DNA of 64,000 nt, from contig JBAIAA010000019.1 of assembly GCA_037893245.1 (NCBI GenBank), forward strand, positions 868,001 to 932,000, written 5' to 3'. Of this stretch, positions 1 to 64,000 are shown in pieces. The notes beneath the pieces are model-generated. The model had not been told where the DNA came from. It saw only the letters and a program-made list of their open reading frames with translations, and searched no databases. Positions within the stretch are counted from its first letter, which is position 1. Each line of letters starts with the position of its first letter. The translations under genes were made by a program, and so were the position numbers. This DNA is from Crossaster papposus (lineage: Eukaryota; Echinodermata; Asteroidea; Velatida; Solasteridae).

Positions 1-437
1 AGCGTGAGCTATGCATCCTGAGTAATTGTGTACTTGGTAAGCAAACATAATATTCTTCCAGTAAAGTTTAGACTTTTAGGTTTTTATTTAAAAGCAGAAA
101 ATAATGTTGGTTTTGTTAGGTGTTTGAAAACCACAGGAAACAGGTATTTTAGGTGGCATTAACAGGATTAATTCAGTCTGCCTTGTGGGAATTATAATGT
201 TTCTAAAAATTAAAACTCTCCAGAACTAAAAAAAAACCTGTAAATGCAAATCTCATGTCAAATCAGCAACACATACGCAGTTGTAGCCGGGAAGGAGTTG
301 CTGATTCTTCTTTGTCTTTCAAACTCTTGTTTCTACGAACTGGTTGGAGCAGGTATAGCGAAGTAAAAAGAAAAAGGAAAGTGGTTTATGCTCCCAATAG
401 ACTGAACGAAACCGTGATCAAATAAGCCCAACTTATT

Positions 438-950
438 CCGACGGGAGTACAAATCGAAGATTGATATATTTAAAAACACGTACCAAACTACCAACAGTGC
501 CCTAGCGTTCGCGTTAGGCGTGCTGCTGGTACTGTCCGCGTTCAGTTCAGGTTAGCACCTAAGTACAGGCTCAAGGCACGTTGATCACTCGGGGATCAGG
601 GTTTAGGACGCCGCCTTGGTTCCTCCTTTGCACGGTTGCTCGGCCCGTCGGGCTACATGAATGGACAGGGAAGGAGGCGGTGGGCCAGGAGAACCGAGAG
701 CCCAAAAGAGCCCTAGTGGATCGGTCATGACTCATGAGCCCCTGGGCAATTTGCGTCTCAGCTGGAGTTGAGTTCATTGTAACTCCGGCCCCCGAATGCT
801 CGGTCAGAACACTCGTAACTTGTTGTTTTCTCCGACGGCAGTATAAATCGAAGGTGGATATATATTTGTGTGTAAACGTCCCAAAGTACAAACAGTACCC
901 TAGCGTTCGCGCTCGGGGCTTATAGGGCGCCGCCTTGATTCCTCATTTTG
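438..950. repeat. interleaved direct repeats
   Basis: Two pairs of imperfect direct repeats are visible. Positions 438-513 and 832-911 share a segment beginning CCGACGG and ending CCCTAGCGTTCGCG. Positions 601-630 and 918-950 share GCCGCCTTGRTTCCTC. The offsets differ (about 395 and 319 bases), so this is a rearranged tandem repeat. No function is evident. Confidence 0.55.
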
Positions 951-1611
951 GCAAATACTAACAAGGTTAACCTCGTACAATTTTATATTTTTCAGAAAAA
1001 TGAAATTGTGACAAATTATTACCGTAATGCAAGGTTAACCCCTTACAATGTTAATGTATTTTGAATTTTGAATTTGAATTAAAACGCAAGGTCCATATAG
1101 TTTCTAATCCCCCCCCCGGTTTTGTAGAATCCGTATTTTTTTCCAAATAAAATTAACTGGCACATGTATTATAGACATGTATCACACTAAGGTATAATTA
1201 TATGCCCTCATATGTTTTCCCCTATTTGTTTGGCAATGAAACCTATACAAAAATGAGCCTACCTACAGGATAAACAGGGAGACGAACCCTGACCCCTGAC
1301 CCCTGACCCCTGGATATATACTTTTGTTCTTCGATTTTGTCTGAAAAATGAAAATGCATGAAACTTTCAGATAAAATGCATACAAATGAGGGTTATGATG
1401 GGAGTCCGTGGGACTCACGGAGCAAATGAACGATGGGAGTAGGCCGTGAGCAGGCCGGGAGTCAGCCCGTAGTTTGTACTGCGGGACGTGGTCGGCGGGA
1501 GTAAGCGTCACTATTTTAGCGACCACTATAGGTCGGCGTTATTTTCTGTATTTTATATACTATATATGCTATATTCCTAAGGAAACTGCCGTAGTGGCGC
1601 CCGCTGTTCTA

Positions 1612-1766
1612 TTTACCCAACCCGTACAATTGTCGCCTTCGCCATTGACAAGTGTACAACAAATCTGAGACAATCGCACCGTTCGGCCCTATGGGCGGAA
1701 CGGCGTGAGTTGCCCACGCAGATTGGCATGGCTGCTGCTGTTTACCCAACCCGTACAATTGTCGCC
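1612..1766. repeat. direct repeat pair, 26 bp
   Basis: The segment TTTACCCAACCCGTACAATT followed by GTCGCC occurs at 1613-1638 and 1741-1766, each after a GCTGTT or TGCTGC motif. It looks like a repeat terminus present twice. Confidence 0.5.
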
Positions 1767-1838
1767 ATATCCAAGGGTCGGGGTTAGGGGTTTGTCGTGT
1801 TTGACTAGTTCTTCACGTTGGCGAACGTTATTTGTATA

Positions 1839-2570
1839 GCGCGCCCTCTTGTAAACGAAATATGTTGGGTTATTTTGTTCATTATTGTTTGACCATTATT
1901 TTTGATATTAAACGCACTTTACGGTCATAATGCAACCAATTATTGGATGGGGCTTTACTTCAATGCATTTGAATTCAATTTATTTCAATTTAATTTACGA
2001 TTTGTACGATTCTACGATTTTTCTCGATTTTAATCGAAATTAATCTGTATTACTCGTTATATCCAATCAGTGGACGAAATTTTAATTTTGCACTCGTACG
2101 TATTTTTCGAGTTATTCTGTCGCAAACAAGGGAATTTTGTTCAATTGTAGGACAGTATAATTGACAGATTGTTTCATGGCCAATCTGCCCAAACTTCGAA
2201 CTATGATATTTTTCGAAAAATATGTAGAAGTTTTCTTTAGGTGTTTTCCAGCAATATCGTTTTTAGACAGAACGGGAAAAAAAATAATGCTGTCAACCTG
2301 AAATGTTTTTCTTCGTGTTGAAATCGTCTGTTGCGCGCCCTCTCTTGAACGACAAATTTAGTTGGTTATAATTCTGGTTTCAGTGCTCGCGCTTGAAGCA
2401 CAACGCATACAATTTGTGTTCTTTACTTTCAAAATATGTTATACGATTTCTCTCGATCATATTTTGGTTTGTTTTACTAATTACATCCAATGCATCAGTC
2501 GACAACATTTGAATGTATCACTGAAGGTATTTCTCGAGCTATCCTTTCGCAAACAGATCGGATACTGGCA
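1839..2570. repeat. degenerate tandem repeat, two units
   Basis: A unit starting GCGCGCCCTCTTG at 1839 and ending near TCGAGTTATTCTGTCGCAAAC (about 2107-2127) recurs from 2333 (GCGCGCCCTCTCTTG) to about 2560 (CTCGAGCTATCCTTTCGCAAAC). The internal sequence is diverged but collinear, including a TTTCTCGAT-type motif. This is an old duplication. Confidence 0.5.
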
Positions 2571-3381
2571 TAACTCTAGTAGGCCGTGTTACGTCCCCGT
2601 TTTTCGTGTTGCCTGGTGGTACCTGACAGGGAACAGAATGAAAATCCACTTACACATAAATTGAACCACTGCGAATTCAAAAACCCACCTTGTCGGAGCA
2701 AGGGAATGGAACAAAGGTGTGAAATTAGGCCTCGAAAGACCCGTTTTTGGTCCTTAAATCGATGACGTCGAAACGGTCACAGTATGAATAGCCATTTCGA
2801 CAAAAAGAAATAAAAAGTGACAATGCATTTATTTAGGCTAATAATAGTAGCCCCCACCCCCACTTACATTTTACAAATTGATATACATATCGAAATCATT
2901 TTGGTAAAAACGGTGCATCTTAGAAAGAAATTTAAATATGTCCCCCATCCCATTATTTACGATCGATTTATAAAAGATGCGGCTTTCCATACAAAAGTGT
3001 GTCGATAGGTGGCGCACTATATGTAAACAAATGGCGGTCCCCCGTTTCGCATGCCGAGCATCAGCGTTGCCACTTCTTGAAAGATCTTTCAAGATCTTGA
3101 AAGATTGGCACCCACCTTGAAAGCTTGAAGAAAAAAATCTGAAAAAGCCACAAATCCTGAAAGATTTCCCAAAAGTGCAAAAATATTGAATTTCATGCAG
3201 AATTTTGATACATTTTTCAATAAATTGGACTTTTTAACGGTTATGTGATTTTTATGTATTATTTTAATTTTGCGATGGGAGGCTATTGTATAGTACCCAA
3301 CTTATCAGCTTTGCCGTACAACATGTACAAGTCCGTGCATAAAATGGCGCCAGTTTACTGTACGGCTTTATGTAGCAGCAT

Positions 3382-3405
3382 CACTGACCTCTATAGAGGT
3401 CAGTG
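3382..3405. repeat. perfect 24-bp palindrome
   Basis: CACTGACCTCTA followed at once by its reverse complement TAGAGGTCAGTG, with no spacer. The half-site AGGTCA in inverted orientation resembles a nuclear-receptor half-site, but a cruciform or transposon remnant is equally possible. Confidence 0.6.
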
Positions 3406-4675
3406 AGCAGCATATGTACATGTACATGTGTACATGCATAATGTGAATGTGCATGTACCGTACACGTACATGTAGATGTATTTTATTACGTTTACACTAG
3501 GTTGTATACTGATTTACATACGCTTGAAAGATCTTGACAGATTTCGGGTGCTGATCTTGAAAGAAATGAAAATAATGAGTGGTACGTCACACTGCAGAGC
3601 ATCACCATTCACAAGCTTTTGCCGATAGCGCAGCTTCAGAAACCGTATATTTGTGTGTGAAGAAGTAATTAACTAAGTACCTGGAGAGTTAAGACAAAAG
3701 ACTGTAAATAAAAGTGTAAATAACATGAAATTGGTCTATGCAAATCAATGCCACGACGCGACCAGCGCGGCGAAGGCGAATACCGTGAACCGATTTTGTA
3801 CTACTAGTCGAAGTTGTGTCGGAGTGTCGCATTTTTTTCCACACGGGAGTTGCCACGGTCTGCAGCGAAAATGACTTATTTGGAAAGTGAGGTCTGTATA
3901 GTATTATATTAACAAATCCAGATTTGTCGTATTTAGGCAACCTAGCTTTTTATTTTTTTGAATTTGAAATCGGTTTCCGATTTTGCAAGACGCCAGAGAA
4001 CACACGGCATCATCAACAACACAAATGCATCAGCACAGTTATTAGTATAATACTTCCCATAACCACAGAAGAATCCACCCAAAACTGTTAACTACCAAAG
4101 ATGGAAATGCCATTTTATTGCAAAGTATGGGGGAAGGCCGCTAGACAGAGGTGTTACTCCTTATAGTCTACTAGGGTGCCTTATGTTATAGTAGTAGCAC
4201 TATATTATCGTAATATTGTTTGCCATTTGTAATTTTTTTATTTATATTTTTAGTCAACAACTTAGTGGCTATCGTTAATATCTTTCTGGAATGGACGAAT
4301 AACAGTTTTTTTGTTTTTATGTATTTATTACAGCATATCTTCTGGATCATCAGATGGAAATTTCAATCTGGAATCGGAGTAGCTCTTCAGTGCAGTACTT
4401 GACTGTACTGACAGCACCAATATCATTTACTGGATGACATAGGAATCGACCCAATGTGAACAATTATATGTAGCTGTAAATAAACTGAATGTTCATTCGT
4501 GCGGGTCATTCATGTGAGGTTTTGTATAAGCTGTGGTACTGGTAAGTTTACTCCAACTGCTACGCAACATTATGATAGAATTGTTCACTTGAGGATAAAA
4601 TAATTAATGTTGGCACACATTCAGAGTGTAAAGAAAGATATTTGGCTCTCCGCTCTCCAGCTATAGGAAGAATAA

Positions 4676-4866
4676 TAGCCTTGGTCAAGGCGAGTTCGTC
4701 GTTATCCGTCCGTCGTTATCCGTCCAGAAATACACTGTGCGTGCGCCCCGCATATGCTGCTAGCTTGCGCCCCATGCAAAGATACAGCGCGAACAGCGAC
4801 CTCATACGGCCACTATTTATGCAAATCTACTGAGGCTATTTTTTCGCCTTGGATCATTGGGTTTTT
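4676..4866 (+). repeat. left terminal inverted repeat
   Basis: It pairs with 5981-6121. Matching blocks run from the outer TAGCCTTGGTCAAGGCG through GACCTCAYRCGGCCACTAT and TATGCAAA to the inner CGCCTTGGATCATTRGGTTT. The left arm contains an extra near-exact duplication of a TCGTTATCCGTCCG unit near 4698-4727, which makes it longer than the right arm. Confidence 0.75.
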
Positions 4867-5028
4867 GAAATCTTATGTTTTTCCTATATTTTGCGCCACA
4901 TTTGTGGCGCATGACCTCGTATGCGAATACAGATAAGTATAGGCGGGGCTAAGATGTGAAGTGTCCAATCACAACGCGGTTGAAACCCGACGTCATCAAA
5001 TTTGATGCAGCATGACATTTAAGACAAA

Positions 5029-5213
5029 ATGGCAGATATTCAGCGTCGTCTTTCGTCCGAAGATCTGTCGTGTTGTTTGAATTTTGCAGCGCAAATATTA
5101 TCCCTCGAAGATTTTAGACCCGAGCAGCGAAAGGCCATTAGAATCATTTCTTCGTGGTCTTTGTGAATTTGCCGACAGGTTATGGGAAATCCGTCATTTT
5201 TCAGGCAGCCTGA
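5029..5213 (+). pseudogene. RecQ-like helicase N-terminal fragment, frameshifted
   Basis: From ATG 5029 the frame reads MADIQRRLSSEDL and then LEDFRPEQRKAI, which resembles the Q-motif region of RecQ-family DNA helicases (a D-F-R-x-x-Q core). It hits a stop at 5164-5166. One frame over, 5147-5213 reads FVNLPTGYGKSVIFQ, a Walker A motif (motif I) of the same family at the expected spacing, ending in a stop at 5211-5213. A single frameshift near 5145 separates the two halves. Nothing of motifs Ia to VI follows, so the gene is a short broken remnant. A CCAAT-TGACGTC-like stretch lies 35-65 bases upstream. Assignment to the RecQ family rests on these two motifs only. Confidence 0.65.
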
Positions 5214-5980
5214 GCCCCATTTTGCTCGGAGCTCGCACGTACGGCCAGGTACTCAGCGTCAGTTTTCAGCGTGTTCGGTCAGTTTTTTATCGCCGCATAA
5301 TCGGCATTAACCCAGGCATGCTGGTCTGTGCGGTATCGCCACATTGTGGTCCAAGCATGGTCCAACGCTGTGGGGAGGGGGCATGTTTACGGCTGCAGAA
5401 CCAACCTTCAAAGTGATCGCAATATCGTAATTTAAACAGGGACAAGTGTCTTATATCCCCAATAACTCCTCAGATTATTTTCTTGGCAAAATTCAGCCGG
5501 CAAGGCATTTAATTATCAGAGTTCCGCGTTTTACCGAGCCACGGTTTTCAGATCAGCTGGATTAGATGTGTGCGACATAATGTAGGGCCGAGTTCGACAC
5601 GTTTCAATAGAGTCGCGGCCTTCTCCAGTCACCGCGGTTGAAAACTCAAAACTAAGCAGCTAAACACAACTAGTTTTGACCATAACAATGTCAACATTCA
5701 AGAAAATACCCAGCAAAACGAGCGAAAATAACTGCGACCCTCACCAATCAAGCAATTAAGACAGTTCAAATCTTCATGTGTAATTCCTACAAGCCTTCGT
5801 AAAAATCACTCAACTTTCTCCGATAAAATATGTCAACGATGGCGGTGTTCGTAAACACTTGCGAGCTAGCTATGACCTTTCACCGCTAGCTCAAATTATG
5901 CAGTTTTTACGCAACGATCGACCAATAAGAAAACGACTATAAAGGTCAGCTTAATCTATTAGCATAATGAGCACCGCCCC

Positions 5981-6121
5981 CAAAACCTAATGATCCAAGG
6001 CGTTCGAGTATCCTCAGTTAGTTTGCATATAATAGTGGCCGCGTGAGGTCGTAGTTTGAGCTCCGATTACCGCTGCGCTGTACGTATGGACGGGTAACGA
6101 TGATCGCCTTGACCAAGGCTA
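5981..6121 (-). repeat. right terminal inverted repeat
   Basis: Reverse-complement match to 4676-4866, with the same order of blocks and a few indels. It ends CCAAGGCTA immediately before the 9-bp target duplication. Confidence 0.75.
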
Positions 6122-6130
6122 GAAGAATAA

Positions 6131-6716
6131 AGGAAGAATAACATGCAATGGTAGCCATTTTGAAAAACTTGAAAATGCCTATTATATTTTTTCAAGGGAC
6201 AAATCTAAGATTGCCGTATACATTTATATTCTAAAGACATGTTTTGATTGTATCATTTTTACCATGTTTGTTTCACCAATCTGCCTGACTAAACAGCAAG
6301 ACTCCAGTTTATGTATGCCAGTAGGCAGTATAGTATAGTCCTGAATTGTTTTGGCATGCTGTATATTGTTGCTACTACCGACCACCTGTAAGAAGTACAA
6401 TTGCCAATAAAGTACCCCTTGTACAGCATAAATATCTACCGAAAAAGTGATTGATTTTTGTCAAACTGAAATAACCTAGCCTCTTTTACAGGCTTCATAA
6501 TTATGAAGATCATGACCAACTATAGGGTTCAATAAAGTGTTTAATGCAAACATAAGTTACATGAAGTTTTTTGGAAAAGCCAACTGTCATTTTTACATTC
6601 AGGATAGATTACTTCCATTTATAACTCGTGTTGGGCGCAATTCAGTCTTTCTGCGCGGCGCGAACTGCTAATCTGCGGGAGCCGCCCATTGCGTGCGCTG
6701 CTGTGATCATGGAGAG
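6131..6716. other. non-coding spacer
   Basis: No gene was recognised. The stretch is AT-rich up to about 6630, followed by a GC-rich patch (6640-6705, with GCGCGGCGCG) next to the end of the retrotransposon. Confidence 0.5.
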
Positions 6717-6873
6717 TTTCTTTCTACATACTTCCGTAAGAAAGCTAATTTCTTTTCAAATTCTACCTTATTAGAAAACATAATATAAGAAATATAATAT
6801 AAGAAATACTCAGACAAGAGTGTTTGACTTTGGTGAACAATTTGGCAGTGTGCACGCTGGTACACCTTGCTTT
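6717..6873 (-). repeat. split repeat B2 of the DIRS-order element
   Basis: It matches B1 (8651-8797) from TTTCTTTCTACATACTTCCG to GGTACACCTTGCTTT, with small indels including an extra ATATAAGAAAT unit. It marks the 3' end of the element on the minus strand. Confidence 0.8.
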
Positions 6874-7039
6874 TTGTTCGTTTATTGAATAATAACTGTA
6901 TACATTCGTTTATACATGTGTCATATGTTTACACTTCTAGGGCTCGTGCCCCCCAAAAGGTCGCTAAAATGCGACAATTTTATATATTGTGCATGTATTA
7001 TACAGGCGAGTCTTATTAATTAAGCTAATCAAAGCGAAC

Positions 7040-8150
7040 TCAAATATCGAGTGATTTGGAAGGTATAAGCTTAAGGAATGGGTCTGATTTGATGTAGGCG
7101 TTGCGGGATTTCTCCGTTTTCCATCTTCCATGTTGTGCAACTAGGAAAGGGGAAACGCATGCGTTACTCGCTGCCGTGGCACCACCCGACCTCAGACTAT
7201 GTAGGCCGCAGATTGAGACGTCGGGACTATCGGTTTGAGGGCTTCTAGGACGATCTCTCGTGTCCTGGTGTAGCTTAGCTTCTTTGATGTAGCAACGAGA
7301 CCAGTTTTTGTGGCCGTCAAAGTTCTAAGAACGGGTGACTCCGAGTTGGGAGGATCGCCTAAAGCGTCGAGGTAGCGGCGAGCTACTGTGACTGGGCACG
7401 TTGGTTTAAGAAATTTGGCTATGGTTACGTCATTTCCTTGACGAAACTGACCCGTTTTGCTTTTAACCAAGTGTATAATAAGCCGGTCTGCGGTGAAGGT
7501 GCAGTCTCTGCGTCTAATGTTATTAATGTCGTCGAATCTTAAAGATCCGGCGTAGCTTATAAAGCATACAAAGAGCAAACGGAGATCTGCCAGGGTCGCA
7601 TGAGCGTGCCCGTGTGTTGCCAACAGCTTCTTTAAAATGTCAGGTGTTATTGGCTCTTTCCGAACGGTTGGAGTTGCCGTCAGGCGTCTGTAGTCTTGAA
7701 GTGCATTTTTGACCATGGAGTTGTCCGTTGGTGAACTCAGGCCGGCCAAGTTATGAACCCACTTCACTGCTGCAGCGGTGGCGTCGCCAACTGTCTTTCC
7801 TCCGGAGGTGGTGGCGAGATGACACAGGTAAAGGGAACATTGATAAGGTTCAACCGGAAAACCCGTATTCCTCGTTTTGACTTTGCCCAGATAAGCCATC
7901 TTTTCCAAATTGCTCGATATTTACGAGTTGTGGACGTTGCCTTAGCGGATAAAAGCAGGCGAGGTAAAGTGTGACTTGCTAAAACTTTTACGCCAGGATC
8001 TGTTATACTGTTCTCCGCAGATGTCCATATTTCTGTTGAAAGGAAAATAGAACAATTAACAACTGCAAGGGATTTGCCTGGTGACAAATTAAAAGGCGGT
8101 CCCAAAAACAACCTGGCACACTCTTTGCCAAGAATTTGCATAACGTGCAC
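7040..8150 (-). pseudogene. tyrosine recombinase (YR) of DIRS-order retrotransposon
   Basis: Integrates the circular retrotransposon DNA by site-specific recombination. Reading begins near 8150. The N-terminal SAM-like region includes TSTTRKYRAIWKRWLIWAK. A frameshift near 7860 moves to the frame covering 7908-7192, which holds the catalytic core: box A arginine in GSLRFDDI, and VKSKTGQFRQG in the beta-hairpin region. A second shift near 7195 moves to a third frame that carries HSLRSGGATAASNA (the HxxR box), HGRWKTEK and the nucleophile tyrosine in SRNAYIK (codon 7096-7094), ending at a stop at 7042-7040. All catalytic residues are present, but in three frames, so the gene is broken. It lies between repeats A2 and B2 and is transcribed in the same direction as the other ORFs. 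Confidence 0.85.
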
Positions 8151-8512
8151 AAATGCATAATTAATTTCTTAACGACTCGGTTGTTGCATTAGAACGTTAT
8201 AAACTAGCATAAATGTTGCTCGACTAATAATAGTGCTCTGCGACTGGCAGAGAATGAAGTATAAAAAGTAAGTAACTGGAGAAAACATGTACAACGTTTA
8301 ATACAATGATATTCGGTGTCGACCGCCAGCCTGATGATGTATCGCCAGTGCTCAGTGGCCACGAAAAAACAAACCGGTGGAGGAAACGTGCATGTACGTC
8401 CCGGGCGGTCGGCGGAGGCGTACTCCCCCTTGAACCGAATATTCATTGAATATTTATACATGTATATATTTATTTATTGTTAATTATAAAGGGCGGGAAT
8501 GATTGGGAAGGG

Positions 8513-8649
8513 AAAGGCTGTATTGATGCGTGAACGAGAGTGCGCTATCGCTGTAAGCGCTCAGCTTATATGCTGGTGGTTACGTAACCACCAGGTATGC
8601 AAGTGTGGAGACACTTGCACCTGTCGTTCGAAAACGAAAAGAAATTTCA
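8513..8649 (-). repeat. split repeat A2 of the DIRS-order element
   Basis: About 137 bp, nearly identical to A1 (12932-13067): AAAGGCTG ... GAACGAGAGTGCGCTATC ... TGCTGGTGGTTACGTAACCA ... GAAATTTCA. It abuts B1 at position 8650. Confidence 0.85.
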
Positions 8650-8650
8650 C

Positions 8651-8797
8651 TTTCTTTCTACATACTTCCGTAAGAAAGCTAATTTCTTTTCTAATTCTAC
8701 CTTATTATAAAACATAATATAAGAAATATATTATAATACAAGAGTGTTTGACTTTGGTAAACAATTTGGCAGTGTGCACGCTGGTACACCTTGCTTT
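8651..8797 (-). repeat. split repeat B1 of the DIRS-order element
   Basis: About 147 bp matching B2. It directly follows A2 with one base between. This B1-A2 junction would template the circle junction in split-repeat YR retrotransposons. Confidence 0.85.
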
Positions 8798-8939
8798 GAG
8801 AGGCGCAAATGAAAGGGGAAGAGGTTTGTTTGTTTGTTTTTTGTTTGTTTTTGTTTTTTTAACTAGTAATGCCATAACTATATTAAACAATCTTTGCTTA
8901 AATCGGCGGAAGCTTAAATTCTCAATTTCTGAAGTATTA

Positions 8940-9045
8940 GGGGCTTCAAATCGCCCAACACTACAAAAGGGGCTTCAAATCGCCCAACAATACAAAAGGG
9001 GCTTCAAATCGCCCAACACTACAGAGGGGCTTCAAATCGCCCGCG
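8940..9045. repeat. tandem 29-bp repeat, four copies
   Basis: Units start GGGGCTTCAAATCGCCC at 8940, 8969, 8998 and 9026 (spacing 29, 29, 28). Each unit holds an inverted pair GGGC ... GCCC around TTCAAATC. It lies just beyond the RNase H ORF of the retrotransposon. Confidence 0.8.
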
Positions 9046-9273
9046 GATATCGAGGCTTTAATTTGCCTGGAAATCTATGCATCTTACCTACTTTAGGCAC
9101 TTGTGGCAATAGCCGAGACTGGACGAGCAAAAATCGTTATTAGATCTCCTTAGGGGTCGTTTATGGTCGATCCGCAGTGATAAAGACAAGAACGTAGGTG
9201 ATTGATTAAAAATACTGCTAATCTGTATTGGGGGAAGAGTGAACGAGATTTGTAGCAAGCGCCAATCTACAAT

Positions 9274-10037
9274 TTAAGTGTTGAAATGACAACTGTCTGG
9301 ACAAATGAAAGGCCAAAAAAATGCGGAGGGCCACTTGGGGATTACCAAGGTACCAGTGCCCTTCGACTTCTCAAGATACTTGATAGTGGGAACAATTAGG
9401 TTTACTGGGGGACACCAGTAGTTATTGTCATTCGACCACGGTTGACAGAAAGCGTCCATACCGTCAGTCCCACTACACCAAAATCTAGAATTGAACTTAT
9501 GCAATTTTCGGGTGGCTGGGGAAGCAAATCTATCGATCGTGTGGGGCCCCCATAATTTGTTGACAATGTCAAAACTGGACTGGTCAATTAACCAGTCATC
9601 ATAGTCAGAAAATGTACTGATACTGTCGGCTATGGAATTCATACTCCTTGGTACCCATTCATGACAAATTACGAAATCGTATTTCATCGACAGTTTAAAA
9701 ATGGACAGCGCTAAATCGTGCAAATCGGATGTCATGCTTCCATGTGCCATAATGCGTGGGACGTTTGAATTGTCTGTGAACCATCGGATTTTCTGATGGG
9801 ATAGTTCTTCGCGCAGGTTTAGGGCCATTCTGTATACGGCGGCTATCTCGCGCCATGTGGAGCTTCTATAGGCTCACTCGATGACCAAGTATCATATACC
9901 TTTAAGTCGGGATGTCCGACTACGTAGCCCCCGTAGCCAGTGTCGCTCGCGTCCGAGTAAATTGCAAGAGAGGGGGTGTGCTGATGTTTGATAGAAAACC
10001 CGTTTAGTGAATCAACGTTGGAATGCCAAAATTCCAA
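9274..10037 (-). pseudogene. RNase H and C-terminal domain of DIRS-order polyprotein
   Basis: The frame 10037-9843 reads SLAIYSDASDTGYGGYV, with the first catalytic Asp of RNase H in YSDAS. After a frameshift near 9835, 9828-9274 continues with IRWFTDNSNV (a second acidic residue), ICHEWVPRSMNSIADSIS (the fold end with its Asp) and then a conserved C-terminal block, IDRFASPATRKLHKFNSRFW ... WCPPVNLI ... KWPSAFFW, typical of DIRS and Ngaro polyproteins. It removes RNA from the RNA:DNA hybrid. It is the downstream part of the reverse-transcriptase gene, separated by a stop near 10038-10040 and by the frameshift. Confidence 0.8.
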
Positions 10038-10101
10038 TTATTGAATTACGCAAAATGGAATCGGCCCAGAGTCAAACCATGTGGATCTGGCTTCGATCGT
10101 T

Positions 10102-10870
10102 CTATACATGTTGCGAGTCATAAGTCTCGCCACGGGGCCGATGGCGATTGACATTAGCAATTATCTGACCGGTGATGCTGGCTAGAGACCTTACGTGAAT
10201 TGGGTTATCCCGAGATTGAGTGGACAGTACGAGGTCTATAGAATGCTTGAGCTTGTCTGCTTTCTTGAATGGCACGGAAAAATTCATTGAAATCGAGTCG
10301 ATGAAAATGCCCAGGAATAATATTTTAGTTGCGGGTTGCCAAGAACATTTGGTTTTAGAGAGAACAAAACCACTCTGGGTTAGTGCGTTTTTAACCACCT
10401 GCGCGTTACGTAATGCGGATTCCAAGTTGGGGGAAACAATTAAACCGTCGTCGATGTATGCGAACGAAAGAATGTCCTGTAACCGCCAGTGGTAAACGAG
10501 TGGCCTAGTCAGTTTTGTGGAAAGGTGGGAAGCCGATGATAATCCGAACGGTAGGACGCGAACAATGAAATAACGGGTTGAATTGTCTGCAAAGCGATAA
10601 GAGAATCCAAAGTATTTTTGGTGCGGGGGGGGGGAACATGTCGACGTGGTGGTAGACGGACTCTAAATCAAAACTCAAGTAATATTGATTGTACTCTAGC
10701 ACTTGCGAGATATGTTTCAAATCTTCGTACTTAAATTTGGTTTTATATACGAATTTGTTTGGGTGACGCAGGTCTAATACCAGCCTTAACTTATTCCCGT
10801 TTGCCACTGTTAAGGGGTTGCAACAATATGGGGGCGTGTCGATTTCAGCTATGCAACGTTTACGTAACAA
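10102..10870 (-). pseudogene. reverse transcriptase of DIRS-order polyprotein
   Basis: The frame 10870-10505 contains NPLTVANGNKLRLVLDLRHP (RT motifs 1-2) and YYLSFDLESVYHHVDM (motif A with Asp). A run of ten C residues on the minus strand (10634-10625) coincides with loss of frame. The second frame carries the catalytic YIDD in LSFAYIDDGLI (YIDD at 10458-10447) and continues as SALRNAQVVKNALTQSGFVL to 10102. A stop lies just upstream of LLRKRC, and remnants of the RT start (DPPPFYAPNN) are visible near 10945-10915. The active-site motif is intact but the reading frame is not. Confidence 0.85.
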
Positions 10871-11166
10871 TTATACGATAACCGATTAGACAAATTCCGT
10901 GTGTTCTACACTGGATCGATTGTTTGGGGCGTAAAATGGGGGCGGATCGAACATGAACGGTACCTTGTAACCCGACTCAATTACGTCAACAATAAAACCA
11001 CTTGCTTTCAAAACAGTTTTCCAGTATATCAATCTAGGTCTCAATTTACCTTGCACTCCTTCAGGGGGACTGTAATCGCCATTGCTGTGTTCCCAGTCCC
11101 TAGTCCCTAATCCCTAGGTGGTTTGGTTCCCTGCTGTCCTGATCGCTGAAGAGCTCGGAGAGAGGG

Positions 11167-11208
11167 GCAGAGTGATCTGACGTGGCCTCTAAGCGCGCAC
11201 TGGAAGCA
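11167..11208 (-). pseudogene. gag zinc knuckle, displaced
   Basis: The minus strand reads CFQCALRGHVRSLC, a CX2CX4HX4C zinc knuckle expected near the end of a retrotransposon Gag. It lies about 1.1 kb from the rest of gag, with a stop codon shortly upstream in its frame. This suggests gag was split by an insertion. Confidence 0.65.
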
Positions 11209-11239
11209 GATGCGGTTATCTGTGGCGTCTGTATGTAAC

Positions 11240-12340
11240 CGAGTTGTTTCCGGTTAGGACACACGGGTCAGTGACGATTAAGGAGTCAGAAGAGTGTATA
11301 TGATCTGTGAGATAATCCGGGTTTTATTGTCTTTGGTTGAAATGTGAATTGAAAAGTTAATTAAACCCGAAAAAAACGACAGTCATTGATGGTGGTGAAT
11401 TCTGAAAAATAGAATTAAATACATATAATTAAATATTTGTACAATGAATTTCAATAACTTTACAATTATTGTACATTATTCAATTTATATTTAGGGATCA
11501 ACAGTGCATCCCTTTAAACATTAAAACTGATGTGTAGCAAATGTAGCTTCATTTGCGCCTTATAATAATATTACCAAAACAGTCTACCGCTTAAAATAAA
11601 ACAGATACGAACTATAGGTGAATGACGTACCCCATGTCACGTTGCCGGCCATATAACTATAAGGCTCAAAAGAAGAGAGCACGGTCACTCGTATGACAAG
11701 TAAAGGTTGCTGCAATATAGAAATACACGTATTTACAATAAATATCGGCGATAGATACGTTTGAGTTTGTTATTAATTAAGAATGTAATTTGGAAAGAAA
11801 CAATTTACTGTTATAATTATAAATGTTTGTTTGTATAACAGCCAGATTTTAGCACAGTCATTATTTTGCAACATTAGATTCATTCCATAGAAGTAAACTA
11901 TACGAATACAAATAAAATCTCATTAATGTTGTTACAGTCAAAGCACTTACCGGAAAAGCTGTGTGCTCTACACCTTTGCCTCCGTTTGCCTCCGTTTGCC
12001 TGATGACAGATGATCGGCAATAAGGATAATATTAGCCGTAATTAAGCTAAGGTGTTCTCTCGGCAATCGTCGAGAGAGAAGTGTTCGTTTACACTTCCTT
12101 GAACGAACGAGAATATTTAAAAAGAATGTCCGGCATGTCAACGCCCCAAACAAGAATTTTTAAAGCTAAAAGTTACGCAACAAATTAAAACTACGCTGGT
12201 GGCGCTGTTTAACAAGCTTATTACAAACCGCTGGCGGCGCTGTTTCGCAAGCTTTGCCACACGCGCGCCATGTAATGTATACAAACAAATATACATACTG
12301 TACTGTACAACACAAAAACAATGTCGGGACCTGGCAGCAT
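11240..12340. other. AT-rich non-coding insert inside the retrotransposon
   Basis: Neither gag nor RT can be read through this stretch. It is AT-rich with short tandem CCTCCGTTTGC units near 11979-12000. Near 12195-12260 two related segments, GCTGGTGGCGCTGTTT and GCTGGCGGCGCTGTTT, occur in tandem. It is most simply a later insertion that separated gag from its zinc knuckle. Its exact ends were not found. Confidence 0.45.
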
Positions 12341-12345
12341 ACGTC

Positions 12346-12888
12346 TGGCTGGTCACATGTAGTAGGGACCAAAAACGGCTGCTGCATATTTACGAAGCCA
12401 GGCGTTGCCCTGGTAGGATATGGTACGGTGGTGACGGCCTTCGTGCTGGGGCGCTTCGTGGATGGCTTTTTGGCGGCAGCTGCTTTCTCGGCCTTTCTAA
12501 TGCGCTTTTCGTCGTCGGAATTTTCGGCGAGGTCGTCAGCTATGTATTCTTTTACAAGACCCCAACCGAGATCCGATCGATCTGCCAAGCGAATTAGCTT
12601 TTGCCTGTCCTTAGTCTCCTTGATGGCCACTTTAAGGCTGGTCTTGGCACTGTCGATGTCCAAAAGTTCTAATGATTGCAACGATGCTTCGATGAGGGCC
12701 AGGGCCTTATCGCAATGGTTGTATTGCTGCTGATTGCCTTGTTTCTTGAATGTGGGGACGTCCGACAGGCGCTGTCTTTTGCAGGCTGACTGCACGCGAG
12801 TGTCCAAGGAGTTGGAGAGGTCGCGTATGGCCTGGAGGACTTCCTGGTTTCCGCCAATGGGTTGGTTGGTGCCGTCGTCGTCAAACAT
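12346..12888 (-). pseudogene. gag-like ORF of DIRS-order retrotransposon
   Basis: ATG at 12888-12886 opens MFDDDGTNQPIGGNQEVLQA, followed by DTRVQSACKRQRLSD, a helical stretch ALALIEASLQSLELLDID, KLIRLADRSDLGWGLVKEYI, an acidic ENSDDEKRIRKAEKAAAAKK linker and a proline-rich tail. The KLIRLADRSDLGWGLVKEY region resembles Gag proteins of DIRS, Ngaro and PAT elements. The frame stays open to 12166, but after about VCCQVP it becomes low-complexity and probably belongs to an insert. It starts about 45 bases inside repeat A1. The role is inferred from position and similarity. Confidence 0.7.
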
Positions 12889-12931
12889 TGTACTTGTAGC
12901 GGTGTATGGGTAGCGTACTGAAGAGCGCTGC

Positions 12932-13067
12932 AAAGGCTGTACCGATGCGTGAACGAGAGTGCGCTATCCCTGTAAGCGCTCAGCTTATATGCTGGTGGTT
13001 ACGTAACCACAGGTATGCAAGTGTGGAGACACTTGCACCTGTCGTTCGAAAACGAAAACAAATTTCA
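12932..13067 (-). repeat. split repeat A1 of the DIRS-order element
   Basis: 136 bp, nearly identical to A2 (8513-8649). It forms the 5' end of the element on the minus strand, just upstream of the gag ATG. Confidence 0.85.
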
Positions 13068-13837
13068 GGTATCGTAGGCCCGAATCGGATTGCGCTGCAT
13101 TGGCTGTCGGTTGATCGTGCCTCAATTGGCCGATTGTGCCACCACCAGTCGATTGCCTTCTATTTATTTCTTCCATTTAGTTCCAATGCACGAGTAATTG
13201 GGGGTTGTTCTGCAAAAGATAAGTAAAAACTGAGAAATAGGCTGACGGTACTTGTGCAAATGCATTTTTAATAGCGCAGATTTAGAGACTGTGCCCAACA
13301 TTCTGATTTTGGACCCCAAAAAGTAGGTTATGTTCCATTCCCTGCATCCGACAACATTGATTTTCGGATTCAGGACATCAAACTGAGTAGAATCACACAA
13401 TTTTTATTTTTGTTCCCAAACTGGTACCACGAATTTCATTTTCTGAGCATATTTTTGGGTCACGTAACACGGCCTATCAAGCCTTTAAACAATTCGATGT
13501 TTGCAGTTAACCAGCTGAAGACTCAACCAGAAGGTCTACGTGCTCTTTGTCGTCCTCCAGCACTTCGCCATCGGTGACTTCAGACATGACCAACGCGACA
13601 GACCGTGCGAACTGTGCAAATCTCGACGTGAACGCGTACACATTGTGTTTGTACAAAAATCATGTACAAACAGGAATTGCACGAAAATAATAAAACGGTC
13701 ATCTATTTTTAGAGCCGGTTCGTGACATCATCAAAATAGGCTTGCCCCAGATGCTCCCGACGGCTTTCGTTTTAGTTTTGCTCTGGGGAAGGATTTTTTG
13801 TCATTATATATTTTTGTTAATACACATGTACTACAAC
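13068..13837. other. non-coding spacer
   Basis: No gene was recognised. GC content is higher near 13070-13145 and falls afterwards. Confidence 0.45.
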
Positions 13838-14050
13838 ATTAATTAAAGTTTTCCCCATCGATGTGACTGATATTAAGTTGAATGGGGAATTTGTTATATC
13901 GAATGACACAACAGTACATTTGACTATAGTCATAAAAACGAAATCGAATGACCATTTTCAGCAGAATTCGATTTCGCGCGAAATAATAATGGCGCGGTAT
14001 TTAAAGTGGCTGCTTATTTGCCGATATTGACTGGGAAAACCTTTATATTG
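13838..14050. repeat. dispersed repeat, copy 1
   Basis: Shares an ordered series of blocks with 16619-16790: ATTAATTAAA, GAATGACACAACAGTAC, CGAATGACCATTTTC, ATGGCGCGGT, TTTGCCGATATTG and GGGAAAAC. Confidence 0.6.
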
Positions 14051-14182
14051 ATTTACAGAAAGCACAATAAAATAACATTACATGTCATCAAAGTAGATAC
14101 TATCGGCGATTTTGTCGGCTACTTTTTTAAAGACTGGATTAAAATAATCACAATAATCTGGGGGCGATCCATTGGTGGTGGT

Positions 14183-14201
14183 GGGGGGGGGGGGGGGGGG
14201 G
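14183..14201. repeat. G19 homopolymer
   Basis: A run of 19 G residues preceded by TGGTGGTG. It is likely unstable and prone to sequencing error. Confidence 0.9.
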
Positions 14202-14474
14202 TATGGATTAGCAGGTGAAATAGAGGAAAGACAACAATACAAATGCACTGTACAGACACAACATTTACCATTAACCAACAAGTTCTCCAAATCTAATGTT
14301 TATTAACATTACACATGAGGAAATCCGAATACTCTTATTAGGTAATTGCATATTTTATGACTTATATTGATGCAGTTTGTCAGCTAACTACGTTTTATTT
14401 ATTCCAACTGTGTTTTTCTGCTACCAAAATACCAAGTTGTTTTCAAATGCGATTTATGTAAATGTTTTATTGTT

Positions 14475-14685
14475 TACACGCTTTAAACTAAAGTGTTGAA
14501 TCAACTTTATAAGTGTGAGGTGACTGACTACTCTTTAAAAGTTGAGATTACAACCATTAAACTGATGAATTCAACACATTGAATGTTGAATTCATTCGTT
14601 CTATATATAACATTCTACCTTTTAGAGAGTAGTCACTGACCGCACGCTTATAAGGTTGACTCAACACTTTAGTTGTAAGCGTGTA
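14475..14685. mobile_element. fold-back MITE, 211 bp
   Basis: The outer 66 bases at each end are inverted repeats: TACACGCTTTAAACTAAAGT at the left pairs with ACTTTAGTTGTAAGCGTGTA at the right, and pairing continues to CTCTTTAAAAG / CTTTTAGAGAG. The centre holds a second hairpin, GAATTCAACACA ... TGTTGAATTC. There is no coding capacity. Confidence 0.8.
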
Positions 14686-15060
14686 CTTATCTTACAGTGT
14701 GGGCCCGTATCATACATTTAAATTGACATTGGGGCCTGACATTACTCAGACCATCCTTACTAACACAGTTATAAAGTCAGTAATATATTTTAAACAAGAT
14801 GTCGGCGTACTTGAATACTTAACATCAATATATACCACAAGGTGTTGCGGAGGTCACAGGTTCAATTCCCGCTCCTGTCAGTTTTCTTTGTTCACTTTAA
14901 TATACTTTAATACTTGTACAATTCAAAGTATCTTTTTTTGTGAAATTTGAATGATACAAGGTTTAACCATAATGACTTCCAATATTCGGGCATAAATAGC
15001 CGAAATAGAATAACGTGTTGGGGCAAATATAGAGCAATTTAGTATGAAAACTCTATTGTG

Positions 15061-15421
15061 GAGTGCCGTGGCCTCGTGGTCTGGAGCATTGAATTTGTAA
15101 TCTGTAGGTAAAGCTACAGGTTTTGGGGTTCCAGTCCGGCCTGGGACTATGGTAAGTGTGCCCTTGGGCAAGGCACTTTGTCACTCATTGCTTCTCTCCA
15201 CCCAGGAGTAAAATGGGTACCTGTAAGGGCAGAGATGGTTATTGTGGTTGAATTTAGCTGCTTTGCGCCGAAATGGCAGCATCGAGCTGTATACTCCCCA
15301 GAGAGCTGAGATGGTGGAATGTTTCATGGGCCCAATGACCGGGGCAATAATGTAAAGCGCTTTAATGCACCCACATTGTGGGAGTCTAAAGCGCTATATA
15401 AGAACTAACATTATTATTATT
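15061..15421 (+). mobile_element. tRNA-derived SINE, copy 1
   Basis: A tRNA-like head carries an A-box-like GTGGCCTCGTGG (15069-15080) and a degenerate B box GGGGTTCCAGTCC (15125-15137). The body contains GGGCAAGGCACTTTGTCAC, and the tail is AAAGCGCTATATAAGAAC followed by ATT repeats. Three more copies lie at 18633, 19694 and 40540 (minus). It would be copied by LINE machinery. The family was not identified by name. Confidence 0.75.
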
Positions 15422-15696
15422 CACGGAATTTAAATGTAGGCCTAATGTGACAAACATATCTTAATTACTGCGTCATTACAAATGAATATATGAGCATTTT
15501 AAATGTTTTAAAGATTGTTAAAATCTAATGAACCCAGCAAACAATCAACTTTAACATGGCATAAATTCACCTTTGTTTGTTTATATTAAAGTTTTGTGTC
15601 ATTGTAATTAACAAAATTACGTGTATAAATAATGATGTGAAATGTGATACATGTTTGCAAATATATTGTATACGTGGTAAGCAACCTGAAATATTA

Positions 15697-16021
15697 GGGA
15701 CTTTTCGATTTGCACGTTTACTAGTAGACTGGGACGTATGCGGTCACAAGTAGACTGCGACGTATGCGGCACGCTAAATGTTGTACCTTACCTTTTCGAT
15801 TTCTACGACTACGACTACGCTCACTCAGTGACGTCATGCCTTATGTTTGGCGCGCGCTATGCACACTACGTCGTCACAGTTTTCCAACGACGGCAAAACA
15901 AGGTTGAACGCGTTCGAGAATTCTGCTACGAACGACGAGTTCGTCGATGCGCATGCGCACTGCTTCACAAATGACCGCATACGTCGCAGTCTACTAGTAA
16001 ACGTGCAAATCGAAAAGTCCC
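15697..16021. mobile_element. MITE with about 53-bp TIRs and TA duplication
   Basis: Left end GGGACTTTTCGATTTGCACG and right end CGTGCAAATCGAAAAGTCCC are exact inverted repeats. Pairing continues through TTTACTAGTAGACTG and GACGTATGCGGTCA, with one mismatch region. The element is flanked by TA on both sides (15695-15696 and 16022-16023), as in Tc1/mariner-like insertions. The 220-bp interior has no conserved coding sequence. Confidence 0.85.
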
Positions 16022-16618
16022 TATTGTCGCGCAGCGCAGTGCCCCTAGATCATTTTTGTATCAACTTGGTATCGATCCGTGCGCCAAACATGAAGCTATA
16101 TAGATACACGACACATTACATTACAAACTATGTTACAGCGTTAAGCATGCATGTTGGTTCCCAACATGGTCTCATCGTGAGACATCTTGAAATTAATATT
16201 AATTTAAAGAGTACTCGAATTTACAACACATCAAATCTTTCGTTAATGTTTTTTTTTAATTAAAAAACAAATAAAAACCCATAACCGCTGCCAATATAAT
16301 AGCCAATAATTATACACCATAATAAGTTTTCGCAGTAAATTTCAGCAAATGAGCAGCCAATTAAATGTTCGTATTTAATTGGTATTTTGTGGTTTTGAAC
16401 CATTCACGTTTGCTATTGTTTGGGTGTTTCTTTGGTTTATGTATCCTAGTTTCTTATTGTTTATTTATGTTGTCTCGTGTGCCAAAATAAAGTGAACCGT
16501 ATTTACGCATTTAACATTCTAAAGGAACGAATTAACAGAGCGGTTTTCTTTCTTGCAAAAATGACGGACATGCCTGCCCAAATGACCGAGCATACGCCTA
16601 AAGAAAAGCTCTGTTGAT

Positions 16619-16790
16619 TTTGAATGTTGTTTTGTTGAATTATTAATTAAACTGAATGGTTATTTTGTTAAATCGAATGAGACAACAGTACCCTTGTCTA
16701 ATCATAAAATGCAATCAAATGACCATTTCGATGGCGCGGTGGTTTGATTGACTGCTCATTTGCCGAGATTGTCCGGGAAAACACATAGTG
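16619..16790. repeat. dispersed repeat, copy 2
   Basis: Partner of 13838-14050, with the same order of conserved blocks and a deletion around the CGCGCGAAAT segment. Confidence 0.6.
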
Positions 16791-17158
16791 TATTTAATGT
16801 TCAATATTCAATGGTACTTATTTTCAAACATACAAAAATAATTGCTTTGTAATACTAAAAACTAATTCGGTTTACAACCACGATTCAAATATTAAAAAAA
16901 CCTTTACCTTTAAAATACACCAAGTTACACATACTAATACATACATACTTGTACCTGTGTATATTCATTATTTTAAAATATTTAATGCAAAAGATAAAAT
17001 GTTACTCTTGTTTCCCCCCCAAGGCTCGTTTAACCAATTAGCACCTGCTCTACACTGGGTTATGTAAATAAAAACTAGTATTTGCTTTTATTACCAATGT
17101 TCAACTATTTACCATTCTTTCGCTCTCACATATTGCTTCAAATGCTCACCTAGTTACA

Positions 17159-17270
17159 GTTTCATAAGATGGGACAATACTGAGTTTAAAGTGTAAATAC
17201 ACGTCGGTGAATAAAACAAATCTGATATTGAATTTACATCCCTCGACGCAAATATTCCATCTTATGAAAC
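17159..17270. repeat. short inverted repeat, about 112 bp
   Basis: GTTTCATAAGATGG at 17159-17172 and its exact reverse complement CCATCTTATGAAAC at 17257-17270. The interior motif GTGTAAATACACGTCGGT recurs at about 17884-17901 beside a similar AAACGAATGTACATCCC stretch, so this is a dispersed element. Confidence 0.65.
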
Positions 17271-18632
17271 ATTTGTCAGCGGTACTCACTGCTAATCAGT
17301 TTCCAACCGGCCAGCCGACCCACAGACATAAACCCATTAACCGCCAGGTCCTATTCAAAACTACACTATGATTTCGTGATTCGCGCGGCGCCTGACTAAA
17401 CACCAACTATGGACAAATTTACCCATCAGTATATTGAATGTGCGCGCACCCCAAGAGTTCCAGTCAAATAATTATATGAAAGCATTTATCGATTTAAAAT
17501 GAAAATTACACAATATTTTATCAGAGACCATGTTATAGATTAAGCATATCCAATATAGATTAAGCATTGCCCAGTGTGCGCACAGAACGTAAAAACGCGC
17601 GGTGCGTTGCATGTCTAATGAAAGATATTGTACACAATTATAATATTGTTATGGAGGCGCATATAACTCGTCGGTTAACGGTTACGCCCAACCATCCACT
17701 GACGCGTCGTTTTGCCCATACTTTTTTTTTCCAATCACGGTTTTGTGCACACGACTGGCGGTCTATGCGTGTATATGTCTGTGAACCGACCCCAGCTAGC
17801 TCGGTGATCGAGTGGTAAGATGTCTGCACTAGAAAACAGTGATTTGGGGGGAAAGAATACCCCGACACAACACCGAGAACACAGTGTAAATACACGTCGG
17901 TAAAGAAGTAAAACGAATGTACATCCCCCGATTATTATTGTCATGAACCACTCGACTGTCAGTGCAATCAAACCAAAGTATAAAGCATTTGCTGTCATTT
18001 TACTTAGCAAATGCTGAAGAGTAAAACTTAACTTTAATTCTTACAAAATTTAAGCATTTGTTTTTATCTTGATGTTTTTACTTCAAAGTAAATGTGTTGC
18101 TGTTGGCGTCCAATAGGCCCTACTTCCCAGCATTTGCTTGTGTTTATCCAAACGGCCTATTGACTCGTGAATCCGCCAATCACATACTAATCGGACGGTT
18201 TAGAGACAATTGGAGAGGGCAGGATGTGGTACACAGACTAATGGGTTAACCAAAACACGTTTCCTATCAATCCAAGCATACCATGTGTCCATAAAACCGA
18301 AGACCTTTAGAAGTGTGCCATAGAAATATTTTCACTGTCTCGCGGTCAAATTGGAACACAGTCGGCAAGTAATTTGTCTGCAAAATCACCAATTGAATTG
18401 CGCAACTAGGAAAACCTAAATTGCACCATTCTTTCTTTATCGTGTTTAATATATAATATTCCTGTTGGTCGAAGTTTGAAACAAACAGTTCTATAGTCCA
18501 TGTAGCTAATGTCCAGAATAGCCTGTCCGATTATTTATACAATTTACTTTTTGTGTGAAATTTATTAATTAAGTTCTTTTATTAATTGCATTACGCTGAA
18601 AACGAGACAAAAGTTGCTATCTGTTCCTTATT

Positions 18633-18990
18633 GTAGTGCTGTGGCCTCGTGGTTTGGAGCATTGAATTTTTAATCTGTATAAAGCTGCATGTTGTGGGTT
18701 CTAAGGTGGCCTGGGACTACGGTGCGTGTGCCCTTAGGCAAGACACTTTGTCACGCATTGCTTTTTTCCACTCGGGAGTAAATAGGTACCTGTGAGGGCA
18801 GAGATGGTTATTGTTGTTGATTTAGCTACTTTAATTTGTGCCGAAATGGTAGCATTGAGCTGTGAACTCCCCACGGAGCTGAGATGGTATTTGGAATGTT
18901 TCGTGGGCCTAATGACCGGGGTAATAATGCGGCATTCGTCGTAATTCAGCTTCATAGCTGCCAGTAAAGATTATTTGTATTATTATTATT
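18633..18990 (+). mobile_element. tRNA-derived SINE, copy 2
   Basis: Same family as 15061-15421 (GTGGCCTCGTGGTTTGGAGC head, AGACACTTTGTCACGC body), with a diverged 3' part lacking the GCGCTATATAAGAAC tail. It ends in TATTATTATT. Confidence 0.7.
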
Positions 18991-19693
18991 TTTTTTGTAT
19001 TATGATGCGATTCATCCTAATGAGGCAAATCTTATAACATAATGTGCAAATAATCCGGTTTTCAATTTGCGGAATTCAATCGGTAATTTTGCAGTAAATG
19101 TGAACTTTAATTCAAGCATTTGTTTTATTTTAATGTTTTTACTTCAAAGTAAATGTGTTGCTGTTTGCGTCCAATAGGCCCTACTTCCCAGCATTTGCTT
19201 GTGTTTATCCAAACGGCCTATTGACTCGTGAATCCGCCAATCACATAGTAGTCGGACGGTTTAGAGACAATTGGAGAGGGCAGGATGTGGTACACAGACT
19301 AATGGGTTAACCAAAACACGTTTCCTATCAATCCAAGCATACCATGTGTCCATAAAACCGAAGACCTTTAGAAGTGTGCCATAGAAATATTTTCACTGTC
19401 TCGCGGTCAAATTGGAACACAGTCGGCAAGTAATTTGTCTGCAAAATCACCAATTGAATTGCGCAACTAGGAAAACCTAAATTGCACCATTCTTTCTTTA
19501 TCGTGTTTAATATATAATATTCCTGTTGGTCGAAGTTTGAAACAAACAGTTCTATAGTCCATGTAGCTAATGTCCAGAATAGCCTGTCCGATTGTTTATA
19601 CAATTTACTTTTTGTGTGAAATTTATTAATTAAGTTATTTTATTAATTGCATTACGCTGAAAACGAGACAAAAGTTGCTATCTGTTCCTTATT

Positions 19694-20068
19694 GTAGTGC
19701 TGTGACCTCGTGGTTTGGAGCATTGAATTTTTAATCTGTATAAAGCTGCATGTTGTGGGTTCTAAGGTGGCCTGGGACTACGGTGCGTGTGCCCTTAGGC
19801 AAGACACTTTGTCACGCATTGCTTTTTTCCACTCGGGAGTAAATAGGTACCTGTGAGGGCAGAGATGGTCATTGTGGTTGATTTAGCTACTTTAATTTGC
19901 GCCGAAATGGTAGCATTGAGCTGTGGACTCCCCACGGAGCTGAGATGGTATTTGGAATGTTTCGTGGGCCTAATGACCGGGGTAATAATGCGACATTTGT
20001 CGTAATTCAGCTTCATAGCTGCCAGTAAAGATTATTAGCCCCATTATTTGTATTATTATTATTATTTT
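19694..20068 (+). mobile_element. tRNA-derived SINE, copy 3
   Basis: Duplicate of copy 2, carried along in the tandem duplication, with a few substitutions (for example GTGACCTCGTGG in the head). Confidence 0.7.
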
Positions 20069-20536
20069 TGTATTATGATGCGATTCATCCTAATGAGGCA
20101 AATCTTATAACATAATGTGCAAATAATCCGGTTTTCAATTTGCGGAATTCAATCGGTAATTTTGATGTAAATTTGATGCCACACCAAGTATGCGTCTTTT
20201 ATGAGACACCCTGGATAATATCGAAACTAATAAATCTATCATAATGTAAGCCAATAATAATATACTGATAATTAATAATAATATTGTAATAACTGAATCT
20301 AACCGTCTTCAAAAGGCTTTTAAACATTAAGTCATTGTAACACAAAATATATAATTATACTACACCATATACAACCCTGCTTAATATGATTTATTATTAA
20401 ATAATAGTAATTATTAATTATTATTAATAGTAATACGATTATTATAGAGGCAGAATTATTCTGTAATTATAAAAAGTGAGTATGAATACCTGAAGACCAA
20501 CAAAATAAAATTAAAATATGGTTTGAAGTCATTCAA

Positions 20537-20645
20537 GCAAGTATGTTTAAACCCGGCTCATGGGCCTGGACACGTTAGTATCGGAGCAGAAGGTAGGGGC
20601 ATTAACAAGGTTTAGGCCCATGAGCCGGTTTTAAAAATACTTCTT
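20537..20645. repeat. long imperfect hairpin
   Basis: AAACCCGGCTCATGGGCCT at 20549-20567 pairs with AGGCCCATGAGCCGGTTTT at 20614-20632. Pairing extends imperfectly outwards to AAGTATG / AATACTT. The loop is about 45 bases. It is possibly a small fold-back element. Confidence 0.7.
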
Positions 20646-20860
20646 TAAAACTAGCCAACACATTTTTATTCCGATTTATCAATTCCTTTTTGTCAAAAAG
20701 TCAAAACAAGGAAAACGATTTTGTGCAACAATTTTACCTCGTGTTTTGAGAAACAACCCTCCAGTTGTTTATTAAATTATGTATGTGCCTCGCGCCCTTC
20801 CATTGTGGAGATAGACGCGTGCATGGTAGACGCGTGTTATACGCGTGATATGACATCGAA

Positions 20861-20894
20861 CATAGAGCTATATTAAATTTAATATAGCTCTATG
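20861..20894. repeat. perfect 34-bp palindrome
   Basis: CATAGAGCTATATTAAA followed directly by its reverse complement. There is no spacer, so it could form a cruciform. Confidence 0.75.
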
Positions 20895-21093
20895 CATCGG
20901 AATTATTACGAACTCATTGGTTGTATTGCGCATGCTGTGGAAGGTTTTAACCAAATAAAAGGGTGATGGAGCGGAATTCATAGGAGTCAAAATTTAACGT
21001 GACACCTAAAAGCGTTTAAAACTGGCTGGGCTCAATATGTTTTATAGGCCGTTTAAACGTACCAGCGTGTCGGGCTTTCGACCAATAGCAATG

Positions 21094-24066
21094 GAGAAAC
21101 TGTTTCTGGTATTTATGAATGAAAGTCAAATAGAGAAATTACAAAATAGGCATACTAAGAAAACAGGGTCGTTAGAATAACCTACTCCATAACCTAAATT
21201 TACAAAACGCTACAAAATACAAAGGTATGAATACCGAGCGAATCATACATGTTAAGCCGTGTAACTGTTCAGTAACAAATATCTTTTTTTTTGTTCCCCA
21301 TTTATTAGCAAATTAACAAAATCCAAATGGATTGTATAATGTCTACATTATATGCACGTGTTTCAAGTTAGAAGGAACCCTTCACCATCTAAAGCGAATA
21401 TAACATACCTTATGCTGTTAAGTAATTAAGTATTTAACAAAATGGACCTGAATCTACGTATTGATTTGGACACAAAAGCACGTTGATAATATTGTTAAAC
21501 TAACTCGGAGTTTGACGTGACTTGTAATCATAGTCTTCTGTACACTTGTATGCAAGTCAATGTCAGCTGTGTTGAAGTACTCCGCCAAGTCCAACGTACC
21601 TAATTCTTATTCCTACATTGTAAAAACTACAGCATTAAATATAACACTATAGGTGTCTACATATAGGACACCCTGTTTCTAAATTCGGTACCCTATATGA
21701 TGGTAAACGTTACTGGTGTAATCCTACACCCACATGGTGGTATATTAACACCGTAGTTTTTGAGGTGTATTAAATGTACCGCATAATTAGATTACTTTAC
21801 TTGTTTACTTAGGGACTTCCTTAGTGGCTATGTCTGGTTTCCTACTGGAAATCTACACAATAAATGCAAATGAGTTGCTTAGTTATTTGTGCCCGATATC
21901 TGTATGCCAGTTTCTTTTAACTTGGCAGGAATGTGACGTACGATTTTGGAGGCGACACAGAGAGCAAAAGATGTAGATTTCCACAACCTAAAACCCCAGT
22001 GTCAAATTCGCCCCGGTATCTGGGTTCTATTGAGCCTTACACTGTTAAAACAAGTGATCCTCGGATTGCGAGTTTCGCCTTTTTTCTGAGGTCGATCATT
22101 ATTATGTTTTGTGTTCCGAGGTAGTAGTTTAAAGATTTCATGGCCAAACCTGTATTTGTACATCAACTTCAGATACTCACTCGAAGTCTGTAACTGTAAA
22201 GCGGGCGGAATTCGCTGTCCGTAGACAAACACGTTTGGCCCATGATTCTTGAAACTACCATATCTCAGAGAAAAATTACGCATTTACATACAGTTTTCGT
22301 CAACTATGTTTAAAGATCATCATTTCAGTGAAACCTTTTTGAAAAACTGTTTCTGGTATTTATGAATGAAAGTCAAATGGGGAAATTGCAAAATAGGCCT
22401 ACTAAGAAAACAGGGTCGTTAGAATAACCTACTCCATAACCTAAATTTACAAAACACTACAAAATACAAAGGTACGAATACCGAGCGAATCATACTTGTT
22501 AAGCCGTGTAACTGTTCAGTAACAAATATCTTTTTTTTGTTCCCAATTTACTAGCAAATTAACAAAATCCAAATGGATTGTATAATGTCTACATTATATA
22601 CACGTGTTTCAAGTTAGAAGGAACCCTTCACCATCTAATATAACATACCTTATGCTGTTAAGTAATTAAGTATTTAACAAAATGGACCTGAATCTACGTA
22701 TTGATTTGGACACAAAAGCACGTTGATAATATTGTTAAACTAACTCGGAGTTTGACGTGACTTGTAATCATAGTCTTCTGTACACTTGTATGCAAGTCAA
22801 TGTCAGCTGTGTGTGTACATACTCATTACTTCTAGTTGAAGTACTCCGCCAAGTCTAACGTACCTAATTCTTATTCCTACATTGCAAAAACTACAGCATT
22901 AAATCTAACACTATAGGTGTCTACATATAGGCCTAGGACACCCTGTTTTTAAATTCGGTACCCTGTATGGTGGTAAACGTTACTGGTGTAATCCTATACC
23001 CACATGGTGGTATATTAACACCGTAGTTTTTGAGGTGTATTAAATGTACCGCATAATTAGATTACTTTACTTGTTTACTTAGGGACTTCCTTAGTGGCTA
23101 TGTCTGGTTTCCTACCGGGAATCTACACAATAAATGCAAATGAGATGCTTAGTTATTTGTGCCCGATATCCGTATGCCAGTTTCTTTTAACTTGGCAGGA
23201 ATGTGACGTACGATTTTGGAGGCGACACAGAGAGCAAAAGATGTAGATTTCCACAACCTAAAACCCCAGTGTCAAATTCGCCCCGGTATCTGGGTTCTAT
23301 TGAGCCTTACACTGTTAAAACAAGTGATCCTCGGATTGCGAGTTTCGCCTTTTTTCCGAGGTCGATCATTATTATTATGTTTTGTGTTCCGAGGTAGTAG
23401 TTTAAAGATTTCATGGCCAAACCTGTATTTGTACATCAACTTCAGATACTCACTCGAAGTCTGTAACTGTAAAGCGGGCGGAATTCGCTGTCCGTAGACA
23501 AACACGTTTGGCCCATGATTCTATAAACTACCATATCTCAGAGAAAAAATACGCATTTACATTCAGTTTTCGTCAACTATGTTTAAAGATCATCATTTTA
23601 GTAAAACCTTTTTGAAAAACTGTTTCTGGTATTTATGAATGAAAGTCAAATGGGGAAATTGCAAAATAGGCCTACTAAGAAAACAGGGTCGTTAGAATAA
23701 CCTACTCCATAACCTAAATTTACAAAACGCTACAAAATACAAAGGTACGAATACCGAGCGAATCATACTTGTTAAGCCGTGTAACTGTTCAGTAACAAAA
23801 TATATGTTTTGTTGTTCCCCATTTACTAGCAAATTAACAAAATCCAAATGGATTGTATAATGTCTACATTATATACACGTGTTTCAAGTAAGAAGGAACC
23901 CTTCACCATCTAAAGCGAATATAACATACTTTATGCTGTTAAGTAATTAAGTATTAGACAAACACGTTTGGCCCATGATTATTTTAACTACTATATCTCA
24001 GAGACAAAATACGCATTTACAATCAGTTTTCGTCACTTATGGCTAAAGATCACCATTTTAGTAACA
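21094..24066. repeat. tandem array of 1.25-kb units, about 2.3 copies
   Basis: Units begin at AAACTGTTTCTGGTATTTAT at 21097, 22344 and 23617 (spacing 1,247 and 1,273). The third unit is cut at about 23955 and joined to the last 110 bases of the unit (AGACAAACACGTTTGGCCCA). Open frames shared by the units (about 21933-22124 and 23203-23397) show no domain and are probably non-coding. A small inverted pair, CATGGCCAAAC / GTTTGGCCCATG, lies near the unit end. Confidence 0.85.
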
Positions 24067-24442
24067 TTAAGTTCAATTCCTGAAATCTGCAAAAACCAGG
24101 TTTTTTTACCACCCTGTTGTGCTTTTAATTCCCCAATTTGAATTGTATTAAAATGAATCTGACAACAATGAATGTGAAAATGTAAGCAACTTCTTGGTGT
24201 CATAGACCGAGTGTACTGTAGAGTGATTACGTTGTACACGGTAACTTTGAACAAAATAAACATTTTAGATAATTTATGTTGGTACCCCATTGAGCCCTAA
24301 AGTACCAACATTTCATGCTGATTGGCAGCAGCGTTCCAGGGCTTTGGAATTCATTCACGAGAAAGTCATTTTGGTCGTGTTCCCTAAATGTATTTTATAA
24401 ATTGTTAACTGTTGAATGGGATGGTGCCAGACTATTTTATTT

Positions 24443-24485
24443 AAATGTGGCTAAAGCTATTGACTCAATAGTTTTAGCCACATTT
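24443..24485. repeat. near-perfect hairpin
   Basis: AAATGTGGCTAAAGCTATTGA pairs with TCAATAGTTTTAGCCACATTT with one mismatch and almost no loop. Confidence 0.8.
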
Positions 24486-24678
24486 GAAAAAAATGAAAGT
24501 GAGATGAGAATGCACGTAATTTTAAATGATTCACTAGAGAAGACTGGTATTAATGTATAATTACCTTTAGGTCATTGCTTTCATTTCTATTCGAAAGTTC
24601 AAAAAAATGAAAATGTTTACCTCACTTTCAATCTAATATTGCCGACTCGTGAATAAAGCCGATAGACGATGTGCCCTC

Positions 24679-24690
24679 TGACGTCACGTG
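24679..24690. promoter_or_regulatory. CRE plus E-box-like site
   Basis: TGACGTCACGTG contains a full CRE (TGACGTCA) overlapping a CACGTG E-box. A related GTGACGTCGC lies about 45 bases downstream. No adjacent transcript start can be defined, so this is a motif match only. Confidence 0.3.
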
Positions 24691-25639
24691 TTTGTATTGT
24701 GTTCTGCATACAATTGTGTTTAGGAGTGACGTCGCAGGTCAGATCACTTTTGAAATATGCGACCTTTTATGTCACTTCTTAACAAATTATTTTAAGGCAA
24801 AACGTGAAGCGAGCGCATACCATACGGCGGTTTAAGTGTAAACAAAGTGCACACGATCTATTACAAGAAGGTCCATTATATAGGGGGGACACTGTGCGCC
24901 CTCTCCCGTCCCGATAAGGTCAACAATGAAATATAATCCTATAACTACTAATGACAAATTTCTGGCTGCCGGCCAACATGCGCAGTTTGTCTGCGTCTGG
25001 CAGTTTTAGTAGTAAAATGCGTCGTCATATCGTTCCTGGTCCATTCTGCGCATCTGTAGAATGAAATCAAAATGCAACAGGCAGTAATTTACACAAATCC
25101 TTTGAGGTAACTAGTAGTGGCAGCGGCACGAGTGAATTAAAACTATGTCTAGCCTTCTTGATTTAGAACAGTCGTCTGAACCTTTGCAGTGTTATGCAAA
25201 TAATCAATGTTTATGGGTGCAAGAGAAGGAATGATTTTATTTTGTGAAAGGTTGAATAAAACAGTCAATCTTTCACCTCACGAAATATAAAACAAGTTTT
25301 ATACAAAACCTAAATGCATGTAGATCCTGTCATTTAATAATAATACGGCTTAAAGCTATATACACCATTTGGTAATTGCTTCAATTTTGAGGAATGGGTG
25401 GATTTGGGGGTTGTATTTTATAGTAAATATCGTTTAACTGACCTGTCCGAAGTTTTACAATTGTAGATGACAAGAAAAATAAAACACAAAAAAAGGCGTT
25501 CGTTTTTATTATATTATTTTTCGCGATTGCCGAAAACAATGATAGGATACCTAGCGCAATCATTTTGCTGAATGCCTAGAATAATTACTTCTTTCAAATA
25601 AGTAAGATATTTCGTATTAATTAAGTCGTAACAAATGTC

Positions 25640-27397
25640 GATGTCTGCAATGACATTTAACATTAATGTTACTTCACACAGTGTCAGTATACAGTCGGTC
25701 ATGTACACATACATGTAACGTAACGCTGTAATCTAATAGCAAAGTGCATACCCCACGATTGATATCGGAGCGTGCGTGCAATAGAGCAAAACAAATGAAA
25801 CCAAATTGCACGATATTTGACGTAAATCATACAATGTGATATCAATTATTCAATGACAAAATTGCACCATTCAAATGAACTGACAAATTTGTTGAACGCG
25901 TGCGGTCAACAAATCACAATTTATTGCCTGTTTTTAGGCGACTATAGTGAGGTTGTTACTTGACAAGTTATTGCATGATAACTATTAATAATAGGTTGAT
26001 CTCAGATTAAACGGATTAGGCGATGTCGTTCCGACCTATACAGACCGGTAATTCGAAGCAGTGTTAATTCACACTGCTCACTGATCGAGGGTAATCGCAA
26101 CAGTCAAGGTTATTCAGCCACACTTTAATATAGCACTACAGTAAGTTTCCAGAGAGAAGTATCTATTGCACGTAGTAATTTCTGGCCAATAAGCAAAAAC
26201 AAACCTTACCAGGGCGATTCCAGGGATGATGTATGGTAAGGAGAAATTGGGGTTGCGATCTCGGTAATTTGGCCGATATGGGCGGTCGTCATTCTTAAAA
26301 AAAGAAGAAGAGAGAAGACACCAATTCGTCACCGTTTTTGCAAAGAGAGAAAAGTCTGTCTGCGGAGTAACTTAAACAAAACCATGTTTTGAGAAAATCG
26401 AATTTAAAGTTGGTATATTTTAGCATCGTACATTTCGCTGTAATGTTGGCCTAACTAGTGAAACTATACCAAAGAACACATCGTAAATGCCCTAAAACCC
26501 CACAAAATAACATTCACATGAATTCATTAAAACCATTTAATTAGTTGTGAAGCATTTCATCACTTTGTGAAAACGCTAAAATGCGTTTGGCAGCAGTCTT
26601 GTCCGGGCAAAATGACTTCAGCCTCTTCGTGATAAACGTTACGCGCAAAGTACATGTACTGTCCGCTATATGGTGTAATAGGGCAAAATGCATTTTTGCC
26701 TGTTCATGAAAACGGTAAATGTAGTTTTGCCCACCGCGCGCGCGCTCAAATGCATTACTTTAACCTCTTCGTGAAACTGTACGCACAATGTACACGCCAT
26801 GATATATAGAGTGAGTTGAACCTGGTCGAGGTACGCGGTATACCTTGTGAGGATAACCCTGGGCATATTTAATTACCTAATTGTTAAGTGTTTATTTAAC
26901 TTTGCTTTACTCTGTACTTGTTACACTATTGCATAAGAATTATTAGGACCAACTGAGTAGTGCTCCGTTTACATTATACTAATCACTCAATCACAAAACA
27001 GTGGTATATTTCCACCAAACGATCTGCCCCCAGGCTTAGTCCGACGTTTGTTATTTGTCCCCCCTTGCGTACCGGTTGGATAGCCGCTCGTCCTTGTTTG
27101 AGACTATATACATAATGTGGAATAATAGGTTTTGGTAGGAGTTCTAGGATAAATAAGACCAATCCGCTTAAGGAAATAGCTGAATATAAAGCTAAACCAC
27201 GACAACCTCTAGTATGTTATGTATAGTAGGTTAGGCCTATCGTTGCATACTTAAAGTAAAAGTGAAATATTGTGAAACAGATGTCAATCATTCCTACAAA
27301 CTCAACGCGTCAAAACAAATATGAAAGGCACTTGAACGCCATGGGTGCAGATAAGTCCTGTGCGGAGATTATGTCTATAAAAATGCAAACAAAATAT
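25640..27397. repeat. segmental duplication, copy 1
   Basis: Collinear with 27531-29390 plus 34245-34440. Shared landmarks include CACGATTGATATCG, TTGCACGATATTTGACGTAA, GATCTCAGATTAAACGGATT, ACCGCGCGCGCGCTCAA and TAGTAGGTTAGGCCTATCGT. This copy lacks both the LINE and the G-tract element, so it shows the empty sites. Confidence 0.85.
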
Positions 27398-27510
27398 GTG
27401 ACCGTCCACGACGAAAGGGCTGTAAAGTCGCCAGAGCTTATTTTCATTTCTCTAAAAATCTCAAAATGTCAAGATGCCAACTTTACGGCCCTTTCGTCGT
27501 GGACGGTCAC
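27398..27510. mobile_element. 113-bp fold-back MITE
   Basis: GTGACCGTCCACGACGAAAG at 27398 and CTTTCGTCGTGGACGGTCAC ending at 27510 are exact inverted repeats. The pairing extends to about 30 bases with GGCYGTAAAGT. Flanks read TAT and ATA. It lies exactly between the two copies of the segmental duplication. Confidence 0.85.
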
Positions 27511-27674
27511 ATATAACCAACATATAATGTCTGCAAATTATGGCATTTAACATCAATGTTGCTTCACAGAATGTCAGTACAACCGGTCCAGTCCATACTC
27601 CACGATTGATATCGAGGCGTGCGTGCAATAGAGCGAAACGAATGATACCAAATTGCACGATATTTGACGTAAGC

Positions 27675-27959
27675 AGGCCCGTACGATGGATTTTTTTAGG
27701 GGGGGGGGGTGCGAATTTGTACTGATGGGACCCAAAATGGAACCAAAAATGTTCGTGCGCTAGTACCGTTATTGCTACATCAAAATACCATTATTTACCC
27801 CGGACAATGTGGACCTTTTAATTGGGGGGGGGGGGGGGGGGGGGGGGGGGCGAATTTGTACTGATTGGTGCGTATGCACCTGTAAATTTTTCGTGTGCCA
27901 GTACAGTTATTTCTACATCAAAATACCATTATTTGACCCGGAAAATGTGTTGTTTTTTT

Positions 27960-27990
<31 letters not shown>

Positions 27991-28036
27991 GGCGTACGCA
28001 CCCGTCGCACCCCTCCCTCCTGTGTATACGGGCCTG
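27675..28036. mobile_element. G-tract TIR element with 5-bp target duplication
   Basis: The ends CAGGCCCGTA and TACGGGCCTG are exact 10-bp inverted repeats, flanked by GTAAG on both sides (27670-27674, 28037-28041). The interior holds an imperfect tandem repeat (CAAAATACCATTATTT twice, GCGAATTTGTACTGAT twice) and three G runs, two of them about 20-28 long. It is absent from the paralogous site near 25830. The superfamily was not assigned. Confidence 0.8.
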
Positions 28037-29390
28037 GTAAGTTATACGATGCGATAGGCCTGTCTGTCCGCGTGCGGTCAACACATCACATCTTGGAAAT
28101 AATGTATTGCGTGTCTTTAGGTGAATATAGTTATGAGGTTGTGACTTGACAAGTTATTGCATGAGAACTATTAATAGGTTAATCTCAGATTAAACGGATT
28201 AGGCGATGTCGTTCCGACCTACAGACACTGTTAATTGACACTGCTCACTGATCGAGGATAATCGCAACTGTCAAGGTTATTTAGCCACACTTTAGTATAG
28301 CACTACAGTAAGTTTCAAGCTCACAAAGAAGTATCTATTGCACGTAGTAATTTCTGGCCAATAAACAAAAACAAACCTTACCAGGGCGGGTCCAGGGGCG
28401 ATGTAGGGTAAAGAGAAATTGGAGTCGCGATATCGGTAATCTGGTCGATATTGGCGGTCGTCATTCTATATAAAAGAGAGAGAGAAGACACCAATTCGTC
28501 ACCGTTTTCACATAGAGAGAAAAGTCTGTCTGCGGAGTAACTTAAAAAAAAACACATGTTTTTAGAAAATCGAACTTGAGGTTGGTCTATTTTATCATCG
28601 TGCATTTCGCTGTAATTTAGCACTCTGTTGGCCTAACTAATGCAACTATAATATGAAAGAACACATCGTAAATGCGCTGAAAATCCACAACATTACGTTC
28701 ACATGAATTCATTAAAACCGTTTAATTAGTTGTGAAGCATTTCATCACTTTGTGAAAACACTAAAATGCGTTTGGCAGTTTTGCCCTGGCAAAATGACTT
28801 TTGCCTTTTCGTGAAAACGTTACGCGCAAAGTACGCGTACTGCACGCTATGTGCAGTTTGTGAAAACGGTAAATGCAGTTATGCCCACCGCGCGCGCGCT
28901 CAAGAACATTACTTTAACCTCTTCGTGAAACTTTACGCACAATGTACACGCCATGATATATAGAGTGAGTTGAATCTGGTCGAGGTACGCGGTACCTTGT
29001 GAGGACTACCCTGGGCATATTTAATTACCTAATTGTTAAGTGTTTATTTAACTTTGCTTTACTCTGTACTTGTTACACTATTGCATAAGAATTATTAGGA
29101 CCAACTGAGTAGTGCTCCGTTTACATTATACTAATCACTCAATCACAAAACAGTGGTATATTTCCACCAAACAAACTGCCCCTATAGGCTAAGTCCGCCG
29201 TTCGTTAATTGCCCCCTTCCCCCAACCTTGCGTCTTGACAGGCGCTCATCCTTGCGCGAGGCTACTACATATTTATGTGTGGGATAATAGGTGTTGGTAG
29301 GAGTCCTGGGATAAATACGACCAATCCCCTTTTAAAAAAATAGCTGAATATAAAGCTAAACCAAGACAACCTGTAGTATTTATTGTATAG

Positions 29391-29417
29391 TTCAGTTCAG
29401 TTCAGTTCAGTTCAGTT
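29391..29417 (-). repeat. LINE 3' terminal pentamer array
   Basis: TTCAG repeated five times on the plus strand, ending in TTTATTTT. Short tandem repeats at the 3' end are typical of L2/CR1-like LINEs and probably take part in target-primed reverse transcription. Confidence 0.8.
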
Positions 29418-29791
29418 TATTTTCCACAGTACCAATAACATAGAAAAACATTTAGATTAAAGGTATAGATAAGGCAAAACATAAGTACATTGTTAAAAAG
29501 ATGGATGATACTGCGGAGGAGCCCATAAAGAAGCAAAGCTTGTAAGGAATGGGCTCCTGAAAGCATGCATGTACATTGAGCCGAGTAGATGTGGGTTTGT
29601 TGACTAGGAAACAAGTGTACAAGAAATCGCATACTCGTAATTGATCCCCAGAATATGGGTTCAATGTACATGCTGCTAACAATGGACATATTAACACAAA
29701 AAGTGACAAATAACAACGGACATAAACAGTATACTACGACAGGTCAGCAATGGAGGTACAATGTGCATGATAAATTAAATAAATCATCAAA

Positions 29792-32653
29792 TTAATAGTA
29801 GGATTTCAACAAAGTAGACTTATGTACATGTTTAAAAACGGGAAGATTTTTCGAAGTTTTAAGTTGTTCATTTAACGAATTCCAAAGCTTGGGTCCCTCA
29901 TATTTGACTGTTTTGTGCGTAAGAGAAGTACGAGCATATGACACGTGAAAATTGGCGGCTTGGCGAGTAAAATGAGAATGAATGTCACGGTTGTGGGTAA
30001 ATATATTTGTGATTGAAGATGGTAAAGTATTATGGGTAGATTGATACATGAGAGACCCAAGCTGATAGTAATACATATCTTTAACTTTAAGTGTTTTATG
30101 TTTACAAAAGAAGGGATTTGTATGTGAATTAAAGTCAGCAAAATTAATAGTGCGTAATGCCCGCTTTTGTAGAAGTAACAGCCTGTTCAATTTAGTAGTT
30201 GAACTGTTTCCCCAAGCAAGTATTCCATAGTTAAGATATGATAAAATTAATGAAGTATAAAGAGAATCTAGAACACTAGTAGGAACAAAGTTTTTTATCT
30301 TATTAATCACACCAATATTTCTAGATATTATTTTGCATAAATGGTCAATATGATTATTCCATTTTAATCCAGAGTCGATAAGCAAACCCAAAAATTTACA
30401 GCAATCCGTTTTTTGGATAACAAAGTTGTGAATTTTTACTTCACAAGGAATTTCAGGGGCAGAATTGCTGAACAACATGAAGTTGGTTTTTGTAATATTT
30501 AGAGATAGCTTATTGACATTAAACCAATTAGCAACAGATTTGAGTTCAATATTGACCTTATTGATAAGATAAGTAAGGTTACTATGAGAACAGAATATGT
30601 TTGAGTCATCGGCAAACAATATAAAAGAGAGTTCCTCAGAGGATTTGATAAAATCATTAATGTATATTAAAAAAAGCAAGGGTCCCAATATGGATCCTTG
30701 AGGTACACCATGTGAAAGGTTTCTAGAGTTTGAATTAATACCATTAATAGATACATACTGGGATCTGTTAGAGAGGTAACTCCTAAACCACTGAAGAGAA
30801 ATTCCTCGAATACCATAATACTAAAGCTTATACAATAAAATATCGTGGTCAATTGTATCGAACGCCTTTGAGAGGTCAAGAAATATCCCCAGTGTGTGCT
30901 CAGAGTCATCAATTGCTTCAGAAACCTTATCAATAAAATCTAAAAGGGCATGAGAAGTTGAATGTTTACTACGGAATCCATATTGGGATTTAGACAAAAT
31001 ATTAAATTTATCAAAAAATTTAATAATACGTGCATATACACATTTTTCTAAAATCTTAGAAAAACATGAAAGTAATGATATAGGTCTATAATTATTGACA
31101 CTGTTGGGATCGCCTTTTTTATAAACTGGAATAACTTTAGCAATTTTCAATTGAGATGGTACAACACCAGTCATAAAGGGAGCATTTATTATATGTGTAA
31201 GTGGTTCGCATATGGCTAAAATAGAATTTGTAATAGTAATCATGCTAATTGAATCGTGACCAGAGCTCTTTTTATTTTGTAGGTTATTAACTATGTCAAT
31301 AACTTCATATTTATTTACTGGGGTTAGAAATAATGATTTATTATTTGGATTAGACAGGTACTCTGTAAAGCCAGGGGAAGATTGACAAGGTAAGATTTTA
31401 CTAGCAAGATTTGGACCGATATTGGTAAAATAATCATTGAAACAATCAGCAATTTCATTAGGATTCAAAATTAGATTCCCCTCTGAAATAATACTTGTAA
31501 TAGTTTTGGAAGATTTTTGTTTATTTAAAATACAGTTAATTACTTTCCAAGTATTCCGAATACTGTTTTTTTCCTTTTCAAATTGTTGGGCATAATACAT
31601 TTTTTTAGAAGCACGCAAAAGGCTATTGTTTTTGTATTGAGTATACTTATTTTTGCGTAGGGTTGTAGGATTAGACACATATTGACGATAGAGTTTATTT
31701 TTCTTATTAATTGATTTAATAAGTGCAGAAGTTATCCATGGAATATTTGATGATTTTGTACGACTGCTATTGCATTTTTGAGATTTGAGTGGAATGTCTT
31801 TATCATAAAAATAGTTAAATCTATCCATAAAGGTATTAAATGCAACTTCTGGATTATCGCAGCAGAAAACATCATCCCAATTAAGACTAAGTAGGTCCTC
31901 GTTAAATCTTTGAAGATTGAATTTAGAGAAATTACGATTAGGAAATGGATTGTGATTAATGTTATTGGAATCATTCGAGTTTGGGGACTGAATGTACATA
32001 AAAATTGGCAAGTGATCAGTAATATCAGACAATAAGATGCCAGATTTGGGACAGGGTAATATATTACAAAATATATTGTCTATAAGGGTGGTGGAGGTAT
32101 CAGTAATACGGGTAGGTTTATCAATTAATGGGAGAAAAGAAAGGGTCGTTAATAAATCAATGAAGGACTGGGAATTAGAATTTGAATGATTGAGCAAGTT
32201 GATGTTAAAATCGCCAGTGATAATACAAGTTTTTTTTATGTGGGAACATACATGTTGAAAAGTGGCCATAAACTCATCATGAACAATGGAAGGTGCTTTG
32301 TATACAACACCTACAATGATATTTTTAGATTTTGGATTAGAAATTTCAACAAATAAAGATTCCAATGTGTCATTAGAAATATTTAGTTCCTCTCTAGCAA
32401 TAACATTCAATTCAGTGGAGATATAAAGGGCAACCCCACCCCCAACTTTAGTGCCGTGTCTATTGTTCACAATCAGCTCATACCCAGGCAAGGAATAATA
32501 ACTATGGGGAACAGTTTTTAACCAAGTTTCAGAAAGTGCAATAATAGAGAATTTATGTTTTATTGAATTCAGAAGAATTTTCAGGTTTTCAAAATTTTTG
32601 TTGAGACTCCGAATGTTAATATGTAACACGGAATCATCCAGATCATTCGTCAT
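29792..32653 (-). pseudogene. LINE ORF2: endonuclease and reverse transcriptase, one stop
   Basis: Nicks target DNA and reverse transcribes LINE RNA. From ATG 32653 the frame is open for 610 codons. The endonuclease region shows LHINIRSLN, ALSETWL (catalytic Glu), ITGDFNI and DITDHLPIF (the Asp-His pair). The RT region has VIPVYKKGDPNSVNNYRPIS, KSQYGFRSKHSTSHAL and DLSKAFDTIDH (motif A). A single TAG at 30823-30821 interrupts it. The same frame then continues YYGIRGIS ... HGVPQGSILGPLLFLIYIND and the catalytic FADDSN, to a stop at 29792. The total is about 953 codons with one nonsense change and no frameshift. The frame is also open about 35 codons upstream of the chosen ATG, so the true start is uncertain. 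Confidence 0.9.
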
Positions 32654-33246
32654 CTTAGGAAACTGTTCAATAGAGTAGTAATTAGAATTATTTGATAAAC
32701 TAAACAGATTGTTGGTGTTAATGTCATCTTCATCAATTAAACGATTAGGGGCAGCAATATTTTAATGAAGATTGAAGACTATTGCTGACCTGTAAACTAA
32801 ATACAATACACATCAATAACAAGGACCAGAACAGTTCACAGATAGACATACACATAGTTATAAGTAGTTTCATGGTACGCAAGTTACAGTTACAGTACAT
32901 AGATTGACACACGTAATCATTGCTACCGTAAATTACCCTAAAAGACAAGCATCAAACGGATTCAAACCTTATTAATTTTGTTCATTTTAAGCACAGAAAT
33001 ACAGTAGTTGGTGTATTTGCATACACAGGAATTAGTATTTTTTGGTAAAATCATTATTTTGGGTGAATATTTATTATATTAATTTTTATTTTTTTATTTT
33101 TTCTTCCATTATACAATTTAAATTAATTTTGATTTCTGGGATTCATATTTAGTATTTTATAAAATTGTATCAGTTTGATACTTGACATAGTTTAATTATA
33201 ACCACCAGTTGATAATTAATTTTGGCTAGATATTTTCAGTTTCAGA

Positions 33247-34062
33247 TCAAACTAAGCGTATTTCTGAGGCATGAGGAGTATATTTCTGACCGTTTATGTA
33301 GAGATGACCACTGCGAAACACAGGTTTCTTGCCTGCTTGATATGCCCTCTTCATGACGTCTCTCAGACCTCTTTTGGTAGTTACATCAGCTGGTGGTAGA
33401 TCCTGTAGCATGAAGATCCCATGTTTAGATAGGGATTCCTTGCCACGTTGCATCACAGCTTGTCGTTCAGGTCGATAAAGAAACTTGGCTAATATATGCC
33501 GAGGCTTATCTGCTGGGGTTTTAGGGATGCGTCCTGAGCGATGGGCATTTTCTATCTCCGGTTTCAGATCACAAACTTCTGCCAGAATTTCCTTAATTTT
33601 CTCATATGGGTGTGATGGAGATTCATTCGCAAGTTCTGGAATACCTCCAAATCGAAGATTGTAGCTCCTTGAATATCGCTCCAGATTCAAGGTGGACTCC
33701 TCTAGTTGAATCAGTTTAGTTTTTGCAGATTCCAGTTGGGAAGTTGTTTCAGTTAACTTAGCTGAGAGTGTCGAGTTGACTTTCTGAACATCCTCAACAC
33801 TTTGGGAGGTGAAAATGACAGATTTCTCAAGCTGCAGGTGTTTTTCCTCTATGCTTCCCATCCTCAGCAGAAGCGATTCTTGGTTCCTAATCACTAGGTC
33901 TAGTTTATCTTGGATCCCCGATTTCAATTCAGTTAGCTCTTGTCTAATTATAGCACGGAGACTGTCGGAATTAGACACCGATATCGTGCCATCCTGGTAG
34001 TGTACATCATCGCATTCAGTCTCAGTCTCGACTGGCCGTTTTTTGTCTTTTCTTGGCCGCAT
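33247..34062 (-). CDS. LINE ORF1 protein (RNA-binding chaperone type)
   Basis: 271 residues from ATG 34062-34060 (MRPRKDKKRP); the frame is open slightly further upstream but has no earlier ATG. A basic start is followed by a coiled coil of about residues 40-125, rich in Leu, Glu and Lys (TELKSGIQDKLDLVIRNQES, LEKSVIFTSQSVEDVQKVNS). An RRM-like region follows with ERYSRSYNLRFGGIPE, then a C-terminal domain (AHRSGRIP, ILAKFLYRPERQAVM, YINGQKYTP). This order matches L1-type ORF1 proteins (Transposase_22 family), which bind LINE RNA as trimers. It is uninterrupted, so the product could still be made. It lies 590 bases upstream of ORF2. Confidence 0.85.
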   Translation of the reverse strand: MRPRKDKKRPVETETECDDVHYQDGTISVSNSDSLRAIIRQELTELKSGIQDKLDLVIRNQESLLLRMGSIEEKHLQLEKSVIFTSQSVEDVQKVNSTLSAKLTETTSQLESAKTKLIQLEESTLNLERYSRSYNLRFGGIPELANESPSHPYEKIKEILAEVCDLKPEIENAHRSGRIPKTPADKPRHILAKFLYRPERQAVMQRGKESLSKHGIFMLQDLPPADVTTKRGLRDVMKRAYQAGKKPVFRSGHLYINGQKYTPHASEIRLV

Positions 34063-34440
34063 ATTGGTGATTATGAAAAGCTGAGGTTTACCTCGACTTG
34101 AAGATAACACAAGGTGTTAAACTGTCCAGGTATTTGGGCAATCCAGCCATGGTAAAAGTAGATAATGTGGTGGAATTTGATTGAATTTACGGAGCAGTTT
34201 TAAAAAACGTGTCAGTCCATAAGAGCGCCCTCTGGAATACTGGAATAGTAGGTTAGGCCTATCGTAGCATACTTAAAGTAAAAGTGAAATAATGTTAAAC
34301 ACAGATGTCAATCATTCCTACATCAAACTCAACACTTCGAAACAAATATGAAAGACACTGGAACGCATGAGTGCAGATAAATCGTGTGCGAAGATTAATA
34401 TTGTATACAGTATGTCTCGAAAAATTCAAACAAAATATAA

Positions 34441-36465
34441 CGGAATGCGTAACCAACAAAGATAAGCATAGGCCTACGTATGGTTTAAAAGATACATTTC
34501 CAATTTTAAATGAGACATCCAACATCCAAATATGATAATGTTTGACACAGTTATGAGTAATTTCCCAAGAAAAGTCACAATGGGACCTAGTTTTCAATTT
34601 TAGGCGTTGGGACTAAGGTAGCCTACTTACCTGTGTTGAGCTAATTGCCTGGCCTGCATTGCAGTGCATTGCAGAGACTGTCTTTAACGAGTACACAAAA
34701 TCCATGTTTACATGTAAACATATTTAGTATGAGGATGTATAGTGTTTAGTTATTGAACATTGATGTTTAGGAATTTGACACGTGCGTTTAGCTGCTAATC
34801 CTCATTGCAACAGTTCAAAAATTGAAAATATTGCTCCCATGGATTATTTTGACCTTGCTTAAAACATTTGGGAGTTTAATGTCCCATTTTAAAGTAGGAA
34901 GTTGTATCTTATTACCTATGCTATCAACTGTCTATGTTACCTCGAATTTGGTCGGTATTTGATCCAACCCACCTCTCATCTCGCCTCCTTCTGTTTTGTT
35001 TTCACCCTATTCCTCTGTTGTGTTTCTTCTCCCAACCATGTTATGAACCATGCTTGTATGTCACCCTTTATATGTTTGTTTGAGGCACACAGCCATTTTG
35101 TCTCTAAAGAAGATCTTGTTAAGATCGAAATATTAGGCCCTCTTAACTTATTTGATTTGTATATTTCAGGTCATTCCAGCCAGTAAGCAGTTATCAACAG
35201 TTTTAATTGTATTAATTGTATCTATGTTAGGCCTAGGCTATACGCGGTGCTACTGCCCTGCCGAACCAACATCATTTGATTTGTATTAGTTCGGCCCGGC
35301 AATAGCACAGCGTTTAGAACCAATTCGGTTTGGTAAATAATTCGGCACAGCAAAGCCCTTTAGCTCGACAGGGCCTGTCGCGCTATCGGTGTTCGGAACG
35401 GCAGTGGCACGGCATGGCGCCAATTAAGAATTGCGTTTAGTGCAACGCCGTGCTTTTGCCGCGCTATTTCTGCACTCATTGTAATTAAGTTCGACGCGGC
35501 AGTAGCCTAGACCTAACACAATGGACATGTAGCAATCTGTTATCGTTTTTATTTGTTTAGACACTGTGCTTAAATGGGACTCTGCGTTCATTCAACATAT
35601 GCACAAGGGCTTTAGTCCTTGGACGAAACGTTTGAAGGAGCAATATTTTCAATCAAAGCATAATTTCAATATCTCACTATCCGAAAACCATAGACATGGA
35701 GTTTTTTATCCATGTCTATGCGCTAACCGTGTACAAGGCACGGATATCTCGCTCGCTACACGCAAGTATAAAACGCGTACGGATATAAACGTACGCGTAC
35801 GCCTATCCGTTCGTATGCGAAACCTCTCTAATAAGTTTGTTACGTTGACGGATAGGAAAAATGACCTGAGATACGTTTGATCTTTACAACGCAACTGGTC
35901 ATACTCTCTGTATTATGGTACAATTACAAATAGTTTACACAAACATAAATGCAGGGGTTAGAAGCGTGGTGCGAACCCAAATTTACAAAGTTTGTTGAGG
36001 ATCAGTTAAGATGAGGGTAGGCCTTTGTGATGTCATTAAAGTTAGAATGTTCTGGTGCCATAGCGAATTACGCCCCCAAAATAAACGTTCTCGTATACTA
36101 CCTCGTAAATAAGTTTTCTGTTACTGACAATTTTGTCTACATTAACCGTAACCCTCTTCAATCCTGGAGTTTTGGAGGATTGAGGCTGAATTCAATATTT
36201 ACAGGGTGGCACTTTGAGGGTTTTGAGGAATTGAGGATGGTTTCAGGAAAATAAGGCTCTGTGGGTTAAAGCGGAAATAGCATGGGCTAACCGTTGACTT
36301 AAATCGCGATTTCATTCAAATGGCTTTTTTCAATCACCTATTTCAGTCCTTTTTGTTGTTGTAAAAGTCTTATTCCACGAAAGGAAATCAGAACTGGCTG
36401 ATTTAAATCACGTTGATTAAAATCAGCCAAAACAACAAGTCACGAAATTGATTTGCAATGTATAC
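34441..36465. other. region downstream of the transmembrane exon, no exon recognised
   Basis: The last exons and the 3' UTR of the minus-strand mucin gene should lie here or further left, but no exon could be chosen by eye. The region contains a hairpin at 35689-35720, a patch rich in CGGC and GCAGTAG motifs near 35250-35510, and AT-rich DNA. Confidence 0.4.
35689..35720. repeat. perfect hairpin, 12-bp arms
   Basis: CATAGACATGGA and TCCATGTCTATG separated by 8 bases rich in T. Confidence 0.8.
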
Positions 36466-36647
36466 CTGACGATAGTTTCCATATCTTCGGGCGAATGACG
36501 CGTGGTCTCGATGCATGGCGTTCTGTTTTGCTGCCCGGCGATTCAAAATGATACAGCAGACCACCAGTGAGATACAGATGACTAGTAGTACCAACACGGC
36601 AACGACAACAACAACGGCAATGATTCCGCCGTGAATACCGTCTCCCT
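36466..36647 (-). CDS. mucin-like gene: transmembrane exon
   Basis: 182 bases. The acceptor is CTACTGACAG before 36647 and the donor is CAG/GTATAC after 36466. In the phase set by the EGF exon it reads EGDGIHGG, then a hydrophobic helix IIAVVVVVAVLVLLVICISL and VVCCIIL of about 27 residues, then NRRAAKQ, a basic stop-transfer sequence, and a cytoplasmic stretch HASFARRYGNYRQ. The exon ends in phase 0. A single helix followed by RR fits a type I membrane protein. Confidence 0.8.
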
Positions 36648-39600
36648 CTGTCAGTAGAATAGGGATTCAATACCAGTTATAAAAGCAGAGTGTCAAACAC
36701 CAAGATAATTCAATACCCAGCTTGGTTTTCATAGACAATAATTTGCCAAATTGCCATTCAGGCCTAATCTAAACACATTTCGATGAAAACGAACTGTCAT
36801 GCAATTCAATACGCAAATTCCACCCCGGCGCAAATTGTATCCCGGCGCAAATTTTATCCCAGCGCAAATTCTATCTAATTAATAATACAATGTTCCCAAG
36901 AAATGTGGAAACCAAAATGAAAGAGAAACAAGTTTCGACATAATATTAATACGAACTAAACGTGTCGCCATTGCTTGATTATAACCAAAGCCAGAAACAC
37001 CCACCTATAGTCTCACAACGGCTGCCATTGAAACCGTCCATGCACCTGCAAAAACAAACACACAACTTTGAATTATATGCATTCGACATCGTCCTAATCG
37101 TACCGATTATTATATACATCGCCGGAATAAATCGTCGCCATCTGATTGGTGGATCGTTGATCCCGCGAATTGAATCATTCGTTCCATCACACGGCACGGC
37201 CGCAGCGCCAAAACAGTTGCATTCAGCAGTTATATTCAACGGTGAATAAAACTTACATTGCATGGTCGCGCTCTGGCCAATCAAATGGCGAAGATTTATT
37301 CAGGCGTTGTATAAAGCAAATGGATGTTAGAAATAAAGGAAATCAATAAATAAATAAATGTTTCACGTTCGTGCGATGGAAAAGTAACTGCATTCGGTGA
37401 CAGATGAAATGTTCCATTCCACTCGGCTTCATCTTTTGGAATATAACATTCCATCTGTCACCTCATGAATTTATTCTTACCATTGCACTCTCAAACATTA
37501 ATTATTTGTATACTGCCATCACAAAATATTACAAACAAAAATCTAACTTTTACAAGCAAGACTCTTTTATCACACGCCATAACCATTTGCCCTAAAAGAC
37601 CTAATCTCCACGACTTGTCTAATAACGATCAACAGCAACTTAGAGCATAAGCCTAAAGCTCTTTCGTCCGATAATAAATTAGTTAATGAGATAATATACC
37701 GTTGGCATCTATCAAAACAATGAAATACTGTTGAAAAGCTTACATGCTGTATATAATATTCATGATTCTAAACCCTCTGTGTATTTAATCTGTCTGGCAT
37801 GATGTCATTTTGAAGAAAATAACAAAATAATGCCATTTCCAAACATACGTCTCAGAGACAAACTTTTGGAAAATTCCACAAATAGTGTTCGAACAGCGCT
37901 CGCGTTGGCGCTACTGTTGATATGCTCAATGGCTGACATGTGAGTAGCGGCCATCCGCTGGCTGAGAACGCCCTTAACGCAGATTGTACTCGCCATTCAA
38001 ATTGTGACTCAGCAAATTTGGAAGTGAAATCGAAATCTTAGAATATTGTTTCCTTGAAATATGCAGCATCCACAGAGCTAACAAACGTTATGGGGTTTGA
38101 TCAAGCACCTTTCTTTATATGTTGAGCACTGTTGCTGGTTTAAACAATAAAAATACACAACCGACAAATCGTATTATCCCTTTAACAACAACACGTTAGC
38201 AACCAAATCAAGCTATCATATTTCCCTGTTTTCGTGTATTTATACTAATAAGAGAATATATTTTGTTAAACCCCCCTCTAGTTGTATTTGGGGTCTATGT
38301 ATCTCGCTCGCCACCAAATGAACTTCTTATAATGGAGGTAAACGCGCGGTGTGGAGCAATGAGTCGCAGAACGCACTGTGTCGGTGTAGTGTAAATTTAG
38401 GACTATGAAATACAGACTCGTTAGCATTATTTCACATGCCCGTCGTGTTACAGTTCAACCAATAAAAGGGCAAAACGGACCAGACGTCATGGGGTACAAC
38501 TGTATGCAGCACCGGGAAAGTGTTTAAAATTGGTTGGTGATTTTATCGGCCGTGACGTGACGGACTCTCGGCCCATAGGAATCGCTAACTGTCTCATTCA
38601 GGTATGTATGGATTGGCGTTAATGTGTTCATTTGACAGACACCGTAATAAGCAATGCACAGAAGAAGACAATGCCCAAAGGAAATACCTGCAAATGTACA
38701 CAAAGTTGGGAAAGATTCCTTGCTGCTCACAGCTACCAGAGTTTTCACAGTAGTTTGCTGGGCATCCTGCGACTGTACCTGTGGTTCAACAAAAATATGC
38801 GACTCTAATTTCACTGATTTTTGTGACTCGTCGAATCTAGTCATTTTAAAGAAGTTACTCGAGTTGAGTCGATTCATTAGGTGCAGAAGATCGAGTCGAG
38901 TGAAGCCGAGTCACAGTGTTTAGTCGAGTCGAGTCGAGTCGAGTCACAAGTATTTGAATACAGCTACACAATAAATAAACACGTTACAGAAACACAAGGT
39001 GGAAGTGCACGACACGGTGTATGTTTGTTGAATCATGGAGGAATGAAACAGACGGCCGCTGTATACCATGTATGTACTTATACACAATTATTTGCTGACA
39101 TAAACGTGACGTGAACATAAACCGGCACTGTTTGTAAGCCATTGCAAATATTGTTCGCAAAGGTTTGTTCTTTTTTTGAGGACTAGTCTTATTAGCCTCA
39201 CTTCGAGTCGAGTCAATTGCCTGCAGTGACTCGAGTTGAGCCATTTACCCATGGGGACTCGAGTCGAGTCGAGTCGAGTCGAGTCTAGTCAAGTCGCGAA
39301 AAAGTGACTAGAGTCCAAGTTACAACTCTGCAAAAAACTGCATTGCAATAATAAATGTTGCATTCTTCTTATTGTTATTTTTACACAAGCCTCAAGAAAA
39401 CATAAACGTTAGTAATTGCTTATAAGCAGCCGCACCGAGCAGAATCAACAGCTCATCAAGTAAAAGCAACAAAAAATGCTTAAAAACATATACCTAATTG
39501 TTTGCTTTGCCTAACAGCTGTGTTAAGCTTGCCAACAATAACGTTAAATGCTTCATGACAAAATAAAATGTGTTTATGTATACGTTTTTAAGCAATTGGT

Positions 39601-42600
39601 AAATTGAAGGCTTTTGCTTGCACGAAACAAGCTTTTGCTTTTGCTGAAAAGTCAAAGTTTTTGATTGCTAGCAATTTATATTTTGATGTGAATATTTTAT
39701 TGTGAAAAAATTACAGTTTTAAAGTCTGGACCGCTCAAAACCCAAAAGAATATTCTGAGGGAAAATTTACGGTAGGAACTGAAATCCCAATCCACATATG
39801 GGACCCGCTCTTATGAAACCCGACATAAGTCGCACAGGCTATTTCGAGATACAGCTCGTCAAAGTTGAAATGGGGTGAAAAATCTGGCGGACATCGATTT
39901 TAGTTTTGCGTTATTTTTGTATTCTTTAATATGTATACTTTAACCCTCAGTTAAACAAAATCAACTTTATTGATGAGAAAGTACACAAATCATGCATTTA
40001 TTGAGGCAAACTGTGTCCTAAAGGTGGTAATTTTTCCCCCGAATACATCGATTTTTCCTATAGATTATCGAAAATTTGAAGTATGTGTAGTATACAAAGG
40101 TGGTTTTAGTACCAAATGAAAGCTGAAGATGTGTACTAAATGAAAATAACAATATCTCACTTTTCAAAAAACACACTTATGTCTGTTTTGTGGGAGCAGG
40201 TTACCTAATTATTGGCCAAGGCAGGAATCAAACCCGGTCTACAGCAGTGAAAAGCGAGACAAGAACCGCTGCGCTTACATGACTCCCCACGCCAACCTTA
40301 ATGATAATGCATGACAGCTATGATATTAGGATTAGTTTTATAAAACCGAACCCCTTTGACTCCGAAGCTAAAGAATATAGTGATTCAGCTTTAATTTAAA
40401 TACCTTTAGAAAATTAGTGTTTGAAGCAATATCTCCAAGGAACACGGTTTAAACAAGTAAAACACAATTTCATCATTGACGCATGGGATAAATTTGCCCC
40501 CAAAATGACATCAACGAATACTAGTGTAACATATTTGTATAATAATAATAATAACGGATTTGTATATAGCTCAAAGCGCTTTACATTATTATTATTCCTA
40601 ATCACTGGGCCAACGAAACATTTCAAATACCATCTCAGCTCGCTGGGAATATCAGCTCAATGCAGCCATTTCGGCGCAAGGCAGCTAAATCAATCACAAT
40701 AACCATCTCTGCCCTCACAAGTACCCATTTACTTTTTGGTGGGGAGAAGCAATGAGTGACAAAGTGCCTTGCCCAAGGGCACGCACACCATAGTCCCAGG
40801 CCGGATTCGAACCCACAACCTGTAGCTTTACCTACAAGTTACAAATTCAATGCTCCAGACCATGAAGCCACGACACTTCACATCAGGTTTGTATACGTAC
40901 TTGTAACAACAACTGTAGCTTCCGGATCAAGTCCCAGCAAATTGTCCAGCTCTCCATTGTTGGCTGTATTGGTTAGGATCACATCCTGTATAGTCTCACT
41001 GTCGACTAAGGAGTTGGCTGGATATCTGGCAACACCATTCGCAATAACACTGCCACATCTAAATGACGTCACTTCGAATTCTTCGACATCATTTGTCCTT
41101 ACCGTAATTCGGATAGCATGCAACACCTACAAAGAGTGGGAGTGGTGTTCGTAATAGTGAAATATTTGTTTCCGACAGTTTACGTATCATACTTCAAAGG
41201 TCTGGTAGAAAATAAACAAATCTAAATTCTCACCAAAGTTTCCCCTTTGTGCAGACCATTTAATGTCCAATATCCGTACAGTACCAATGCACACTTGTTT
41301 CTAGCAGATACGACTGGAATCTTGAGTAGCACCCAAACAGCTTTAGAGCAGTGGCGGCGCTACGGTGGGGGGGGGGGGGAATTTTCCCCCAAGTTGTTCC
41401 CTCCCCCACCCATTTTTCCCAACACCTTAAGATTTACCACAAGTTGAAGTATGCTTGAAGATAGAGAGTGAATCATTGGTTCTGGTCTACACATTTTTCG
41501 TCAATAAAGCATTATGAACATTCGTACTTTGGTAGACAAAACACGCCGCACATGCATTTAAACAGCCAACGGCTGTGTATATTGCGCAGCCAACACCAGT
41601 CTTTGTACATTGTTAGTACACACATGTGCATGTACATGCAATTTTATACATTTCTCATTCATAAAAACAGGGTTGAGCGTTTGTTTATGGTGTAGGCCTC
41701 AATGGAGGACACATGCCTGGCGACACGAAGGTGAATTGGGGTTAGGGTTAGAATCGAGAACGACCTCGATTGAGATTCGTGTACAAAACCAATAAAGGGC
41801 GTCAGTACAAACAAAGGAAATTATCGAGAGGAACAAAAGAAACTCCTCGATTTACACCATAAACAAACGTACATATGTGCGGGTTGTGCGTATGTACATG
41901 TACATACACGTGGCAATTTAGTTGGTATATATTACTACTGCCAGGTTTATTCGCTGAAATTGTTTCTCTCGTTCATTTAGTCTCGTGTTTGGCCGTGAGT
42001 ACCTATTATCTAGTCTACCATAGTGGCAGCGTTAGAAACGTTTCTCGTGCACGCATTTTCAGCTCAAAATGTCAGGGGAAAGTGGCCAGGAAGTGCCTAA
42101 GATTGCACCACGGAGCATCTAGAATACATTTCCAGGGGGCCACGCCGCAAGGGCATCGCGCTCGCGGTGTCTGCACCCCCTAATTATTTTCTTGCCCCCA
42201 TTTTGCCTCCAAACTTTGACAGTCTCGTGCAGTCACTACTTTAGAGTCAAATTGTTTACCAAAAAGAAATCGTTCTCGCAGGAATAACACAAAGCAGCCA
42301 ATATTTACTAGACAGTCGAGTGGAAACATATATACTTTTAAATTTTCTTTCTAAACATAAAAGAATATATTTTCGTTAAAACGCGTTTTGTAGCAATTTA
42401 AGCGTTTCCCGGGAGGCTTTTCCCTTTAACCACCCAATGTCTAACACGCAAAAACGTAGGCTAACAAAAACATATCGTTACGATTGGCAAAGTGCCAAAT
42501 CAGCCAACACAATATTCAAAATTGGGCCACTAATCGTCTTCATTGCAATGGTTTTCATACCGCATTTTGAATGTCGCTTGCCAGGGTCTGAAACGCCTGA

Positions 42601-45600
42601 GAGTTCCTATCGCTTAGTTCGCTGGAGCAGAATACTGGTTCCCCATTAATAGTCAGGATCCGAAGCTGGATGCCGAATTCCTTAAAAACTGGAAAAAAGG
42701 AGTCGAACATTAGAAACTAATCAGTCAGCCAAAACCATGTGTCCTACCGGTACAATGTTTTGCACCGCACCGATCATAGCAAGTAGAGATATGGTAAGTG
42801 GGAACTTGCCCGAGTTGGCTGGAACGAAACAATTTTGCATCAAGAACGAATGGCAGGTAAAAAGGAAGCTTGAAAATGACATTACCAAATCTTTACACTC
42901 TTAAAATCCCAGGGCTACAAAATCTTTGGTCAGATTAATATGACAACATCACAGGTTCCCCCGTTTCACTCCTGGGTGGGCAGAAGCAACAAGGTATCCC
43001 ACGTGGCCCCGGCGCCCCACGTGATGCACGAGATTGACGATTAACCAATCGGATGGCGGAGATTTATTCAGGGGTTGTATAATATTTGCTAGACAATACA
43101 AAACCCTTCAAATCCACCAATTTATATACATTACAACAATAGCAAATGATGTATGTGTATACCCTTTAATGGGAATGGAAGCAAAACATACCTGGCATTG
43201 AAGCAGATGTTGTCGTAGGTTGCATTGTGGGAGATCCTGAAAAAGTCAATGCAAGATCCGTTAAATTATGTTACCTGATACATGTATAGGTCATCAGCCT
43301 CCGTCTCAAAAATCATGCCACGCTATTTAATGACCAAGAGGAGTAATAACGGTTAGCGATTTTTTTGCAACACACATAGCTAGCTGGGAAATGTGTGATA
43401 TCATTGCAGCATGAGCAGTGGAACTCTTTTTGCGGGTTTCATCAATTTTAGGGTTGTTTTTCTTAATCGCCGCCAACGCTTTTTACCAGATTACTTATAT
43501 CCTGGTAACAAGGAGTGGTGGTCATTTTGAAAGGAAAACAAACCTGGTGAATATAACACCCAAAAAGCTGCCATCCTGCCATGCTATCACATGTTTTCCA
43601 TTTAATTGGGTGCATACCTTGACAAAAATCACCCTGGGCATTATTCTCATTTGATACCGACCAAACCCAGGCTAATGGCATTATAGTAAACTTTAGGTGA
43701 AATGATTTACGTATATACGAGACATATAAGTGATTATACAAACAGTCAACAATAACATAATATACAATTCTCCCGTTTCGCAATACGATGCGCCCCCATG
43801 TGATTTAATATGGTACAGGCTACTTAGCGCATTGAATCTTGGGGAAAAGTCGACATGCCAAATTAAAGGTGCGTATAATAATAAAGAAGCAACGAGTGAT
43901 AAATTACGTTGTCAATGGGTACATGCACTCTGGGGTCCACTCGCAAGTCCAACGCCCCATAGGTCCAACGCCAAATAGGTCCAACGCCCCATAGGTCCGA
44001 CGCCCCATATGTCCGACGCCTCATTAGTTCAGACTTATGAGGCGTCGGAACTATAAAGCTGAATACTATATAAGCCCGACGCCTCATAATTCCGAAATTT
44101 CTGATTTATAAAGCGTCGGATGTATGAGGCGTCGGACTTACGATACGGCCCCCGCCCCACAACCTCGGGCTGGACTTAAACTAGCCTTTAAACAAGGCCA
44201 CATGTCTGATAGACGCCGAGCGACTAAAAAGAGACTAATCGCGAAAACCTGAGTGAACGCCAATGCGAATTGCCCAGACAAGTGGCCTTTATCAATCTGG
44301 TTTGGATTTCTTATATTAACCTTTGTTTCCGACTTGAATCGCTACCGAAATGGTAGCGTCCAATCAGCGAACGTATCTCCGCGTGACGTCAGCTTATATT
44401 TGAGTTGGACTAGTTCATTTTACAAACAGGGAATGTCAAATCATGTCACTTACAATATTTAGCTCAAATCATCAGTTGCTTCCTAATTTATTGCAATTTT
44501 GCATGTAAAATAGATTTAAATGTGATCTCTTGTATTTATCATTCATATATTCAACTCAGAAGCAAAATTTATATACGTTTTTTTAGCTTGTCCTACATGC
44601 TTTGATATTGAACGAATCACGAACAAAGCCAACTGGAAGATCGCCGGTCTGATTGGGCGTATTGGCATGCTAATATGTATCTATGAATAATTCATGCCGA
44701 GCAGTGAAACCTACATTGCAAAAGGCCTCGTGACATTCGTCACTCGGTCGCGCGTTCACCCCGGGTATCTAGACTCATCTCAGCCGCTTAGCCAGAGTCA
44801 CGAGGCCTTGTCAAAAGGCTAGACTTAAACCTACAGCCTGCAGAATTACCCGCGCACTACGGAAGCTTGAAAATGCAATTATCTGATACGTATACCAGAC
44901 GATAACCGAGTGTTGATTTTATTCCCCAGTTGCTTTTACCAAAAATGGAAGAAATAGTTGTTCGTACTCGTGTTTGAGTCGAGAACGAGAAGGAAACGAA
45001 AGCATACCTGACAATGGAGCAGGTGTAGTCACAGGTTGCGACGTGGACGATCCTAAAAGGTCAATGTAAGGTACTTTTAAGTATTTTACCTGATATTATA
45101 AATACCTACGAGAGTTGATAGCTTTTGAATGGTCGAGACACGATCACGTGGAGAACATTATTTTGTAGAAATAGCCCGGGCTTTCAAAAATTAGAGCAAA
45201 TTCACTGTTCAATCCCTAAATAAAAAAATATATTTCTTTAAAGGAATAACATGGTGAGGACCCAGTCATTAACTGCGTGATAATGGACCAGGTTGGGGAT
45301 AACCGCTGGTAATGGACCTAGCCTTCGGTTCGGTCTAAAAACCATTGGTCATCCCCCAACCTGGTCCGTTATTTCGCAGTAATGACTAGGTTCTAACCCT
45401 GTTATGCCCTAAGTAAATTTAATGAAAAGATTTGCGCACATACCAGGGATATTGGTAATTACATAGGGTGGTAAAACATGCAACCACCAAAGATCTACAC
45501 GGATAGGAAATGTTGTCAAAAGGAAATTATACCCAAAACTCCCGATTCGGTATAGTGCCACTTTTGTGAACCAAGGTCGGTGACTCTAATTAGGATTATG

Positions 45601-48600
45601 GCACACAGTGAACATCCAAGACAAATAATGAACGTTTAGGAGTGCGATAGTATACAAATATTGACTGCTTTGAGTGGTATAGTAAAACTAGCCTCCCCAG
45701 GTGATCCATGGAGCATTTTATTTTCCCGAGGCGAAGCCGAGGGAAAATAGAATGCTCCATGGATCACCGAGGGAGGCTAGTTTGACTATACCGCGAAATA
45801 AAGCAGTCAATATTTGTTTTATAACACCTCACTCACATATTCTGCACAATTTAAGTTTCCTAAAGGTATAGTAATGACAAAAAATCTCCGAATTCAGTGT
45901 CAACTTACGTGCAAGCAGTGCGTTGTTTTCGAAAGAAATGTACGTTAAAATTGCGTTTGAAAGGGCACCCGACTATTTGTATCTTCGTTCCCTTTTTCTC
46001 GATCATACGTGTACTTTGTTGCCTTGATGAACGGGTGCGAGGGTGATAGAGCAATGTTTACGCAATGCACCGAAACACACGTCTGGGTTTCAGTCACGCT
46101 TTCGTTGCTATGCGCATAGTACGTGTGTTGCTATGCGCATAGTACTTTTTCAGAACGAGGCTGCGTGGTATAGTCTTTTTGGAGCGCAAGTAAAAAATTG
46201 TAAAATAGCAAGTGACACGTGACGCGCTCTCGGCCAATCAAGACACAGAATCTGTGAGTGAGGTGTTATAATAAGAATTATTTCATGAGGTGACAGATGG
46301 CATGTTCTATTTCAAGAGGCGAACCCCAGTGGAATAGAACATGACATCTGTCAACGAATGAATTTATTCTTTCCATCGCACGATTGTGAAACATTCATTA
46401 TATGTTGTATACAACACCTGAATACATTCTCGTCATCTGATTGGTAACTTGTAAACTGGTGCTTACATCATTGTAAAAAAAATGTAGCAACACTAATAGC
46501 TAATTAGAGAAGTTACTTTGGTTATATCAATACGCGCGCACCGTTTGATAGAAACATGTAATATAACGTGTTGGACGGTGCGGGTTCGCGTCGTGTGATG
46601 GGTTCAATAATTCAACGCACGTGATCGACGATCTACCAATCGGATGGCAGGGATTTATTCAGGCGTTGTATAATATTTGCTAGACAATACTAAACTCTTC
46701 AAATCCACCAATTTATATACATTACAACAATAGCAAATGATGTATGTGTATACCCTTTAATGGGAATGGAAGCAAAACATACCTGGCATTGAAGCAGATG
46801 TTGTCGTAGGTTGCATTGTGGGAGATCCTGAAAAAGTCAATGCAAGATCCGTTAAATTCTGTTACCTGATACATGCATAGGCCATCAGCCCCCATCTACA
46901 AATCATGCCACCGCTATTTAATGACTTAGAGGAGTAATAACGGTTAGCGATTTTTTGCAACACACATAGCTAGCTGGGAAATGTGTGATATCATTGCAGC
47001 ATGAGCAGTGGCAGCTTTTTGCGGGTTTCATCAATTTAGGGTTGTTTTTCTTAATCGCCGCCAACGCTTTTTACCAGATTACTTATATCCTGGTAACAAG
47101 GAGTGGTGGTCATTTTGAAAGGAAAACAAACCTGGTGAATATAACACCCAAAAAGCTGCCATCCTGCCATGCTATCACATGTTTTCCATTTAATGGGGTG
47201 CATACCTTGCCAAAAATCACCCTGGGCATTATTCTCATTTGATACCGACCAAACCCAGGCTAATGGCATTATAGTAAACTTTAAGTGAAATGATTTACGT
47301 ATATACGAGACATATAAGTGATTATACAAACAGTCAACAATAACATAATATACAATTCTCCCGTTTCGCAATACGATGCGCCCCCATGTGATTTAATATG
47401 GTACAGGCTACTTAGCGCATTGAATCTTGGGGAAAAGTCGACATGCCAAATTAAAGGTGCGTATAATAATAAAGAAGCAACGAGTGATAAATTACGTTGT
47501 CAATGGGTACATGCACTCTGGGGTCCGCTCGAAAGTCCAACGCCCCATAGGTCCAACGCCAAATAGGTCCGACGCCCCATAGGTCCGACGCCCCATATGC
47601 CCGACGCCTCATTAGTTCGACAATACAATTTACTTTTTGCCCGACGTCAGACTTATGAGGCGTCGGAACTATAAAGCTGAATACTATATAAGCCCGACGC
47701 CTCATAATTCCGAAATTTCTGATTTATAAAGCGTCGGATGTATGAGGCGTCGGACTTACGATACGGCCCCCGCCCCACAACCTCAGGCTGGACTTAAACC
47801 TACAGCCTGCAGAATTACGGCGCACTACGGAAGCTTGAAAATGCAATTATCTGATACGTATACCAGACGATAACCGAGTGTTGATTTTATTCCCCAGTTG
47901 CTTTTACCAAAAATGGAAGAAATAGTTGTTCGTACTCGTGTTTGAGTCGAGAACAAGAAGGAAACGAAAGCATACCTGACAATGGAGCAGGTGTATTCAC
48001 AGGTTGCGAAGTGGACGATCCTAGAAGGTCAATGTATGGTACTTTTAAGTATTTTACCTGATATTATAAATACCTACGAGAGTTGATAGCTTTTGAATGG
48101 TCGAGACTCGATCACGTGGAGGACATTATTTTGTAGAAATAGCCCGGGCTTTCAAAAAATAGAGCAAATTCACTGTTCAATCCCTAAATAAAAAAAAATA
48201 TTTCTTTAAAGGAATAACATGGTGAGGACCCGGTCATTAACTGCGTGATAATGGACCAGGTTGGGGATAACCGCTGGTAATGGACCTAGCCTTCGGTTCG
48301 GTCTAAAAACCATTGGTCATCCCCCAACCTGGTCCGTTATTTCGCAGTAATGACTAGGTTCTAACCCTGTTATGCCCTAAGTAAATTTAATGAAAAGATT
48401 TGCGCACATACCAGGGATATTGGTAATTACATAGGGTGGTAAAACATGCAACCTCCAAAGATCTACACGGATAGGAAATGTTGTCAAAAGGAAATTATAC
48501 CCAAAACTCCCGATTCGGTATAGTGCCACTTTTGTGAACCAAGGTCGGGGACTCTAATTAGGATTATGGCACACAGTGAACATCCAAGACAAATAATGAA

Positions 48601-51600
48601 CGTTTAGGAGTGCGATAGTATACAAATATTGACTGCTTTGAGTGGTATAGTAAAACTAGCCTCCCCAGGTGATCCATGGAGCATTTTATTTTCCCGAGGC
48701 GAAGCCGAGGGAAAATAGAATGCTCCATGGATCACCGAGGGAGGCTAGTTTGACTATACCGCAAAATAAAGCAGTCAATATTTGTTTTATAACACCTCAC
48801 TCCCATATTCTGCACAATTTAAGTTTCCTAAAGGTATAGTAATGACAAAAAAATCTCCGAATTCAGTGTCAACTTACGTGCAAGCAGTGCGTTGTTTTCG
48901 AAAGAAATGTACGTTAAATTTGCGTTTGAAAGGGCACCCGACTATTTGTATCTTCGTTCCCTTTTTCTCGATCATACGTGTACTTTGTTGCCTTGATGAA
49001 CGGGTGCGAGGGTGATAGAGCAATGTTTACGCAATGCACCGAAACACACGTCTGGGTTTCAGTCACGCTTTCGTTGCTATGCGCTTAGTACGTGTGTTGC
49101 TATGCGCATAGTACTTTTTCAGAACGAGGCTGCGTGGTATAGTCTTTTTGGAGCGCAAGTAAAAAATTGTAAAATAGCAAGTGACACGTGACGCGCTCTC
49201 GGCCAATCAAGACACAGAATCTGTGAGTGAGGTGTTATAATAAGAATTATTTCATGAGGTGACAGATGGCATGTTCTATTTCAAGAGGCGAACCCCAGTG
49301 GAATAGAACATGACATCTGTCAACGAATGAAATTATTCTTTCCATCGCACGATTGCGAAACATTCATTATTATGTTGTATACAACACCTGAATACATTCT
49401 CGTCATCTGATTGGTAACTTGTAAACTGGTGCTTACATCATTGTAAGAAAAATGTAGCAACACTAATAGTTAATTAGAGAAGTTACTTTGGTTATATCAA
49501 TACGCGCGCACCGTTTGATAGAAACATGTAATATAACGTGTTGGACGGTGCGGGTTCGCGTCGTGTGATGGGTTCAATAATTCAACGCACGTGATCGACG
49601 ATCCACCAATCGGATGGCAGGGATTTATTCAGGCGTTGTATAATATTTGCTAGACAATACTAAACTCTTCAAATCCACCAATTTATATACATTACAACAA
49701 TAGCAAATGATGTATGTGTATACCCTTTAATGGGAATGGAAGCAAAACATACCTGGCATTGAAGCAGATGTTGTCGTAGGTTGCATTGTGGGAGATCCTG
49801 AAAAAGTCAATGCAAGATCCGTTAAATTCTGTTACCTGATACATGCATAGGCCATCAGCCCCCATCTACAAATCATGCCACCGCTATTTAATGACTTAGA
49901 GGAGTAATAACGGTTAGCGATTTTTTGCAACACACATAGCTAGCTGGGAAATGTGTGATATCATTGCAGCATGAGCAGTGGCAGCTTTTTGCGGGTTTCA
50001 TCCGTTTTTAGAGTGTTTTTTGTTAAAATCACCGCCAACGCTTTTTTACCAGATTAATTATATCCTTGTAATAAAGAGTGGTGGTAATTTTAGAAGAAAA
50101 AAACTGATGACACCAAAAAAAAACTGCCACCCTGCAATGCTATCACAAGTTTTCCAATTAAAGGGGTGCATACCTTGCCAAAAATCACCCTGAGCATTAT
50201 TATAATTTGATACCTCATAGGTCCGACATAGGTCCGACGCCCCGTAGGTCCGACGCCCCATAGATCCGACGCCCCACATGACTGTCCGACGCCCCACATG
50301 TCCGACGCACCATTAGTCTGACAATTAAATTTACTTGTTGTCCGACGTCAGACTTATAAGGCGTCAGAACTATAAAGCTGAATACTATATAAGCCCGACG
50401 CCTCATAATTCTGAAATTTCGGACTTATAAGGCGTCGGATGTATGAGGCGTCGGACTTACGATGCGGGCCCCGCACCACACCCTCGGGCTGGACTTAAAC
50501 CTACAGCCTGCAGGGTTACGGCGCACTACGGAAGCTTGAAAATGCCATTATCTGATAAGTATACTAGACAATAACCGAGTGTTGATTTTTTTGCCCGAGT
50601 TGCTTTTACTAAAAATAGAGGAAATAGTTGTTTGTACTCGTGTTTGAGTCGAGAACGAGAAGGAAACAAAAACATACCTGACAATGGAGCAGTTGTAGTC
50701 ACAGGTTGCAACGTGGACAATCCTAAAAGGTCAATGTAAGGTACTTTTAAGTATTTTACCTGATATTAAAAATACCTTCGAGAGTTGATAGCTTCTGATT
50801 GGTCGAGACTCAATCACGTGGAGGACATTATTTTGTAGAAATAGCCCCGGCATTCAAAAATGAGAGCAAAATCAGTTTACTCCCTAAATAAAAAAGGTAT
50901 TTCTTAAAAGGAATTACAGGGTTAGTACCCGATCATTCATTGCGTAATAACGAACCAGGTTGGGGATACCGCTGGTAATGGACCTAGCCTTCGGTTCGGT
51001 CCAAACACCATTGGTCACTCCCCAACCTGGTTCGTTATTACGCAGTGATGACTGGGTCCTAACCCTGTTATGTCCTAAGTAAATTTAATGAGAAGATTTA
51101 TGCACATATTAGGCATATTGGTAATTATATAGGGTGGTAAAACATGCAACCTCATACTTCAACTATTCAAATATTTACACGGATAGGAAATGTTGTTAAC
51201 AGGAAAATAATACCCAAAACTCCCGATTCGGTATAGTTTGGTATTTTGTGAACCAAGGTCAGGGACTATTATTAGGATTATCGCACACAGTGAATATCCA
51301 ATGTTTAGAAGTGCGATAGTAATAATAATTTCATGAGGTGCGGGTTCGCGTGGCGTGATGGGTTCAATAATTCCAAGCACGTGATCGGTGATCGACGATC
51401 CACCAATCGGATGGCGTGGATTTATACAGGTGTTGTATAATATTTGCTAGACAATACTAAAACCCTTCACATCCACCAATATATATACATTACAACCTTA
51501 GAAAATGATGTATATGTATATCCTTTATTGGGAATGAAAGGAAAACATACCTGGTATTGAAGCAGATATTGTCGTAGGTTGCATTGTGGGAGATCCTGAA

Positions 51601-54600
51601 AAATTCAATGCAAGAAGCGTTACCTGATACATGTATAGGCCATCAGCCTCCGTCTAAACATTGGGCCAAGATGAGTAATAACGGTTAGCGATTTTTGGCA
51701 ACACACATAGCTAGCTGGGAAATGTGTGATATCATTGCAGCATGAGCAGTGGAAGCTTTTTGCGGGTTTTATCAGTTTTTGTTTTGTTCTTTTAATCACC
51801 GCCTTTTTTACCAGATTAATTATATCATGTAACAAGTAGCCGATTCGGTTCAGTAGTTTTAATTCAAGTGCCACTTTTGTGAACCAAGGTCGGGGACTCT
51901 AATTAGGATTATCACACAGTGAATATCCAAGACAAATAATGAATATTTAGGAGTGCGATGGTAAGAATGATTGTATGAGGTGACAGATGGCACGTTCTAT
52001 TTCAAGAGGCGAACCACAGTGGAATAGAACATGACATCTGTCAACGAATGAAATTATTCTTTCCATCGCACGATTGCGAAACATTCATTATTATGTTGTA
52101 TACAACACCTGAATACATTCTCGTCATCTGATTGGTAACTTGTAAACTGGTGCTTACATCATTGTAAGAAAAATGTAGCAACACTAATAGCTAATTAGAG
52201 AAGTTGTTTTGGTTATATCAATGCGCGCGCACCGTTTGATAAAAACATGTAATATAACGTGTTGGTCGGTGCGGGTTCGCGTCGTGTGATATGGGTCCAA
52301 TAATTCAACGCACGTGATCGACGATTCACCAATCGGATGACAGTGATTTATTCAGGCGTTAATTGTATAATATTTGCTAGACAATACTAAACCCTTCAAA
52401 TCCACCAATTTATATACATTACAACAATAGCAAATGATGTATGTGTATACCCTTTAATGAGAATGGAAGCAAAACATACCTGGCATTGAAGCAGATGTTG
52501 TCGTAGGTTGCATTGTGGGAGATCCTGAAAAAGTCAATGCAATTTCCGTTAAATTCTGTTACCTGATACATGTCGACGATGATCTCACGAAGTGACAAAA
52601 ATCTCTAATTCTGGAAAATATTCATCTCGAGATAATCGCATTTGAAGTTGGTCCTTTTTTCACAAGGTATTTTCGATTATTTTGCAGTAACAAAATTCAT
52701 TTGTTTTGCATTGATCAAAACTAAATACTTTGCTCTATGCTAACTCATACTCGTTTGTTAAAAACGTCTGTTAATTAAACAAAACATGTTAATACAACTG
52801 TTTTTGCACTTCGTGAGAACATGAAACGTGGAGCCTTAATTCACACATTACTCGTGCGTTTGTATACTGTTGTATGCACTTCGTGAGATTGTTCTACAAC
52901 TGTTTTTGAACTTCGTGAGAACATAAAACGCGGAGCCTTCACTCTTTATTCGTACGTTTGTATACTTAGTAACCCTAAATTAGCCATATATTGAGCCAAT
53001 CTGTGAATTTTTTTTAAAGAAGCTAATTTCAACTGATTTTGGTGGGTATGTTTATGGACAACTACCAACAAAAAGGAAGGAGAAATAGGGGTTGGGGAAC
53101 TTTTTTTATTAGAGGTCAAAGGTCATTGACCCCTGCCTAAATCACTAAAAATTATATTTCAGCAACAAAATATGGTATATATATGATCTTGGTGTCAAAA
53201 TGCACAGAATTACAAAATAAGATGACATCAAATAATTATTGACCCTTGGAACCAAATCCTGATCTTCGAAAATGAGGTCAAAGGTCAAAAAACTATTTTA
53301 TTACTAAAATGTCATATTTATAACAGGACAATTATCATAAAATAAAAATGAGCACAAACAAATCGGAGAGACTAATTTTAACTTACGTGGCGGGTATGGG
53401 AGTTATTATTTATTCTAGGAGCAGAGGTCAAAGGTCATTGACCCTGGACTAAAGCACTATAAATTGTATCTCGGCAACAACATATGTGCTTGTATGATCT
53501 TGGTGTCAAAATGGTCATAATTACACTGGAAGTAGAAAAATGTAAATTCTTGTGATATAAATGTAGGATACAAATTGACCGCCACATATGACCTTAAAGG
53601 TCAAAGGTCATTATTCGAAGCCCCATATTGAATCCACAAAGCACCACCCTAGAGATATACGTATAACATAAAACAACATGAATTATGTCTTTGTTTAAGA
53701 AGTGATTACTCATAACACCTAGTTAGCATACATGTACCCTGACTAGTTACCCCAGTGAAGTGAGATGTCCCAAAAGTTTCCTATTAATAAGAAGAGGAGT
53801 TTGGTGCATCTTGCAGAGAGTCTTGTATACAGCAGAGAGATTCGATCATCACACCCTAAGTCGGTATTTGGCGGCTTAATCAAGAGCGAAGTGACTGGAA
53901 CAACCGTATATGTACCCATTTAAAAGACTTTGAGGAGAGGGTTGAATTATTCAAGGACCAACTTAAAAAGCGCGGATACACAAACGAAGACCTAGCCCTT
54001 CCTCAAAGGGGCGAGCCTTCCGCGGACTCTAAGCGTGAACAAAACAAAAAAAACACACCACAATACCCCACTGGTGTTCGTCCTACCATACTACCCACGA
54101 GTCGCGCACCCAGCTCTCAAACGGGCCCTCCTCAAACACTGGCACTGGATTAGTGAAAACGAATACCTAAATACATGTAGGCTATTTGATACCCAACCCT
54201 TGGAATACAAACGGCACAAAAACATAAAATATGAACTTGTTCGATCTAGGACTAAAGCATCTCCACAATCCAACCAAGAAGAAAACAACCTGGATGAGGA
54301 GAATGTGCAAATCCTATTGGAACTATTGGAAGAACAAAACAATGATTACCAGATTAATTATATCATGTAACAAGTAGCCGATTCGGTTCAGTAGTTTTAA
54401 TTCAAGTGCCACTTTTGTGAACCAAGGTCGGGGACTCTAATTAGGATTATCACACAGTGAATATCCAAGACAAATAATGAATATTTAGGAGTGCGATGGT
54501 AAGAATGATTGTATGAGGTGACAGATGGCACGTTCTATTTCAAGAGGCGAACCACAGTGGAATAGAACATGACATCTGTCAACGAATGAAATTATTCTTT

Positions 54601-57600
54601 CCATCGCACGATTGCGAAACATTCATTATTATGTTGTATACAACACCTGAATACATTCTCGTCATCTGATTGGTAACTTGTAAACTGGTGCTTACATCAT
54701 TGTAAGAAAAATGTAGCAACACTAATAGCTAATTAGAGAAGTTGTTTTGGTTATATCAATGCGCGCGCACCGTTTGATAAAAACATGTAATATAACGTGT
54801 TGGTCGGTGCGGGTTCGCGTCGTGTGATATGGGTCCAATAATTCAACGCACGTGATCGACGATTCACCAATCGGATGACAGTGATTTATTCAGGCGTTAA
54901 TTGTATAATATTTGCTAGACAATACTAAACCCTTCAAATCCACCAATTTATATACATTACAACAATAGCAAATGATGTATGTGTATACCCTTTAATGAGA
55001 ATGGAAGCAAAACATACCTGGCATTGAAGCAGATGTTGTCGTAGGTTGCATTGTGGGAGATCCTGAAAAAGTCAATGCAATTTCCGTTAAATTCTGTTAC
55101 CTGATACATGTCGACGATGATCTCACGAAGTGACAAAAATCTCTAATTCTGGAAAATATTCATCTCGAGATAATCGCATTTGAAGTTGGTCCTTTTTTCA
55201 CAAGGTATTTTCGATTATTTTGCAGTAACAAAATTCATTTGTTTTGCATTGATCAAAACTAAATACTTTGCTCTATGCTAACTCATACTCGTTTGTTAAA
55301 AACGTCTGTTAATTAAACAAAACATGTTAATACAACTGTTTTTGCACTTCGTGAGAACATGAAACGTGGAGCCTTAATTCACACATTACTCGTGCGTTTG
55401 TATACTGTTGTATGCACTTCGTGAGATTGTTCTACAACTGTTTTTGAACTTCGTGAGAACATAAAACGCGGAGCCTTCACTCTTTATTCGTACGTTTGTA
55501 TACTTAGTAACCCTAAATTAGCCATATATTGAGCCAATCTGTGAATTTTTTTTAAAGAAGCTAATTTCAACTGATTTTGGTGGGTATGTTTATGGACAAC
55601 TACCAACAAAAAGGAAGGAGAAATAGGGGTTGGGGAACTTTTTTTATTAGAGGTCAAAGGTCATTGACCCCTGCCTAAATCACTAAAAATTATATTTCAG
55701 CAACAAAATATGGTATATATATGATCTTGGTGTCAAAATGCACAGAATTACAAAATAAGATGACATCAAATAATTATTGACCCTTGGAACCAAATCCTGA
55801 TCTTCGAAAATGAGGTCAAAGGTCAAAAAACTATTTTATTACTAAAATGTCATATTTATAACAGGACAATTATCATAAAATAAAAATGAGCACAAACAAA
55901 TCGGAGAGACTAATTTTAACTTACGTGGCGGGTATGGGAGTTATTATTTATTCTAGGAGCAGAGGTCAAAGGTCATTGACCCTGGACTAAAGCACTATAA
56001 ATTGTATCTCGGCAACAACATATGTGCTTGTATGATCTTGGTGTCAAAATGGTCATAATTACACTGGAAGTAGAAAAATGTAAATTCTTGTGATATAAAT
56101 GTAGGATACAAATTGACCGCCACATATGACCTTAAAGGTCAAAGGTCATTATTCGAAGCCCCATATTGAATCCACAAAGCACCACCCTAGAGATATACGT
56201 ATAACATAAAACAACATGAATTATGTCTTTGTTTAAGAAGTGATTACTCATAACACCTAGTTAGCATACATGTACCCTGACTAGTTACCCCAGTGAAGTG
56301 AGATGTCCCAAAAGTTTCCTATTAATAAGAAGAGGAGTTTGGTGCATCTTGCAGAGAGTCTTGTATACAGCAGAGAGATTCGATCATCACACCCTAAGTC
56401 GGTATTTGGCGGCTTAATCAAGAGCGAAGTGACTGGAACAACCGTATATGTACCCATTTAAAAGACTTTGAGGAGAGGGTTGAATTATTCAAGGACCAAC
56501 TTAAAAAGCGCGGATACACAAACGAAGACCTAGCCCTTCCTCAAAGGGGCGAGCCTTCCGCGGACTCTAAGCGTGAACAAAACAAAAAAAACACACCACA
56601 ATACCCCACTGGTGTTCGTCCTACCATACTACCCACGAGTCGCGCACCCAGCTCTCAAACGGGCCCTCCTCAAACACTGGCACTGGATTAGTGAAAACGA
56701 ATACCTAAATACATGTAGGCTATTTGATACCCAACCCTTGGAATACAAACGGCACAAAAACATAAAATATGAACTTGTTCGATCTAGGACTAAAGCATCT
56801 CCACAATCCAACCAAGAAGAAAACAACCTGGATGAGGAGAATGTGCAAATCCTATTGGAACTATTGGAAGAACAAAACAATGATCTAAGAAATGGCTCTC
56901 AAGACTACAACAAAATAAATAAGTCAAGATGCCTTCCTTTCGATCAATACCTCCCAAAAGCCGGTATTTGTCCTTGCAATCTGTCATATAAACCGACACA
57001 CAAATAAAAACAAGGAAAAAGAAAAGTAAACTGAAAGAATGGTGACTGATGAAGTGCATAATATAGCACAAAAAATATGCCCTGCTCCCCTTCCAAAAAA
57101 GGAGAGAAAAAGGGGACTGCATATTATTACCGGTAATAATCAATCACTGAGTGAACTAAAAACAAAGGACCACTGTTGCAATACAAAAACCACAACCCCC
57201 CCCCCAAAAAAAAAAAAGAGTTCAGAATTACGCTCCGGAGAGGCCAGTCAAACAACCACTCTCTAGCATACCGGGCATACTCACTAGATAACGTACAATT
57301 ACAGATTTAACTCTGCCAGTCACAAATATAATCCATATGATACTTGTCAGCAGAACCGCGTCTCAAGAAAATAACGAAAAACACGGAGGGGTTCTCTTGA
57401 AACGTGTACACGTAACCCCCCCCCCCCCTCCTACCGATTGCAATCTTGCAGAACAAATGTGGCCAGAACTGACTTCCCAGAAGCGTATATCACTAAGAAA
57501 AAACTTACATTGAGAATTACGCTCTGGGCAATATAGTTACGCAACCACACTGCTGGCATACCAGCAAATCATAAATATACAGATTTATCTCTGCAGACCA

Positions 57601-60600
57601 GCAACAAACATACAATCCTATGATACTTCACGCAGCAGAACTGTGGCAGCATCTCCAAAACAATAATGAAAACGATGAGAAATAGTTCTGACTTGTGACA
57701 ACTTCCATAAACACCCTCCCCTTCCCATAGTAGAATGAGTTCTGATTCACTGCAGCTAACTCTGGGATTGATCAAACAAACAACAACAAATACACTGATC
57801 ATTCCTTGAAGTATGCCTGCATAAACCGGTTTCCCTTTGCTATTTTCTTGCAAAAGAACTTCATTTTTAACTAAAAAACCTAATAGTCTCACAGAAAAAG
57901 AAAACAATTCCACATAACCCAGCGTTAGACGTCCTTCAATTTAATGTCCTTCCCATGTGACCGAGAATCGTTTTAATAATAAAAAACGTAGGCTGAATGT
58001 ATGATTACGCTCCTTCCCAATAAACACCAAACATGATTATAAATGCACATATACTTTACATACACAAACTATTTGACACTAATGAACTTTAACCCCCCCC
58101 CCCCCCGCCCAATTGCTCATTTTGACCTTTAACCTCGTATTTTGGTGGTGAAGAATCCATTTCATATTGTGTTTGTCTCCTAGTATAATTCTGTGCATTT
58201 GGACACCAAGATCATCTAGGCCTATGAAAAACATACTGCTGCTGAGATACATTTATAATGTTCTAGTGCAGCGTCAAAGACCTTTGACCCTCAGAAAGGG
58301 AATTTCCCCCTCCTTCTTTGCTCTTGGAATAAATAATAACCCCCATACCCGCCACAATAAGTTGAAATTAGCCTCTTAGATTTTTTTTTGTTCATGGTAA
58401 TTTTCCTGTTATTTTACTAATATGACATTTTAGTAATACGTCTATTTTTGACCTTTGACCTCTTTTCTAAGGGTCAGAAGTTATTCTATGTCATCTTCTT
58501 TCATAATCCTGTGCATTTTGACACCAAGATCATCTATATACCATATTTTGTTGCTATAAATATGACATTTTAGTAATAAAATTGTTTTGTGACCTTTGAC
58601 CTCATTTTCGGAGGTCAGGATTTAGTCCCAAGGGTTAATAATTATTTGATGTCACCTTCTATTGTAATTCTGTGCATTTTGACACCAAGATCATCTATAT
58701 ACCATATTTTGTTGCTGAAATATAATTTTTAGGGATTTGGGCAGGGGTCAATAACCTTTACCTCTAATAAAAAAAATATTCCCAACCCCTATCCCTCCTT
58801 CCTTTTTGTTGGTAGTTGTCCATACCCATACCTACCCAAATCAGTTGAAATTAGCTTCTTTTAAATTGTTTCACAGATGAACCTTAAGTTAGGGATACTA
58901 ACTGTTGTATGCACTTCGTGAGATTGCCGTTCTGTGTACAAGTATTACATTTTACTTCGAGCGCGCACGCGTATGTTCTATTTCAACATCGTACACGTGT
59001 GCATGCACGTGTATGCCCCCATCGTAGACGCGAGCAAAACAAGAAATGATCGCCAGGCCCTGCTAACGAGGTAACTGGTTTTTTTCTCTTCGTGAGATCA
59101 TTTTAAAGTCTTCTGCACTTCGTGAGAACAAAAAACATGTAGTTCGGCCTTTTTGTCAAATGTGTGTTTACGCTAATTAAAAAAGTAAACAAGATTTCGC
59201 TTTGATACATGGTCAAGCTGTTCCTTGAAACAAATGTGACAAAAAGGCTAGTAAAACTCAAACATCGAACAATATTTGATTTCGGAGGTTTTCTGCACTT
59301 CGTGAGTTCGTCAACGATGTATAGGCCATCAGCCTCCGTCTAAAATTGGGCCACAGGTATCACATGACCAAGATGAGTAATAACGGTTAGCGATTTTTGG
59401 CAACACACATAGCTAGCTGGAAAATGTGTGATATCATTGCAGCATGAGCAGTGGAAGCTTTTTGCGGGTTTTATCAGTTTTTGTTTTGTTCTTTTAATCA
59501 CCGCCAATGTTTTTTTTACCAGATTAATTATAGCATGTAACAAGTAGCCGATTCGGTTCAGTAGTTTTAATTCAAGTGCCACTTTTGTGAACCAAGGTCG
59601 GGGACTCTAATTAGGATTATCGCACACAGTAAACATCCAAGACAAATAATGAATATTTAGGAGTGCGATGGTAATAATGATTGTATGAGGTGACAGATGG
59701 CACGTTCTATTTCACGAGGCGAACCCGAGTGGAATAGAACATGACATCTGTCAACGAATGAAATTATTCTTTCCATCGCACGATTGTGAAACATTCATTA
59801 TATCTTGTATACAACACCTGAATACATTCTCGTCATCTGATTGGTAACTTGTAAACTGGTGCTTACATCATTGTAAACAAAAATGTAGCAACACTAATAG
59901 CTAATTAGAAAAGTTGTTTTGGTTATATCAATACGCGCGCACCGTTTGATAGAAACATGTAATATAACGTGTTGGACGGTGCGGATTCGCGTCGTGTGAT
60001 GGGTCCAATAATTCAACGCACGTGATCGACGATCCACCAATCGGATGACAGGGATTTATTCAGGCGTTGTATAATATTTGCTAGACAATACAAAACCCTT
60101 CCAATCAACCAATAGCAAATGATGTATGTGTATACCCTTTAATGGGAACGGAAGCAAAACATACCTGGCATTGAAGCAGATGTTGTCGTAGGTTGCATTG
60201 TGGGAGATCCTGAAAAAGTAAATGCAAGATCCGTTAAATTATGTTACCTGATACATGTATAGGCCATCAGCCTCCATCTAAAAATTATGCCACCGCTATT
60301 TAATGACTTAGAGGAGTAATAACGGTTAGCGATTTTGTGCAACACACATAGCTTGCTGGGAAATGTGTGGTATCATTGCAGCATGAGCAGTGGAAGCTTT
60401 TTGCGGGTTTCATCAATTTTTAGGGTTGTTTTTCTTAATCGCCGCCAACGCTTTTTACCAGATTAATTATATCCTGGTAACAAGGAGTGGTGGTCATTTT
60501 GAAAGGAAAACAAACCTGGTGAATATAACACCCAAAAAGCTGCCATCCTGCCATGCTATCACATGTTTTCCATTTAATGGGGTGTTTACCTTGCCAAAAA

Positions 60601-63161
60601 TCACCCTGGGCATTATTCTCATTTGATACCGACCAAACCCAGGCTAATGGCATTATAGTAAATCTTAGGTGGAATGATTTACGTATATACGAGACATATA
60701 GGTGATTATACAAACAGTCAACAATAACATAATATACAATTCTCCCGTTTCGCAATACGATGCGCCCCCATGTGATTTAATATGGTACAGGCTACTTAGC
60801 GCACTGAATCTTGGGGAAAAGTCGACATGCCAAACCAAAGGTGCGTATAATAATAAAGAAGCAACGAGTGATAAGTTACGTTGTCAATGGGTACATGCAC
60901 TCTGGGGTCCACTCGCAAGTCCAACGCCCCATAGGTCCGACGCCCCATAGGTCCGACGCCCCATAGGTCCGACGCCCCATAGGTCCGACGCCCCATAGGT
61001 CCGACGCCCCATAGGTCCGACGCCCCATAGGTCCGACGCCCCATAGGTCCGACGCCCCATAGGTCCGACGCCCCATAGGTCCGACGCCCCATAGGTCCGA
61101 CGCCCCATAGGTCCGACGCCCATTATGTCCGACGCCCATTATGTCCGACGCCTCATTTGTTCGACAATAACATTTACTTTTTGCCCGACGTAAGACTTAT
61201 AAGGCGTCGGAACTATAAAGCTGAATACTATATAAGCCCGAATTTCCGAAATGTCTGACTTATAAGGCGTCGGATGTATGAGGCGTCGGACTTACGATAC
61301 GGCCCCCGCCCCACAACCTCGGGTTGAACTTAAACCTACAGCCTGCAGAATTACGGCGCACTACGGAAGCTTGAAAATGCACTTTTCTGATACGTATACC
61401 AGACGATAACCGAGTGTCGATTTTATTCCCCAGTTGCTTTTACCAAAAATAGAGGAAATAGTTGTTCGTACTCGTGTTTGAGTCGAGAACGAGAAGGAAA
61501 CGAAAGCATACCTGACAATGGAGCAGGTGTAGTCACAGGTTGCGACGTGGACGATCCTAGAAGGTCAATGTAAGGTACTTTTAAGTATTTTACCTGATAT
61601 TATAAATACCTACGAGAGATGATAGCTTCTGATTGGTCGGGACTCGATCACGTGGAGGGCATTATGTTGTAGAAATAGCCCCAGCTTTCAAAAATTAGAG
61701 CAAATTCACTGTTTACTTCCTAAATAAAAAAGATATTTCTTAAAATGAATAACAGGGTGAGGACCCGGTCATTTACTGCATGATAACGTACCAGGTTAGG
61801 GATAACCGGTGGTAATGGACCTAGCCTTCGGTTCGGTCCAAACACCATTGGTCATCCCCCAACCTGGTAAGTTATTTTGCAGTAATGACTAGGTCCTAAC
61901 CCTGTTATGCCCTAAGTAAATTTAATGAAAAGATTTACACACATATCAGGCATATTGGTAATTATATAGGGTGGTAAAACATGCAACCTCCTACTTCAAC
62001 TATTCAAAGATCTACACGGATAGGAAATGTGCTCGATAATCCACCAATCGGATGGCGGGATTTAGTCAGGCGTTGTATATTATTTGCTAGACAATACTAA
62101 ACCCTTCCAATCCACCAATTTATATACATTACAACAATAGCAAATGATGTATGTGTATACCCTTTAATGGGAATTATAGGATAACATACCTGGCATTGAA
62201 GCAGATGTTGTCGTAGGTTGCATTGTGGGAGATCCTGAAAAAATCAATGCAAGATCCGTTAAATTCTGTTACTTGATACATGTATAGGTCATCAGCCTCC
62301 ATCTAAATATTATGCCACGCTATTTAATGACCAAGAGGAGTAATAACGGTTAGCGATTTTTTGCAACACATATAACTATAGCTCGGAATGTGTGATACCA
62401 TTGCAGCCTGAGCAATTGCAGCTTTTTGCGGGTTTTATCAGTTTTAGAATGTTTTTGTTTAAATCGCCGCCATTGCTTTTTACCAGATTAATTATATCAC
62501 GGTACAATCAGTGGTGGTCATTTTGGAAACAAACAAACAAAAAAACGGCCATCTTGCAATGATATCACATGTTTTCCATTTAATGGGGTGCATACCTTGA
62601 CAAAAATCACCCTGGGCATTATTCTCATTTGATACCGACCAAACCCAGGCTAATGGCATTATAGTAAATCTTAGGTGGAATGATTTACGTATATACGAGA
62701 CATATAGGTGATTATACAAACAGTCAACAATAACATAATATACAATTCTCCCGTTTCGCAATACGATGCACCCCCATGTGATTTAATATGGTACAGACTA
62801 CTTAGCGCACTGAATCTTGGGGAAAAGTCGACATGCCAAATTAAAGGTGCGTATAATAATAAAGAAGCAACGAGTGATTCGGTTCGGTCCAAACACCATT
62901 GGTCATCCCCCAACCTGGTAAGTTATTTCGCAGTAATGACTAGGCCCTAACCCTGTTATGCCCTAAGTAAATTTAATGAGAAGATTTACGCACGGATGGC
63001 GTGGATTATTTGCTAGACAATACTAAAACCCTTTACATCCACCAATATATACACATTACAACAATAGCAAATGATGTATATGTATATCCTTTATTGGGAA
63101 TGAAAGGAAAGCATACCTGGCATTGAAGCAGATGTTGTCGTCGGTTGCATTGTGGGAGATC
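36466..63161 (-). CDS. membrane-anchored mucin-like gene (partial, multi-exon)
   Basis: Gene-level entry; exons are listed separately. 5' to 3' on the minus strand: 13 mini-exons of 45 bases encoding Ser/Thr/Pro-rich 15-residue modules (63161 down to 43192), SEA domain in two exons (42688-42561 and 41126-40901), an EGF-like exon (37045-37005), and a transmembrane exon (36647-36466). Phases fit at every tested junction: mini-exons 1-1, first SEA exon 1-0, second SEA exon 0-1, EGF exon 2-1, transmembrane exon 1-0. Only the SEA to EGF step lacks an exon (needed phase 1 to 2), presumably the first half of the EGF domain. The order PTS region, SEA, EGF, TM, tail is that of surface mucins such as the MUC3/MUC17 type. 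The signal peptide lies beyond the right edge. The role is inferred: a heavily O-glycosylated cell-surface protein. Confidence 0.75.
37005..37045 (-). CDS. mucin-like gene: EGF-like exon (C-terminal half)
   Basis: 41 bases between TTTTTGCAG and GTGGGT. It reads CMDGFNGSRCETI, matching the EGF pattern C-x2-G-F-x4-C. It begins with one base completing a codon and ends with one base (G) that joins AG of the next exon to give Glu. The phase match with the transmembrane exon supports both calls. The preceding Cys residues of the domain must come from an exon not found. Confidence 0.7.
37371..37488. mobile_element. fold-back element, FB4 family
   Basis: The ends GTGCGATGG and CCATTGCAC are inverted, with inner arms GGTGACAGATG / CATCTGTCACC. 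It is a diverged relative of 51953-52071. Confidence 0.65.
38874..39300. repeat. GAGTC pentamer-rich repeats
   Basis: Runs of (GAGTC) at about 38891-38945 and 39204-39287, including five consecutive units near 39259-39285. The segment between them is non-repetitive. It is flanked on both sides by related sequence (GTGACTCG ... / ... GTGACTAGAG). Confidence 0.7.
40217..40290 (-). mobile_element. tRNA-like SINE head
   Basis: The minus strand has an A-box-like TGTAAGCGCAGCGG and a B-box-like GGGTTTGATTCC (40235-40224) at tRNA-like spacing. There is no acceptor-stem pairing, so it is more likely a SINE remnant than a tRNA gene. Confidence 0.4.
40540..40880 (-). mobile_element. tRNA-derived SINE, copy 4 (minus strand)
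   Basis: Same family as 15061-15421 in reverse. It carries a perfect B box GGTTCGAATCC (minus strand, near 40813-40803) and the GGGCAAGGCACTTTGTCAC body. The ATT-rich end lies at 40540. It sits 20 bases downstream of the second SEA exon, in the intron. Confidence 0.75.
40901..41126 (-). CDS. mucin-like gene: SEA domain exon 2
   Basis: 226 bases. The acceptor is CTTTGTAG before 41126 and the donor is ACAA/GTACGT after 40901. It reads VLHAIRITVRTNDVEEFEVT, SFRCGSVIANGVARYP and so on to PEATVVVT (75 codons), ending in phase 1. SFRCGSVIANG aligns with the SEA signature around the autoproteolytic G-S bond (G-S-V-x-x), so Gly-Ser cleavage during folding is plausible. It joins SEA exon 1 exactly in phase 0. 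Confidence 0.8.
41127..42560. other. intron between the two SEA exons
   Basis: Contains a G-rich repeat start (GTGGCGGCGCTACGG, 41351-41365, then a G12 run) and a short stretch near 42090-42180 that is GC-rich. No further exon is required by phase between the two SEA exons. Confidence 0.5.
42561..42688 (-). CDS. mucin-like gene: SEA domain exon 1
   Basis: 128 bases. The acceptor is CCTTTTTTCCAG before 42688 and the donor is GCG/GTATGA after 42561. With the G from an upstream mini-exon it reads VFKEFGIQLRILTINGEP, VFCSSELSDRNSQAFQTLAS and DIQNA. This has the SEA N-terminal half pattern: an amphipathic strand, then S-x-x-F-x-x-L helix residues. It starts in phase 1, compatible with the mini-exons, and ends in phase 0, compatible with SEA exon 2. 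Confidence 0.8.
42689..43191. other. intron upstream of the SEA domain
   Basis: No exon was seen. The right part (from about 43035, ACCAATCGGATGGCGGAGAT) is the first unit edge of the tandem array. Confidence 0.5.
43192..43236 (-). CDS. mucin mini-exon, type 1 (copy 1)
   Basis: 45 bases, phase 1-1. The acceptor is TTTTTCAG and the donor is CAG/GTATGT. It encodes SPTMQPTTTSASMP plus a Gly completed across the junction. Seven of 15 residues are Ser or Thr and three are Pro. It is the exon nearest the SEA domain. Confidence 0.75.
44182..44821. mobile_element. short Mutator-like element, 9-bp target duplication
   Basis: Starts TAGCCTTTAAACAAGGCC and ends with the inverted GGCCTTGTCAAAAGGCTA. 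It is flanked by an exact 9-bp GACTTAAAC (44173-44181, 44822-44830). Paralogous units at 47791-47799 and near 50494 hold a single GACTTAAAC without the element, proving insertion; the unit at 61328 has a one-base variant. The termini resemble those of 4676-6121 (TAGCCTTGGTCAAGGCG). The interior has a hairpin CGCTACC/GGTAGCG, then GTCCAATCAGCG and TGACGTCA, the same CCAAT plus CRE combination as in the larger element. A second inverted pair, AAAAGGCCTCGTGAC / GTCACGAGGCCTTG, lies near the right end. There is no coding sequence. Confidence 0.85.
45008..45052 (-). CDS. mucin mini-exon, type 2 (copy 1)
   Basis: 45 bases, phase 1-1. The acceptor is CCTTTTAG and the donor is CAG/GTATGC. It encodes SSTSQPVTTPAPLS plus a junction Gly. 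It is homologous to type 1 and aligns without gaps. Confidence 0.75.
45245..45405. mobile_element. fold-back element FB1 (copy 1)
   Basis: Inverted arms of about 60 bases: AATAACATGGTGAGGACC ... ACCAGGTTGGGGAT pairs with ATCCCCCAACCTGGT ... GTTATG-side sequence. The loop is GACCTAGCCTTCGGTTCGGTC, itself partly self-complementary. Confidence 0.75.
45655..45816. mobile_element. fold-back element FB2 (copy 1)
   Basis: Arms of about 73 bases: CAAATATTGACTGCTT ... TAGCCTCCC ... GATCCATGGAGCATT ... TTTTCCC paired with its reverse complement, around a GAGGCGAAGCCGAG loop. Confidence 0.8.
45821..46269. mobile_element. TIR element FB3 (copy 1)
   Basis: About 450 bp with ends ATAACACCTCACTCACA and TGTGAGTGAGGTGTTAT, inverted and exact. 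The interior is less AT-rich, includes two GTTGCTATGCGCATAGTAC units, and has an open frame of about 77 codons in copy 2 with no recognisable domain. It directly abuts FB2. The FB2-FB3 pair lies inside an FB4 element. Confidence 0.75.
46783..46827 (-). CDS. mucin mini-exon, type 1 (copy 2)
   Basis: Identical in sequence to copy 1, with the same splice signals. Confidence 0.75.
47976..48020 (-). CDS. mucin mini-exon, type 2 (copy 2)
   Basis: Encodes SSTSQPVNTPAPLS (Thr to Asn at one site). The acceptor is CCTTCTAG. The frame is intact. Confidence 0.75.
48213..48373. mobile_element. fold-back element FB1 (copy 2)
   Basis: Duplicate of 45245-45405 in the second array unit. Confidence 0.75.
48623..48784. 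mobile_element. fold-back element FB2 (copy 2)
   Basis: Duplicate of 45655-45816 in the second array unit. Confidence 0.8.
48789..49238. mobile_element. TIR element FB3 (copy 2)
   Basis: Duplicate of 45821-46269, nearly identical. Confidence 0.75.
49753..49797 (-). CDS. mucin mini-exon, type 1 (copy 3)
   Basis: Identical in sequence to copy 1, with splice signals intact. Confidence 0.75.
50678..50722 (-). CDS. mucin mini-exon, type 2 (copy 3)
   Basis: Encodes LSTLQPVTTTAPLS. It is more diverged than the other type-2 exons but has the same length, phase and splice sites. The surrounding unit is also more diverged. Confidence 0.7.
50912..51071. mobile_element. fold-back element FB1 (copy 3)
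   Basis: Arms pair better here than in copies 1 and 2: ACAGGGTTAGTACCC at the left against GGGTCCTAACCCTGT at the right. Confidence 0.75.
51551..51595 (-). CDS. mucin mini-exon, type 1 (copy 4)
   Basis: Encodes SPTMQPTTISASIP (two changes to Ile). The acceptor is AATTTTTCAG. Frame and phase are intact. Confidence 0.7.
51953..52071. mobile_element. fold-back element FB4 (copy 1)
   Basis: Ends GTGCGATGG and CCATCGCAC; arms TGACAGATGGCACGTTCTAT / ATAGAACATGACATCTGTCA. Uninterrupted copies also lie at 54491-54609 and 59663-59781. At 45.6 and 48.6 kb the same element is split by FB2 and FB3. Confidence 0.8.
52480..52524 (-). CDS. mucin mini-exon, type 1 (copy 5)
   Basis: Identical to copy 1. 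It lies in the first half of the 2,538-bp duplication. Confidence 0.75.
52572..52965. repeat. CTTCGTGAG-motif block (interrupted copy, left part)
   Basis: Starts with inverted CTCACGAAG (52602-52610), then direct GCACTTCGTGAGA or similar at about 52808, 52875 and 52913. It is repeated at 55110-55503. The right part is 58902-59310. The uninterrupted paralogue is at 63194-64000. Confidence 0.7.
53113..53610 (+). promoter_or_regulatory. cluster of four DR1 nuclear-receptor-like sites
   Basis: AGGTCAAAGGTCA, a perfect direct repeat of AGGTCA with one-base spacing, occurs at 53113, 53275, 53425 and 53598. DR1 is the consensus for HNF4, RXR and PPAR-type receptors. The sites sit in imperfect repeats inside the element arm; binding is not shown. 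The cluster is duplicated exactly at 55651-56148. Confidence 0.45.
53917..54346 (+). pseudogene. Penelope-like RT C-terminal remnant, truncated
   Basis: Same sequence as 56455-56884. The frame runs past the junction into unrelated array DNA. Confidence 0.5.
54491..54609. mobile_element. fold-back element FB4 (copy 2)
   Basis: Exact duplicate of 51953-52071 through the 2,538-bp duplication. Confidence 0.8.
55018..55062 (-). CDS. mucin mini-exon, type 1 (copy 6)
   Basis: Exact duplicate of copy 5, created by the 2,538-bp tandem duplication. Confidence 0.75.
55651..56148 (+). promoter_or_regulatory. second copy of the DR1-like cluster
   Basis: AGGTCAAAGGTCA at 55651, 55813, 55963 and 56136, copied from 53113-53610 by the tandem duplication. 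Confidence 0.45.
56455..57007 (+). pseudogene. Penelope-like reverse transcriptase, C-terminal part, frameshifted
   Basis: The frame from 56455 reads HLKDFEERVELFKDQLKKRG, then YTNEDL, resembling the thumb-proximal segment of Penelope-like RTs (R-x3-L-x3-F-x2-RGY). At an A8 run (56584-56591) the frame changes, and the second frame gives LVFVLPYYPRVAHPALKRAL, LKHWHWI, then PLEYKRHKNIKYELVRS. This matches the Y-x-P ... KHW ... P-x-x-Y-R-R-x-N-L-x-x-x-L-V pattern that follows the RT domain in those elements. It ends at 57007 after a short Cys-containing tail (RCLPFDQYLPKAGICPC). The catalytic RT core is missing and a GIY-YIG domain was not seen. Confidence 0.55.
57222..57800. repeat. imperfect tandem repeat, about 290-bp units
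   Basis: Units at about 57222-57511 and 57512-57800 share GAATTACGCTC, ACAGATTTA ... CTCTGC, ATGATACTT, GCAGAACYG and AATAACGAAAA-type blocks. The segment lies inside the Penelope-like element and contains C runs at 57198-57206 and 57416-57428. Confidence 0.55.
58125..58901 (-). repeat. right inverted arm of the Penelope-like element
   Basis: Reverse-orientation relative of 55504-56165, with internal repeats of a GACACCAAGATCATCTATAT unit. Perfect inverted DR1 motifs TGACCTTTGACCT lie at 58449-58461 and 58590-58602. Confidence 0.65.
58902..59310. repeat. CTTCGTGAG-motif block (interrupted copy, right part)
   Basis: Matches 63599-64000. CTTCGTGAG occurs at about 58915, 59088, 59118 and 59298, with GAGCGCGCACGCG near 58968. 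Confidence 0.7.
59663..59781. mobile_element. fold-back element FB4 (copy 3)
   Basis: Same family; arm pairing is slightly better in the loop region (CACGAGGCGAACCCGAGTGG). Confidence 0.8.
60165..60209 (-). CDS. mucin mini-exon, type 1 (copy 7)
   Basis: Identical to copy 1; one base differs in the intron beside the acceptor. Confidence 0.75.
60919..61157. repeat. 16-bp minisatellite, 15 units
   Basis: GTCCGACGCCCCATAG repeats with an exact 16-base period from 60919 to 61143 (the first unit has GTCCAACG; the last units have CATTAT). Paralogous sites have far fewer units (about 43939-44020, 47535-47605, 50219-50310). Immediately to the right the motif appears inverted (GGCGTCGGA) at about 61203, 61265 and 61281. 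Confidence 0.9.
61512..61556 (-). CDS. mucin mini-exon, type 2 (copy 4)
   Basis: Encodes SSTSQPVTTPAPLS, the same as type-2 copy 1. The acceptor is CCTTCTAG. Confidence 0.75.
61747..61908. mobile_element. fold-back element FB1 (copy 4)
   Basis: Same structure as the other copies. A truncated right half of the same element also occurs near 62878-62960. Confidence 0.7.
62190..62234 (-). CDS. mucin mini-exon, type 1 (copy 8)
   Basis: Identical to copy 1, with splice sites intact, although the flanking intron is more diverged (TATAGGATAACATACCT). Confidence 0.75.
63117..63161 (-). CDS. mucin mini-exon, type 1 (copy 9)
   Basis: One silent difference from copy 1 (CCT to CCG for Pro). It is the most 5' mini-exon in the window; more may lie beyond the edge. 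Confidence 0.75.
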
Positions 63162-63193
63162 CTGAAAAAGTCAATGCAATTTCCGTTAAATCC

Positions 63194-64000
63194 TGTTACC
63201 TGATACATGTCGACGATGATCTCACGAAGTGACAAAAATATCTAAATCTGGAAAATATTCATCTCGAGATAATCGCATTTGAAGTTGGTCCTTTTTTCAC
63301 AAGGTATTTTCGATTATTTTGCAGTAACAGAATTCATTTTTTTGCATTGATCAACACTAAATACTTTGCTCTATGTTAACTCATACTCGTTTGTTAAAAA
63401 CGTCTGTTAATTAACAAAACATGTTAATACAACTGTTTTTGCACTCCGTGAGAACATGAAACGTGGAGCCTTCACACACTACTCGTACGTTTGTATACTG
63501 TTGTATGTACTTCGTGAGTTTGTTCTACAACTGTTTTTGAACTTCGTGAGGACATAAAACGCGGAGCCTTCACTCATTACTCGTGCGTTTGTATACTGTT
63601 GTATGCACTTTGTGAGATTGCCGTTCTGTGTAAAATTATTACATTTTACTTCGAGCGCGCGCGCGTATGTTCTATTTCAACAGGTGTGCATGCACGTGTA
63701 TGCTCCCATCGTAGACGCGAGCAAAACAAGAAATGATCGCCAGGCCCTGCTAACGAGGTAACCGGGTTTTTTTCCTCTTCGTGAGATTATTTTAAAGTCT
63801 TCTACACTTCGTGAGAACAAAACACATGTAGTTCGGCCTTTTTGTCAAATGTGTGTTTACGCTAATTAAAAAAGTAAACAAGATTTTGCTTTGATACATG
63901 GTCAAGCTGTTCCTTGAAACAAATGTGACAAAAAGGCTAGTAAAACTCAAACATCGAACAATATTTGATTTTGGAGGTTTTCTGCACTTCGTGAGTTCGT
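63194..64000. repeat. CTTCGTGAG-motif block, uninterrupted copy
   Basis: Contains one inverted CTCACGAAG near 63222 and direct CTTCGTGAG-like motifs at about 63440, 63510, 63542, 63607, 63778, 63808 and 63987. Spacing is irregular. It continues off the edge and has no coding frame. Confidence 0.7.

Follow-up and report, generated by a model that had tools for sequence, protein, structure and literature searches.

In the sea star Crossaster papposus, a stretch of 64,000 nucleotides of contig JBAIAA010000019.1 (here C19; the entire stretch analysed is referred to as the window) contains a series of 45-base segments that read as very short, serine-, threonine- and proline-rich exons. The question raised by this locus is whether these segments encode a mucin domain in which each protein repeat corresponds to a separate exon and, if so, how such an array changes in length and what is conserved in it.

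The mini-exon array and the surrounding gene

All thirteen 45-base segments reported in a preliminary description of this DNA were located at positions 43192-63161 on the minus strand, nine of type A and four of type B. Each has an AG acceptor and a GT donor, is exactly 45 bases long, is in phase 1-1 and contains no stop or indel, in full agreement with the reported number, splice signals and shared phase. The claim that the copies are identical stands for seven of the nine type A copies and two of the four type B copies, which match the respective reference exactly, but not for the others, which are off by 1 and 2 bases (type A) and by 2 and 3 bases (type B). With phase 1 at both ends, each mini-exon contributes exactly 15 residues to the protein, a glycine followed by 14 others; the type A repeat reads GSPTMQPTTTSASMP and the type B repeat reads GSSTSQPVTTPAPLS. 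Serine or threonine accounts for 7 of the 15 residues in the reference forms, and in the commonest forms 10 of the 15 are serine, threonine or proline, a composition that qualifies the encoded region as a PTS-rich tandem-repeat domain. With two more type A copies beyond the window, the array totals 15 mini-exons. The exons of the gene are listed below from the linker that precedes the array to the 3' end (window positions unless prefixed by the contig; the first number is the lowest base).

C19:934424-934468, minus strand: linker exon of 45 bases, phase 1-1, GMNANGCGTATDVTT, directly before the array
C19:932518 and C19:933583: two type A mini-exons, upstream of the window
63117..63161, minus strand: type A mini-exon (GSPTMQPTTTSASMP), the first of the array within the window
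62190..62234, minus strand: type A mini-exon
61512..61556, minus strand: type B mini-exon (GSSTSQPVTTPAPLS)
60165..60209, minus strand: type A mini-exon
55018..55062, minus strand: type A mini-exon, in the second copy of a perfect tandem duplication
52480..52524, minus strand: type A mini-exon, in the first copy of the perfect tandem duplication
51551..51595, minus strand: type A mini-exon, variant (GSPTMQPTTISASIP)
50678..50722, minus strand: type B mini-exon, variant (GLSTLQPVTTTAPLS)
49753..49797, minus strand: type A mini-exon
47976..48020, minus strand: type B mini-exon, variant (GSSTSQPVNTPAPLS)
46783..46827, minus strand: type A mini-exon
45008..45052, minus strand: type B mini-exon
43192..43236, minus strand: type A mini-exon, the last of the array
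42561..42688, minus strand: SEA exon 1, phase 1 in and phase 0 out; Pfam SEA 25.2 bits, E 1.8e-5 jointly with SEA exon 2 (cut-off 26.4)
40901..41126, minus strand: SEA exon 2, contains FRCGSVIANG; scored jointly with SEA exon 1
38688..38778, minus strand: EGF-like exon, first part; Pfam EGF_2 15.2 bits (cut-off 22.1)
37005..37045, minus strand: EGF-like exon, second part (CMDGFNGSRCETI)
36466..36647, minus strand: transmembrane segment and start of the cytoplasmic tail; hydrophobic run recognized by eye

The order read is thus an LDL-receptor B-like exon, the 45-base linker, the mini-exons, two SEA exons, two EGF-like exons and a transmembrane exon, and judging by these sequence features the gene looks like that of a membrane mucin, which supports the earlier proposal of a Ser/Thr/Pro-rich mucin domain in a gene of mucin layout. 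The linker precedes the first mini-exon in all five gene copies found in the genome (see below), shows no obvious likeness to type A or type B, and reads GMNANGCGTATDVTT in four copies and GMNANGGGTATDVTT in the one on contig C26, each being at most one base away from that of C19. The LDL-receptor class B (YWTD)-like exon, a weak match (Pfam 14.4 bits, cut-off 21), lies upstream of the linker in the same five copies and presumably belongs to the same transcript as the array.

The Pfam SEA family was matched in all four copies tested (E 1.8e-5 to 5.5e-5; 23.7-25.2 bits, below the cut-off of 26.4), and EGF_2 scored 15.2-16.4 bits, under its cut-off of 22.1. The decapeptide FRCGSVIANG is unchanged across the four copies compared; it includes a GSVI motif that we take to resemble the SEA self-cleavage site, and the putative SEA domain may be self-cleaving. 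A sequence search against solved structures retrieved no SEA domain, the single match (E 0.26) being a putative cytochrome c. Two length differences occur in the 19 copies read of the five 3' exons, both of 3 bases and hence in frame. For the SEA, EGF and transmembrane exons, pN/pS is 0.6 to 1.5 in five pairs with few changes (exons of unequal length left out), and in the sixth pair 3 nonsynonymous changes stand against no synonymous one; with pN/pS near 1, these exons themselves carry no sign of purifying selection. A protein search with the concatenated mucin, SEA, EGF and transmembrane parts detected no homologue in other species at E up to 0.001, and a six-frame search for the SEA family gave no match in 14 control genomes. 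The six-frame search missed the split domain of Crossaster as well, so neither search demonstrates absence.

Elsewhere in the window, on the minus strand at 7192-10662 and 29792-34116, there are frames that by eye resemble a tyrosine-recombinase retroelement and a non-LTR retrotransposon.

Five gene copies and their exon numbers

The genome searched comprises 1.02 Gb in 1841 contigs, the window being part of contig C19. Allowing up to 3 mismatches to the 35-base cores, at least 35 matches to type A and at least 13 to type B were found in the 1.02 Gb, and the control, the core pattern read backwards, gave 0 matches in the same 1.02 Gb. All of these at least 48 matches lie within five gene copies:

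C19: 15 mini-exons
C26: 9 mini-exons
C468: 17 mini-exons
C585, near 575-589 kb: 3 mini-exons
C585, near 1.11 Mb: 4 mini-exons

As linker and SEA exons lie on either side of the three mini-exons at C585:575-589 kb, these are treated as belonging to a single gene. The idea of a dispersed repeat or transposon mimicking an exon was rejected, since both cores were found in only five places of the 1.02 Gb. The SEA-region exons were found at seven places, namely with the five arrays and at two additional C585 sites. Near the first of these, at 758 kb, there is no mini-exon within 3 mismatches; the second, at base 58, starts at the contig end, its upstream part lying outside the contig.

Base-by-base reading covered 47 of the 48 mini-exons (all except the match at C585:1109417). 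The 47 are 45 bases long and open in phase 1-1, no gap appears in any of them when aligned, and both AG and GT are present in 46; in one B exon, at C585:1106431, the acceptor AG has become AT. The assertion that no copy carries a stop, an indel or a lost splice site is therefore correct for the window, with its 13 copies, but does not extend to the whole family. The gene copy with the lost acceptor (C585:1104596-1115846) is probably decaying, as its second SEA exon matches at 61% and stops fall inside the matched stretch.

Three additional searches bear on this inventory. A blind scan of three array regions for phase 1-1, Cys-free, Ser/Thr/Pro-rich segments of 30-150 bases with a pyrimidine tract yielded 37 matches, all of them known mini-exons and all 45 bases long (4 of the 41 present were missed), and none on the opposite strand of the same regions; further exon types concealed in the introns were thus not revealed. 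The first exon scans were ungapped, so a gapped short-word BLAST search was run separately for broken copies: over 271,604 bases and at E up to 1, it detected no indel-broken exon, and its nine extra matches were ungapped, of 10-25 bases each, with no broken exon among them. Diverged mini-exons with up to 16 mismatches were also sought over 271,604 bases, and none was found beyond the 47.

As for other contigs of the assembly, C8 has COX1 matches near 2872001-2873343 and 5208663-5210009 that are free of stops, while 13 TGA codons occur in the mitochondrial COX1 of contig C1841; C8 is probably bacterial, a symbiont or a contaminant in the assembly of the animal. The C1841 gene gives a sensible translation if AAA is read as Asn, AGA/AGG as Ser and ATA as Ile (NCBI table 9), a code common to echinoderms and flatworms. 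By eye, nad1 lies on the opposite strand before COX1 with tRNA genes between, and nad4L, COX2 and ATP8 follow; such a mitochondrial gene order is that of echinoderms, the inverted nad1-tRNA part being as in sea stars, and ATP8 is as a rule missing from flatworms. The mitochondrial sequence by itself thus points most likely to an echinoderm, perhaps a sea star.

The number of mini-exons differs among the gene copies by whole exon-plus-intron units, in keeping with the suggestion that the mucin domain changes its length in this manner. Intron-by-intron comparison of C19 and C468 delineated a shared run of six matching introns (95-100% identity); C468 contains a multi-exon block in a second copy, and five C19 exons are absent from it. 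Within C19, a two-exon unit is repeated with 97% identity over 2.4 kb, which looks like the product of unequal exchange, and a single A exon is included in a perfect tandem duplication (period 2538; copies of 2539 bases, 100% identical, sharing one base at the junction). The latter, spanning 51808-56884, is either recent or an assembly fault; in its structure it looks like the outcome of end-joining, of replication slippage or of such a fault. The duplicated copies and the minisatellites of the window introns are as follows.

51808..54346, no strand assigned: perfect tandem duplication, first copy, one A exon
54346..56884, no strand assigned: perfect tandem duplication, second copy, one A exon
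60919..61127, plus strand: 16-base minisatellite GTCCGACGCCCCATAG, about 15 units, in the intron after a B exon
50232..50316, plus strand: 16-base minisatellite, in the intron after a B exon
47535..47615, plus strand: 16-base minisatellite, in the intron after a B exon
43947..44027, plus strand: 16-base minisatellite, in the intron after a B exon

The minisatellite is present in the intron following each of the 13 B exons read; the simplest account is that all B exons derive from a single B-A unit and that the minisatellite was carried along with it. It was also considered as a specific cause of the duplications and rejected in this role, on the grounds that three more stretches are located outside the arrays and that the repeat is dispersed genome-wide (at least 437 forward and at least 601 reverse pattern positions, overlapping).

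Exon conservation and competing explanations

Comparison of substitution rates in exons and introns across copies, proposed in the preliminary description as a check, gave a split result: excess conservation was found for type A and not for type B, and it is evident at the nucleotide level, not clearly at the protein level. On a type A tree built from the flanking intron of 34 copies, with changes counted by parsimony, the exon shows 9 changes over its 45 positions. In 241 overlapping flank windows, each of 45 well-filled columns, the lowest count is 33 and the median 66. Sixteen disjoint closest pairs, in which each copy was used at most once (103 of the 561 pairs, with fewer than 150 comparable flank sites, having been dropped beforehand), differ at 5 of 720 exon sites, compared to 24 expected from the flanks (P = 3e-6). 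The zone of low change takes in the splice signals as well, reaching to about -18 at the acceptor and to +5 at the donor, and the donor sequence gtatg (+1 to +5) is without any change. Gaps are absent from the type A exon, whereas within 100 columns there are 5 distinct ones on the left and 7 on the right. Disrupting changes (a stop or a lost splice dinucleotide) number 0 in type A versus 4.8 expected without constraint from the near-flank rate (Poisson probability 0.008). In type B, the exon has 7 changes and 69 of 383 flank windows are equally low, six disjoint pairs have 2 differences versus 3.2 expected (P 0.38), and 1 disrupting change was seen versus 1.2 expected by the same calculation.

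The type A changes comprise 8 nonsynonymous ones, compared to 28.5 expected, and 1 synonymous one, compared to 11.4 expected, both expectations being derived from the rate of change inside 100 columns. Protection of synonymous sites thus equals or exceeds that of the remaining sites. Selection on the peptide alone would not leave such a pattern, which points to a constraint acting on RNA or DNA, plausibly on splicing: most simply, exons this short would have to be recognised by the splicing machinery from their own bases, and for this reason could remain nearly unchanged even at synonymous sites. Homogenisation of just the type A exon bases may also be the source of the low rate of change. An A/C-rich splicing enhancer beyond the amino-acid demand was not supported (P 0.38 for A and 0.95 for B). 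A tentative suggestion, which we put forward with considerable reserve, is that what is kept constant in the type A cassette is the RNA rather than the protein, the mini-exon carrying the splicing information that lets duplicated units work at once; it is similarly conceivable, if somewhat doubtful, that the mucin peptide then needs nothing but its composition. If true, exon number would serve as a dial by which mucin length could be set immediately.

Taken together, the anatomy of the gene, the exon phases, the SEA matches, the restriction to five places, the whole-unit differences and the conservation of type A make it very probable that the locus is a membrane-bound mucin gene, with an O-glycosylated stalk encoded one repeat per exon. 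The mini-exons would be spliced into the mRNA and the repeats O-glycosylated, the stalk being predicted to sit between an N-terminal LDL-receptor-B (YWTD-like) region with the linker and a C-terminal SEA/EGF-like/transmembrane part. Unequal exchange or end-joining would duplicate or remove units of one exon (2.5 kb), of two (about 3 kb) or of several, and as the unit is symmetric, the frame stays intact when one is gained or lost.

The same symmetry lends itself to another explanation, namely that the mini-exons form a regulated, alternatively spliced cassette array, mainly a splicing device and less a record of how length evolved, from which one gene would produce many stalk lengths per animal. 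Every mini-exon is symmetric, so any subset could be skipped in frame; alternative splicing has likewise been proposed for chicken Muc13 in the account given in PMC1552070, and transcripts of SmPoMuc, a mucin of Schistosoma mansoni, differ in repeat number according to PMC2576457. The donor ends of type A, however, are uniform, with no grading into weak and strong exons, and we regard this explanation as possible but rather unlikely. That the array is instead dead or dying, its mini-exons being relics carried by duplication and spliced in no longer, appears very improbable: type A exons with their splice signals have changed about 4 to 7 times less than the adjoining intron and are gap-free next to gapped flanks, and both splice sites are kept in 46 of the 47 copies, even though one copy has lost its acceptor, in the C585 gene near 1.11 Mb with the stop-bearing second SEA exon match, type B shows neither excess conservation nor a deficit of disrupting changes, and pN/pS is near 1 from the SEA to the transmembrane exons.

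A separate concern is that the variation in exon number, and especially the perfect 2538-base duplication, might in part be an artefact of diploid assembly, through uncollapsed haplotypes or repeats. The C19, C26 and C468 copies are collinear around the array, a distant probe gives equal scores in C26 and C468, the two 2539-base copies are 100% identical, and in 3-kb bins the best-matching pieces of C26 and C468 are 81-100% identical to C19, with gaps; the three copies may be haplotypes or paralogues. Nevertheless, the arrays also differ in exon composition, with distinguishable variants at matched places, and units that are 95-98% identical lie within one contig, where assembling the same sequence twice would need many errors. 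A partly artefactual origin of the variation therefore seems unlikely.

Relationship to known repeated-exon genes

Extended regions lengthened by repetition of short symmetric exons are exemplified by the human IgG3 hinge, the PEVK exons of titin and frog FIM-B.1. With respect to mucins, the preliminary description contrasted the array with the usual single large exon containing an internal tandem repeat; this contrast in layout stands, but the implied rarity has to be qualified, because the one-exon-per-repeat layout is not new and was preceded by chicken Muc13 and SmPoMuc, as the texts cited below describe them. Chicken Muc13 is a membrane mucin with PTS, SEA, EGF and transmembrane parts, the mucin domain of which is encoded by many near-identical exons, at least 12, with one 20-residue repeat each (Lang, Hansson and Samuelsson 2006; PMC1552070). 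According to the same text, the exon arrangement is backed by one EST, the authors proposed that the length changes via recombination or splicing, and the mucin domain of the zebrafish homologue is said to span several exons. As far as this description goes, the Crossaster gene resembles chicken Muc13 in its mucin repeats, in its putative SEA, EGF-like and transmembrane parts and in the correspondence of one repeat to one symmetric exon, whereas the repeats are of 20 residues in chicken and of 15 residues and two types in Crossaster; the LDL-receptor-B region of the Crossaster gene has no counterpart mentioned for chicken Muc13 in the relevant part of PMC1552070.

SmPoMuc is described as a multigene family in which a 27 bp repeat exon is contained in a unit of about 1 kb present in up to 20 copies, with exon types r1, r2 and r3, a gene of 15 exons, microsatellites between the units and copy number that varies between genes (PMC2576457). 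The shared features, on this description, are a tiny repeat exon per genomic unit, more than one exon type, a multigene family, simple tandem repeats between the units and gene-to-gene differences in copy number. In contrast, the relevant part of that text mentions no SEA or transmembrane layout for SmPoMuc, and the Crossaster gene has putative SEA and transmembrane exons. The two also differ in how exons and introns diverge: SmPoMuc introns are reported as homogenised with exon differences persisting (PMC2576457), and unlike this, Crossaster type A exons diverge less than the introns, type B showing no difference. Spider silk genes, according to the same source, likewise consist of repeated exon-plus-intron units under concerted evolution, the introns being more homogenised than the exons; these encode a different protein class, and what they share with Crossaster is that protein repeats map to exon-plus-intron units.

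Among the literature titles listed, none names such a mini-exon array in an echinoderm, which is not a claim of absence from print. New with respect to the precedents are the two-type 15-residue repeat, the upstream LDL-receptor-B-like part and the reversed exon/intron contrast. The one-exon-per-repeat mucin layout is thereby extended from chicken, with zebrafish mentioned, and schistosomes to an echinoderm. Carrying between 3 and 17 repeat exons, the five gene copies provide a natural series for the study of frame-safe protein lengthening by exon duplication, and the splicing needs of very short exons can be tested on an array in which strongly conserved type A exons occur beside type B exons without detectable constraint.
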